DNA of 64,000 nt. Source: Labia minor (Eukaryota; Arthropoda; Insecta; Dermaptera; Spongiphoridae). A model generated the notes under the pieces. That model was not told the origin of the DNA. It worked only from the letters and a program-made list of their open reading frames with translations, and searched no databases. The position numbers were made by a program, and so were the translations under genes. Where the stretch lies: positions 636,001 to 700,000 of the forward strand of contig OY720350.1 in the NCBI GenBank assembly GCA_963082975.1. Direction: 5' to 3'. Within the stretch, counting starts at the first letter, position 1; each line of letters begins with the position of its first letter. Of this stretch, positions 1-64,000 are shown one piece after another.

Positions 1-2828
1 ATAGAACGATTTGAAAAATTAGCAGAAACACTTCTATTCAATTGGATTCAGTTTATACAAATTAATAACAAAATTTCATAAAAAAATGAATAAAAGTAAA
101 AAGATACAACAGAATTTTCGCCAGATTTTCAATAAAATGGATTTTTAGTGAAATATAAATGAAAATTATAATTAATTTTTATTTGGTATCATGTTTACAC
201 TTGAAATAAACATTTTCTGATAACAATATATAGAACGCATATCAAAATACTCGTTATTCAATGTAGATTCATTTTCACTAGCATTATATAATTTTATGAT
301 GCTTCCTTAATTAAATATTAATTATTGAATTTTGCAACTGTCAAAGTTGCAATGTGATTTCGGCTGCCATGTTGAATGACGTCGAATCTTTTGATTAATT
401 ATATTAAATGATTATTCTTTGCATATCTCTTCTCTCAATACAAGATTATTTTTGATTCTTGTATTTCTTGCATTATAATTATTTCCATGATCATTTTTCT
501 TTGTTTAATCAATATTTAATGAATAAAGTCTTTGCCATGTATTGCTTATGGGCTGAATTTTCGTAGCCTTCAAGTGGATTTCTTTCCTATGTTTTTATTA
601 GTTGATAGGACAGTCTCAACGGTTAGGTCTATGATTAGTAATTCTTTTGTCCGAGTTCAAATCTTTCAATTTGTTTATTTTTTATAATTTTATTCTTTAG
701 ATTTTTAATTAATAATATAATTATAAATGTTAATATAATATTATTTAAATTAATTATTATGAATATTATTGTTTATTATTAGTATTATGTTAATTAATTA
801 ATTCCTTAGATAATAAAAATACAAAAGAAAATTAATATATATATATATACATATACTTTAATATTTATTTATTTATTTTATCTTATTTTTTCAAATCATC
901 CGTTTCGGGGGAGGTGTAGAGGCGAAATTTGGGTAGAGTAGTCTAGGACTAAACGGTGTATTGAGAAAGGGAAGCCCTTAGATAAAGAGTATATAAATTA
1001 TCGGGATAAGAAAAATATAAATATATGGTATATAATTAAAAGATGTATTGATAACATATAGGATGTGTGGATGATTATGATCTAAAATTATTTTTTAATA
1101 ATTTTAAAAATAATATCCCGGTTAGCGAGTAGATTCTTTTCCTTCTTTAAATCCAGTAGAAAAGAATTCTATTTCAGGGATTGGCCTCCCTGCCCTCACG
1201 TGAGCTCATGATTTCTTCTAAATCCCTCTTCTCTCTTCTACCTGGAGGAGCAATTTGAGACACACGGCCACACAGCTACCAATAGTAATATTCCAATATA
1301 ATAATTAATTATAATTATATTTTATTTTTTTCTTTAACAAAAGAAGTAATTACCCCATTAGATTTTTAATATGAATAGTTTTTTTTTGGGTGAGGCCTAC
1401 ACAGAGACACTCCTACAAGAATTGTCAAGCATGAAACATCTCCTATATAATATTTTCAAATTATAGTCTCAATTGAATCAAAGGTTTAGAGAAATAAATA
1501 ATAATAACAATTATAGATTTAATTAAAAGAAATATTTATGAAAAAATTACTCTTTATTTATTATTATAATTTAATTTAAATATTGAAATAATTGAAATTC
1601 ACTTTAAATTGAATATATAATAAATTGTTAAGATGTGATTTTAGAAAACCTTTTTTTTTTCATTTTAATATTATAATTGAAATATAATTTTTTTTTAAAT
1701 ATTTAGTATAAATGTTTGATCTCTCTTTCATATTTATATATTAAGATAAAGAGAAAGAAAGGGGGGTTGAGAGATATCGTTATTAGTAATAAAATATCCA
1801 AAAAAATTTTATTTTTATATTTTTATAAAAAAAAAAAAAAAAAAAACAATTTATAATAATTATAGAGAAATCAATTATTGTTGTGAAACAAAAATTTTTA
1901 ATTTTTAGATTAAAAAAAAATTAAAAAAAAAACAAAAAAACAATCCTTCTTGAAAAACACAATATTTCTTGTTAAAGATGTAGCCGGTCCTTATATAAGC
2001 GATAATCAGTAGTCCACTGATGAATGGTGGTCCTTTTTTCCTCCAATAAAGTGTCCATCTGCTCGGGACGCTAGCTACTCCACGAATTCTCGTCTGACTT
2101 TCCAACAACTGGTCTCTTCAGGACAAACGTATTACTATCTTAATCCTTTCCACAAATAAATTTATTTTTAAATAAATATAATTTTATTATTTCATTTATT
2201 TTAAGGATTAATGATATTTTTAAAATATCATTACAATATATATATATTAATCTTATTACTTACCTTTCTGCTGTTTCTCTGTTGTCTCCGCATCTTATTT
2301 AACTTTTCTTATTAGCATATCACTTATTAAAATATTATTTATTATCTTTTCTCTTTTTACATCAATTAATTTATTATATAATAATAAAAATGAAAATCTC
2401 ATCTCTCAATTTTATTATTATATATTTAAATTATTAAAACATATTCTTTTTTTATTCTTATCGATCTATCTACATATTTGCCTATCATTTATTTATTCTA
2501 TCTATTCTTATGTTATTTTTATTTTTCTAGCATGATTTAATATTTAGAATTCGATAGAATTTTAACCAATGATGATTGGAAATAGGAATAAGTGTAACGG
2601 ACAAAGTATTTATATTCTTAGTTATTTTTTTTTATTATACATTTTATTTTGTTTATCTATTTTTTAGTTTATTTTGTTTTTATATTCCCCTATTTTTTTA
2701 ACAAAGTTATTTGGTCGCATTATTCTTAAAATGTAATATATATATAGAGATATATTTCGACATAAGGGGAGGATCCATCCCTCCAAGTTTTAATATTTTT
2801 TAACGGTTGAGAATGTACAGTGGAACTA
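1..2828. other. AT-rich non-coding stretch
   Basis: I see no gene here. The stretch is very AT-rich, with homopolymer and (AT)n tracts (for example the A run near 1830-1847) and scattered unique sequence of somewhat higher GC near 895-1010 and 1140-1260. A short stretch near 615-665 vaguely resembles a tRNA B-box (GAGTTCAAATC) but forms no cloverleaf. Open frames here are short and low in complexity. Confidence 0.6.
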
Positions 2829-3022
2829 GTGATATCATCCTGATATGACCTGGTATTTATCACGTCCCGTGATATAATTATTTTGTATATAATCATTTTT
2901 ATTATCACACCCTGTGATACAGTTGAACGAGTGATATCATCCTGATATGACCTGGTATTTATCACGTCCCGTGATATAATTATTTTGTATATAATCATTT
3001 TTATCACACCCTGTGATAATTA
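2829..3022. repeat. Two-copy 102-bp tandem repeat carrying four short palindromes
   Basis: Copy 1 starts at 2829 and copy 2 at 2931, nearly identical. Each contains two perfect interrupted palindromes: TATCACG-TCC-CGTGATA (2858-2874 and 2960-2976) and TATCACA-CCC-TGTGATA (2903-2919 and 3002-3018). The four 7-bp-stem, 3-nt-loop units have almost the same sequence and are spaced 41-57 bp apart. Function unknown; could be a minisatellite, part of a mobile element end, or protein-binding sites. Confidence 0.85.
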
Positions 3023-4606
3023 TTTCTGCTAATTCCAGTGACAATAGTGAATTATATTTTCTTATTTTTTTCTATTTAAAATTTGTATATTTAATTTGTT
3101 AATTTTTTTATCTATTTAATTAAAGTAAATTAATGTGAATATTATTATTGTGTTTTCCCTTTTCCCTTAATTTTTCAACACTCTTTTATACTTTGGGATA
3201 TCCAAAGTTGGCGCCCATCATTAACTTAACATAATTAACAATTCACGGTCATCGTGGGTCATTACAAGTGCCTCATACTTAGATCCCCTTATAAATTGGC
3301 ACCCAACGTAAGAGGATCGTCTACAAAGTGACCCCAACTTGAAACGGTCCTCCTTACATAAGAAATTAAATTAAAAAGTTCATTAATATTTTTGAGTTTC
3401 CTTTTATTATAAATAATAATTCACATATACACACACAATATTAGAATATATGTACACGTAAACATGATAATACATTGATTAATAAAATAATAGATAAATT
3501 GTTCTCATTTCTCTTGATATGTGAATAATTAAGCCCAATATCTTTTACTCATTTGGCATAAATAAGTGATGCAAAATGAACTTGGATAAATTAGAACAAT
3601 TATATAATTCGTAGACTATTAAACATCTCACAACTAAAAACAAATTAAACAAATTTAGAATAATGCGCTAGCAAATGCTCCAAAGTCATACCAATCTTAA
3701 GATTGTGATAGGTTAGTAAAACTTGCTATATTCTCCTTGTCAGTAAGTAAAGTTCTAATGCCATATAGGAAAATATATAAGGGTTATTGTGGATCCCTTT
3801 TCACCACACATATTTGATCCTAATTCCCAGGAAAATTTAAGAAATGTCATATACAATAATAATATTAATTAATGATAATAATAACATAAAATTATTATAA
3901 TTATAAAATTAAAAACTATTTATTTTATACTTTTAATAAATTCATTATTTATTTGTTTTATTATTATCACATTAATATTAAATCTATATATCTATTTATA
4001 TATATAATAATATTGTTTTTATAAAATAACACATAGAATTAATTAATAAATACTTATTTATTTATTTATAAAAAAATAATTATAATAATAGTTACTCTTA
4101 TATAAGATTAATAATAATAATATCTAAATAAAGTTTAATAAAAATATATTATATATATACTAATAGTTATATACTTATTTAATGATAATAATGTGTTCCT
4201 AGTATTATATCTATCTATCATATGTCAATATTTTTCCTTTGATAGAGAAGAACATACATGTGAAAAAATCGAAGAAAGAAAATGCCGACAAACGATCATT
4301 ATTATTTTAAGTGTTGTTGTTGTTGTTGTTGTTGTTGTTTTACCCGAAACAACAACCTACTCAGTTGCAAAGGTAATGAATGTCTTTTTTTTCTTTTTTT
4401 TTTTTTTTTTTTTCTTTAAGAGCAATGCAAATGGTGAAGAAGAAAGTGAAGAGAAAAGAAAAGGGTTAAAAAATAGGGGTTGTGATAAATTAGTGGAGAG
4501 GGAAAAGGGAAAAAGAAAAAAAAAAGAGAAAAAACATATATATGTGTATATGAGAGAGAGAGAGAGAGTACGAGTTGCAACTCTTTCAAAAGAAATAATA
4601 GACATT

Positions 4607-4642
<36 letters not shown>

Positions 4643-4683
4643 AGAAGAAAGAAAAGGAATTGATTATAGATTTGGGAGCAATA
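3023..4683. other. Non-coding, AT-rich with simple repeats
   Basis: No gene seen. The part at 3200-3340 contains GGCGCCCATC and TTGGCACCCAACG, strings reminiscent of a retroelement primer-binding region, but no LTR is visible beside them. At 4300-4660 a run of GTT, poly-T, GA and poly-A tracts makes a long but meaningless open frame. Confidence 0.5.
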
Positions 4684-4930
4684 TACGAGGGCAGGTCAAT
4701 AAGTCTGTGACTTTTGGAATGAAACACAAGAGTTTGGATGAAAAATTATTTTATTTTCTTACGTAGAGTCTCTCCTTTGAGCTCAATACACTTTACACTA
4801 CATTTTTACATCTCTTCCAAAAAATAAAATTTGTCGAGGACATCAAAATAGGTACAATATGTTTGTGAGATGATTTCATCGTTAGAGTCCAATCTAAATC
4901 CGAGCAATTCGTATCCTAATCCATGGATAT
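4684..4930 (-). mobile_element. Mariner-family transposon relic (TIR plus transposase C-terminus)
   Basis: The sequence begins with a terminal inverted repeat, TACGAGGGCAGGTCAATAAG, at 4684-4720. Its reverse complement recurs with few changes at 42500-42536. Reading the minus strand inward from the TIR gives degraded mariner transposase C-terminal coding, including a KCIELKGE-like stretch and an upstream DVLDKFYFLEE stretch, with stops. The element is truncated; no opposite TIR is seen nearby. Orientation: the transposase would run on the minus strand. Confidence 0.6.
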
Positions 4931-5410
4931 TCATGGAAATGCACTTTTTCCTATTTTCCTCTCCAATTACGAGGTACTCTTAATTAATTAATCTTATATA
5001 ATTAATGGATATCAAACAAAAACTAAAAGACCCAACTGGATCCATTTTCTACAAAAGTCAACTAAACGTCTTCTGTTGCCTGTTGGTCTTCCAAGCGGAC
5101 GATTGTCTCTGACAAGAGAAGAGCGATCAGTTGCATGTGTGTGTGTGTGTGTATGACCCTATTTTTCCAAAACCTCTCATCCATCTCAAACGGAGACTCA
5201 AGAGATTCAGTTCTCTAGCCAGCATGGAAGATTCTATCACAACAGTTGATTTTTACGTTTTTAATTTAATTTTACGTTCCCTATCTTTGTTTTGTTCTAA
5301 TTCTATTGTTCTATTTTCTGAATCTAACAAATCAGATGACCCTCATTCAGTTGATTTGTTTGTTCATCTTTTCTTTGCCGAGTTCGGATGACATTGTGGC
5401 AAAATCAATG

Positions 5411-5449
<39 letters not shown>

Positions 5450-5516
5450 TCATTCAATTATTAATTACTACTAAGTATATTTCAAGTGAGATATTTTGGG
5501 ACAATGAATATAAAAT

Positions 5517-5775
5517 TACCACTTCCACCAAAAGTTGATCCATTCATCATACTGATGCTGCATTAAGTAAATAAACGAAACGTTGAGCCGTTCAAGCTGT
5601 CTGTACACATCATCTACATATACGGACGGACAGACATCATGCTAAAAATACTTTTTTCTGTTAATATGTTAAAATGCATGATTCGTGGAGCTAATAAGTA
5701 AAAATCTCCACATGTGAAATTTGGTGTGAAAACAATACTTACCTCCCTTACTTACTATCGTCGGTCGGTAAAAAT
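5517..5775 (+). repeat. Dispersed repeat family copy A (3' half)
   Basis: This stretch shares long segments with copies at 20524, 22278 (inverted), 29002, 30131, 32268 and 49973. Shared marks are AAAAGTTGATCCATTCATC, GTTGAGCCGTTCAAGCTGT, a (GGAC)n-like stretch, TGCATGATTCGTGG, GTGAAATTTGGTGTG and the end CTATCGTCGGTCGGTAAAAA (split here by a small insertion). No coding capacity is seen, so it is probably a non-autonomous mobile element. Only the 3' half is present. Confidence 0.75.
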
Positions 5776-7682
5776 TAAAATTGCAAATTTTTATATAAAC
5801 TAAAAAAATTAAAGATTAGATTTTGTTTAAAGTGTATAAAAATAAATTAATTAAATAAATAAATATGAAAAAATATCGCAATACTAAACTCTGGCGAGAT
5901 AGTAAAAATTAGAAAAATGAATTTGTTTAGTGAACAGTGATGATTTTAAATTTACATTTTTTAAAAAAATAATATAATATATAATATAATAGATGATATG
6001 TGTGAAGACAAAAATTTTACAAGATTTATTAAATATAATAATAATTATTATAATTATTTACGTACACGGAGGTTTTTAAATCTATTATTTAACAAGTGAC
6101 GCGTGACAGACACTACAAGAGAGACAACCTCTACCTACACATATATAATATATATAATATATAATATATAATATATAATATATAATATATAATGAGGTTA
6201 AACCAATAGGAAAATGTTATCAGACATGTGACACTTTTAGGTGATAATAATATTATGACCAAATAAATAAATATTAATATAAGATTCTTATTTTGTTTCT
6301 TTCTTGGTCGATGCTATAAGAGGAAAGTGAGAACTTTTCCTTCATCGTCTTCTGTTGCCAAGACTGAAGTGTTGAATTGAATGTACCGATGATGATGATG
6401 ATGATGATAATAATAATAATAAGGAGGGAACATAGACAGACAGAAGTCAAAAATAAAAGAAATTACTAATTAAAAGAAGCGAAATCTAATTCCGATGTTA
6501 GAACAAAAGGATAGCAAGGAAATAGAAAAAAAAAAAAAAAGGTATACCTTCTAGTAAGAGTATACGTCGTAGATGTAAAATAGTTGACCAGGCAGAATAG
6601 AATCTAACAGTGAGCATACTAAAGCGTAAGAGGCTAAAACTACAGGCTTTATTAAGATCTCATAGATTCTGCCTTACCACCGTAATAAGTTGCATCGTCG
6701 TAAATGTGAAAATGAAAGAAGCTGACTTAACTTAACTTTAACAGAAATCCGGATCAACAAGAAAACATTCGAAGGACCAATTAAAAATGTAAAATTACGG
6801 AGGATAGTGAACGTTCAGTAAATCAGTAAATGACCTGACCTCACAAGCGATTGATGTTGATGTATAATACTGGTACAACTGCTGTAATTGGCGGTAAATG
6901 TGAAAAAGTGAGTGAAAATAAAAGTGAATTGTTCTGATCGAATTACCATATGTTTTATGGTAGATCTCGAAGTGTACGAGGGTACTATTTCAATGGTAAT
7001 GTAGGAAAAAAGGTGGTAGCCAGTAGGCTGGATAGGTACTACTAGTTTATCGGACAACACCTGAGAATAGGAGTAAAACTGCAAACAAAAGGACAGAACA
7101 AATTACCCCAATGAGAAAGAATATTATGATGATAAGTACAATAAACACCACCAGGATTGTTTTTCAAATCTATCAAGCACTTTTGCGTGGGGATGTGGGT
7201 GGTTCATCTCCTTCCTGGTTGTGTCGGTTCGGTTGACGACAGAGGAGCAGGTTTGGGTTATGCATGAATGAATCAAAAGTAAAGATATAACGTACTACAT
7301 CCGATGTTATCTATCAAGACTTACATAATATAATACATATAATAATACTACGAGAAATAAGCAACACAATTGAATACAATGTTAGAAAATGTGTCATCAA
7401 ACTTTCTCCTAGTCTTTGAGGATCCAATCTCATACCATACAAGACAGCATGGGGTAGTAGTGCCCCTTTTCAATTGGCGATGGTAGTAGATGACTCGCCA
7501 ATGTTGGTGGCGCTACTGCTTATTTGAATAAATTCTTATTCGCAGCATCCCATTCTATCTGATGGCCACCTGTGACCCGTCCAGTAGCTGAGGTCAGCCT
7601 TGGAATTATTATTATTATTATTATTATTATTCAATGGAGATGATTTGCACTTACTCAGCAGCACTGAAGCGCTCTAGTAAAC

Positions 7683-7717
<35 letters not shown>

Positions 7718-7723
7718 TAATTG
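5776..7723. other. Non-coding stretch before the LTR retrotransposon
   Basis: I see no gene. The region holds (TATAA)n around 6144-6195, GAT/AAT trinucleotide runs at 6389-6421, and TAT runs at 7608-7630 and 7687-7717. The sequence from about 6300 to 7600 is more balanced in base composition than its surroundings but shows no convincing frame on either strand; a minus-strand frame at 6815-7084 has no recognisable domain. Confidence 0.4.
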
Positions 7724-7950
7724 TGTAAGAGAAATTTAAATTTAAAATTTTAAGAGGAAGTATGGTGCTGCCTTTAGTTCGACAAGGCGCCGTAAACGCC
7801 TCAGATCGGACCTGATGTTAGCTTCCTGTTCATTATGCTTTCGACCATCATTCTGACTATTACGTTTATGTTTATGTTTATGTTTATGTATTATGAAATA
7901 ATAAAAACCACTTAAGAAGTAGAGAATTGTTTTTAATTAAATTCCCTACA
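7724..7950 (+). repeat. 5' LTR
   Basis: 227 bp, TGT...ACA boundaries. It contains four direct GTTTAT units (about 7864-7888), which are conserved in the 3' LTR, followed by AATAATAAAAA that could serve as a poly(A) signal. The preceding bases ATTG match the bases following the 3' LTR. Confidence 0.93.
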
Positions 7951-8033
7951 GATTTCAGAAGTGGGATAAAAGTGACTCTGGTATTATAGTGACTCCTGGA
8001 TATTCTAACTTATTCATATATCCAATATCCAAT

Positions 8034-10727
8034 ATGGCCTGCTTAGCGGATTTCGAAGAAGTAAAAAGAAGAATTCTGAATGCTGATGCGAAACAAGTCC
8101 GTTCACTCTTCTCAATTATTTATGGAAATGAATTGAGATTAAATAGAAGAAAATTACTGGCATTTCAAGGATTTGATGATTTAGAAGAAGATTCAGAGGT
8201 ATTTCATCAAATGATCAATAAAATATCAAAAGACTTTAATTATGAACAGTTGTTGAATTGCTGTTTTTTATTAAATTTAAAACATGCAGCAACTTCAATA
8301 AAAACAGCTGAAATTATTTTATTATTTTTAATAAATTTTGATAACCCTGAAGAAATTGAAGAAGAAGAAGAAGAAAATGCAAGTAGCCATACAGAGACTC
8401 CACGTGAGCCTCTTGATGAAAAATTTATACATGGTTTCAGCTCTGTTCAAGTCAGTTCTCCTCAACATATCCCTTTTAGAGATATTGAAGACTCTATCAG
8501 AAAATTTACAGGAGAAGATAATTATCCAATAGAGACATGGTTTTCTGATTTTGAGGAAATGGCAACTATTGCTAATTGGACGGATCTGGAAAAAATGATT
8601 TATGCTAGGAAATCATTAGATGGCCTTGCCAAGCTTTTTATTTCAAGTGAAAAAGGTATTTCTTCATATTCAATTTTTAAGAATATCTTATTAAATGAAT
8701 TTAAAAGAAAAATTAGCTCAGCTGAAATACACTCGATGTTGAGTAATAGAAAAAAAAATATAAATGAATCATTTCAACAATATTATATGGAGATGAAAGA
8801 AATTGGTTCAAGAATTAAAATTGAGGAAGATTCATTAATTAGTTATATTGTTGATGGTATACCTGGGAAGCACATGGACAAATTAAGCCTCTATGAATCT
8901 AAAACTTTAAAAGAATTAAAATCGAAATTGGATATTTTTGCTAAAATTAAATCAAAAGAATCTTTAGTGTCCAAGAATGTTTCAGGTACCTCCAGTAAAT
9001 CCACAATTCCAGATTCAACATTTATAATTAAAACATGTTTTAATTGTAACAAGCCAGGACATAGGATCAAAGACTGCAAAGCTCCAAAAAGGGAAAAAGG
9101 ATCATGCTATTTATGTGGATCAAAAGATCATCTGGTGAACACGTGTCCCAAGAAAAAAACTCCATCAATACATTGTCTAGGTAATCCTTATATAATTTAT
9201 TCCTCTATTAGTGTTAATAATCAAGCAAATGACCACTTAATTTATAATATTGAAACATTAATTGATACTGGTAGTAGTGCTAGTTTAATCAAATCTAAAT
9301 TTGTTCCAAATGAATGTATTGATACAAATATTTTTAAGCCAACACTTTTCGGTGCGAATTCTAGCCCAATAAACATTTTAGGAAATTTCAAGACTATTAT
9401 GAGTATATGTGGACATTCCTTCAATGTTAATTTATTAGTGGTGCCGGATCAAACCATTTCAAGTGGTATTCTTTTAGGACGTGATTTTATTAACCAATCT
9501 AAAATTGAAATAACTTTTACTCAATTAGGTTTTACAATTAAAATTCCTGATAATGTTAACCCATTAAATGAAATTTCTTCACCTGTAAAAAATGAATTAT
9601 TATTAATAGATGAAAATGCTTTTGATGGCAAAGAAATGAAGTATGTTGTAAACCCGGAGATAAGTGTAAAAGACCGTTTTAAATTAGATTCTATAATAAA
9701 TAAATTTGTAAATTCTCCCCAAAGTAAGTCATATGAACCTCCATTAGGTTATGAAGCAGATATTTTGGTTAAACCAAATCATAATCTGTTTAATCTTTCT
9801 CCAAGGCGTTTATCCTATTTTGAGCAAAATTTTTCAGTTATTGGAAAGCTATTATATGATTTATTAAAAAAAAATTCTATTTTCCAATTTGGCTCTGAAC
9901 ATTTAGAAACATTTGAGAAACTCAAGAATTGTCTTGTTAGTCAGCCTGTACTTTCAATATACTCTCCGATTGCCGAAACAGAGTTGCACTGTGATGCATC
10001 GTCAGATGGTTATGGTGCGGTTCTCCTTCAAAAGCAGTCGGATAATAAATTAAATCCTATTTCTTATTTCAATAGAAGGACTACGGAACATGAATCAAAA
10101 TACCATAGTTATGAGCCTGAACGTTTAGCTATCATTTATGCACTTAAACGATATCATGTCTATTTTCCGAGAATCAATTTTAAAATCATAACAGATTGTG
10201 CAAGTTTGAAATTGACATTAGATAAAAAGGATTTGAACCCTCGAATTGCTAGATGGGCTTTATCTCTGCAAAATTATGATTATACTTTAGAACATCGAAA
10301 GGACGAAAGAATGAAACATGTTGATGCCTTAAGCAGTTATCATTTTGCTATAATTCATATTGATCATTATGGGCCATTAGAAAAGACTCCTGGTAAAAAC
10401 AAATTTATTTTTGAAATAATCAATTCGTTTACTAAATTTATTAAATTGTACCCAACAAAATCAACTAGTAGTGAAGAAGTAATTAAAAACTTAAAAATGT
10501 ATTTCCAATACTATAGTAAGCCGAAAAAAAAATTTCTTATTTCGGATCGTGCAACCTCTTTTACTTCTCATAAATTTAAATCTTTTCTTGAATTACAAAA
10601 CGACCGATATTTGTTAATTGATATCCCTGGTTTTCGGCATACGCAATTGCCATTTAAAGGTGTTTATGATGTATCTAGGATTAAGCCGTGGTTATCAAAT
10701 GATTTTAATAGTGAAATAACCATATGA
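8034..10727 (+). CDS. Gag-Pol polyprotein of the LTR element, in-frame internal deletions
   Basis: The first ATG (8034) gives 897 residues; the open frame itself starts at 7989. Gag carries two CCHC zinc knuckles (about residues 335-348 and 358-371). The aspartic protease follows, with LIDTGSSAS (catalytic Asp about 411) and a LLGRD motif. The frame then passes from the start of the reverse transcriptase straight into its tail: the catalytic palm with the usual F/Y-x-DD is absent. RNase H looks complete, with acidic residues at about Asp654, Glu696, Asp721 and Asp764. The integrase lacks its zinc-binding HHCC part and keeps two catalytic Asp (about 777 and 838). The frame then jumps to the C-terminal end, so the catalytic Glu region is lost. 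There is no env. Despite at least three losses the frame stays open. Assignment to Ty3/gypsy rests on domain order and RNase H type. Confidence 0.9.
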   Translation: MACLADFEEVKRRILNADAKQVRSLFSIIYGNELRLNRRKLLAFQGFDDLEEDSEVFHQMINKISKDFNYEQLLNCCFLLNLKHAATSIKTAEIILLFLINFDNPEEIEEEEEENASSHTETPREPLDEKFIHGFSSVQVSSPQHIPFRDIEDSIRKFTGEDNYPIETWFSDFEEMATIANWTDLEKMIYARKSLDGLAKLFISSEKGISSYSIFKNILLNEFKRKISSAEIHSMLSNRKKNINESFQQYYMEMKEIGSRIKIEEDSLISYIVDGIPGKHMDKLSLYESKTLKELKSKLDIFAKIKSKESLVSKNVSGTSSKSTIPDSTFIIKTCFNCNKPGHRIKDCKAPKREKGSCYLCGSKDHLVNTCPKKKTPSIHCLGNPYIIYSSISVNNQANDHLIYNIETLIDTGSSASLIKSKFVPNECIDTNIFKPTLFGANSSPINILGNFKTIMSICGHSFNVNLLVVPDQTISSGILLGRDFINQSKIEITFTQLGFTIKIPDNVNPLNEISSPVKNELLLIDENAFDGKEMKYVVNPEISVKDRFKLDSIINKFVNSPQSKSYEPPLGYEADILVKPNHNLFNLSPRRLSYFEQNFSVIGKLLYDLLKKNSIFQFGSEHLETFEKLKNCLVSQPVLSIYSPIAETELHCDASSDGYGAVLLQKQSDNKLNPISYFNRRTTEHESKYHSYEPERLAIIYALKRYHVYFPRINFKIITDCASLKLTLDKKDLNPRIARWALSLQNYDYTLEHRKDERMKHVDALSSYHFAIIHIDHYGPLEKTPGKNKFIFEIINSFTKFIKLYPTKSTSSEEVIKNLKMYFQYYSKPKKKFLISDRATSFTSHKFKSFLELQNDRYLLIDIPGFRHTQLPFKGVYDVSRIKPWLSNDFNSEITI

Positions 10728-11034
10728 ATGTTATTGGTTATCATGAAAAAAACCTGTATTAATTATGTTAATCTAGAATTAAGTTAGTTATTTTAAAAAA
10801 TTAATTAAGTTTATAAGATTTATATTTTTATGTAATAGTTTGATGATCCAATTATGTAATTAGATAGTTAAGTAAGTAGTATAGAAAGAAAAAAAAAATT
10901 ATGTATTTATGAAATGTATCTGATAATTAAGTTTTAAGTTCTAATGATTGTAAAAGTGATGAATTATATGTATAATAATATTTGTATTTGATGACATGTT
11001 GATCAGGTGATCAATGTTGTCAGGTAGGCCGAAT

Positions 11035-11261
11035 TGTAAGAGAAATTTAAATTTAAAATTTTAAGAGGAAGTATGGTGCTGCCTTTAGTTCGACAAGGCG
11101 CCGTAAACGCCTCAGATCGGACCTGATGTTAGCTTCCTGTTCATTATGCTTTCGACCATCATTCTGACTATTACGTTTATGTTTATGTTTATGTTTATGT
11201 ATTATGCAATAATAAAAACCACTTAAGAAGTAGAGAATTGTTTTTAATTAAATTCCCTACA
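11035..11261 (+). repeat. 3' LTR
   Basis: 227 bp, a single visible difference from the 5' LTR. The 307 bp between the stop codon and this LTR are AT-rich and non-coding. I see no strong polypurine tract directly at the LTR edge; the nearest purine run is AGAAAGAAAAAAAAAA at about 10882-10898. Confidence 0.93.
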
Positions 11262-11500
11262 ATTGTTTGTTTTAATTATAAAATTTAAATTAAAAATAAA
11301 TTTTAATGAAAAACAAAATTTTAGGTAAGTATATTATAATTAGAAAAATGTGTGTAATTTTAGTCATTGTTTGTATCGCCATCTCTTATAAATAAATGAA
11401 ACTATTTCAAAATAAAACAATATTTTTTGAAAAACATTTTGCGGGAAAGATAAAATCAGCTTGTATACCGTAATTTGAATACTTTTGCTCTTATTGTTAG

Positions 11501-11955
11501 CAGTGCCGCCCTAACCACAGGGCTAAATGGGCTATAGCCCCAGGGCGCAAGCCTTTTGAGGCGGCAATTTTTTATTTGCGATATAGTAAAAATTTATTTT
11601 TCATTTTATTAGAGTTTTTACTTATTTTTAAATTAAAACACTTCTTAAAATATTCTTCCAAATATGCTGAACAACGATAGATAGAGAAGGGCAACGCGAA
11701 ATAGGAGTCCCGACACCCTACCGATCGTACTTTTGTTTCAGTCGCATTTGAACTGTCGGAGCCAGTCGGAGCTGTACTGGAGTTAATATAAGACCACCAA
11801 TCTTATAATAGTTCCGATCAAGTTCAAGTTCGAAGGATTAGTCTAAAAACTGATAACTTTTCCGACTCCCATTTGCCATTCTGTGTATTTTCTTAGGAAG
11901 AAGGGCGCATTATTTTTAGTAGCCCATGGGCGCCGAATTCCTTAAGACGGCCCTG
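11501..11955. mobile_element. hAT-superfamily MITE with perfect 8-bp target duplication
   Basis: The element starts CAGTGCCGCC and ends GACGGCCCTG, imperfect terminal inverted repeats (CAGTGCCGCC versus CAGGGCCGTC). It is flanked on both sides by the identical 8-mer ATTGTTAG (11493-11500 and 11956-11963). An 8-bp duplication with CAG...CTG ends is typical of hAT elements. The 455-bp body has no transposase frame, so it is non-autonomous. Confidence 0.85.
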
Positions 11956-12339
11956 ATTGTTAGAGATCAATAAAAATAAAGTTTAAATAAATCCATTTAT
12001 TATATTTAATTTATAATAATTAATGACAATGTAATATTCTTAAGTATAATAAAAGAAGGAAAATGTAAAAATATTTAAAAGTTGGAGAGTTTCATTTGTA
12101 AATCTTTAATTTTATATAATATATATAATGATTTAATGAATTAATTTTGTTAATTAATTAAATTAATATCTTTTTAGTTTTATAAGATTTTTTTATTTGT
12201 GGGACATTACCAGTGGGGGGGGGGGGTGGTGGTGGATAGATGATGGTAAAGGGATGCTGGCCAATCTCATACCATCTATTTAATGAGCATTATCGATTGC
12301 CCTGAACTGCATGAAGGGTATCCCAAGCGGAGAGATAGA

Positions 12340-12690
12340 GAAAGAGGAGAATGGGGGGGGAGGTGAGGGGGGTATTAACTGGGCGGAGTTCCATCCCATT
12401 CTACGTGTACTATCCTACTACTAGCCCGTCCAAAAACTGGGATTGTGGGGACGACGTACGGAATTTCAGGGGATTTCGCCGGGGATGGCGGGTGTTTCAT
12501 ATTGGAAAAGTTACGCATGCGCATTATAGGATGTAGATGGAGAGGATGGAAGGCTCACGCCGCGCACAGAGATTGAGGAGAGAGAGAGAGAGAGTGAGTG
12601 AGAAGGAAAGAGTGTATGTGTCGTGAGTTGCAAGGGTTGCCCAGCAGCCAGGCGTTGTCGTTCGTTTCTTCTTTTTTGGGTGAGCTACTT
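12340..12690 (+). promoter_or_regulatory. GC-rich, promoter-like patch with NRF-1-like palindrome
   Basis: In very AT-rich surroundings this stretch is GC- and CpG-rich. It contains TACGCATGCGCA (12512-12523), close to the NRF-1/EWG palindrome, and is followed by sequence with plausible splice donors (GAGAGA|GTGAGT at 12593/12594 and TTGG|GTGAGC near 12678). No coding frame here is convincing. I infer it could be a promoter and non-coding first exon for the receptor gene, whose first coding exon at 22989 begins directly after a splice acceptor. A TE-derived or unrelated origin is possible. Confidence 0.35.
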
Positions 12691-12699
12691 TCTTTAACA

Positions 12700-13281
12700 T
12701 TAACAAACAAATGATTCTTTATTATATTATATAACTGGATTTTGGATAACATTTTTATTTTTATAATAAAAATAAATAAATTAAATTATACTTATCATTG
12801 ACAATATCAATATTGACAGTGTTTTCAACATTATATATATATATATATATATATAATGTAAAGAAAATATTTATTTATTTAAATGATGTCAATATGCAAA
12901 AAATTTAAAAAAAAAAATAATAATAATAAAATACCACATATTAAATTAATCCATAATAAAGTATCTATAAATTTCTAAAAGTATGTGTTAAAATAAATTT
13001 TTTAAGCTATATATATTTTATCTAAAATATTTGAATGATTACTCCATATTAGTCTCAAATAATAATAGTAAAATAAAATATCAATCAATATATAAACAAA
13101 TAGTTTATTAATCGTAATATAAATTTTTTTATGTTTAATTATTATTAAATATTTTTATATGAACTTCTTTTTAATGATTATTTTTATAATTTTTGGCTAA
13201 CCAGAATGGCAAATAGCCAATAAATGAATGAAAAAAATGTGAAGAAAAGAGAAAAAGTTTTTGACCATAGAATTTCATTTA

Positions 13282-13319
<38 letters not shown>

Positions 13320-13906
13320 TGAATGTCGTTATTCGTTTTAAGGAAGAAATTGAGAGAGAAAACTAATTATAGATATTTGTAGCAATCAAATTGGATTAGA
13401 TTTAAATTCTTTTATTTATTTTCATTTATGTAAGATATTTATAGAAGAACTTTTATTATACAATATACCCATTAGGATAATATTTTACTAAGCCTAGATA
13501 CTAACAACATGATTAGACATATTTTTTTTACATGATTTGTAAAATTATTTCAAAATATTGGGTCTGTAAAAATGAAGCTATTTGATTTATCTATTATTTC
13601 ATTTTCTTTAATAATCATAATCCATGTTTTATTATTTATTTATTTTTTTTCATTGATCCTCTTAGATGAAGTTTCTTATAGTTTTTTGAAAAAGTTTACA
13701 ATATTTAAACTCTTGAAATTAACCACACAAACCCGAAAATAATAATTGTTAATATAAACAGGATTCTCTCTCCTATTAATCCAACCTTCATTAGAGAAAC
13801 CAATTCAATCTAGAGACTTGTTATTATCCCTTAACTAATGAAATATCATCTTTCCATTTCTATTTTTTAAATTCAATTCAAAAAACACCTTAATTATTAT
13901 AATTTT
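12700..13906. other. AT-rich non-coding stretch
   Basis: No gene seen. It holds an (AT)n run at 12832-12856, a T run of about 30 at 13287-13316 and otherwise AT-rich sequence with no frame of note. Confidence 0.5.
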
Positions 13907-13965
13907 AAATACATTTATCTATTATTATAATGATTTTTAATCTGATATAATCATTATTTCCACAA

Positions 13966-14002
<37 letters not shown>

Positions 14003-14258
14003 TTATTTATTTCACTCGCTCTCCTTTCTCACCATCCCGCTCCTTTGCAGATAGAGAGAAAGCTAAAGATATTTTAATAAAATAATTTATATTGATTTGA
14101 TTCGGGTATTTTTTGGGGGGAGAATTCGGTTCATTTTTTTTTACGCATTCACACCAACATGATATTATAAATTAAAATACACAACTAAGCAACATTTTTG
14201 TTAATGAAATAGCAACAAAACTTGTATTATATCATAATAATATCAATATTTACACTTT
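13907..14258. repeat. Dispersed repeat, copy 1 of a 42-kb-spaced pair
   Basis: About 340 bp match 56119-56457 in direct orientation with few differences. Shared marks are ACATTTATCTATTATTATAA, a (CT)n run, CTCCTTTGCAGATAGAGAGA, GGGGGGAGAATTCGGTTC and CACACCAACATGATATTA. No coding capacity seen. Probably a mobile element or its remnant. Confidence 0.85.
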
Positions 14259-14289
14259 CTATATAATATATAACAAAAGGTTTTTAACT

Positions 14290-15359
14290 GCACATTGCTC
14301 AGAATTTAAATTTTTTTGCATACCTTCACGTTTCATGATCTGTCTATCTGTCTGTCTGTCCGTCCAGAAAGTGTGACGTTATTGACCGATTTCGATGAAA
14401 ATTAGATTACAATATTCTTACATATCTTTATTTTACATAACTAACATAGGCTATCCATTTTATCAATATCTACTATTCAATAACTGCAGAAATTAATTTT
14501 TAAGAATTGGATATGCACCTGTTGTTATTCAGCAGCGCAAAGAATACAATACGAAGAATGTTTATATAATATTTTTATTTTTCTAATATTTACAATATTT
14601 CAATTGATCATATTGGCCTTTTAAACTTATTTGACACACAGAAAACATTTTCAGTGCAATTATATTACCTCTTTTAATTTTTAAGATTATGTAAATAAAT
14701 AATTTTAATTAAAAAAATTTGATTACATAATTGGATTTTCACGTAAGTTTTTAATATGGCTGAATAATGTAGGAAAGGACGTGGAAACGATGGAACAGGG
14801 TAGGAGTTGGATGGATGTGGCTCCGGATAGGGACACTTGGAGAAATGTGGGTGTTGTGGCCAAGCACTTTCGAGTATCGTGGAGCCACAGAGAGATATAT
14901 AATTAATTTAAAATATATTTTAAATAAGAACACACACAAAAACAAATGAATGAATGAATGTAATATTATGATTGAAACAAAACGAATGAAAACAGGTGGC
15001 AGAGCTCCCGTCTTGGCGTGAAGAACGCTCACATTAGACATCCTATGTTATATTGATTAGTATTATTATTTTTGAAACTTTATTGTCTTTATTGAACAGA
15101 TATAGGACAGGCCGTTTATTTTAAATCGAAATTAATTATATTTATTTGAAATGATAAATTAGATAGAATTAACTAAATTATGTCAACGTGTGTCTGACAA
15201 TCCAAGTTTTTGGGATTAGATATTGATACAATTTATAGCCTACATAACCTATGTTCACAAATAGTCAAAGAGTTCCCTTACAATTCTGGACAAATTTCAT
15301 TGTAATTGTCTCAGTTCTTCATTTTGATTATATGTATAGCGAGTTGATTCCCCCGGTCG

Positions 15360-15393
<34 letters not shown>

Positions 15394-15480
15394 ATTCTAA
15401 TCTCCTATTTGGATTCTTTCTACATGTCATGAAACGAGAAGATATGAAAAAAATTTAAATTCTGGCCAATATGCAGACAA
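14290..15480. repeat. Inverted-repeat-bounded segment with a LINE tail inside
   Basis: 14290-14365 and about 15361-15480 are inverted copies. Each has a CAGAATTTAAATTTTTTT-like string, a CGTTTCATGA string and a CTGT/GACA tetranucleotide tract. The spacer holds degraded LINE coding sequence (14772-14906). It may be a foldback element or two nearby insertions of one element in opposite orientation. Confidence 0.55.
14772..14906 (+). pseudogene. LINE (non-LTR retrotransposon) C-terminal fragment
   Basis: The plus strand reads GRSWMDVAPDRDTWRNVG followed by VAKHFRVSWSHREIYN and a stop. The RSW...RDTW pattern recurs at 34720-34836, and the xAKxFRV ending recurs near 26465. Short C-terminal pieces like this are typical 5'-truncated LINE copies. 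The fragment is too short for a family call. Confidence 0.5.
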
Positions 15481-16499
15481 AAAAAAAAAAAAAAAAAAAT
15501 AAAAAAAAAAAATAATTTCAAGATATCCTAGCTATCATTCTTGCTATTGCTATTTAGAATAATCGATAAAAAATAGAATGTGACTCCAAAGTTTGTCTGT
15601 TGGTATGCTTTTCTATAATTTTATCTTTTTTTAGACCATCCATGTTACATTATAAATTGTTATTATTCATTTGATTGAATTAAGTATTAGTAAAAAAAAA
15701 AAACAAAAAAAAAAATGAAATCTTTTATATGTATATCATTTTTTTCTCATCTTCCCAATAAAAATGATAAATATTATATACAATAGGTACATGAAAGAGT
15801 CAATATTCCTACCTTTTTTGTCCTTTTACATATATTGGGAACAGAGAAAAAAGAAAAAAGAAAAAAAAAAAGCTAGTCAGATCCTCCTTCCTCTCTGTTA
15901 ACATGACACTGCTATTGTCACCTTCTCTTTTTTTTTCTTCTTCTTCCTCACTGATGTATAAATATAACCCTTACATATCCTTCCATCACCATTTCATCTC
16001 AGTTTTTATTTTATACAATGTAAATTGTGTACACTACACAATTACATAATTAACGAATATATTTCATTCATTTGACATTATTATTATTATTATTATTATT
16101 ATTTAAAATACTGAAAAAAAACACAATAAGAGTAATAACAATATATATAATTATATATCATACTACCCACCACTTTTATTCCTTCAAATACACACACATA
16201 CACATATATTTTATTTTATTTTATTTTATTTTATTTTATTTATGACCTTTGACATAACATTCAATATTTCATTTGGAAATGATAAAAACAAACCATTCAT
16301 ACTTTCCTCTCTCTCTCTCTCACACACACACACACTTTATCATTAGTGTTTCCGCATGGAACCTGAATTCAAATAAATTTGAATTCCCGCCCTCTGACTA
16401 AGTTTAAATAGTAATTAAGTTAATATTTATAAATATTAGTGTTAATTAATTATATAATGTAGTTTAATATTTTTAAGTTAATTTCATTTATAGTTTTAA
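15481..16499. other. Simple-repeat-rich non-coding stretch
   Basis: No gene seen. It holds A runs at 15480-15512, ATT repeats at 16079-16102, a (TTTTA)n run at 16207-16240 and CT/CA runs at 16310-16335. Confidence 0.5.
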
Positions 16500-17405
16500 A
16501 TATTTAATTGTTATTGTCATAAATTCATGAGGTTGACCACCCCCCTCCCTTACTATCTACATATAAAAAGACAGGCCGAGCTCTCTGAAGCCCGCTTGCT
16601 GTTGTCCCTGTCGCCCGAGTGCTATTGCCTTTGTCTGTCGCTGCTGCCTGTTGTTTTTATCTGCTCGTCCACTGCTTACTGGGGCCCCTTGGCCCACCGA
16701 CGCCTTATTCGACCCGTTCGAATTTACAACTCGAACGCGGTGCTTTTGGGGTCGTCGACGAGGCTACAGATTGCAGCCGCCGGTCCTGTGCTCCAGAGTT
16801 TGTTCCGAGGGGGCAAACCCAGTGATTCCTGAGGGGATCATCTCTACCTTTGGATCCGTGCTGGTCCATTCATCCCGTTGGAAACTCGAGGAGGGTCCAA
16901 AGCCAATTGATCGTTGGATCAATTGCGAAACCAGCAGAGAAGACATCCAGGCAGCGAACGGCAGCGTAAACCCCCATTTAATTCAATTCCCGGTGGTCAG
17001 ATAAGTGCACTTATGAACACTTTGAACTATATTAATTTTAGATTTAAAATTTAGATTTAAGTTGATATATAAAAATATTTAGGTGACCCTAAATATAATT
17101 AATTCGTTTTTAATTGAACCTAATTTTAATTTAATTAAATATTGTAAAAGTTGATTATAGAGTTTTCTTTAGCGATCTTTTTTCAATTCCAAATCCCTAA
17201 TATATTAAACATTCGACCTTTAATACAGTCCATTTAAATTTCCAGGTGCGATAGAAGTGAAGAGGTTGCTATCGTAATTTTATTAATTCCTCTTTTTAGC
17301 CTTCGAGCAAATTTAATATATATTAAGGATTCATCCCCTTCCATTTCCTCCCACTTTCAATTTTCAGGAACAATAGCTTTCTATTATTTTTTAGGTCTTA
17401 CAAGC
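16500..17405 (+). repeat. LTR-like segment with TATA box; 3' part repeated inverted at 23434-23760
   Basis: A TATAAAA box at about 16562-16568 precedes an unusually GC-rich block (16575-16985) whose frames have no recognisable domain. The AT-rich part from about 17090 to 17403 has a diverged inverted copy at 23434-23760. Shared strings include TTAAATATTGT, TTTAGCGATC, CTATCGTAATT and the end TTAGGYCTTACAA. A U3-TATA-R-U5 layout ending in CTTACA suggests a degraded solo LTR, but I found no clean target duplication. A promoter of the receptor gene is the alternative. Confidence 0.4.
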
Positions 17406-18659
17406 CTCTATAGTCGATGTATCAAGCGGATACAATTAGGATTATTATATTTCATCTTTCAGTATATATAATATCTATATTTATTATTTAATAATAATAT
17501 ATAATAATAAGAAGTAGAAGAAATAAGAATAAAATAATGAATGAATTTGTTAGAAAGGTAGGAATTCAATTAAAAAATATAAAACCAACCTATCATATAT
17601 GTTTAATTATAATAATTATAATAATAATTTTCACTTAATGTGGTGTAACTTTAATTCTCTTTGCCATTCCCTCTCTCCCCTCTTTTTGTATATACAAAAA
17701 CTATCCCTCCTTTATCTACATTCTCATTTATAAACTACAAGAGTGAAGTATTTGTGTTCGGATTGGGATGCTGTGCACGTTGCTATTATGCATTCGACGT
17801 GCCCCCCCCCCATTCATCCATCACTCATTTTCCTTACTCAACTAATAAAAAATGTTTCCATTTGAATGATAATTCTCATTTGACTCTAATAAATCTTTTA
17901 ATGGATATTAACAACTCCTCTCTCTCTCTCTCTCTCTAATCCTCACTTATATCCACCCCATCAACACATACATTTACCATTAAATTTGTAATTTTGAAAT
18001 AATAATAACAACGATAATAATAATAATAATAATATTCTTGTAAAAACTATAGAACTAAACCACCATCTTGGTTAGAACCAATACTCGGAAAACATAAAAG
18101 AAAAGATGGATTCTGTCTGAAACGAAAAATTGATAAATTCAGAGCAAAGACAGATACAAGCAACAAATATTTAAACAACAACCAATCAATAAAAAAAAAA
18201 GTCAAGAATAATGTGTAAGAGTTGTTAAAAAAAGTTAAAAAAGACCATTACAACAAATCTTGTGTTTCCATGAACTTAAAATATTGAATCCCATTTGGAT
18301 CAACATCAAAGCAATATGAAATGGAAGCTAACATCATCTTTCTACACTTGAGTCAAAGGGAAAAGGGAAATCCTGGACACCCAGAAAAATTACCTTAATG
18401 AAATAAACAACAATATTGTCTGATATAATTATAAATTATTATTAACAAATTGGAGAGGTACAAAAATAATGTGCATAATGTTGTAAACATCAATCTCATC
18501 GAAACTTTACTTTTTAAATACTTACATTATTATTATTAATATAAAAAAAAATTAAATAAAATTTAACCAAATAAAAATCGTAATTTCGATTACGTACGAT
18601 TTTTGTCTTTTTTAAATTGAGTATTTTTTTTTAGCCTAATATGTGATCATCATCATCAT

Positions 18660-18703
<44 letters not shown>

Positions 18704-19612
18704 ATTCAATGTTTTTTATTTTTATTTTTTTTGTTTTGTTTTGTTTTTTGAATTTAAACATTAAAAATATCTGGTCTCTTTATCTTTTGAATATTAATTT
18801 ATATATAAATAAAAAAATCTTAATGTTAATTTTTAAAAATGAATGTATTTAAATAAAATTAATTGAATATATAAAATAAACAGAGTTAAACTGCATACAA
18901 ATGGATACATATTTTTGAATTGTACCGTGGAGAGGAAAGATATTGAAGTTATTAGAGGTTTGCCTTTGAAATAGGCAACCATCTATTTTATTAACGGATT
19001 CACAAAGTGGGTGTTTGTTTATTTATTTATTTATTTATTGCAAAAAGAGGCCCTAACCCATTTAATGTAAAAACATAATGAAAATATAAAACTTTCAATC
19101 ATTTATAATTAAATTGGTAATTAAAAAATTAATACTACTTAAAATAATTAATTTTTTTAATAATAATAATAATAATAATAATAAACACCATAAATACACT
19201 TTTGTTCATAAAAATACGAAATTTCCAATAGACTAAAAAGTCAAAGCGGCAAGGGGAGATTTTGGACAAATATCCGGGATCACCTCGGGGGCATCCTCGT
19301 CTATCGATAAAAAATAACCTCACCTTAAAAGGGTATGCAAAACACCTGTTGTAACGTAACTATTATAGATGTAAAAAAATAAATAATTAATAACTTTATT
19401 AATTATTGTTTACGTTCTAATCTTAAAATATAATAAGAGAAAAGGGGTTAAAAATCTTTTTAAATTTATGTAAATATGTAAATATGTGATATGTTAAATT
19501 AAATTAAATTCAATCCACTGGATTCATTAATGAATGAATACGAGTGTTAAATATGCATGTCAATTTAGTGTAAAGGAATGGGGAGGTGGGAAGATGTACA
19601 AAAAACAAAAAA

Positions 19613-19653
<41 letters not shown>

Positions 19654-20523
19654 CGTCTATGTTTAGGAGGGGGAGAGTGGAGCGGCGTGTAGTTGCTATG
19701 CATGTCAGGCATCCTATCCATCATCAGCTTAATTACACTGATAAACATGCATCACCAGTTAATCACGGAAATATGAATATGCCTTCTAAATTATATACAA
19801 AATTTATCCCATTAACAATAATATGTATTTATTATATTATTTATGTTATGTTACAGTTAGAGATTTCAGTTAAATTAAAAAAAAAAGTAAAAAAAAAAAG
19901 TGAGATGCAGTAAGATTAAATATATAGCCACTACTAGCTAAAGTAGACTATAATTAGAAAATCAGAGAAATTATATACAAATAAATTAATATTAATACTT
20001 GAATTAGTTAATGTATACATCTTCTACTGTAATTAAAATATTTAACTATGGAGTTTTTGTTTAATATCTACTGTTATATATGATAGATAGATAGATAGAT
20101 AGATATTTCTACAATTTATTTATTTATTTATTAATACAATCTTATATATATATATATATATATATGAACATTCGATGTTGGCAGGATGTTATATATAGGT
20201 GTAAGTATAATATATATATAAATATAAATAGAGAATCCCAATATATGATATAATCAATCTATCATATACGTTGCCATATACGCTGTCCATTAATAAAAAT
20301 AATATTCTACAAGTCAACAAAAAAAATCTTTTTTAACGTACAAATCTTGAGTGAATGAGAGTTGGTGATCAGATCAATGTCAATTAATTCAAGTGGCCAG
20401 AAAAATAATAATCATTTTTTTTTTTCAATGAGCAAATTTTTTAAAATTTCAAATATTCTTTAAATACGGTTCTTTGTAAGATTTAACATATAATTAAGCA
20501 ATTTTCCAATGAAAATTAAAAAT
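17406..20523. other. Non-coding stretch with microsatellites and a short repeat tail
   Basis: No gene seen. It contains CT runs (17918-17937, 18664-18699), a GA run (19616-19647) and GATA repeats near 20081-20104. The short motif TATGCAAAACACCTGTT followed by TAGATGTAAAAA (19333-19385) recurs at 56904-56979 and may be the 3' end of a SINE-like element. A sequence at 18960-19015 resembles 40733-40790, another old dispersed repeat. Confidence 0.45.
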
Positions 20524-20873
20524 GAACTGTGGCCAGGCACAGAACCGACCGACGATTTGAAATAAATTAATTTCTTATATAACTTATAACTTTATAATAT
20601 TAATTATATACATACATATATGAAATAAAATATAAAACACAAAAAATAAAAAAATAAATAAAAGATGACTAAATTATATTATTATTTTTAGTTGGATTAC
20701 TCAATTATGTAACCGGAAGGGTTTCAGGATATACATGTCTGTGTACACGTCTGTACGGACGGATATCATGCTAATAATACTTTCTTTTTTTTTTTTTCTT
20801 CTGTTAACATGTTAAAATGCATGATTCGTGGTGATAATCGCCCCATCCCGTGTGAAAACAATACCTTTCGCTA
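20524..20873 (+). repeat. Dispersed repeat family copy B (internally deleted)
   Basis: The start CTGTGGCCAGGCACAGAACC and the later TGCATGATTCGTGG and GTGAAAACAATACCT strings match copies D-G. The middle is deleted or diverged and the terminal CGTCGGTCGG end is missing. Confidence 0.7.
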
Positions 20874-21899
20874 AATAACAAACGCGACAAATAATAATAA
20901 AAATAAATAAATAAATAATATTTTTTTATTTTATTTAATTAAAATAATAATAATTAAATATAGCTTAAATTTGTCATTTGTTTCGTTTATTACGATATGA
21001 TTATTTTTAATTTCATCTTTAATAAACAACTAATAATATAAATTACATTAAATTAAATAAATCCAACTTTACAACCCCCATTTTCATAATTTTTTTTTTT
21101 TTTTTGGATGTAATTAATAAGATAAAACAAAAGAGGCGAAGATTATTTAAACTGATAACTAACTAAAACCCACTCATTCACACACCCACATCCACACACA
21201 TACACCATACATTACATGTAGGTTGGGGGGGGGGGGGGGCAGAAAAAAAATATAAATAGGTTAAAAGCACAAATGGATATTAGAATAAAGCATCATTCTG
21301 TTTTTGTTTTCTTTTTTCTTTTTTCTTTCCCCTGTCATCATTTTTATACATAATATATTATAATATAACCATAGGTATTATAATAAATATATTTAGGTTG
21401 TTAGGTAGCTTTTATAAATATTTATTATATATTTTCCAAAGCTTTTATAGAGAATATTTTTTTATATAAAAAAATAATAATAAAAAAAAGGTGAAAGGAT
21501 TTTCTTTAAGGTATATAAATTAAATGCTATTTTCAAGTAAATGCCTCACTCAATATATTAGTTTCGAAATTGTAATAATAATAATAATAATAATAATAAA
21601 AATAAAAATAATAGGCGGTAAGTCTATATAATATCTACCGATCTTGAAGTGCTCTTTAAAATGGAGCAGATTTAGTATCAATTGCTGCCTGCCGGTGGAC
21701 CATTTAAAATTAAATTTAATTACAACGAATATTTATAAACATTACATAGATAAAAACATTCTTTATCCTATCAGGCGTTTGCTCTTCCCCCCTCTTACCC
21801 CTCTGGAGCTTATAACTAAAAACCCAAGGAATATGGAGAAATAATTTCTCCACACACACCACGATTTCCGTATAATTAATCTATAATATATATAAAAAA
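20874..21899. other. Non-coding stretch
   Basis: No gene seen. It includes an A/T-rich block, a G run at 21225-21239, an AAT run at 21572-21611 and a short open frame at 21644-21844 without recognisable domain. Confidence 0.45.
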
Positions 21900-22049
21900 T
21901 GAAAGCGTGGGTGGCAAACATGCAGGAAAAATGCAAATTCTACATCCAATAGATCAAGTGGTATAGTGAAAAAGAAAAATTATGCATTTACATTGAAATA
22001 TCCTTCGTATTCTTTTCTTTTCCCTGCATGTTTGGCGCCCACACTTTCA
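21900..22049. mobile_element. Short inverted-repeat element (MITE or hairpin)
   Basis: About 30-bp inverted arms: TGAAAGCGTGGGTGGCAAAC...ATGCAGG on the left and the complement of the same on the right, ending GCGCCCACACTTTCA at 22049. The 150-bp unit would fold into a hairpin. No clear target duplication was recognised. Confidence 0.6.
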
Positions 22050-22277
22050 TTTCAATAGAGCTTTTAATAAATTCTTATAAAAGGTTTTTTACTAAAAGAT
22101 AATTTCTGCGTTTTTGAAATAACAAATTGAATGATATTTTCTATGTATAAAAAGAGACAAAGATATAAAACTATACGAGTAACTTTCGTGTATCGGATAC
22201 TATAGGTACAAGTATATTCTACGTTTTTATAATAATATATTTTATAAAAATTTATATTTATATTTATATTTAAAATG

Positions 22278-22652
22278 TTTTTACCGACTGACGATAGTAA
22301 GTAAGGGAGGTATTGTTTTCACACTAAATTTCACATCTGGAGATTTTTACATATCACATCTCCACAAATCATGCGTGCATTTTATTAACAGAAAAAAAAA
22401 TATTTTAACACATTGATGTCTGTCCGTCCGTCCGTATAGATGTGTATTGACAGCTTGAACGGCTCAACGGATTCTGATAAAATTTGGTATATTTACTTAA
22501 TGCCTTAGTTTGATGAATGGATCAACTTTTGGTGTATATTCGGTAACCGGAAGTGATAGTATTAGCGATCGACGATCACACTAAAGTTAAAGGTATCTGG
22601 AAATTAATTTATTTCAAACCGTCGGTTCGGTTCTGTGCCTGCCTGGCCGTAG
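22278..22652 (-). repeat. Dispersed repeat family copy C (inverted)
   Basis: On the minus strand this copy runs from GGCCAGGCAGGCACAGAACC to CTATCGTCAGTCGGTAAAAA. It ends about 340 bp before the first coding exon of the receptor, in what is likely the upstream intron. Confidence 0.75.
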
Positions 22653-22988
22653 GGTATGCTAATACATCATAAATAATAAATAATTTGAAATTTCTATACC
22701 TACAATCACACACTTAATTGAATGAGTTGCTAGAGATTCAAGTTTTATTATTACTTAATAATATTGAATCTCAATATAAATACTAATACTTAAATGAATT
22801 AGAAATATTTGAGATATAATTATTATTATTATTATTATTATTATTGTTATGTCCAAGTATTGCTTTTTTATTTATCTATTTATCTATTTATTTATTTTTT
22901 ATATTTTGTTTAAAATGAATGTATTCCATTACAAAGAATATGTATTGTGTAATTAATAAATAATTATAATAATTTATGTTTGTTTCAG

Positions 22989-23108
22989 ATAACGAATGTT
23001 CCTTGTGAAGGATGATAAAGAAGAGTCACTGGAGCCATCATGTCATTCTCTTTTTATTTATATTAATCATTCATCTGGCAGCCAGTTTACCGGATCTCAT
23101 TAGAATTG
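22989..23108 (+). CDS. Receptor exon 1: 5' UTR end, start codon, signal peptide
   Basis: The exon starts after TTTCAG (22983-22988), so a non-coding exon must lie upstream. The ATG is at 23012 with A at -3. It encodes a basic start, a hydrophobic stretch ([15 protein letters not shown]) and then LPDLIRI, the usual start of the mature kainate receptor amino-terminal domain. The donor is G|GTTAGT after 23108, phase 1. A 35-codon upstream ORF (ATG 22996, stop 23101-23103) overlaps the start codon in another frame. Confidence 0.85.
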
Positions 23109-26100
23109 GTTAGTTCAAAGATTTATATAAATTAATATCTATATCTATCTATATATCGTATATAAAAGTGAATATTTGTGAGAAGGTTTTATTTTTTTTA
23201 TTTATTTATTTTTTTTTTTTTTTTTTTAATTCATCAAATGTTAAAGATTGAATAAAAAGTCTTTTTAAATTTTCCTCAACGCTACTCTTATATATGTTTA
23301 CATTTTTGTTCCAATATTATTATAAAAGAATTAAAATTTCTTAATGAGAAAATACAAATTTATGATTAAATATAAATATTAAGTATTGTGTTATTTTATT
23401 ATTTATTCTTATTAAAGTCACCTAATCTATTAGCAGGTTGTAAGGCCTAAATATTTAAAGTAAAATTTCTATTTCTGAAATGGAAAGGAATGACTCCTTG
23501 TGAAATCATTTAATTTCGCTCGAAGGTCTAGAAAGAGGAGGGATTCTTTTAATTACGATAGATAAACCTCTTTAACTTGTATCCTATCTTGATTAATTTA
23601 GTTGGATTGTCATGTTATCTTTATTTAGGATATCAATAATTCGGGTTGGATTCAAATGATCGCTAAATCAAAACTCTATTCAATTGACAATATTTAATAA
23701 AAACCAAAATTCAATAACAAAAGGTTAAATTAATTAATCTTAATTCACTTCGATGTTGGACCATCAGGATTGGGAAAAGAGAGATTTAATTTCAGTTTAT
23801 TCTCATAAGATAGATAGAATCTACATAAATATTACTATTTATTTATTTATTTATTTATTGTTGTTGTTTTAGGTGGTTTGTTTCATCCAGCTGACGATCG
23901 TCAAGAGGTCGCCTTTCGTTATGCTGTCGAACAAATTAATGCTGACCCAACCATCCTCCCACGCACTAAACTCTCAGCACAAATTGAAAAAATATCACCC
24001 CAAGATAGTTTTCATGCATCCAAACGAGGTAAACAACAACAACAACAACAACAACAAGATTATATTTTAATTATTATTAATTCCATTCCATGAAAAGAAA
24101 AAATGAAATGTTATTATTTCGTATTATTCATTGACTTGTCCCTTTCTTATCGTTTATTATTCTATTGCTACTCTACTGGTGCCCCCCAGGGGGTACAGTA
24201 CTTTTACTAAAACATTCTTATTTTTTTTTTTTTTTTTATTCTCCCTTAAAAGAAACTTAACTTATCTAATTTCTTTTGTATCAACTTTTATTTGTTATAA
24301 ATATTAAACTTTAAAAAAAAAAAAAAAAAAAAAAAACGATGAAAAATTTTATTTAAAATGAATTATTTATAAAATTAAATCTAAAGATGAACGAGTGTGT
24401 TTATTTTCAGAGGGATTTTTATTTTATTAATTAATCATAGACAGACCCCACCCACCCAGAGGTGTCTTTGTGAATAAAACAATTTTTCATTCTCCTCATC
24501 TCAGCTTGTGTGTGCCATATTAAATAGTTAGATAATAGAATTATTTCAATGGAAATTGTTATCGTTTGTTGTCATTGTTGTTGAGTGTTTGTTTAACAAT
24601 ATCCATTCAGAATAGAAACAAGTTTATCAATTAACCAATATTATATTATTATTAATAATAATAAAAATTTTAAATAAAATAGAATAGAAGTGAATTAATC
24701 AAATTAACACAAGGCTGTATTAGAGAATGACAAAAAAAAAAAAAAAACGAGACAAAAAAAAACAAAACAAAAAGACAAAAGAGATTCATTTTTCATTCTT
24801 AAAGTTGGAAAATGAAAAGAAAAATAACCTACTTTGTTAAGAGTTAAGTTAAAAGAGGAGGCTAATTTCTAATAATTCTTTCTTTCTTTCTTGCTTGCTT
24901 GCTTGCTTAGAAGTCATAATAGGAGAACAGTTTTTTATATTTTTTTAATAAAAAAAAAAATAATTTTATTCTGATAAGCCTTTATTTAAAGTTATTAATA
25001 AATTATAAATCAATTTTATTTGAATAGCATTTTAAATAAATATTTTTATAATATAAAAAACATAAAGAAAATTTCGTTCTACGATTTTTACAATCCAAAA
25101 AATCTAAGTATTATTAAAGTAAAAGTAAAAAGTTGCTTCAATATAATATATTATAGAATATATGATGTTATTTAATCCAATTCCAATTGCGAGATAGTCC
25201 AGCTTATATGACTAATCTTTTTAAAATAATGTCAAATCGGACAACATTCTGATCAATTCTAATCTTACTAATGTTTTTGCACATTCAATATTTCTGTTCA
25301 TAGATTAAGCCTATGATGACTCAGTTAAAAGTTAAAATTGAAACTTATATAAATTAACAAAATGAAAATTTGTATTTGTTTAAATTTTAATATATTATAT
25401 GATAATGAATCTGACAACATATCAATGTCAATTTGGTCAATGTCAATTAAATATATACAAGAGTTCAAACGACAAACGGGAAACTTGGTTGATTGAGAAA
25501 GCAAATTAAAGGAGAGCTTGAAGAAGTTGGGAGCGACGAGAGCGAATAGGTGGATCACGACAGAGACTCAGTTAAAGAAATCTGCTTGCAGTGAGCCTGT
25601 GTCACTAATAGTTTTCCACAATACCCCACAGATGCCACAGAGTTAGAATTAGAGTTAGAGTCTAAGGGAGAAAAAAACAAAACAAAACAAAACAAAATTA
25701 AAAACAATTAATAAGTCAGTACGAGCTATACAAACTGCTATTCTGTTCTTTCTTTCTTTCTTTCTTTCTTTCTTTCACGTCTGTCTTTTTTGGCTCCTTT
25801 TTTGCTTTGTGTTATTACATTTTGTGGTCTTTAATAGTTGTTAGAAGATATTCTATTACTATAAATTTAAGGGGCTCACATAACTATCCCAAGCCATATT
25901 TAGTATTTCTTTCATTTACTCTTTTATCTTCCCTTGGCTAACTCTAACTCCTGTTTCTTCACAAGTCGAGGCTATTAAGTCTTTCATGGGTGCGAGGGAG
26001 GAGTGACAATCCTATTGGTTTTTTTTATCAGGGTTAGAGCTAAGAAAAAAGATGGATACACCATCGCCATACATAAAAAAGTTTAACACTTTATAAAACA

Positions 26101-26485
26101 AAAACAAAATCAATCAATCAATCAATCAGTATATGAATTGATAATTGGGGTCGACAGCTACAACCTACAACTTAAAAGATATGAAATTGTCTTTATTTGG
26201 AGTCACGGACTTCAGATGCAGATAAAATAGAATTCTTATAATAATTTGTCGAATAATAGAATGGAAGGTGGTGTATCTATTAGGAGGAAAAAATATTGGT
26301 GGGGTGAGAAAAAATGGATGGAAGAGCAAGGAAGGGGTGAGCGAACAATATAGGAGGGCATGTAAGAGAGATGGGAGAGAATACGAGTTGGATGGATTTG
26401 AAGAAATATATGTGTTTGCTGCGGCAAAGAACTTTCGAGTTCCGAGTAGCTTGCTTCAGAGATAGATAGACAATTGATTAATTAT

Positions 26486-26523
<38 letters not shown>

Positions 26524-26528
26524 TAAAT

Positions 26529-26563
<35 letters not shown>

Positions 26564-26899
26564 TTAATATTAATATTAATAATAATAATTTAATAATAAT
26601 AATAATAATACAAAAGAGTGAAACAATTCTTGGGTAACAAATTGAAATTAATCGAATGTTTAAACTTTATTTTAATATGAGTTGTTGTTGTTACTATTTT
26701 AGTTTGTCATTTACTTGGGAGTGGAGTAGCTGCAATTTTCGGCCCTCAATCAGCTCAAACGGCCAGTCACGTGCAAAGTATTTGCGACACAATGGAAATA
26801 CCACACTTGGAAACGCGATGGGATTATCGACTACGTAGAGAGAGTTGCCTTGTAAATCTTTACCCTCATCCCACTACACTTAGTAAGGTATATTATACA

Positions 26900-26939
<40 letters not shown>

Positions 26940-28502
26940 TAATTCGAAACAATAAAAGCAAATTTATTAAAATTTGTTTTTATTATTTATTTATTAATTT
27001 GTCATTTTAATTGTAGGCGTATGTTGATCTTGTACAAGCGTGGGGGTGGAAGTCTTTTACCATCATTTATGAGAACAACGAGGGTCTTGTCCGATTACAA
27101 GAGTTACTTAAGGCACATGGACCAAGTGATTATCCAATCGCTGTTCGACAATTGGGGGAAGGCAACGATCACAGGTAATAAAAACAAAATCCTTGCTAAT
27201 ATTATTTATAAACACAATAAAAATGGTATCTAAACTCATACTTAATTACTATTAATAATAATTTCTTATTATATTTATTTATTTATTTACTTATATGTGT
27301 GGATGTGTATGATGGAAAATAGATTTTGAGTAAGGTATTTGAAAATAAGATTTTTTTATAGAGAGTTTATGAAATGAAAAAGAAAGTTTTTATAACCAAT
27401 TTTTAAAAATACATTAAAAGTTTGATGATTATTTTAAATTTGATTTATTTTTACATATTTATTTTAATGAAAGTTTATAATATATAAATATACTCCTCAT
27501 ATGGAAATACTTATATTTTTTATGATGTAAATAAAGAATTTTATAAAATTGGAAAACTATTATAAGTTAAATTCCTGAGATAACAAAAAAAAAACTAAAA
27601 AAAAAAACAAACTATAATGACTATATTTTAGGGTGTTACCAAAAAGATCTTGCAGAATTTGAATTTGTATATCAAAGCATATTTATTTGTAAGTACATAT
27701 AAGTTTGAAACGTTTAAAATTCAAAACTGGCGTTCTTTTTGGAACATTTTAATGATTAATTCGTTAAAATTTGTTATTTGTTATTAGTGAATATCAATTT
27801 TAGTTGTATTGTTTGTCTGTTCGCTATATAACGCTATAACGATCAAATTCAAATTAGAACATCTCTTGGTCACACAAACTAATTTTAGCTATTTTTCATT
27901 AAAACTATAAAAATAGATTAGTTTGTAGTTCACGTCTATCTAGTTAACATAGTTAACTTTACAAATTGAGGTACATGATGATTTATTTGCCCTTTAATGG
28001 TAATTATGTTGATTATGTTGATTGACGAAATATATTTCCTATATGTCCTCCCCCTCCACTATCATATCAGTTATTATCTTCTTCTTCTAAGAAGAATAGA
28101 AGAAGTGTGTGAATATAAGAAAGAGAGAGAGAGAAAGAGATGATATCGTGGTCGAGGATGAGTGAGTTGCTAATATTAATATGGTGGGGTAGAAAAAAAT
28201 GAGTTGAAGAAATAATATATTATAATATAAAGAATAAAATAATTATAGTTCAAGAAGAGATGTAATTATCACACACACTATAAAATCTATTTACTTTATT
28301 TATTTATTTTTTATTTAATATAGTAGATACGTACAATTCCTATAAATAACAAATATCATCGATTTATGATAAAAATGTTACATTATTTTTTATTAAAAAA
28401 TTATAATAATTATTTTTGCATATTTTTAATTCTAATATATTTGAGAAATATAAATATTTAGATTAGGATATAATATATATTTTTTATTTCATTTGATCTT
28501 AA

Positions 28503-28539
<37 letters not shown>

Positions 28540-31500
28540 ATATCATTATTATTATTATTATTATTATTAATATCAGTAGAGTAATAATAAATAAAAAAAA
28601 ATCCATTTGTATCAATCTTTTAATTTGATTGATTGATTGATTGTATTAAATTTATGTAGATACAATTTAAATTTCATATGAAGAGGTAAATCTTTTCCAA
28701 GATGCATTCACTCACATTGATATTCCAATATATCGTAGGTATAAATGAAAGAATATTATCGTTTCAAGATCTACTCCAACTACTATGACTTTATTATGCT
28801 TCCTCATTTATGTATATACTTGTGTGTGGTGTGTGGTTTATTCATTATCTAACATTAAACGTTGTACTATTGATTTCAATTTGAAAGATCAAAAGACTTA
28901 ATCAATCATTAATCTACAGAACTTACAGAAAGAAAGAAAGAGAGAGAGAGTGAAAAGATAAATCTTGAACATCTTTTTAAAAGACAACCAAATCTCACTA
29001 AAATAAGTTGACCTGTGGCCAGGCACAGAACCGATCGACGGTTTGAAGTAAATTAATTTCCAGCTAGAGAAACAATTTCAAATAATTTTAATATACTTAT
29101 CTATTAATGTAATAAAAAACAGATATGCATATAACATAAATCTTTTTAATTTTATTTAATTTATAATATATATATATATATATATATGTAAGACCAGACT
29201 GTGACGTCATGAATGGCTGGATGACGTCATATAATTTTAAATTAAGAAAAAACTAATAAAGATGATTTTTCTCGAGGATAAAACCAATGCAAAGTGCATG
29301 ATTCGTGGTGATATATAAAAAAATCTCCTCATGTGAAATTTGGTGTGAAAATAACTCTTCCCTTCCTATCGTCGATCGCTAATTAATACTACCACTTCCG
29401 GTTTCCGGATTTGCACTAAAAGTTGATCCATTCATCCCACTGATGCATTAAGTAAATATACCAAATTTCATCAAAATCCGTTGAGCCGTTCAAGCTGTAC
29501 ACATCATCTATACGGACAGACGGACAGACGGACAGACATGATGCTAAAAATACTTTTTATCTGTTAAGAAAATGCATGATTCGTGGAGATATGTAAAAGT
29601 CTCCTCATGTGAAATTTGGTGTGAAAACAATACCTCCCTTACTATCGTCGGTGGGTAAAAAATGAAACAGAAAAAAAACTAAGAATATAAAATCGATTTA
29701 GTTCGAGAAGATAATGAGAACATAAAGGATGAAGCAGAATTATTGTTTTTTTAATTATTGATCTTCACTTATGTCACTTGAAATGAAAAAGTAACTTTCT
29801 CGCTTTAAATCTAACATCATCCAATCTTGCTTTAACTGTTGGCTATTTGTATTTTTTTTTTTTTTTTGTTGTTGTTGTTTTTGTTTCTTGTTCATGTCAC
29901 TTCCAGACCATCACTGACCATTCTTTTCACTCTTCTTGGAAATTCGCTCCATCTTACTAAAACATGATAAAATGTAATAAAAAATAATAATAATAATAAT
30001 ATGTACCGTATATGTAATACACTAAAGTGTAGGATTGTATGATAATTGTATGAATTTAATTGCAGCAAAGCAGGTTTAAAATATAAATGTAGTCCAGATG
30101 GATAATCTATTAAATATTGATAATAATAATAAATAAGTTGACCTGTGGCCAGGCACAGAATCGACCGATGATTTGAAATAAATCAAGTTCCAGCAATTTC
30201 AAATAATTTCAAATAATTTAAATGTATCTAAAAATGCAATAAATAACAGATATCGATATAACATAAATATTTTAAATCTTATTTTATTTTATAATATATA
30301 TCACAGTAGGAGCTGGCTGTGATGTCATGAACGGCTGGGTGACGTCCTATAATATTAAAATAAGAAAAAAAACGAATGAAGATGAATTTTCCCGAGCAGA
30401 TATGTAAAAAATATCTTCATGTGAAATTTGGTGTGAAATGAATACACTCCCAATTCCCTTTCTATCGTCGATCAGTAATACTACCACTTCCGGTTTTCGC
30501 ATATACACCAAAAGTTGATCCATTCATCATTGAGCCGTTCAAGCTGTACACAAGCTGTATTGGTATACAGATGGATGGATGGACGGACGGACGGACATCA
30601 TGCTAAAAATACTTTTTTTCTGTTAACAAAATGCATGATTCGTGAAGATATGTAAAAAATCTTCACATTTGTGAAATTTCGTGTGAACTATCGTCGGTCA
30701 GTAAAAAATATAAAATTATCAATCACATTTAAAATTCATATTAAAAATTAATTTTTTTAATTTTGATTTTTATATTATAGAAGATTATCATTAATCATAC
30801 CAATGTATTTATTTATTTATTTAAAAAAAAAAACATCAAAATTTATTTTTTGAACAAAAGATTTATCTTAATTTTTAATTTTCATGGCATATTTTCTTTA
30901 GAAAAAACTAAATATTTCTTATAAATTTAGACAATCCCACGCAATAGCAAATTATGTAATCATTTAATTTCATCGATTCTGTCAAAGCGGTCAAAAACAC
31001 ACGCTCAGGAAATAAATAAAACAATTCAAGAAAATCATTTGTAATAATGTTTATTAGTTTCAAGAAAAATTGGAATGTAAGGGTACCAACAACAACAACA
31101 ACAACAACTTTTTAGAACGAATTGATGTTGATTAGATAACGAAAGACGGCAACAACAAAAAAACAAAAGTAGAATTAGTAGTAATTATGCAAGTCACGTG
31201 AAAGATGGTGTGAACTATTACAAACGGATTAACGCCCCAAAAAGGTTTTCCTGTTAATCGAACTTGATCCTGCTTAAGAATCACAATTAAATTAACCAGA
31301 GGTTTATCTTCTAGCAGATATCATAAGTTATGCTCATCTGAATCACACCTGAAATATATTATCTATCTATCGATCGATCTCTCTCAATTGGATTCAAATA
31401 ATCTCATTTTAAAAATAATCATTTAGAAACAGATTTTATCATTTACATTTACATTTACATATACATATGTTAATACATATAAAATGTAAATTTACTTTGA

Positions 31501-34500
31501 TAATATTTTGTTTTTTTTTTTGTTTTTTTAATTAATTAACTAATTAAGCCTAGATATGTTTTATTCATTTAAAAAACAAAAAAACAAAACAAATGTGTTT
31601 ACTCTCTACTATTACGTATATTTACATTATTACCTACATAATCATTATTTAATATGAATTCATTAATTATCATTAATTCAATCTATGGATGTGCCATTAT
31701 TATTAATATTATTATTATTATTATTATTATTATTGAGATTTAAAAGTCAGTCAAATTTTTTCATCTATCCAAAAATTTTCCTGGGGGAGGGAATTCACCC
31801 GAATCCACAAAAACCTTTATTTTATTATAGTATCTCGCCAGACATAAATAGTATTGCAATCACGAAAATTTTCGATATTGAAATTTTGATGTTTTTATAC
31901 GTTTTGAATGTTCCTGAATCATTTTCACGAACGTTGAGAAAAATGTCTTTGTGTATGTATGTATGTATGTATGTGTGTGTGTGTGTAGTCAAGATTATGC
32001 AAAAATAGTTTGAGCTAGAATAATGAAATTTGCTAAACGGGCATTATTCAAAATTTGTAGTTTTCTGTCAACTTTAGCTCAACCGGAAGAGGGTCATTAC
32101 CTACAAAATGTTTTGATTTTTTATTCCTCTAAAGCTAAAGTAACCGTAAAAATAAAGCTATACGGTATGTTTGATATTTTTTCACATGATTAAAATTTGT
32201 ATAAAACTGCTATAATATAGAAAGAATTTCAGTTTGATTGAATTAAGTATAAAGTTAAAATCCTAGTAAATAAGTTGACCTGTGGCCAAGTCCGAACCGA
32301 CCAACGGTTTGAAGTAAATTAATTTCCAGCTAGAGAAACAATTTCAAATAATTTGAATATATCTATTAATGTAATAAAAAAACAGATATGGATATAACAT
32401 AAATATTTTTAATTTTATTTTATTTATAATATATATGTAAGACCAGGCTGAGACGTCATGAATGGCTGAATGACGTCATATAATTTTAAATTAAGAAAAA
32501 AACTAATAAAGATGATTTTTCTCGAGTATAAAACCAATGCAAAGTGAATGATTCGTGATAATATGTAAAAAATCTCCTCATGTGAAATTTGGTATGAAAA
32601 TAACCTTTCCCTTCCTATCGTCGATCGCTAATACTACCACTTCCGATTTCCGGATTTGCACCAAAAGTGGATCCATTCATCCCACTGATGCATTAAGTAA
32701 ATATACCAAATTTCATCAAAATCCGTTCAGCCTTTCAAACTGTACACATCTATACGGACGGACGGACGGACGGACGGACCGACAGACATCATGCTAAAAA
32801 TTCTTTTTTCTGTTAAGAAAATGCATGATTCGTGGAGATATATAAAAATCTCCATGTGAAATTTGGTGTGAAAACAATACCTCTCTTAGTATCGTCGGTC
32901 GGTAAAAAAGAGAGGAAAATGAAATGGAATATTTTCTTTTTCTGGATAATAATATTATATTTTTAATATGTCGAGAACATTATAATCATATTCTTTGAAA
33001 TCATTTTTCTTTTTCCCTTTCCCCTGTTTTAATTCATCTACCTACCTACCTACCTACCTGAAATACACACCTATTTTATTTCTAAATGAGAATTCACACA
33101 TATTTATTTAATTTATGATGATGATAACGATAATAAAGTTTTTTTTTATGAAATTTATATAGTAATTCGGTTTACAAATTTAATTAGGAATGTTAACAGG
33201 AAAATAATTATCAATCGCACACACATTTCAACTTTCAGAAACTTTTCTTCTTCTTCTTCTTCTTCTTCTTCTTATTATTATTATTATTATTATTTCTATA
33301 ATTAAAAACTATTAAAAAAAAATATTTTAAGTATTTGTATGTATTGTTTTAAATAAAATAAAAATTTAATCAAAGTCATATTAAATTTAATTATGTATAG
33401 TAAGTATTATATTATAAGAAAAAAATGATATGAACAATTTACTTAATAAATAAATATGTTATGAGTATTTATGTACAAACATATACGAGATTCATATGAA
33501 TTCATAGATTTTAATGAGAATAAATACCATTAAATAAAAAAATAGTTTTTAATAGGAGAAAAAATATATATATATATATATTGATGTTGTTGATGTTGTT
33601 TTAGGCCTCTTTTAAAACAGATTAAGAATTCAGCGGAATCCCATATTGTATTGGATTGTTCAACAGAACGTATCTATGACGTATTGAAACAGGCACAACA
33701 GATTGGCATGATGTCTGATTATCATAGTTATTTGATAACCTCCCTTGATTTGCATAGCGTCGATTTGGATGAATTTAAATATGGCGGTACAAATATTACA
33801 GCATTTCGGCTTGTTGACCCAGAAAAAACTGAATTGCAAAAAGTAGTTAAAGATTGGATCTACGGCGAGTTACGCTTCGGTAGAAAATTGGATTTTGGAC
33901 CAACACGGGTAAGAAAAAATTGTTTTGTTTTTTTTTTGTTTTTTTGTTAAATTATGTGATTAAGTATAGTTATTTTTATTTATTTATTTTTTAAATTAAA
34001 TAATTATAGAATAAGAGTTAAAAATCAAACCAGTTAATAATATAAAAAATACATGAAACTTACTTATTACTAGTAGATATAATATATTATACGTATAAGA
34101 TAGAAATGTATAGATAATTTACTTACTTAAAGATAGATAGATAGATAGATATCTTTTTATTTTATTATCATTTTAAAAAAAAAAAAATTTGAAACATCAA
34201 AATAATAAAAAGATTGAATGGGTTAAATTTATAATCCAAATATTATCTAATTGATTGTAATTGAATGATAGAGAAAAAGAAAAAATCTGGGCTGTCTAAT
34301 GGTAGCCTTTAAAGATTTATCACCTGTTTCGAATGGTAAACTTCTCGGAAGAACGACGCTTACCCTTACAAAAGAACCCACAGCTAAGAAATAAGCATAA
34401 AATAGATAATCAATCATTCATTCACTCACTCACTCAGTGAAGAAACCACTCGACACAAATATCCTATATAAACGATTGAAAAGAAAAGCTAAAGAAATTA

Positions 34501-37278
34501 AATTATAGTTTTTTAAATAAAAAAATCTATAACAAGTTTGATATTTGTCAAAAAAATGTTTGTCCCATTCACGTAAACTCTATGTACATATTCATCAATC
34601 CTGAGCCAGCTCCATCCAACTCCTATTCTCCCCCAAGTTCTCCTTCCGGAGAATGGCCGAGACTGCATAACCTCCATGCATCTCCAGACATAGTTAGTTA
34701 GTTAGGGTTATAGAATCGAGAGAGAAGGTTGCGATTGGCAGGGCACGTGGCTAGAATGGGAGAGGAAGACCAAGGACAAGGACCAAGGAGTTGGTTGAAT
34801 AGTAGGGACACTTGGACAAATCAAGTTGCTTTGTAAGAAATAAAAAGTGGGACAAGAACAACACGAAGAAGAAGAAGAAGAAGATTTTAGGATGATTGTG
34901 ATGACACATTCTAATATTTCATCGGAGAAAAGTTCTTATCCTTAATAGACGATTTTTAGAAAGAGTTAAAAGTTAACATTCAAGATTTTGTATTAAAAAA
35001 CATTTAACTTTTTTGTAAAAAAAAAAAACAAAATTAGTAATATGCCATATAAGTACATCAAATGAATAAAATAAATAGAATTTAGGGAAAAAGAAGAAAA
35101 AAATAAATATTAAAGTTTTTTTTGTAGGTACATAATGTACATACATGTACGTAGTATATTCCATTTACATTCTTTTACACATTGTCTATACAATTTTTTA
35201 TTTTTTTTTTTTTTTTTTTTTTTTTTAGAAAAAAAAAATATAATTTAAGAATTATTCATATTAAATTTAATTTTTACTTTTTTTATTATGTAATTGTCAA
35301 AATTATTTAAGCATCATTATTACAAATATAATAATAATTAAATCTTTAAAAGATAATAAAATAAATATTATATTTATCTATGTCTCTTTGTGTAATCTAA
35401 TTTTATTTAACTGATCAAAACATACAACAAATAATTATTAATATTATTATTATTATTATTATTTAATTTAGATAATAAATGAAAAAATAATAAAATAAAT
35501 TCAATTATTATATATACAGTACGTACTTATATATATATAATTTTAATTTAATTTTAATTTTTTTTTTTAAATGCTTATCTTAAAAAATAAAGGAGAATCT
35601 CACATATATTAAGGTAAGAAAATATTTATTAATTATTTTTAATTTTATAATGAGATTTGAATCTCAATGTTTCTCGGTGCCATTAGGTATTTTAGTGGTT
35701 TTCTGGATATGATAGCAAAATTAAATGACTATAGTCGGGGAGAGTAAGAGTTGGTGCATGAGCGGTGCACCCCCACCAGTCAGGAGAGGCGGGGCTTTTA
35801 AAATAATAATACAAAAAAAAAACAACAACACAGATTGAAAATTAACTACTTAAAAGAGAATAAAATAATAAAAAGAGAAAGATACAATAAAGTAGCGTAG
35901 AGTAGTTTGGTAGGGGCAAGCGCGGGAACTGCTTGGCCGAGGGTGGAGGGTGCACCAACTCTTACCTCCTCGACTATAGGAGAGATGAGATACGCCTTCA
36001 ATTTGTTGTCTGTTTGGAAAAGAAACCTTGCTTATTCATTCAATTTAAAATACTAATTATCTTATCGCTGATGATCACATAGCTTAAGATTAACATTAAG
36101 AATCCATCGCATAATTTTTGCATTTTCCTTTTGAAAATGATCCCAAACAACAAAATACAAATCTTATTAAACTACATAGAATTAACCTTTCAATTCAATT
36201 TTTCATAATTCAAGGATTCACGGATATCTATATTCTATATTATTATATTCTATATATTGTAACGTTTAAAATTTCGCGCTCGAGCTTCCCTCTGGTGACG
36301 AGTGACTGTCGATTGTTGCCAAGCTCACTTTTTTTTTCTGCGTTGCCGATGTCTCTGTTAAGCTTATCGTTTTCTCTCTTTTGAATTTAGAAATTTAAAA
36401 TATCTTATCATCTCTAAAGTATATATATATGAATCACTGCTCAAATTCAAAAATTATCTTTTGTCACGGTGAGTAAAAGAAATAAAAAAATAACTAATTG
36501 TAAACATATATATATATTATTAATAATTTACTACTAATTTGTTCATTCTTTATTTTAGTTTTTTATAATAAGTATAAGTCTTTGTATTATGTTGCCATCC
36601 CGGCCGAATCCTGGTCAATAAATAAATTATTTAATTCATCATCAAATTTTATTTTCATTTTTCCTTGTTATTTACAATATTATATGAAAATTCAATTTAT
36701 AATTGATAATCAATTGTAATTATAATATTCTATCTAAATATTTAATGTATACTCTACTTTAATTAGCAATTATATGTACCTCCTATGTAGGGCTTCAAAA
36801 TTTGGGCAGTTTTCAAGTTAAATTTTCGAGAAAAATTCATAGCCTAGTGCCTACTAGGTATATGTAATATTTTACCTGTTTAGAGTGTGGGATTTATTTA
36901 TTATAGAAATGAATAAAAGTAAAAAATGAAAAAAGAAAAAAGAAAGAATGATTCGTTTTTATTATAATATAATAATAATAATGTGTTTTAAAAAAGAACA
37001 AATCATAAAAGATGAGTTGATTGGTTGGTTGTTTGTTTGTTTAGACGGAGACAGCTTTGATGTATGATGCCGTTCACCTGTTTGCTAAAGCGCTACACGA
37101 TCTCGATTCATCTCAACGGATTGATATCAAACCTTTACGATGCGATGCTGTAGACACCTGGCCACATGGAAATAGTCTAATCAACTATATGCGAGTTGTA
37201 AGTTGTTTTTCTTACTATTATTTACTACTACACTACTTCACTAATGTTTTATTATACCTTTGTAACATTAATTTACAA

Positions 37279-37309
<31 letters not shown>

Positions 37310-37339
37310 ACAAATTGTTATATTTCTTTCTAATTTCTA

Positions 37340-37387
<48 letters not shown>

Positions 37388-40300
37388 GAGGAACAAGAAG
37401 AAGATGAAGAAGAAAATGAAGAAGTAGAAGATTATATTGATTTTTGTAATTTATTGATTTATTTATTTATTTACATATTTAGGGGAAATGTACCAGTAGT
37501 TGACACTTGTTCATTTAATATCGGATAATAAGACTTATCTATCTATCTAAATATTTCTAATATGAAAGTAATTCCTTCTCTATGGAAGATGTGTAAATAG
37601 AAAAGTTTGGAGTCACCGTCTGAGTGTGTGTGTAGTCGGCTGTCGGCACAACATTTATTTTTTATAGAATCGAAAAAATGGATACTTTAATATTTTACTC
37701 TTCAAATGCTTAAAGAGACAAGACACTTTTTTTATTTTTTTTTTTTTATTATTATTATTGACATCAATATTAAATATTATTAATTGAATGTCCATATTAT
37801 CTAGATTACCGAGAAGATAATAATACTATAAGATCTTAACTTTAAGTGGCATTAGGGCTCTTATGTCTTCAAGTACTAATGCAAAGGGTGAAGTAATAAT
37901 ATTAAGTTAGTTAGTTAGTCAGCTTACCACACACTGTACACAAAAATGCTTAATTTTTTTTACATTATCATTTCATTAGTAGTTCTAGTAGTTGACATCG
38001 ATATCATCATTCATTTATTGGTAGAAGATGATTCCAATAATTAACATAATTGTAAAATCACTGCACTTTAAAGTAAAAGGAATGTCTTACTGTTTTAATG
38101 AAAACGAATGATTGAGAAAGAAATACAGAAGATAGAAGAAGTCTGTATGATATAATTATATGGAAAAATATGTATTAACCATTCGATTAATTTAAATTAT
38201 CAGCCTAATGCCTAATGTTTCTAAAATAGAATCTGTAGAGAGGATTGACAAGAAATTTTTAATATGGATTGGGCATTTGATATTATTAATAATACTGAAA
38301 GTAATAATACTATTTACAACCAAAATAGATAGTGATAGTTTACAGATAAATTCTTTTCCAGAAACCTCAAAACCAAACAAACATGCATAGCCCTTTTAAA
38401 AAACTATTACAAATGGTAGCAGTACCATAATATTAAATTGCTAAAGAAAATTTTGAGCAGAGATAATAATACAAAAAAGAACTGCTGCTAGACTAAAACA
38501 AAAGCTGGAAGAAAAATTAAAAAAAAAACATAATAAGAGAAAGCTAAAAATCAATGAAAGAAAAAAGGAAAAGCAACCCATTAAGAATTGAATCTCTTTT
38601 TATGTACATTCTTATTTGTATGTACTTAATATTTTTTCAATATTTTTTTTTTTTTTATAAATTAGTTAGTAAAAGTAAAAACTATAAAAATAATTTAGAT
38701 AAATAAATGATTGAAAAAAAAGAAAAAAAAAAGATAATTCAAATGATATGTTTTTATGAATAATGTTACCTATGTAAATTTTATTTACATGAAGATGCAA
38801 ATTTTCCATTGCTTAATACAATTTAATAAAATAATTTACAATTAAACACTCGGTAAAAGTTTAAAGTTGATTAATGTTTTTTATTTTTTTTTGCATCATC
38901 CTTGGTGATAATTTTAAATAAATAAAGCATTTGTTCTCTTTTATTTATGTATTTATTTTATTTTATTATTAGGTGGAAATGCGTGGATTGACAGGTGTAA
39001 TAAAATTTGATCATGAAGGATTTCGAAGTAATTTTGAATTGGATGTTGTGGAATTAAATAAGGATGGTTTAAAAAAAATTGGCACATGGAACTCAACGGA
39101 AGGGATCAATTTTACACGCGGATACAGTGAAGTACTTACACAAATTGTTGAATCACTACAAAATCGGACTTTTGTTGTAACCACCATTTTAGTAAGTACC
39201 CATCCATTTATGTAATATCTTTATTAGGTAATTATTTTTATTTTATTTATATGTATACCAATCGTGTAATCGCTTTATAATATTACATTTTCTTTTATTT
39301 TTTAACTTACATTCTTCAAATTTTAGTGTAAATTGTGTAAATTTAGTCATACAATATTCAATTTCATACAATTATCTTTTCAAAATAAATAAAAAATAAA
39401 CTTTTTAAAGATTAAAAAAAAAAATTTGTTTGCATTCATGTTGTAAGGTAAAAGCCATAAAAATTCTAATGTTTCATTAGAAATTTTTAATTTTTGTCTA
39501 TTAATCTTTTTTTGAGTTTTTATTTATTCTGATGATTGATGACTATAGAAATAGTTTTTTTTAGAATGTTACAATTATTCAATCTTTTCACAATAATAAA
39601 ATATTATAAATTGTGCGTTGTGACGTTTCTTTAGTATTATTAAAGAAAAATCGATTTATGACTTGCTAAAAAATCAATGTTACAAAAATAATGATAAATT
39701 TTAATTAATAAAATCTCAAAAAATAATGAATGTATTTTTATATCTGCACCCCTATCAAAATTTAACGCTTAGCTTGTCCGCACAATTTTTGGCGCTGATG
39801 TATTTGAGTTGTTTGTTTGTTTTTTTCATTTTATTGACCTCATTTAGACTTTCATTACACTATTAAAAGAATATGTATTCATTAAATCATAAAAGTTAAG
39901 TAAATATGGCGCGTTGACCACCTAAAAGTTCGGACACTTACTTACGACTATAACGACTATACAAATTACAATTAGCTACCATCCAACCATCCTGTTTGTA
40001 TTTGTTTTGTTTTTTTTTTTTAAATATAATGATTTAATGATTAATAATTAAATAACATCTCGTATATGAATTTTGTTTTGATTGCAGAGTTCACCGTATT
40101 GTATGCGCAAAGATTCAAGTGAAAAACTAACAGGCAATGCCCAATTTGAAGGTTATAGCATTGATTTGATACATGAAATATCTAAAATTCTTGGTTTCAA
40201 TTATACATTTAAATTAGTGCCTGATGGACGTTATGGGTCAATTAATCGGGAAACAAAAGAATGGGATGGCATGATAAAAGAACTACTCGATCAGGTTTGT

Positions 40301-41634
40301 AAATTTTTATTTTTAATTTTTAACCTTTATTTCGTTAATATTTCTTGATTTTAATAAACTCCTTTTAAATATTATAATAGTAGTAGTATATATAGGTATA
40401 TATTTTTTTTTTTAAAATACAAAAAAAGCCTTTACATGAGAGTGGATTTCAGAATAAACAAGAATTATTTTTTTATTTTTATATGAACAAAAAGTGCTGT
40501 TGAAGAAGAGTTAAAAATCAAAGTCAGCTTTTTTTAAATAGCAAACTGTAGAATTTTATAAAAAAAAAATACATTTTTATTTAATTTATTTTTTTAACAG
40601 AAGTGTTTTTATTTCCTTCTTTTTATTATAATTATTTTTTTTTATAATATTTTGACTATTAATTCGATTTGGTCAAAACTCGCCAATATACGAGTATATA
40701 CGAGTATAATTCACATAACCCCTTTGATGTAGGCAACCATCATCCTTTTTATTCATATTTTATTAACCCATTCACAAACGATGTGTTTATTATCTGGTCA
40801 CCCTGAGGGGGGTTCTGATTCTTTTAATAGTTTTAATTCCATAAAAATATAAAATGATAAACTTTTATTAAAAATTTATTAAAAATTAATTTCTTCACAT
40901 ATTTTAATTATACAATAATAATACCAATGGATTATTTATAAAAAAAAGAACAGAAATTATTTTTTGAATGAAATTTTCATCTTAGTTTTAAATGATTTTA
41001 ATAAATTTTGAATTGATATAAATACTATATAACTAAGGCAGGCATTGAATTGATGGTTGACCTTAGAGCTGAATTTGCGATATTCCCTTTTACTATTCTA
41101 TTCTATGTTAGATGAAAAACAAAAAAGATTCTTAAATTTCAAAAATCATTCAACAACTATCATTTAACATTAATATAGTAGAGATATTTAATATCTTATT
41201 TTTTAAAATTAACAGACAAATATATTGAAATTTATCATTAAATTAACTAAAATTTTCTATTTCAAACTAAAACAAAAGTTGATAAAGATTAAAAATAAAA
41301 TTTTGAAAAATAGGCATATGGTTTTATATACTATCATTATTCTAATACTAGCTTCACAACTAGAAAGGGATATCTGCCTGTTCGGCCCCTCGAAGTAATA
41401 CATAGTATTTGGTTGAAAGTTTTAATTCGTTTTAATTCAATTCGTATATATAAAAATATTCATATCTTTTTGTGTCCTTATTTAAAATATAGTGAAAAGA
41501 TCTCGTCCACGACGGGGTTCAGTGTATTCAGTTCAACTCCTTCTTTGTTGATCACTTTTGAGTAGGATATTTTCTTTTTTTCGACTATTCAATTGTTTAT
41601 ATACCATATTTTATCTTATCTTATTATACTAGCA

Positions 41635-41682
<48 letters not shown>

Positions 41683-43734
41683 TATCTTATTATGCTAACT
41701 AAAATTGTATATATGTTTGTTTGTATAGCCATGGGTTCTCAAAAACCGCTCTAACGATTTTTTTGAAATGCACACTAGATATAGTATTTATAAAGAAAAA
41801 TTAAGTTTTATTGATCACATCGCTGGAAAAATACATCTTCATTAGTTTTTTCTTAATTTAAATTTATATATGGATGACGTCACAAATGAAATCCATATTG
41901 AAATTTGACTCCCGCCTTTTTTTAAAGGATATATATTGTATTAATTTTTTTATAATATATTTAAAATATTTTAAAATTGTTTATTTAATTTCGAAATAAA
42001 ATTAAAAACATATATTTTAATAATATTTTATAATTATAAATTACGATATATATTTATCATTCTTCCAATAAAAAAAAAATATTCATGCACTTAGAAACAT
42101 ACCTAATAATACATATTTATGTATTATTGAGGACCCCAAGTTCCATTCATTTTAATCAGATTGATGCAATGATGCAACATTTAATAATTGTAATAAATAA
42201 TTAAAAAATTGTATATCAGCTCGGTGTCCCAAGTATTAATATTACCAGCCAAACCCAATATAATAATGAATTATTTTTTTTTAACTTAATTACCGAGCCA
42301 AGGCTCGGGGTCCCGGTACTATATCTTATGCATATTTATTTGTATTTTTGAATTATTAAACCGCTCTAAGGATTTTCTTGAAATTCACACTATAGTTAAT
42401 TTTTATAAAGAAAAATCAATCTGTATTGCTTTCAGCCTCAGGAAAAATCATCTTTGTTAGTTTTTTCTTAATTTTAACTGGTTGCAAAAGAGACGGGAAA
42501 TTCAAAAAGTCACGGACTTATTGACCTGCCCTCGTACATACTGTCATAGGAGGATCTATGACAGTGTTTCCCAATCATTTTTGTGCCATGCCCCACCTAA
42601 GCCCTTCTAAAATTCTTATGCCCCCTATGTAACATATATATATATATAATTTTTTAATATTAAAACGGTTAAACTCGTGTTGAGTGAATTTTCGAATTGC
42701 CCCCCTTTACAATCCAATTGCATCCCTATGGGGCGTTAGCGTTATATATAGGTATATAATTTGAATTTTTATTATATTATTCTAAGGTAATGGCAAATAT
42801 GTATAGGGGGACAGAATTGCAAAACTTTTACTTTCAATTAACATTCATTCCGAATTATATTTCTTAAATCTTCTTTAATCTTTTTTATTTTTTTATTATT
42901 AAAACGTTGGAATTATTTTAATTAATAAATGTGAATTTTCAAATTAAAGTGTTTTATATTTGTTTATGGCTTTAATAAGAATCGGGAACACCTCAGGGGT
43001 GGCTGTCAGTTAATAAACAGACACCTGTGTGAATGTATTAATAAAATTCCAGGAACAAAGGAGAAGGTGTGTTTCCTTCTATGATATACATTATACACTA
43101 TTACGCGCGTAGATACGGTAGATAGAAAGTACATACCTACAATTGTCTGGTGTAAATAAATAGTGAATGGTGAACTGTGTAGATGATGGTATTAATAATA
43201 TTTCTAATATGAATTTATTGGATTATTTTATATTCCGTTCATTATACGTACAATAACGCAAATTAAAATTAAAAATATCGAATCTATCGAATCTATTTTT
43301 AAAAATAAAATATAGAAATACAATGTGAATGAAATGTAATATAATTGTAATATAAATAAAAAGTGAAATGTAATAAATTTGTTTTTAGAAGGCTGACCTG
43401 GCAATTGGTGACCTTACAATCACTTATGACAGAGAACAAGCAGTGGACTTTACAATGCCATTTATGAATCTTGGTATGTTTTATTATAATTACAATTTCT
43501 TAAATACACACCACTATAGCACTAAAATCATTCATTTAATTAATATTAATATTTTTGTTTTGCTTTATCCAATAGGAATCAGTATATTGTATCGGAAACC
43601 GATTAAACAACCTCCAAATCTTTTCTCATTCTTATCGCCACTCTCACTTGACGTGTGGATTTATATGGCCACCGCTTACCTTGGCGTCTCTGTACTACTC
43701 TTTATTCTCGCCAGGTAAAATTATACACACCTCT

Positions 43735-43774
<40 letters not shown>

Positions 43775-46700
43775 ACCCATTTTTTTTTCTTTTTCTTTTT
43801 TGAAAAAAGAAAAACAAAATCGATAATTTCCAACTTAAATGTTATTTATAAATAAATTTAAAATTTTAATTTAATAATTATCAATATAGCAGCTTTATAT
43901 AGTAGTCATTTAAGAATTTAATCATATTTTTTTCAGAAAAGATTTATTCGTATAATTAGCATTACAATTTAAAAATTTGGTTTTCTTTAAAAACATCCTA
44001 AAATACAATAAAAAAAACAAACATACATTTAAGTGAAATGTCCACAATAATTTTCACCGTTTTCGTGATTGTTCAAGGTACTGATTTGAATTCCAATAAT
44101 TAACTAATTATAATAATTAGTTTCTTGAAGAAATAACCCTTTGGTAGCTCTTTGGCCAAACCACCACCCCTACAAGGTGACTCTCTCTTCTTATCAAGTT
44201 AAACTTGAAGTCTCCACCTTTCGGGTCAGCACAATCATTCCGAAGAACATTGACCATCAGAGTTCTTTTATGCATTTGACCATTCTCCTTGCTAGTGTCG
44301 AATCCACTTCGAGGTCTTTATTGCTGCAGTACAATTTATGTTTGGGAGTGAATGTGTATAGGCCATTTAGGAGATTTAGTAAAGTGTGTTGTTTTCGTTG
44401 GAATTTTTGAAATTTTAAAAATATCTAATAGCGCTCATTTGACTAACAGATTGGGTTACTGCTTGCTGACTTAAAAAAACACCTCATTTTATCATTACCA
44501 TCGGCTGAAAAGGAAAAAGTATAATCTATCTATTGAGGTAGATTCTACACATATGTAGATCGTTATTCATCTTCATAGAACTTTTGTTTACCACAAAAAA
44601 CAAAAACAAAACAAAACAAACACAATTGTTAACTTAGTCAATTCTTATTCTACTCTACTTTTTCAGTTTCTTAATTCTACATACAATTTTGCATTTTGTC
44701 TCGGTTTGACAAAGGTCAGAAAATGTACAATTTCCGTGCCAAGATCCGAAATACAACTTTTCTTCCATTGCTTGTAGCATCAAATGTTACACGGACGGCA
44801 AATGTTCCACTTCTCTAGAAATTTGTTTGTTTACAAAAGACGTAGGTTTGTCTTTTTGCACCGCACCGTATCTTATATTTGTCTTGGTTCATTTTTATAG
44901 TGGGTTTTCATTGTGGTCTCCTAGATTCTCAGAATGTTTGATTTCCCCCGGTAGAACGAACATTTGAATTATATTTAGAAAACTATCTCACCATTTTGAG
45001 ACCCAATGTCACACGAGTGTAGGTATGCATTGCGAGAACACAGAGAGTTATTATTCACCAAATTGTTTCTATGCTCTATCAGAACTATCCACACACGAAT
45101 CATTTCTCTAACGTTATTCCTTGATCAAGAGGACACATTCCTCTCTCCTTTCCTTTTCTTATTAGAAAAGAATGCATGTTCAGCATTCTCGATTGCATTC
45201 TATCTGATCAACAATTCATTAATTCAAGTGTCGTCAAGTGTAAACTTATTAGAGAAATGTTGTGAAGCTCTCATTATTCTACATATTCTACATTCTAAGG
45301 AATAATCTAATTTTTATTGATTCATCCCACACACTTTGGACTACAAACGACTGTCGTCAAAATATTTTACTAATTGATGTCATTTGATCTCATTTGCTTC
45401 TCTGATGATAATAATAATCCCTTTTATTTTGTAATGAGAACACATTTCAATTTTATGATTTGTCCAGTGTTGGAAGATTGTTGGAAGATTGTTTGGTTAA
45501 ATATCCACGTAATGAATTTTGCTCTACAGAACCAATGCAATTGTCTCAACAAAACCATCTTCTACATTTAGTACATTTTGAAACTTGAATAGCCGTACAT
45601 TATAAATTTTATTTCTCAGTACCGATAATCAATTATTATTCTTTGAATATACAATGGACCAAGTCAAATACATTTTTTTTTTTTGACATTTAGTAGAGCT
45701 ACGATTGCAGCACGCACATTCAATTATAATAATCTTCGAGCCGTGTGTGTGTGTGTGTGTGTGTGTGTGGTGGGTGATATGATATGATAATTGAATCAGG
45801 TTTACACCGTACGAGTGGCAAAATCCGCATCCGTGCAATCCAGAGCCCGACCACCTCGAGAACCAATTCACTTTACTCAACTGCATGTGGTTCGCGATTG
45901 GCTCGCTCATGCAGCAGGGTTGCGACTTTTTGCCCAAGTAAGCAACACTCGCTTGTATCATTCTCTCTATTGGATGTTTTGTGTGAATGTGGGTGTGTTG
46001 CTTGTTTCTCGGTGTGTGTGTGTGCGCCTGTGTGGCCCTTAGATTCAGCCCCTACGAGTGGGATAATCCACATCCGTGTAACGACGAGCCAGACGTTTTG
46101 GAGAACCAGTTCAGTCTCCTCAACAGTTTATGGTTCACCATCGGCTCATTAATGCAACAGGGGTCGGATATTGCACCCAAGTAAGTAATACACTCCCTCC
46201 CACCCCCCCTCCCCCTCCCCCCCTCACACACTCACTCACTCACTCACTCAATCATATACATACACACTTTGTTAAATATCACTGCTGCTTTTGCTGATTG
46301 CTTGTTTCACTCCCTCACATATTAGCTTTTGTTTTTGTTTTTGTTTTTGTTTTTCAGATCTCATTAACCTTTCAATAAATTTTTCACATCAATTTATAAA
46401 ATAAAAGTAATTCATTTAGATTCATTTTAAAGTTTAGAATAAAGTTGGAAATATAAAAATAATATTGTAATAGAAGCTCAATTATCTGGTTAAATTTACA
46501 TAAGTAAATATCGTTAAAAATTACAATCTAAATTCTAATTATTATATTTATTATAAAAGAATAAGTAATCTTTATTTCTGTAGTAAATGGTATTTTACTT
46601 ATGTGTAGTACGGTATATTCATGGATTTTTAATTCCAAGGAAAATAATTGATAATTAATAAAGATTATCTATATTTAATTAAAATGTATATTTGTAGTTA

Positions 46701-49700
46701 CCATCCATACACATTCATTCATCATATTTATTAATAACAAATAAAAATAATTAAATAAATTTGATTGAATATTAATATTTTTCCGCTTATATTCTTCCAA
46801 TTTTATTTTGTTTTCTTTCTTTCTCTCTCTCTCTCTCTCTTCTCCTTCCATGGCCTTTTTCTTTTTCTTTTATGATTTTTTTTTTCTATCCTTATTTATC
46901 ATTATGATTATATCAAATATAATATGAGAAAAAAGTCAAATATTAGGCTGAATTAGTAGAATTTTTTTTTTCGGTATATAATAATGAATTGAAGCGCATA
47001 TCGTCACATTGTAATTAATGTATATATTAACAGTAATAATATAATAATTTCATCAATCAGTTTCAATAATTACATTAAATTTGACATTTCAAAAAAAAAA
47101 ACACAAATTTGAAATCTTCTAAAGTTCAACGTTATCTATTATCCATGAACAGGATTCGATCTAGCTAAACAAAGTTTAAACAAAACGGTTCAAGACACAA
47201 AGAAAGTAGAATAAACATTTTTTTTTTGAATTTTTTCTCTCCTGTCTTATAAATTAAGTATTATGATTTTTATTTCAACTTAATGTATCCCATTTTTATT
47301 TCATATTTTTTGTTTTGTTTTTTTGTTTGCTTATTATAGCAACAAATGATTTGAAACAAAATTTTATTATATATAATTACATACATGTGTATAACCTAGA
47401 GATATTATTATTATTATTGTTATTAGTAGTAGTAGTAAATTAATACATGTTAAAAGGATGCCAAATCAAATATACAAACAAGCAAGTAGGTACATATTTC
47501 AATTTCATTCAAATGCATTTTCTATTAATTAATTAATTAATAATTTAAAAGAATAAAAGATTTAACAAATATATTACAAATAATTTAATTCAATGTGTTA
47601 TATGCATGCGTTTTATGTTTTTGAAATGTTGTTGTTGTTGTTGTTGTTGTTGTTGGAGGTGGTGGTGTTTTTGATGTTGTTGTATTTTACAAATAATAAC
47701 AAATTACATAATTACATTCACTCCACTCTACTTGATACCAATAATTGTAAATAATTGTAACTTATCTATAAAAAAGAAAAAAAAACTTATTAATTTGTGT
47801 TTAATTATTTATATTAATTACTTAATATCTATCAATTAAAAAAATACATAATTATAATTATAATTAAGTAATTTTTAAATAAAAAAAAATAAATATTTAT
47901 TAATAAATAATAATAATAATAAATAATATTATTTAATTATAATTACATATGTGTATTTTTTCAATTGTGATATGAATTTATGTAAATTTAAATGTTTATA
48001 TATACAAATTTAATAATTATTATTGTTTAAGCGTAGACTTAATACATTAATTATCCTATTATACATTTATTTGGAAATTCATTTCATTTCATTTCATTTC
48101 ACTATTATTTGAATAATATAGTGTTGTGTAATAAGGGTTAGTTAGTTAAGAGGGGTAATAATAATAATAATAATAAATATATTAAATGAATAAAAAGAAA
48201 TTATTGTAATTTCGTGAATATAGTGGAATATAATAGGAAAGAAGAAAAAATTATAATTAGATTTGGGAATAAAAAAAAAAAAATAAAAATAAAAAAGCGT
48301 CAGCTGTTGAGAATTTATTGTGTTAGCTTGGTCGAGAGACCATCCAAGAACATTTGTAGCAGTTTGGTAAAGTAAGCAGAGCAGATATTGGGTCCCGCTT
48401 ATAATCTGCCCGAAGAAAACAAAGCTAACCGATCCACCACATGCAATTTATTGCTTCAGCAGCACAATACAGAAGCGTTTTTAAATCGCTTGATCACTGG
48501 AGGTGAAAAGTGGGTCCTGTATGATAATCCAAACCGCAAAAGGGGCAAAGGCTCTCACCGAATGAATTGCCACGAAGCCAGGTTTACACCCCAAAAAGGC
48601 ACTATTGTGTGTTTGGGCGAGTTTGCGCGCGGTCATTAATTTTCAAGTGCTAAAACCTGAACAAACTGTGAATGCAGACCTTTAGTGTGAATAATTGGAT
48701 AGAGTAAATCAATCTTTAATGGAAAAGTGCTCAGCGATTGTCAACAAAAAAAGGCGTTATTCTGAAACATAATAATGCATGACCGCACTGCGCAAGACGA
48801 AACGTGGAAAAAATTAATGAATTGAAAAAAAGAGGTATTTCCTCACCCACCATACTCGCCTGATATTGGGCCATCGGATATCCATTTATTCCGAACGCTA
48901 CATTTTTTAAGTAGCAAAAAATAAGAAAATTTGAATGATGTCCAAAATGCCATCTCTGGAGATATTTTGCTTAAAAACCAATTGAGTTTTATTGATCCGG
49001 CATTGAAAATTTGCTTACTAGATGGCAAAAGGTTGTTGATTACAAGGGTGATTATATAATTGATTTAAAATAAAAACTTGTTACAAATTTATTTGTTTGA
49101 ATTTAATGTAAAAAAACGACATTATTTTCTCGTCCCCCTAATATATAGAAAGAGATCTTAAAAAATAGGAGAGGGCCACACGTTTAAGGTTTTAAAATAG
49201 AATGAAAAAAAAGAGATAGGAGGAAAGAGACTTTCAAAGGATGTGTGCACACCTTCAATGTTCAAGGCGTATGAATGAATGACGCTTCCGATTGAAGACA
49301 ACTTTAGGAGGGGGGGGGTAACTTATATAAGAAGGTTGTAACTAAGTTTTGTGGTGTCTGAGCTGCTAAGAGGCGCTGCAGGCGTCCAACTGATAATTCT
49401 GAATGCGCCCGATAGATCGCACTTTGTTTTAAAAATCAAACATGGCTGGCCTGTGCTATAATACTGTCTATATCGTCTTCGCTTTGAAGACCACGATTTT
49501 TGTCCAGTGAAGAAGTAAAGATTACGCCCTGGAAGGATACCCCAAAATATACATCAAGATGGTATGTTTTGTGGGAAAATTGAATGGAATGTTAAGTGGA
49601 AAATTAAATACAATGTGTAACAAAACAATATTTAAAAAATTGATGTTTACTAGTATTTACTCATAACTCATAACATTTGTTAATAGCATTACATTTTTAT

Positions 49701-52700
49701 AATTTTAAGAAATTTTTAAATAAATATTACATATATTATATAGAACATTATTTGTTTCTTTTAGATATGTAAATTACATAAAAGATTGTAGAATTTTCAG
49801 TTAAGGGAAAAATTATCCATTTGGATATAAAACCAACATTTCTGAAAAGAAAAACATAATTTATTTCTTAAATGTTAGTTTTATCTCCAAATGGATAATT
49901 TTTCATTTAATAGAAAACTAACTAGGATAAGCTTCTTTATAAAAATTATCTAATGAATAAATAAATAAATAAATCTATTAATGTAATAAAAAAACAGATA
50001 TGGATACATAAATAATAAATATAAACATTTTTAATTTTATTTTATTTATAATATATATGTAAGACCAGGCTGTGACGTCATGAATGACTGGATGACGTCA
50101 TATCATTTTAAATTAAGAAAAAACTAATGAAAATGATTTTTCCCGAGGATAAAACCAATGCTAAGTGCATGATTTGTGGAGATATGTAAAAAAATCTCAT
50201 GTGAAATTTGGTGTGAAAATAACTCTTCCCTTCCTATCGTCGATCGCTAATTAATACTACCACTTCCGGTTTCCGGATTTGCACCAAAAGTTGATCCATT
50301 CATCATACTGATGCATTAAGTAAATAAACGAAATTTCATCAAAATACGTTGAGCCGTTCAAGCTGTACATATCATCTATACGGACGGACAGACATCATGC
50401 TAAAAATACTTTTTTTCTGTTAATATGTTAAAATGCATGATTCGTGGAGCTAATAAGTAAAAATCTCCACATGTGAAATTTGGTGTTAAAACAATACTTA
50501 CCTCCCTTACTATCGTCGGTCGGTAAAAATTATATTAAATCTTTATAAATTTATTATTATTATTATTATTATTCCTTTTTTGTAAATATGTAAATATATA
50601 TATATATTATTATATTTTTATTTCTAATACTTATGTTTGTTTGTTTGTTATTTTAGAGCGGTATCTACACGTATGGTAGCTGGCATGTGGTGGTTTTTCA
50701 CTCTCATCATGATCTCATCTTATACGGCCAATCTAGCTGCTTTTCTTACTGTCGAACGGATGGACTCACCAATTGAAAGTGCAGAGGATCTTGCCAAACA
50801 AACTAAAATTAAATATGGGGCACTAGGAGGAGGTTCTACTGCCTCCTTTTTTCGGGTGAGTCATGGCAATTACAATATATATATATATATTACTAATTAC
50901 ATGTGTAATCATAACTATTTCTATTTCAAATATAAATGTTTGGGTAATTGTCAATTTGGTCAATTATTTTTGTTCACATTCTACACACATAAACCTTTTT
51001 TTTTCTCTCTCTCTCTTTATATATATGAAGTTGAAAAGTGTTGAAAACTATTTATCTTAAAGTTATTGTGATTGATCTCATTTTTGTTTTTTGTTTTTCT
51101 CATTGGTCAGACAATTTTAATGGGATATTTGAACTATAGGTTTTAAATAATTTTATTTTATATCAAAATTTCTTTATTATAGCACAAGTATGTTATAATA
51201 AATTTGATATTAATTAACTAAAATATATTTTATAATTAATAATTGGAATCGTTTAAATAAATATTGATTTCAATAATTTTTATTTCTAAGTATTTAATTC
51301 GAAAATATATAGAATTTATTATTCAAACTACATTATATTGGCTTAAACACAGAAATATACATCTAACTCCCATGGAGGGGTTAAAACTAGACATCTACGC
51401 AGTTAAAATATGAATAATGGTAATTGGTGGAATAAGTTTGTCAGAGAGAGGTGTAAAAGGTAAAAGGTGGACTGTGTTGTAGACTTTGAGAGAAACTACA
51501 GACTGGGAATTGGGAGTCGGTTGGAATGAGAGTAGAGAGGCTTGAGTCTAGAATGTGTCCATGAAGAGCACAAATTCCTTTGCTCTACTAGACTCTCATT
51601 TATAGGAGGAGAAGGAAAGGACAATTTCGCTTAAATAGTCTGCCTTACTATGAAATGACACATTACATGATTCATAATAATAGACCTACTCTATTTGAAT
51701 ATTAAACTTTAATACTATTTTAGCAATATCTAATAAAAACAAACAAAAAAAAAAGAAAAAAAGAAAAAAAAAATCAAGCAGACGAAGCTCGAAACGTTTT
51801 AAAAATTTAATATAAATAAAATGACGTTGAAATTATTTTTATTTTTATTTATATTTTAATTATTACTTACTAATTACTTACTAACTACTTATTATTTAAT
51901 TTTTATAATTTAACGTTGAACAATTGTAGAGCAAAAAAACAATGTTTTAAATTAATTCATAAAATGAAACCGAACAAAAAAAAAAAAAAAAAACAAAAAA
52001 AAAACGAATCTAATGTGACTAGCCATGCCAGTGGAGTTGGGGGAGTTGGAATACCTCTCATCTCAACAAACCAGAAAGTATCCAAAAGTTAACAGATCTG
52101 AAGGAGATTTAAAAGATTTAAAAGGTATCAACAAGACTCTTGTCTTAGAGGAGGGAGATGATCTAACGAACCACAAGTGAAAAAGAATACAATTCAAATT
52201 TATTTATTATTTATTTAATATTGGCTAGAAATTCTTTAGATTGTTCAACTCTCAACAGAGTCAAATATTTCCTCAATTCATTACTGCACAAAAGAGTGAG
52301 TGTCCTGAAGTATAAAATTTAAAATAAATACTATAGTAGAAGAGAGACAAGTGTAGAAAATGTGACAACGATATTATTTATAACTTTCTCTGAATCTGAA
52401 AGCATATTTAGTGATACATACGTACGTACGTACGTAACTAACTTGTTACTCTACAAGTGTAAACTAGCACCACTGGATTATCCTGGTTGAGAATTCAAAC
52501 ACCATCCATTCTAATTAGATTGTAAATTAAAACTGATAAGGCGCAATCAATCGACTATAGAAATTTCCCTAATCCATAACAACAAACAATTAAAGACTTG
52601 AATTGAAAAACATGATGATATATTCATCAATTAATATAAAAAAAATATCTGTAAAGCTCAATCTATTCTCGGGGCAGAGAAAGGCTAGTCTCCAGAAAAA

Positions 52701-54063
52701 TTAGTTGAATCATCAAGGAACTTGCCATACCATTCAATATATCATAATTAGATTAGAGCATCCCCATCATAAGCCAATAAATACTTTTTCCAACCTGTAA
52801 CATAATCACACATATAATATTCCTTACCCTCCTCGTCCTCTCTGTGATCTACGCGGCTAAATGAAAGTTTCTTTCATTTAAGCACAATACTATCAATGAT
52901 GTTAAACTGGGAATTATCGTGGTGGTAGAATGTCATAGAATTAGTATATAGAGATAGACGATCAATCAGAGTACTCGAGTATTATATGCATTTCTAATGG
53001 GTTTCTAATTTTTGAAGGATGCTCGTCAGGAAGACTCAATTGGGGTTTAGTTTAAAAGGACACATCTCTTTCTTGTATGGTTCACCAGCCAATGTGGAAT
53101 AACATTAATTGTATGCATTTCTAGAAAGGCATCCTGGTTTCTCACATATTTGTGTGCTCTTTTTTATAAACTGTCTTACTTATAGAATATTTCTAGGATT
53201 TAAAAGTCTCCCCTTCAATGGCAATTTATAGTTATCAATGTAGATTGATTCTTTTTATTTAATCTAACTTAATTAGAATTTTGTGTGTATTTTTAAAAAT
53301 TTTTTTTTTTTTTTTTTTCATTTTGAAATTTTAAAAAAAAAATAAATACTTATAAAATATTATTTTATTATATAATATTTTTGTTAGTTGTTAATATGTG
53401 GTACAAATCCTTTTGTAAAACGTTAATGTTCATGTGTTGTGTTGTTGTGTTGTTGTGTCCAGGATTCCAATTTCTCGACATATCAACGAATGTGGTCATT
53501 TATGGAGTCGGCTCGTCCTTCCGTATTCGCCTCCTCCAATACAGAGGGTGTGGAGAGGGTTGTCAAGGGCAAGGGCTCCTATGCTTTTCTTATGGAATCT
53601 ACCAGTATTGAATATGTCATTGAACGTAATTGTCAATTGACCCAAGTCGGTGGTTTACTCGATAGTAAAGGCTACGGCATTGCTATGCCACCAAGTGAGT
53701 CATATCTCTACAACACCTTTTCTTCTTCTTCTTCTTCATCTTCTTCTTCTTACATTTACATTTATATAAACACGTATTGATTCATTGATGTTTTTATTAT
53801 AGATTCACCGTATCGGACGGCGATTAGTGGTGCAGTGTTGAAGCTTCAAGAAGAAGGGAAGCTTCATATTCTGAAGACGCGATGGTGGAAGGAGAAACGG
53901 GGCGGGGGCTCATGCAGAGTGAGACCAAATAAAATACTAGTAAACACCGGACACAGATGAACCGACTCTCCATACTCATAAGTACTCGTAGTGGTAGCTG
54001 ATTGTAGGCTCTCTTTCTATATATAAATATTTACTCTTATTTCCCTTTCACAATCTCTCTCTC

Positions 54064-54120
<57 letters not shown>

Positions 54121-54183
54121 AACACACATCACACATTCTTGATTATCTAGCATTGTAGTCTCAATGTAGAGTTATATGCTATA

Positions 54184-54222
<39 letters not shown>

Positions 54223-57200
54223 GCTAATCACTTTCTTATCTTTTGATAATTAGATTTAAAATAGAAATAAACATATAGATTGATTTGATTCTATCGACTT
54301 TCTCTCTTTCTCTCTCTCTCTCTCTTTAGTAATTATTAATCACCCCACAATTTATTTTCATTGTAATTGTGCACTGAAATAACGCACATAGGTTAATTCA
54401 GAGACATTATCAACACAGACAACATATAAAACGGGAATTTTCAATTAGTAAATTAAATTAAATTAAACACGGCTCTGGTTCGTGTCAGCAGGCAACTATC
54501 AGCTGACTCCTGTCGAAATTGGAACCAGCTGGGCCTTTTAGTTTTTGTTTGACATCCATTAATAGCAGATTTAAATTTCATTATAAATAAAAAATATTCA
54601 ATAAAAATCAAGAAATGAAAATAAAATTTCAACATGAAATGCTTATGAAATATTAATAAATACTCAATTATAACATATACACAATAAAATATATAATTGA
54701 TTTACCGATTAAATTAAAATATATATTAAATAGAAACATAAATTGAAATAAAATGAATGAAAATCTTTTGCATACAGACTGACTTTCATCCAAATACTAT
54801 ATGTATTATTACTTCGGGGGGGGGGGGGGGGTACAGGGGGCAGAGCCCTCTGTCTAGATGAGAAGAGCGCCAAAGGTGGTCTGAGTAGCTATTTAATCAA
54901 TAATCATAAATTGACCCCTCAGATACTAAACTTAAATTTAATTTTAGTTCAATTTAATAAGGTAATAAGTACACTAATATCACTATAATCATGTGAGGGG
55001 GAGGAATTTCTCCTTATTCTGGTGGATTCTCCTTATCCTTTGAGGATCAATACTAGAACCGTATTTATATTAATTAGGAGAATTAAAAAAGAAGATCCAA
55101 AAACTAATGAGATGGATTCCCTCAAAGAATCTTATCTTACTTGTCTTTCTCCAAGAGTGAAGAAGTGAAGGATGAAGGATATAATAATACAACAAAAGAT
55201 TTACAAGTCAATGATGATTAACAGGACAGTCTTACAAAGGGCACAAAAAGTACCACTTTTTAGTTTGATCTAAATATGATACGTATAAGTAAATTGAGGA
55301 AAAAAACGAATAGAGTGTGCAGGTTTGATTATAAAAATAAATTTAAGCAGATAAAACAAAAAAAAAACAAAAAAAAAAAGAATTTACTGTTAAACAGAGG
55401 TGCCTGTGAATTAAGCATTCTTTCAATTTATTATTAAAATTCTTGCGTTATTTTTACCTATCAATCGAATTCAATTCACATTGTAAATATAAATACTGTT
55501 CTTCTCTTCTATTTATGCGACCTTCACTACTTCACTAAAGAGACCAATCCAATCCAAACCTTTTTTTTTTTTTTTTTTTTTTTTCTGTTCCTTAACTCCT
55601 GAAATATTACATTTTTCTATTCCTATCTCCTATCACCCTCCTATTTATCACTCAGCTACTCTACAACAACACCTCTACAGAACTCTTAGAAAGTTCTTGA
55701 ACTTACTCTTTTTAACTATTTCCATTCTATCATCTCATCTCATCTCATTACATCTCTTCCTACATTACATTATAATAATGCCCTTCGCGTCCATGGTCTT
55801 CCAAGTTTGTCTCCCTACAAATGGACTTTTCATCTCCCATTCTTACCCATTCTGTCCCTCTGAATTTTTTAACTCTAACTATGCATCTAAAGATGCATAG
55901 AGATCATGCAATTCCTCGTTATGGAGTCTCTACCATTTACCAACAATGTTTTTTTATTTTAAGATTTTATGTATTCGTTCTATTTATTAAATTCTCAATT
56001 CAAAACAAAAACATACTTAATCAATAAGATAAGAAATGTACCTTACCTTGGTGAAATTTAGACGAAATTATAGTGTGAGTATGTTTTTTTGTTTTTTGTT
56101 TTTTTTTTTTTTTTTTTATAAATACATTTATCTATTATTATAATGTTTTTTAATCTGATACAATCATTATTTCCACAATTCCTCTCTCTCTCTCTCTCTC
56201 TATTTATTTATTTCACTCACACTCCTTTCTCACCATCCCACTCCTTTGCAGATAGAGAGAAAGCTAAAGATATTTTAATAAAATATTTTATATTGATTTG
56301 ATTCGAGTATTTTTTGGGGGGAGAATTCGGTTCATTTTTTTTTACTCATTCACACCAACATGATATTATAAATTAAAATACACAACTAAGCAACATTTTT
56401 GTTAATGAAATAGCAACAAAACTTGTATTATATCATAATAATATCAATATTTACACTCAACAAAACATTACACTACGTATACTATTACTATATATATATA
56501 TATTGCTTAGTATTGTTAATGTTTTAGTATTTTATTTTTTACACTGCCTTGCACACACATACACTATTATCAAATATTATTAATTAGCATTTAACTTAAT
56601 TGCCCGGGAGAATCTGGACAGGACACTCTTTGTTTCATAAGTCGCTTTTTTAAAAGTGTTGAGGAAAGCTTTTGTTTTTCGGTAAAATGTCCGTCCAATG
56701 TCTAAGAACGACTAATTAACTTAGAGAGCACCTCATAGATAAAACTTGTTTGAACTTTAGAGCCATCTAAATATCTAAATGGCTGTATGTGTTTGTTCCG
56801 GAGCAAATTTAGCAATCCCTGCAGCATCTGAACACAACCAATTCTCTTTGAATTTATTGATAAAAAAAAAAAAAAAAAAAATAAAAACTTCACATTAAAG
56901 ACATATGCAAAACACCTGTTAAATACTAGCTTTCTTCTGCATTCTTGTACCGTACCTAGATGTAAAAATAATAAATAAATAATACTTTCCTAGTTTTTAG
57001 ACAATCTCGGCCATTTTCATTATTTGAAATATTCATCGACAAAATTATTTTAGCTCTAAAATAGAGGACTGTGCCTGTTGCCTCCACTTGTCCAGGTTCA
57101 TTCCTGGTTTCATTCATTTATTTAGGAGAAATTATTTTCTGGTTATTTTCAAGTTGGATCTCGAAGTTATCATGTGTCACTTTCAAGAGAGTTTATTAAG

Positions 57201-58058
57201 AGGGAATGTTTTTTAGATAATCGGTGTTTGATAACCAAGAATCGATGTTAGAATTTTGTCTCCAATGGGCGGGGGGGTGGGAGGTGATTTTTGACTAATA
57301 TAATAATTGTATATACGAGATATAATATAATATAAGAAGTATATTGGGTGAATATTTTGTATATCCTCTCTATTCTATTCGAAATAATAATAAATATTAT
57401 TTTGTATTTATTATAAAGACATTTCTCATGGCTAGAAGAACACAACAAATTGACAGACATTTGTTTTGTTTTTTTTGTTTTTTTTTTTTTTTTTTTTTTG
57501 TCTATTCTATACTTTTGGATCATCAGTATCAGTATCATCATCATCATCATCATCATCATTTATTCAAAATAGTAATAGTATTCTTAATGTTTAATAAGGG
57601 AATGATATATTTATTGTTTTTTGTTTGTGCAGGATGACACTTCGAAATCGTCTTCAGCTGCCAATGAGCTTGGTTTGGCAAATGTTGGCGGCGTATTTGT
57701 CGTGTTGCTGGGCGGCATGGGTGTGGCTTGTGTGATCGCCGTGTGCGAGTTCGTCTGGAAGTCGAGGAAGGTGGCCGTGGATGAACGGGTGAGCTGCAGC
57801 AACGGCGGCAGTAGCAACGGCTCAGGGATCGGTGTGGTTGGTGGGGGCGGAATGTCGGGGTCCCATCACCATCATCATCATCATCATCATCAACATCAAC
57901 ATCACCAACATCATCATGCCACCAATCGAATGAGAAGTCATGAATCAACGGTGGCAGCCGCAGCAGCGGTATCCACGCCAAATAAATCGGCTAGCCATTC
58001 ACCCACTGCAGCCTCACTGCTATCCGCCGATATTCCCGTCCCTGATATTGTACTCTAA
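23012..58058 (+). CDS. Kainate-type ionotropic glutamate receptor subunit, 15-exon gene (span)
   Basis: Joining 15 coding exons (with one of two alternatives for exon 11) gives 2,814 nt and 937 residues with every splice phase consistent. The product would be a glutamate-gated cation channel subunit of the kainate class in the neuronal plasma membrane. It has a signal peptide (about 1-25), amino-terminal domain (about 28-400), S1 half of the ligand-binding domain (about 420-545), M1 (about 549-567), re-entrant pore loop (about 595-613), M3 with SYTANLAAF (635-643), S2 (about 650-795), M4 (about 816-836) and a cytosolic tail with poly-His (874-891). Ligand contacts expected from the family are visible: Arg508, the 674-675 Ser-Thr and Glu725. 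It resembles insect KaiR1D/Grik receptors as I remember them; orthology is inferred, not computed. Introns range from 102 bp to about 6.4 kb. Confidence 0.93.
23434..23760 (-). repeat. Inverted sibling of the 17.1-17.4 kb LTR-like repeat (intron 1)
   Basis: On the minus strand this matches about 17090-17403 with moderate divergence, ending TTTAGGCCTTACAA. It occupies roughly half of the 764-bp intron 1. Confidence 0.6.
23873..24028 (+). CDS. Receptor exon 2: amino-terminal domain start
   Basis: Acceptor TTTTAG at 23867-23872, donor GAG|GTAAAC. It encodes [20 protein letters not shown] and then a stretch ending [11 protein letters not shown], the first strand and helix of the bilobed (LIVBP-like) amino-terminal domain. 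Enters phase 1 and leaves phase 1. A CAA microsatellite follows directly in the intron. Confidence 0.93.
24029..26702. other. Receptor intron 2
   Basis: 2,674 bp. I see T and A homopolymers, CTTT and GCTT microsatellites (24881-24908, 25747-25778), AAT runs (26490-26523, 26538-26611) and a LINE-tail fragment at 26280-26465. No hidden exon recognised. Confidence 0.6.
26280..26465 (+). pseudogene. LINE C-terminal fragment (intron 2)
   Basis: The open plus-strand frame ends with [15 protein letters not shown] and a stop, resembling the VAKHFRV ending of the fragment at 14772-14906. The upstream part is basic and lacks a clear domain. It is a probable 5'-truncated LINE tail. Confidence 0.35.
26703..26887 (+). 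CDS. Receptor exon 3: amino-terminal domain
   Basis: Acceptor ATTTTAG, donor AAG|GTATAT. It encodes [20 protein letters not shown] and onward to PHPTTLSK, including the FGPQSA loop typical of iGluR amino-terminal domains. Enters phase 1, leaves phase 0. In-frame with exon 4 after an intron of only 129 bp that consists largely of ATT repeats. Confidence 0.94.
27017..27174 (+). CDS. Receptor exon 4: amino-terminal domain
   Basis: Acceptor AATTGTAG, donor CACAG|GTAATA. It encodes [20 protein letters not shown] and ends GEGNDH(R). The [12 protein letters not shown] strand is characteristic of the second half of lobe 1 in kainate receptors. Leaves phase 2. Confidence 0.94.
29002..29661 (+). repeat. 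Dispersed repeat family copy D (near full length)
   Basis: About 660 bp from AAATAAGTTGACCTGTGGCC to CTATCGTCGGTGGGTAAAA. It carries two TGACGTCA sites (29202-29209, 29222-29229) 20 bp apart. It also carries two versions of a module that begins TGCATGATTCGTGG and ends with a CTATCGTCG string. No coding capacity is seen; a non-autonomous element is likely. Confidence 0.8.
30131..30707 (+). repeat. Dispersed repeat family copy E
   Basis: Same start as copy D and end CTATCGTCGGTCAGTAAAAA, with small internal losses. The first TGCATGATTCGTGG of the bipartite module is gone. Its two CRE-like sites are degraded (TGATGTCA and TGACGTCC), unlike those in copies D and G. A GGAC/GGAT tract lies at 30570-30596. 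Confidence 0.8.
32268..32909 (+). repeat. Dispersed repeat family copy F (near full length)
   Basis: Start AAATAAGTTGACCTGTGGCC, end GTATCGTCGGTCGGTAAAAA. One intact TGACGTCA (32471-32478) and one altered site remain. A (GGAC)n expansion is at 32757-32779. Confidence 0.8.
33605..33908 (+). CDS. Receptor exon 5: amino-terminal domain lobe 2
   Basis: Acceptor GTTTTAG, donor CGG|GTAAGA. It starts [20 protein letters not shown] and ends KLDFGPTR. The HIVLDCS strand, the [20 protein letters not shown] segment and the FRLVDP string are the familiar lobe-2 pattern of kainate receptor amino-terminal domains. Enters phase 2, leaves phase 0; 304 bp. Confidence 0.95.
34720..34836 (+). pseudogene. LINE reverse-transcriptase-end fragment
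   Basis: A 39-codon plus-strand frame reads [18 protein letters not shown] and then [16 protein letters not shown] before a stop. The [11 protein letters not shown] motif is the widespread end of LINE reverse-transcriptase ORFs. The RSW...RDTW pattern is shared with 14772-14906, so both belong to related elements. Confidence 0.65.
35730..35978. mobile_element. MITE with about 28-bp inverted termini (TA target)
   Basis: The left end TATAGTCGGGGAGAGTAAGA continues GTTGGTGCA; the right end is the reverse complement with one gap and one change (TATAGTCGAGGAGGTAAGAG...). TA dinucleotides at both edges suit a Tc1/mariner-type target. The 245-bp body is non-coding, GC-richer than the intron, with an A-rich middle. 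Confidence 0.75.
36258..36676 (+). mobile_element. Probable solo LTR (419 bp)
   Basis: It begins TGTAACGTTTAAAATTTCGC and ends TTATTTACA, flanked by ATAT on both sides (weak evidence, as the flank is AT-repeat). The 5' part is GC-richer than the intron. A TATATATATATGAATC stretch and an AATAAATAAATTATTT poly(A)-like stretch fall in LTR-like order. No internal region is attached. Confidence 0.45.
37045..37197 (+). CDS. Receptor exon 6: amino-terminal domain
   Basis: Acceptor TTGTTTAG, donor GTT|GTAAGT; phase 0 at both ends, 51 codons. It reads [20 protein letters not shown] and ends SLINYMRV. The [14 protein letters not shown] helix is highly typical of the family. Confidence 0.95.
37198..38972. 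other. Receptor intron 6
   Basis: 1.8 kb. It starts with a T run, then an AAT run (37341-37387). The segment 38190-38590 looks like a decayed coding remnant ending in a lysine-rich frame ([20 protein letters not shown] and onward), possibly a transposon relic; I cannot name it. Confidence 0.5.
38973..39191 (+). CDS. Receptor exon 7: end of amino-terminal domain, linker to S1
   Basis: Acceptor TTATTAG, donor TTA|GTAAGT; phase 0 both ends, 73 codons. It carries [20 protein letters not shown], then [17 protein letters not shown], and ends VVTTIL. The GLTG.IKFD and IGTWN strings are hallmarks of kainate receptors; TTIL leads into the first S1 strand. Confidence 0.95.
39192..40087. other. Receptor intron 7
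   Basis: 896 bp of AT-rich intron; nothing recognised. Confidence 0.6.
40088..40294 (+). CDS. Receptor exon 8: S1 ligand-binding segment
   Basis: Acceptor ATTGCAG, donor CAG|GTTTGT; phase 0, 69 codons. It starts [20 protein letters not shown] and continues through [20 protein letters not shown] to [12 protein letters not shown]. These are the S1 signature segments (FEGY.IDLI, WDGMI.ELL) that form one face of the glutamate pocket. Confidence 0.96.
40295..43388. other. Receptor intron 8
   Basis: 3.1 kb. It holds an (AT)n run (41638-41680) and two inverted fragments related to the middle of the dispersed family (about 41745-41890, with one TGACGTCA near 41875, and 42425-42475). It also has a lone mariner TIR (42500-42536) and a CAGTGTTTCCCAATCATTTT string at 42562 that resembles one end of a hAT element. 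No exon recognised. Confidence 0.55.
42500..42536. mobile_element. Solo mariner terminal inverted repeat
   Basis: TCACGGACTTATTGACCTGC continues CCTCGTA and is the reverse complement of the terminal repeat at 4684-4720 with few mismatches. The body of the element is missing. Confidence 0.65.
43389..43473 (+). CDS. Receptor exon 9: S1 with ligand-binding arginine
   Basis: Acceptor TTTTTAG, donor TTG|GTATGT. It encodes [20 protein letters not shown] followed by FTMPFMNLG. The Arg in YDREQ (residue 508) is the family's conserved contact to the glutamate alpha-carboxylate, and DLTIT precedes it as expected. Leaves phase 1; intron 9 is only 102 bp. Confidence 0.95.
43576..43714 (+). CDS. Receptor exon 10: end of S1 and transmembrane helix M1
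   Basis: Acceptor CAATAG, donor CCAG|GTAAAA, phases 1 to 2. It reads [20 protein letters not shown], then a [19 protein letters not shown] helix and ILAR. The strings ISILYRKP and the post-M1 ILAR are typical. A 36-nt CU tract (43737-43772) begins about 20 nt downstream of the donor, upstream of the alternative exon pair. Confidence 0.96.
43715..45799. other. Receptor intron 10, upstream of the alternative pore exons
   Basis: 2.1 kb. It starts with the CU tract and ends with a long (GT)n at 45742-45768, 31 nt before the exon 11a acceptor. Two open frames (44141-44410 and 45006-45305) have no recognisable domain and no plausible splice continuity with the receptor; decayed mobile-element coding is possible. 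Confidence 0.5.
45800..45937 (+). CDS. Receptor exon 11a: pore-loop exon, version a
   Basis: Acceptor TTGAATCAG (45791-45799), donor CCCAA|GTAAGC, phase 2 to phase 2, 138 bp. With the split codons it reads [20 protein letters not shown], then [17 protein letters not shown] and MQQGCDFLP(K). It encodes the M1-M2 linker and re-entrant pore loop. The Q/R site (residue 606) is Gln, codon CAG, and +4 is Asp (610), so a calcium-permeable, polyamine-sensitive pore is expected from family knowledge. The acceptor lacks a polypyrimidine tract; a (GT)n run lies upstream instead. It is one of a tandem pair with exon 11b, 105 bp downstream. Confidence 0.93.
46043..46180 (+). CDS. Receptor exon 11b: pore-loop exon, version b
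   Basis: Acceptor GGCCCTTAG (46034-46042), donor CCCAA|GTAAGT, phase 2 to phase 2, 138 bp, the same as 11a. It reads [20 protein letters not shown], then [17 protein letters not shown] and MQQGSDIAP(K). By my count 34 of 45 residues match 11a. The 11 differences include six near the pore: C/S, M/L, A/T, C/S, F/I and L/A. The Q/R site is Gln (codon CAA) and +4 is Asp, as in 11a. Its NSLWF...MQQGSD pattern looks closer to vertebrate kainate pores, and 11a closer to my memory of fly KaiR1D. Both copies are undamaged and splice-compatible, so this is a functional alternative, not a relic. Confidence 0.93.
48291..49141 (+). pseudogene. Decayed mariner transposase (cecropia-type relic)
   Basis: Plus-strand pieces read [20 protein letters not shown] with a downstream NRKRGKG, then [16 protein letters not shown] and [17 protein letters not shown] in other frames. 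The first catalytic Asp is replaced (ITGGEKW) and the second site reads HNNA. Many stops and frameshifts are present. The 3' end at about 49116-49141 (TTTTCTCGTCCCCCTAATA) looks like a terminal repeat; its partner on the left is absent, so the copy is 5'-truncated. Confidence 0.8.
49794..49917. repeat. 48-bp-arm hairpin (MITE or miRNA-like)
   Basis: Arms 49794-49841 and 49870-49917 match at 42 of 48 positions (core ATTATCCATTTGGA), with a 28-nt loop. At least one of the mismatches would be a G:U pair in RNA. It sits in the sense direction within the receptor transcript. It could be a tiny MITE or an intronic microRNA precursor. Confidence 0.6.
49973..50528 (+). repeat. Dispersed repeat family copy G (5'-truncated)
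   Basis: Starts at ATCTATTAATGTAATAAAAA and runs to CTATCGTCGGTCGGTAAAAA. Both TGACGTCA sites are intact (50073-50080 and 50093-50100, again 20 bp apart). It ends about 130 bp before exon 12. Confidence 0.8.
50657..50855 (+). CDS. Receptor exon 12: M3 and start of S2
   Basis: Acceptor TATTTTAG, donor CGG|GTGAGT, phase 2 to phase 0. It reads [20 protein letters not shown], then [20 protein letters not shown] and ends [22 protein letters not shown] is the invariant M3 gating motif; the Ser-Thr in GGGST (about 674-675) contacts glutamate in the family. It joins either 11a or 11b, since both leave AA in phase 2. Confidence 0.96.
50856..53462. other. Receptor intron 12
   Basis: 2.6 kb. Only simple repeats recognised, including an (ACGT)n run at 52418-52436. 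Several stretches between 51350 and 53200 are of moderate complexity without recognisable coding. Confidence 0.55.
53463..53694 (+). CDS. Receptor exon 13: S2 with ligand-binding glutamate
   Basis: Acceptor GTGTCCAG, donor CCAA|GTGAGT, phase 0 to phase 1. It reads [20 protein letters not shown], then a [17 protein letters not shown] stretch and [13 protein letters not shown]. The Glu in FLMEST (725) is the family's contact to the ligand amino group; KGYGIAMP is the hinge strand of S2. Confidence 0.96.
53803..53918 (+). CDS. Receptor exon 14: end of S2
   Basis: Acceptor ATTATAG, donor AGA|GTGAGA, phase 1 to phase 0. It reads [20 protein letters not shown] and then [19 protein letters not shown]. 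The preceding intron is 108 bp. If intron 14 is retained, translation adds 13 residues and stops at 53957-53959, losing M4. Confidence 0.95.
53919..57632. other. Receptor intron 14
   Basis: 3.7 kb. It opens with long CT runs (54050-54105, 54188-54221), a G run (54817-54832), a T run (55560-55584), the second copy of the 13.9-kb repeat (56119-56457) and a SINE-like tail (56904-56979). Open frames here carry no recognisable domain. Confidence 0.6.
56119..56457. repeat. Dispersed repeat, copy 2 (see 13907-14258)
   Basis: Direct copy of 13907-14258 with few substitutions and a shorter (CT)n run. It includes the pyrimidine-rich CTCCTTTGCAGATAGAGAG string that could act as a cryptic splice acceptor inside intron 14. 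Confidence 0.85.
57633..58058 (+). CDS. Receptor exon 15: M4 and cytosolic tail
   Basis: Acceptor TTTGTGCAG. It encodes [20 protein letters not shown], the hydrophobic M4 (about 816-836) and [16 protein letters not shown] Gly/Ser-rich stretch follows, then an 18-residue His/Gln tract (874-891) from CAT/CAC/CAA codons, an Ala/Ser/Pro-rich end and the final PDIVL before TAA. The last three residues fit a class II PDZ ligand. GC content is far above the surroundings. A strong donor-like CGG|GTGAGC lies at 57788/57789, right where the conserved part ends, so an alternative tail spliced to a downstream exon is possible. Confidence 0.92.
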   Translation, partial: DDTSKSSSAANELGLANVGGVFVVLLGGMGVACVIAVCEFVWKSRKVAVDERVSCSNGGSSNGSGIGVVGGGGMSGSHHHHHHHHHQHQHHQHHHATNRMRSHESTVAAAAAVSTPNKSASHSPTAASLLSADIPVPDIVL

Positions 58059-58547
58059 TAATTAAATAATAATCAATTATTATTGTTATTATTATTATTA
58101 TTATACAACAACACCACACACCACAAATATCTCACACATTTTTATATAGCATACATCATTTATTTATTTATTTATTTATTCGTTCATTCATTCATTACTA
58201 CTTCTATCACTTATGTATCTAATGATGTTGATGATGATGCTGATGATGATGTTGATGATCATAAAAGTAGGATATTGGAAGGAGTATTAAAACAGTTATT
58301 AGAGTTCAGGTTTAAATTTAATCAACAAACCCCTTTGACGGTGTTAATCCAATGCAGGGTAAAAAATACAAACCGTAGACATTCAATTACTTTGTCTTCT
58401 TAAATAAAAAAAAAAAGGCAATGATTGAAGAATTGAATTCATTCAAAACTTATTTAATATATTATATTATATTAAATAAATATATAAAAAAAAAAGAATA
58501 TATATAGATATTTTTAGTCAATGGTTGTCACATGAGTTTATGTTTGC

Positions 58548-58585
<38 letters not shown>

Positions 58586-61500
58586 TCTTTCTATTTCTAT
58601 TTTTCTTTACTTTCTCTCAGTGTTAAAAATCTTTTACTCTATTATAAATATATATATGTAAATAATAATTTAGATTTTATTTATTTATTTATTATTAGTA
58701 TCATTATTTTATATGAAATTTAAATTAAAGACTTTCTACATTAAAAAGATGATAGAATTTTTATTTTTATTTTTTTTTTTTTTTTTTTTTTTGGAATATT
58801 TTTAAAAAGCAGGCAATTTATAATGTGCAAATAATTCCTGAATGAATTTATTTATTTATTTATTTATTTATATATGATAGTATACTCAATTAATTTATTA
58901 TTATTATCATTATTATTATTATTATTATTATTATAAATTAAACATAATAATATTGTAGGTATTACCCGGTGTGGTGGGTTCATTCTCTCCTATACCTCCC
59001 CCTCCTCTCTCTCCTATTTTTTTTTCTCTCTTTCTCAATAAAATAGGTAGAATATTATAATTATATAAAAGTAAAAGAAATTTGAATGTAGCAATAAAAA
59101 TGGAAATAGAAAGTTTTAAGAAGAATTTGTGTGTGCTACATTCTCCTTGGAGACTAAAGAAAATTATTAATTGGTTATTTAAAAGATAGTCATTAATTTT
59201 AGAACATGAAAAGTAATTTTATTTTGTTATTTGTATATTTATTTATATTATGATCAAAATAAGATCTCTCCCAATAAGTATCGATATTTATTTGTCTTCA
59301 ATTTCAATTTGAATCTTATTTGAATCTTATTTGAACATTTGAACATTTGAACATTTGAACATTTGAACATAGAGATAGAATGTATATTCCATCATTCTCC
59401 TTATAGGACTATTATAAAGTATGACCTGAGTTAACGCCATGTATACGTTCGTATACGTTCCATTAATTAAAGTAGAGCGTAACATGTAACAAATGTAAAT
59501 GAGGTGGGTTATGGGGAAGATGAGTAGAGACAAATAATGGCCCATTAAAAATTTTACCATTCAATTTATTAATTATGTTTTTTTATAATAAAACAAAAAT
59601 CTTTACCTACGTATATCTAATCTTCTAATCTCTTGGATTTTAGTTTCTAATAAAATCCTTTTTCTTGTTACTTTCTTTCTAGTTATTTTTGCGTTGTTTT
59701 ATTATCACCCATAATATTTGTCACTATATATCCATCCATCCATCTTTATATTATATAAATTTATTCTTACATAAACAATATAAACAATAAAACAAATGTT
59801 TGAAACGATAGAAATACGTTCGTATAACATAAAGAAATGAAGAAATACAGACAAACGGATCACGAAAAATCTAACGCTGCATATAATTTCAAAGAATCCA
59901 AAAATTAAAAAAAAAATAAAAAAAACAAACAAAGAAAGTTAAACCGAAATAGAATTAAACGTGGTCTCACTGTATATATATATATATATATATATAATAA
60001 CAGATCAAGAGTTTAACATAATAAATATAAATATTATATTGCAGAGAATTCATTGACGAATATGTTAGGATGAGATTCCACAAGATTTTATTTGAAATCT
60101 CATTAATTTTACGACAAAAAAAAAAAACAAACTAAGCGCTGTGTAAAAAAAATATTTGAAAAAATAATTATGTATTACTATTTTAGATAAGAGAAATATT
60201 ATATAGAAATTATAATATATAAAAATATTTAAGTAAATTTAAACTATGAATTGTAAGATTTTTAAATATTTATTATGTAAAACTTTTGCTCATCTATATC
60301 TATATCTATATCTATATAATAAATAATAATAATAGATTAGAATATATATATATATATATATATAAATTAAAATATATAAATTGTAAAAGAAATTTGATGT
60401 AATTATTATTATTTTATTTTAATTTTTCTCTTTATCAGCATAATATACTAACTAAAAATATAATTTTGATATCAATTGTATATTTTAGTAATATTTTTAT
60501 GATATGATACTCTAAAATAAAATCATAATCATTTCGCGTTATTTAAACATAATAATAAATCATACGTCGAGAGAATGCAATTAATTTGATTTAAAATATT
60601 GTAGAATTATTAATCATTTAAAAATTCAGTGTTTTTTTTTTCATCTCTTCTCCAACCCTGCTTCATTTTTTAATAAATTTTCTTAAATTTTCATAAATAA
60701 AGAAAATATATAAGTATATGATTATATTGTTCTTTTTATGCAGATGCCATTCATTCATTATACATTATGGAGATAATAATTATTATCATTAAATTAATAG
60801 AGTATTAAGGGCAGCAAATATTTGTATTATTTGTAATATGAAATACTACGAAATATAAAATTGAATGTACCATTCAAGGATGATGAAATGTAAATTAATT
60901 AGCTACGTTTCGGACAAGCCACAAGGCACCTTCCTCATAAAGCAATGAATGATTAGGCACTCACTGTTCATTTGTCAATGATTTATATTTATATAGATAA
61001 TTTGGAATAAAAGAAATGAAAATTTAAAGGTGGGGGAGAGTGAAAGGAATCCGAAACGTAGCTAATCCCATAACATTTCTTCTTATTGTATGTGTACATT
61101 CTGTATAGATAGTATTTTGTTATTGCAAATAAAATAAATAAATAAATGTATCATGTGTTTGTTTGTTTGTTTTTTTTTATTTTCATTTTCACTCCGATCA
61201 TCTTCTTACTCACTTCCTTGCTGCCCCCCCTCCCCCACACCTCCCACCTTCCACCTACAAATTTTTAACGGTTTTTTTGTGCATTTTAAGTTATTTATTA
61301 TTTATTCCAAAATTATATTATTATATTAAATAGAATTTAAAAAATATATTTTTCGAAATAATCTTAATTCTGATTTCTCAGTGAAAGAGCGAAATGTGTG
61401 CATTGGAGTATTTTCATAAAGAAGATCGATAATTAGATATACTAATTATTATCGCTAATAGTATTAATATCAAAAAAGGTAGTGGTGTTGTATAAACAGT

Positions 61501-61692
61501 ACATCAGATTCGCTCAACCTCGATTTTTGATTTTTCTTGATTAGAGACCACTCACATAGTCCATTCAGTCGACTTTGTCCCCACACACACCTCCTCTACT
61601 CTACTCTACTCTACTCTACTCTACTATTGAGAAATTCCTTTGCCAAGCAAGCCTCAAAGTTGAAAGTTAAGCGTGTTGCCTGCATCCCATTA

Positions 61693-61723
<31 letters not shown>

Positions 61724-61975
61724 GAGATTAATTAAGGCTGTAATGAAAATATATACTAATATATTTTAAAAAAATGTATTATCTTTTAAATTTTGTACCC
61801 GTATGCTACTTTTATTAAATTATATCAAATTTATTTTTGATTTCTCCCTCCCTCCCTCCCTCCCTCTCTCTTCCCTTTTCTCTCTCTCTCTCTTTTGATT
61901 GGTGTTGCTTTAGAATGATTTTCACTCGTATTTGTATGCGTGGTTATGCCTGATATGTATGTATGAATGTAAATA

Positions 61976-62010
<35 letters not shown>

Positions 62011-62024
62011 AATAATATCTCGCG

Positions 62025-62070
<46 letters not shown>

Positions 62071-62077
62071 GCATGTT

Positions 62078-62117
<40 letters not shown>

Positions 62118-62129
62118 TGTTGTTGGGTG
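58059..62129. other. Presumed 3' UTR and downstream non-coding DNA
   Basis: No gene seen. It contains ATT, GATGAT and CT repeats, a T run (58770-58791), five 8-mer GAACATTT repeats (59334-59372) and AATAAA signals at several places. A plausible poly(A) site is AATAAAATAAATAAATAAAT (61130-61149), followed by TGTGTTTGTTTG. Where the receptor transcript ends cannot be told. Confidence 0.45.
60898..61066. repeat. Inverted repeat with TTAGCTACGTTTCGGA arms
   Basis: ATTAGCTACGTTTCGGA (60899-60915) and its exact complement TCCGAAACGTAGCTAAT (61049-61065) bracket about 130 bp. On the minus strand the left arm is preceded by TATGAGGAAGGTGCCTTG and CTTGTCCGAAAC, a string often seen at ends of Penelope-like elements and loosely like a hammerhead core. 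No coding is present. Confidence 0.6.
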
Positions 62130-62363
62130 GTGTTCAACTGAATTGCCGTCCCCGGTTTATCCCAATTGTGCTGCTGCTGCCGCCGTGGCCGCCGCCGCCG
62201 CCGCTACCGTTGCCGCCTTCACCTCCACCGCCACGACACCGTCACCGCCATCACAATACAATCACGATCATCCCGGCAGGATGTGAGTACAACTCGCCTA
62301 CCTCCTGTCCTCTTCTCGCGCACCGTCTCTGAAATAGCCAAGGAAATGGACAGGGCGTAAGGC
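62130..62363 (+). CDS. GC-rich candidate exon (unplaced)
   Basis: A sharply GC-rich block in AT-rich DNA. One plus-strand frame gives an Ala-rich run and then TATTPSPPSQYNHDHPGRM, ending at a consensus donor AGGAT|GTGAGTAC (62282/62283). Alternatively CCCGGCAG (62272-62279) is an acceptor for a phase-0 terminal exon reading DVSTTRLPPVLFSRTVSEIA with a stop at 62358-62360. Either could join the donor at 57788 of the receptor or belong to a new gene. No family is recognised, so this is a candidate only. Confidence 0.3.
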
Positions 62364-62418
62364 CCATCTCGCCACGGTGCGTATCCCCAATTCAACAACA
62401 ACAACAACAACAACAACC

Positions 62419-62454
<36 letters not shown>

Positions 62455-62903
62455 ACACATACACACACACACATACTAAATTATACAGAGGGGTTGTTGT
62501 TTAATTTGCTCTTTCTCTCTCTCTCTCTCTCTCTTTGTTTTTTGTTTTGTTTGTTTGTTTTTTTTTTTTAAATTATTTATAATTAAATAATTTCTATTTA
62601 AGTATTATTTGTCTTATCTCTTTAACAATTAATTAATTTCTATTAATTTTTATATCAATTCTCTAAGCAATTTATTATTTGTATTTATTATGTTCACAAA
62701 GCTCGTTTACGAATTTAAATTATATGGGCTATTTCAGAGACATTTCGAATAGTTACTTTTTACTTTTCTCTCTTAATTACGTTTTTTTTTTTTCTTAATT
62801 ATATTCCATTTCTGTATCAATTAATTTAATTCCTATTTATTCTTAATTTATTGTTTTATATCCATTATATAGTGTTGTTAAATAAGGGACCAAAAATTAA
62901 ATA
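62364..62903. other. Simple repeats and AT-rich DNA
   Basis: CAA repeats (62393-62415), CT and CA runs (62424-62473, 62512-62534) and T-rich sequence. No gene seen. Confidence 0.5.
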
Positions 62904-62905
62904 TA

Positions 62906-63651
62906 CACCCTCCATTCCAGAAGAAACCGAACTTTTAAAAAAAAAAAAAATAGTACCTCTAATGGCATCTGTTGTAATATTTTACCCGTAGATGGATCGG
63001 CTTAGTCCCTCATTGACAACTGGTATTTGGATGCATACAACCAAATTTATTCTGTTTCAAATGTCAGTGTGTTTTGTGCACAGTGTGTCGGAAAATGAGT
63101 TTCAAACAAAAAGCTGCAATTGATTTTTGTGTTAAACTTGGTAAAATTTTTACTGAAACGCACCATATGTTACAAAATGCATATGAAGATGATTGTCTAT
63201 CCCGTACGCAAGTTTACGTGTGGTTCGGGCGTTTCGAATCGGGAAATATCGAGAAATTGGCAGTTGGACTCTTTTGCATGATAATGCACCATCACATCGT
63301 TCGCGACTTGTAAAACTGAATTTTTGGTCAAAAATCACGTTATTCCTTTGCATCATTCGCCCTATTCACCAGATCTGGCTCTGTGCGACTTTTATCTGTT
63401 CCCTAAACTGCATTTGGCGATGAAAGGAAAGTGGCGCCATTGAGAAGTCCTCGTGACCGACGTCCTAAATAAAGACCATTCCCATAAAGGACATGGAGAA
63501 GTCGTTTGACAACTTGTTGGAACGTGCAAATTTGTGTATCGAGGCAGAAGGGGAATACATTGATTAATAAAAATGATTTGTTCCAAAATGTACATTGATT
63601 TTTTTTTTGTTTTTTTTTTAATAAGTTTGGTTTCTTTTGGAATGGAGGCTG
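62906..63651 (+). mobile_element. Internally deleted mariner element
   Basis: Inverted termini CACCCTCCATTCCAGAAGAA / CAGCCTCCATTCCAAAAGAA (about 30 bp, few mismatches) are bounded by TA at 62904-62905 and 63652-63653. Total 746 bp, well below the usual 1.3 kb. Inside, the transposase start (63094, MSFKQKAAIDFC... to VWFGRF) jumps straight to the second catalytic Asp (HDNAPSH, 63280-63282) and the third (CDF, about 63387-63389). The first catalytic Asp has been deleted and at least two frameshifts separate the pieces. Non-autonomous copy. Confidence 0.85.
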
Positions 63652-63653
63652 TA

Positions 63654-64000
63654 TTCTCATTTGTGTGTGTGTGTGTTTGTTTATGGTTGTTCAACATATT
63701 GATTAATAAAATTTGAATCTTGACGTTTAGGCGCTTATTTTGATAACATTTTCAAGTGAGTTATCGAAAGGAAATTTTAAAATTGTTGGGTTTAACTCAT
63801 TCTTTGGAAGATTGTTTAAAATTGTGGAGAGCCTCATCGAAGAGATCTGGTCCATTTAACTTGATGGGGTAAGAAGGTGTGTGGTCATCCTCTTATTGGA
63901 GCCAGTATATGTAGTCAGTAGATAGTCAGTAGATTAACTTCTAATACCTCGTACGATACTTGGTTGTGCTTCTGTAGAACATCAAAATATTAAAATGAAT
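63654..64000. other. Non-coding window end
   Basis: A GT microsatellite (63661-63675) and unique sequence; nothing recognised. Confidence 0.4.

Follow-up and report, generated by a model that had tools for sequence, protein, structure and literature searches.

A KaiR1D-type kainate receptor gene of the dermapteran Labia minor carries an ancient tandem duplicate of its pore exon, and very probably one of the two copies is, as a rule, spliced between the exons that encode the transmembrane segments M1 and M3. The gene lies in a window of 64,000 nucleotides (contig OY720350.1, positions 636,001 to 700,000), the whole stretch of DNA that was analyzed, and all coordinates below are window coordinates unless a genome locus is named. 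Calcium entry, polyamine block, and conductance of AMPA and kainate receptors are governed by the pore loop, which vertebrates vary through the editing of one base. According to the proposed mechanism, either exon a or exon b would be joined between the M1 exon and the M3 exon, and the two resulting subunits would be identical save for 11 residues of the M1-M2 linker and the pore loop. Labia minor itself would use both exons, one at a time.

Anatomy of the duplicate pore exons

The pair and its immediate surroundings consist of the following elements.

45743 to 45769, + strand: (GT)13.5 tract upstream of the exon a acceptor
45800 to 45937, + strand: pore exon a, encoding the M1-M2 linker and re-entrant pore loop, recognized by sequence, phase, and splice sites; its type also occurs in other insects, crustaceans, and a millipede
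45938 to 46042, + strand: intron between exons a and b, 105 nt, GU-rich, without a yUnAy motif
46043 to 46180, + strand: pore exon b, encoding the M1-M2 linker and re-entrant pore loop, recognized by sequence, phase, and splice sites; its type also occurs in other insects

The first-pass annotation had described two exons of 138 bp, 105 bp apart, running from phase 2 to phase 2 and flanked by intact splice sites, and every coordinate that we checked agrees. Introns follow the GT-AG rule, with acceptors GAATCAG/GTTTA (exon a) and CCCTTAG/ATTCA (exon b) and donors CCCAA/GTAAGC (exon a) and CCCAA/GTAAGT (exon b). An Arg codon begun at 43714 is completed by either exon, and either exon leaves the AA of a Lys codon that is completed at 50657. 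Comparison of the sequences also bore out the remaining details of that description: 34 of 45 residues are identical, the Gln of the Q/R site and the Asp at +4 are present in both exons, and the residues around the pore change from a to b as C/S, M/L, A/T, C/S, F/I, and L/A. At the nucleotide level the exons share 96 of 138 positions, and 25 of the 42 differences fall at third codon positions. Adjacent, equal in length, homologous, alike in phase, and intact at their splice sites, the two exons have the structure of a mutually exclusive homologous pair.

When the 15 coding exons were compared with the whole window by tblastn, exons a and b were the sole mutual matches (75.6% over 45 aa, E 1e-21), and the one further extra match covered 21 aa (E 0.04). 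Because only a and b find each other, their likeness is not due to chance. The 381-base stretch of the pore exons matches only its own place in the whole 604-Mb genome.

The gene around the pair

Apart from its pore exons, the gene is single-copy. It is read on the + strand with 14 coding exons per transcript, from 23873 to 58058, and all of its junctions are GT-AG, which leaves a role for the minor spliceosome unsupported. The other coding exons are these.

23873 to 43473, + strand: eight upstream coding exons for the amino-terminal domain and ligand-binding domain S1 (23873-24028, 26703-26887, 27017-27174, 33605-33908, 37045-37197, 38973-39191, 40088-40294, and 43389-43473)
43576 to 43714, + strand: upstream exon with pre-M1 and M1
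50657 to 50855, + strand: downstream exon with M3
53463-53694, 53803-53918, and 57633-58058 (including the stop), + strand: three downstream coding exons for S2, M4, and the tail

With either pore exon and the 13 other coding exons, the model encodes 904 stop-free residues; it begins downstream of the 5' end that carries the signal peptide, which was not located. Among the matches listed, the nearest protein is from Schistocerca (91.9% over 816 aa), and the closest relatives are insect proteins that their sources name 'glutamate receptor ionotropic, kainate 2' or 'kainate-type subunit 1D'. These names place the gene with KaiR1D of Drosophila, although the matches listed include no Drosophila protein itself. 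A search of Rfam gave no match within the window.

Minor features of the window include a histidine- and glutamine-rich run in the cytoplasmic tail of the receptor (57866-57920). Similar short reading frames recur at 29427-29593, 30442-30652, and 32552-32856, probably as a dispersed repeat, and identical reading frames of 36 residues, 3.3 kb apart, form a direct repeat at 7746-7853 and 11057-11164.

Use of the two exons in relatives

Three protein searches, from which we took the best 120 of 7949, 413, and 7053 matches, yielded 251 different proteins. These were classed by an identity of at least 35/46 to one pore exon or by a 44-residue form of exon a. Exon b alone was found in 95 proteins and exon a alone in 58, classes into which rows of a second and a third gene partly fall, and 68 proteins had neither. 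Both exons were present in 30 models (13, and 17 more with the 44-residue form of a), a count that is favored by the two-pore query used in one of the searches. In five same-species isoform pairs, which are annotation models taken as annotated, the partners match in length, and the 12 or 13 residues that distinguish them all fall inside the pore exon.

Macrosteles (leafhopper), P0015 and P0061: 13 residues differ
Cloeon (mayfly), P0030 and P0063: 12 residues differ
Schistocerca gregaria (locust), P0038 and P0074: 12 residues differ
Schistocerca americana (locust), P0042 and P0089: 12 residues differ
Euwallacea fornicatus (bark beetle), P0054 and P0164: 13 residues differ

Three further entries hold an open reading frame of 751 to 863 residues on a contig of 2.8-3.6 kb with a single pore exon each (b in P0058 and P0070, a in P0159). 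Since the whole reading frame fits so short a contig, these are probably spliced transcripts. Two thrips pairs that we also compared as isoforms turned out to be different genes.

Two lines of evidence give good support to the proposal of the first-pass annotation that splicing lets the animal choose between two pore linings: the five annotated pairs and the retention of both exons in other insects. The same annotation had named a search for a second exon in related arthropods as a check, and other insects do keep both. Because related insects retain the two exons, a choice by splicing is the most likely reading.

Splicing signals

No 3' splice sites of the gene are poorer in U than those of exons a and b. 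The fraction of U in the last 20 intron bases is 0.40 for exon a and 0.35 for exon b, compared with 0.55-0.75 at the 13 other acceptors, while the total pyrimidine fraction is low at exon a (0.45) and ordinary at exon b (0.65). The branch-point motif yUnAy is absent from the last 102 nt before both pore acceptors and present at 12 of the 13 others; the constitutive acceptor at 43389 likewise lacks it. Tracts rich in GU adjoin the acceptors of both pore exons, and a (CTCA)n tract lies at 46223-46254. Given acceptors poor in U and without a branch-point motif in that interval, our best guess is that the choice between a and b is probably made by regulated recognition of the 3' splice site, perhaps through the GU-rich tracts beside the two acceptors.

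Other routes to exclusion did not hold. The reading frame cannot enforce it, because transcripts with both exons and transcripts with neither remain in frame; strict mutual exclusivity is for the same reason a candidate reading. An intron too short to be spliced is ruled out by constitutive introns of 102 and 108 nt in the same gene. The 105-nt intron contains no AG, but we dropped this as an indication of a distant branch point, since the constitutive 108-nt intron is free of AG too.

Alternative explanations

Tandem duplicates often decay, and one copy might be the unused relic of a recent exon duplication. We consider this most improbable: splice sites and frame are intact in exon a and in exon b, other insects retain both types, and the divergence between the copies (NG86) combines a dN of 0.20 with a dS that is undefined, being too large to estimate. 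Because of this combination, the exons fit an old pair under purifying selection, neither a fresh nor a decaying copy. Quite unlikely, too, is that exon a is a cassette added to a constitutive exon b, so that transcripts contain b only or a and b together. The latter would encode subunits with two pore loops in series, perhaps dominant-negative or the products of noise. Inclusion of both exons does stay in frame, the 30 of 251 best-matching proteins with both exons speak for it and against exclusivity, and three moth pairs, each from one species (Spodoptera litura P0025/P0087 and P0024/P0079; Cydia amplana P0032/P0112), consist of a both-exon and a b-only model that differ solely by a 44-residue a insert. 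Against it stand the a-only isoforms of equal length in the five same-species pairs and the 58 a-only proteins, a set that includes some rows of other genes. The five pairs, together with the three single-exon entries, speak for exclusive use of a or b in relatives, and the 30 both-exon models speak against it.

A choice of one exon at a time could also be enforced by competing RNA pairing, with a site downstream of exon b pairing with GU-rich sites upstream of each exon, an arrangement modeled on the docking and selector systems of the Dscam type. Pairing of the upstream intron (its last 200 nt) with the downstream intron (its first 300 nt) scored -69.4, compared with -51.6 (sd 5.3) for shuffled sequences, none of 100 of which scored as low, and the (GT)n and (CTCA)n tracts lie at 45743-45769 and 46223-46254. 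Simple repeats inflate such scores, however, and pairing was at chance level between the middle and downstream introns (26 of 100 shuffles as low) and between the upstream and middle introns (21 of 100). We regard this form of enforcement as unlikely, and retain regulated 3' splice-site recognition as the preferred account of how one exon is chosen.

What the exons change in the pore

Residues that distinguish the two exons are stable across relatives. Among 39 distinct a-like sequences, position 28 of the exon is C in 37, position 41 is C in 38, and position 44 is L in all 39; among 46 distinct b-like sequences, the same positions are S in 45, S in 42, and A in 38. Position 41 lies three residues past the Q/R site, which is Q in all 46 b-like sequences. 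In the available text of one study, Ca2+ permeability and polyamine block involve Q586 and D/E590 (PMC6307864), and in that of another KaiR1D assembles as homotetramers (PMC11188076).

In the window the Q/R site does not differ between the two forms. Because Q and D are kept in both exons, calcium should permeate either form, with the difference between the two lying in subtler filter properties; the switch should thus adjust the filter and leave calcium entry in place. With Q at the Q/R site and D at +4, both would also be sensitive to polyamines. Differences in conductance, block, or gating would arise from the changes C/S at +3, F/I at +5, and L/A at +6 and from A/T in the pore helix. In Hymenoptera the exchange of exons reaches the Q/R site itself, because exon a encodes R (LMRQG in the nine a rows among the matches listed, P0007-P0010, P0012, P0103, P0123, P0171, and P0172, with five distinct sequences) and exon b encodes Q.

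Relation to known systems

The closest parallel is the gene NALCN, whose alternative pore exons 15a/15b and 31a/31b are described in the available text of Senatore et al. (2013, PMC3557258). There, as in the window, the alternative exons lie in tandem, cover the re-entrant pore loop, and swap one selectivity filter for another. They are conserved over wide animal groups and were duplicated separately at two sites, a further likeness to the arthropod pore exons. NALCN is a four-domain cation leak channel and not a ligand-gated receptor, and its filter change involves a charged residue (E/K), whereas the exons of the window exchange C/S, F/I, and L/A around an unchanged Q and D. The matches listed for the window gene are glutamate receptors; it would work like NALCN without being a member of that channel type.

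Within the ionotropic glutamate receptors, the available text of PMC8257547 describes the flip/flop exons of AMPA receptors, which are mutually exclusive tandem exons too. Unlike the pore exons, however, they are 115 nt long, encode the end of the ligand-binding domain, and affect gating and not the pore (PMC8257547). Editing at the Q/R site of GluA2, GluK1, and GluK2 changes the same pore loop post-transcriptionally (PMC8257547), but it alters one base, whereas the window gene would exchange a whole exon by splicing with Q in both versions.

Among the matches listed from the open-access literature, with subscription papers mostly outside, we found no description of alternative pore exons in a glutamate receptor. 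The main text of a study of tandem duplicated exons in human and fly, in the part available, does not mention kainate, AMPA, or glutamate receptors (PMC9741552). The pair is unremarked in that literature yet already present in database isoforms, and is in that sense not unseen. Alternative selectivity-filter exons are known from NALCN; what would be new here is their occurrence in the glutamate receptor family. If whole exons are indeed exchanged, arthropod nervous systems and muscles would possess a separate, genome-encoded tuning of synaptic calcium, and the choice of pore exon would bear on the polyamine toxins that block such receptors.

Origin of the pair and other pore cassettes

A gene tree of 57 rows, built by a quick search from M3 onward with the pore left out, set apart a second insect gene (15 rows, SH-aLRT 98), a spider group (5 rows, 100), a third gene (5 rows, 93), and a crustacean group (12 rows, 83). 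The window gene fell among insect KaiR1D rows that were not resolved as one clade, and a millipede and two ostracod rows were loosely placed. A second tree, of 60 chosen pore exons and 46 columns, recovered an a-type group of 24 rows (96/91) with insects, decapods, an isopod, a stomatopod, a barnacle, the millipede, and the second gene. The spider pair (4 rows, 99/93) and the cassettes of the third gene (7 rows, 92/88) each grouped with themselves.

The simplest reading of these patterns would be one a/b duplication before the split of insects and crustaceans and before the second gene arose, with at least two independent duplications later. Several features run counter to a single early event. 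Exons of type b form no single clade in the 46-column tree, the b exon of Anopheles stands beside the a clade, and a first exon of an ostracod looks b-like; a crab pair also groups with itself (94/85), and the millipede exon is about as close to a (38/46) as to b (36/46). No crustacean b exon of the insect KaiR1D kind appeared among the matches listed, from searches whose queries included no b exon of crustaceans' own. Two pore segments in series were found in proteins of an ostracod, a shrimp, a crab, and an amphipod.

The third gene of the Labia minor genome has two cassettes, 28 kb apart and upstream of an M3 exon at 41858456.

C5:41807817-41808074 (L034, L031): third-gene cassette 1, M1 plus pore, with splice sites; FLRQGSGLNPK, with R at the Q/R site and G at +4
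C5:41836187-41836483 (L036, L032): third-gene cassette 2, M1 plus pore, with splice sites; LMQQGSDLNPR, with Q at the Q/R site and D at +4

Seven loci of the genome have a strong M3 match; two of these have two pore cassettes, four have one, and in one none was found.

A broader reading, to which we give slightly less than even odds, is also conceivable: arthropod kainate receptors may carry exchangeable, separately evolved pore cassettes that would be the splicing counterpart of vertebrate Q/R editing. The a/b pair would predate the split of insects and crustaceans (perhaps also of millipedes) and the duplication of KaiR1D, and spiders and the third gene would have duplicated the pore independently. 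The residue at the Q/R site would be switched in Hymenoptera (R in a, Q in b), in spiders (R and Q), and in the third gene (R with G at +4 against Q with D at +4), and some transcripts with both cassettes may make two-pore subunits. Should the pore segment indeed have been duplicated repeatedly and independently, it would offer a clear example of splicing that evolved convergently in a single channel family.

Two kainate-type loci with a single pore, C6:24189059-24189199 (L004, L027) and C10:24170521-24170658 (L005, L028), have between them an a-like pore, in which the Q/R site is G, and a b-like pore of the WHN form. They may be gene copies that each retain one of the two alternative exons, a kinship that their M3 exons did not settle. 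Among the third-gene proteins of other arthropods that were listed (P0195-P0249), most have two M1-plus-pore cassettes one after the other; the search started from a double model, which biased the list, so these models say little on usage. If real, such proteins would be subunits with two pores in series. The Clastoptera protein P0211, which UniRef lists without a contig and which may stem from a cDNA, also has two cassettes in series. The spider relatives P0129, P0191, and P0213 combine an a-like pore whose Q/R site reads RR (RRGCDFLP) with a second form, QQGSDILP, and in the model of Caerostris darwini the repeated unit also takes in the end of S1 and M1.
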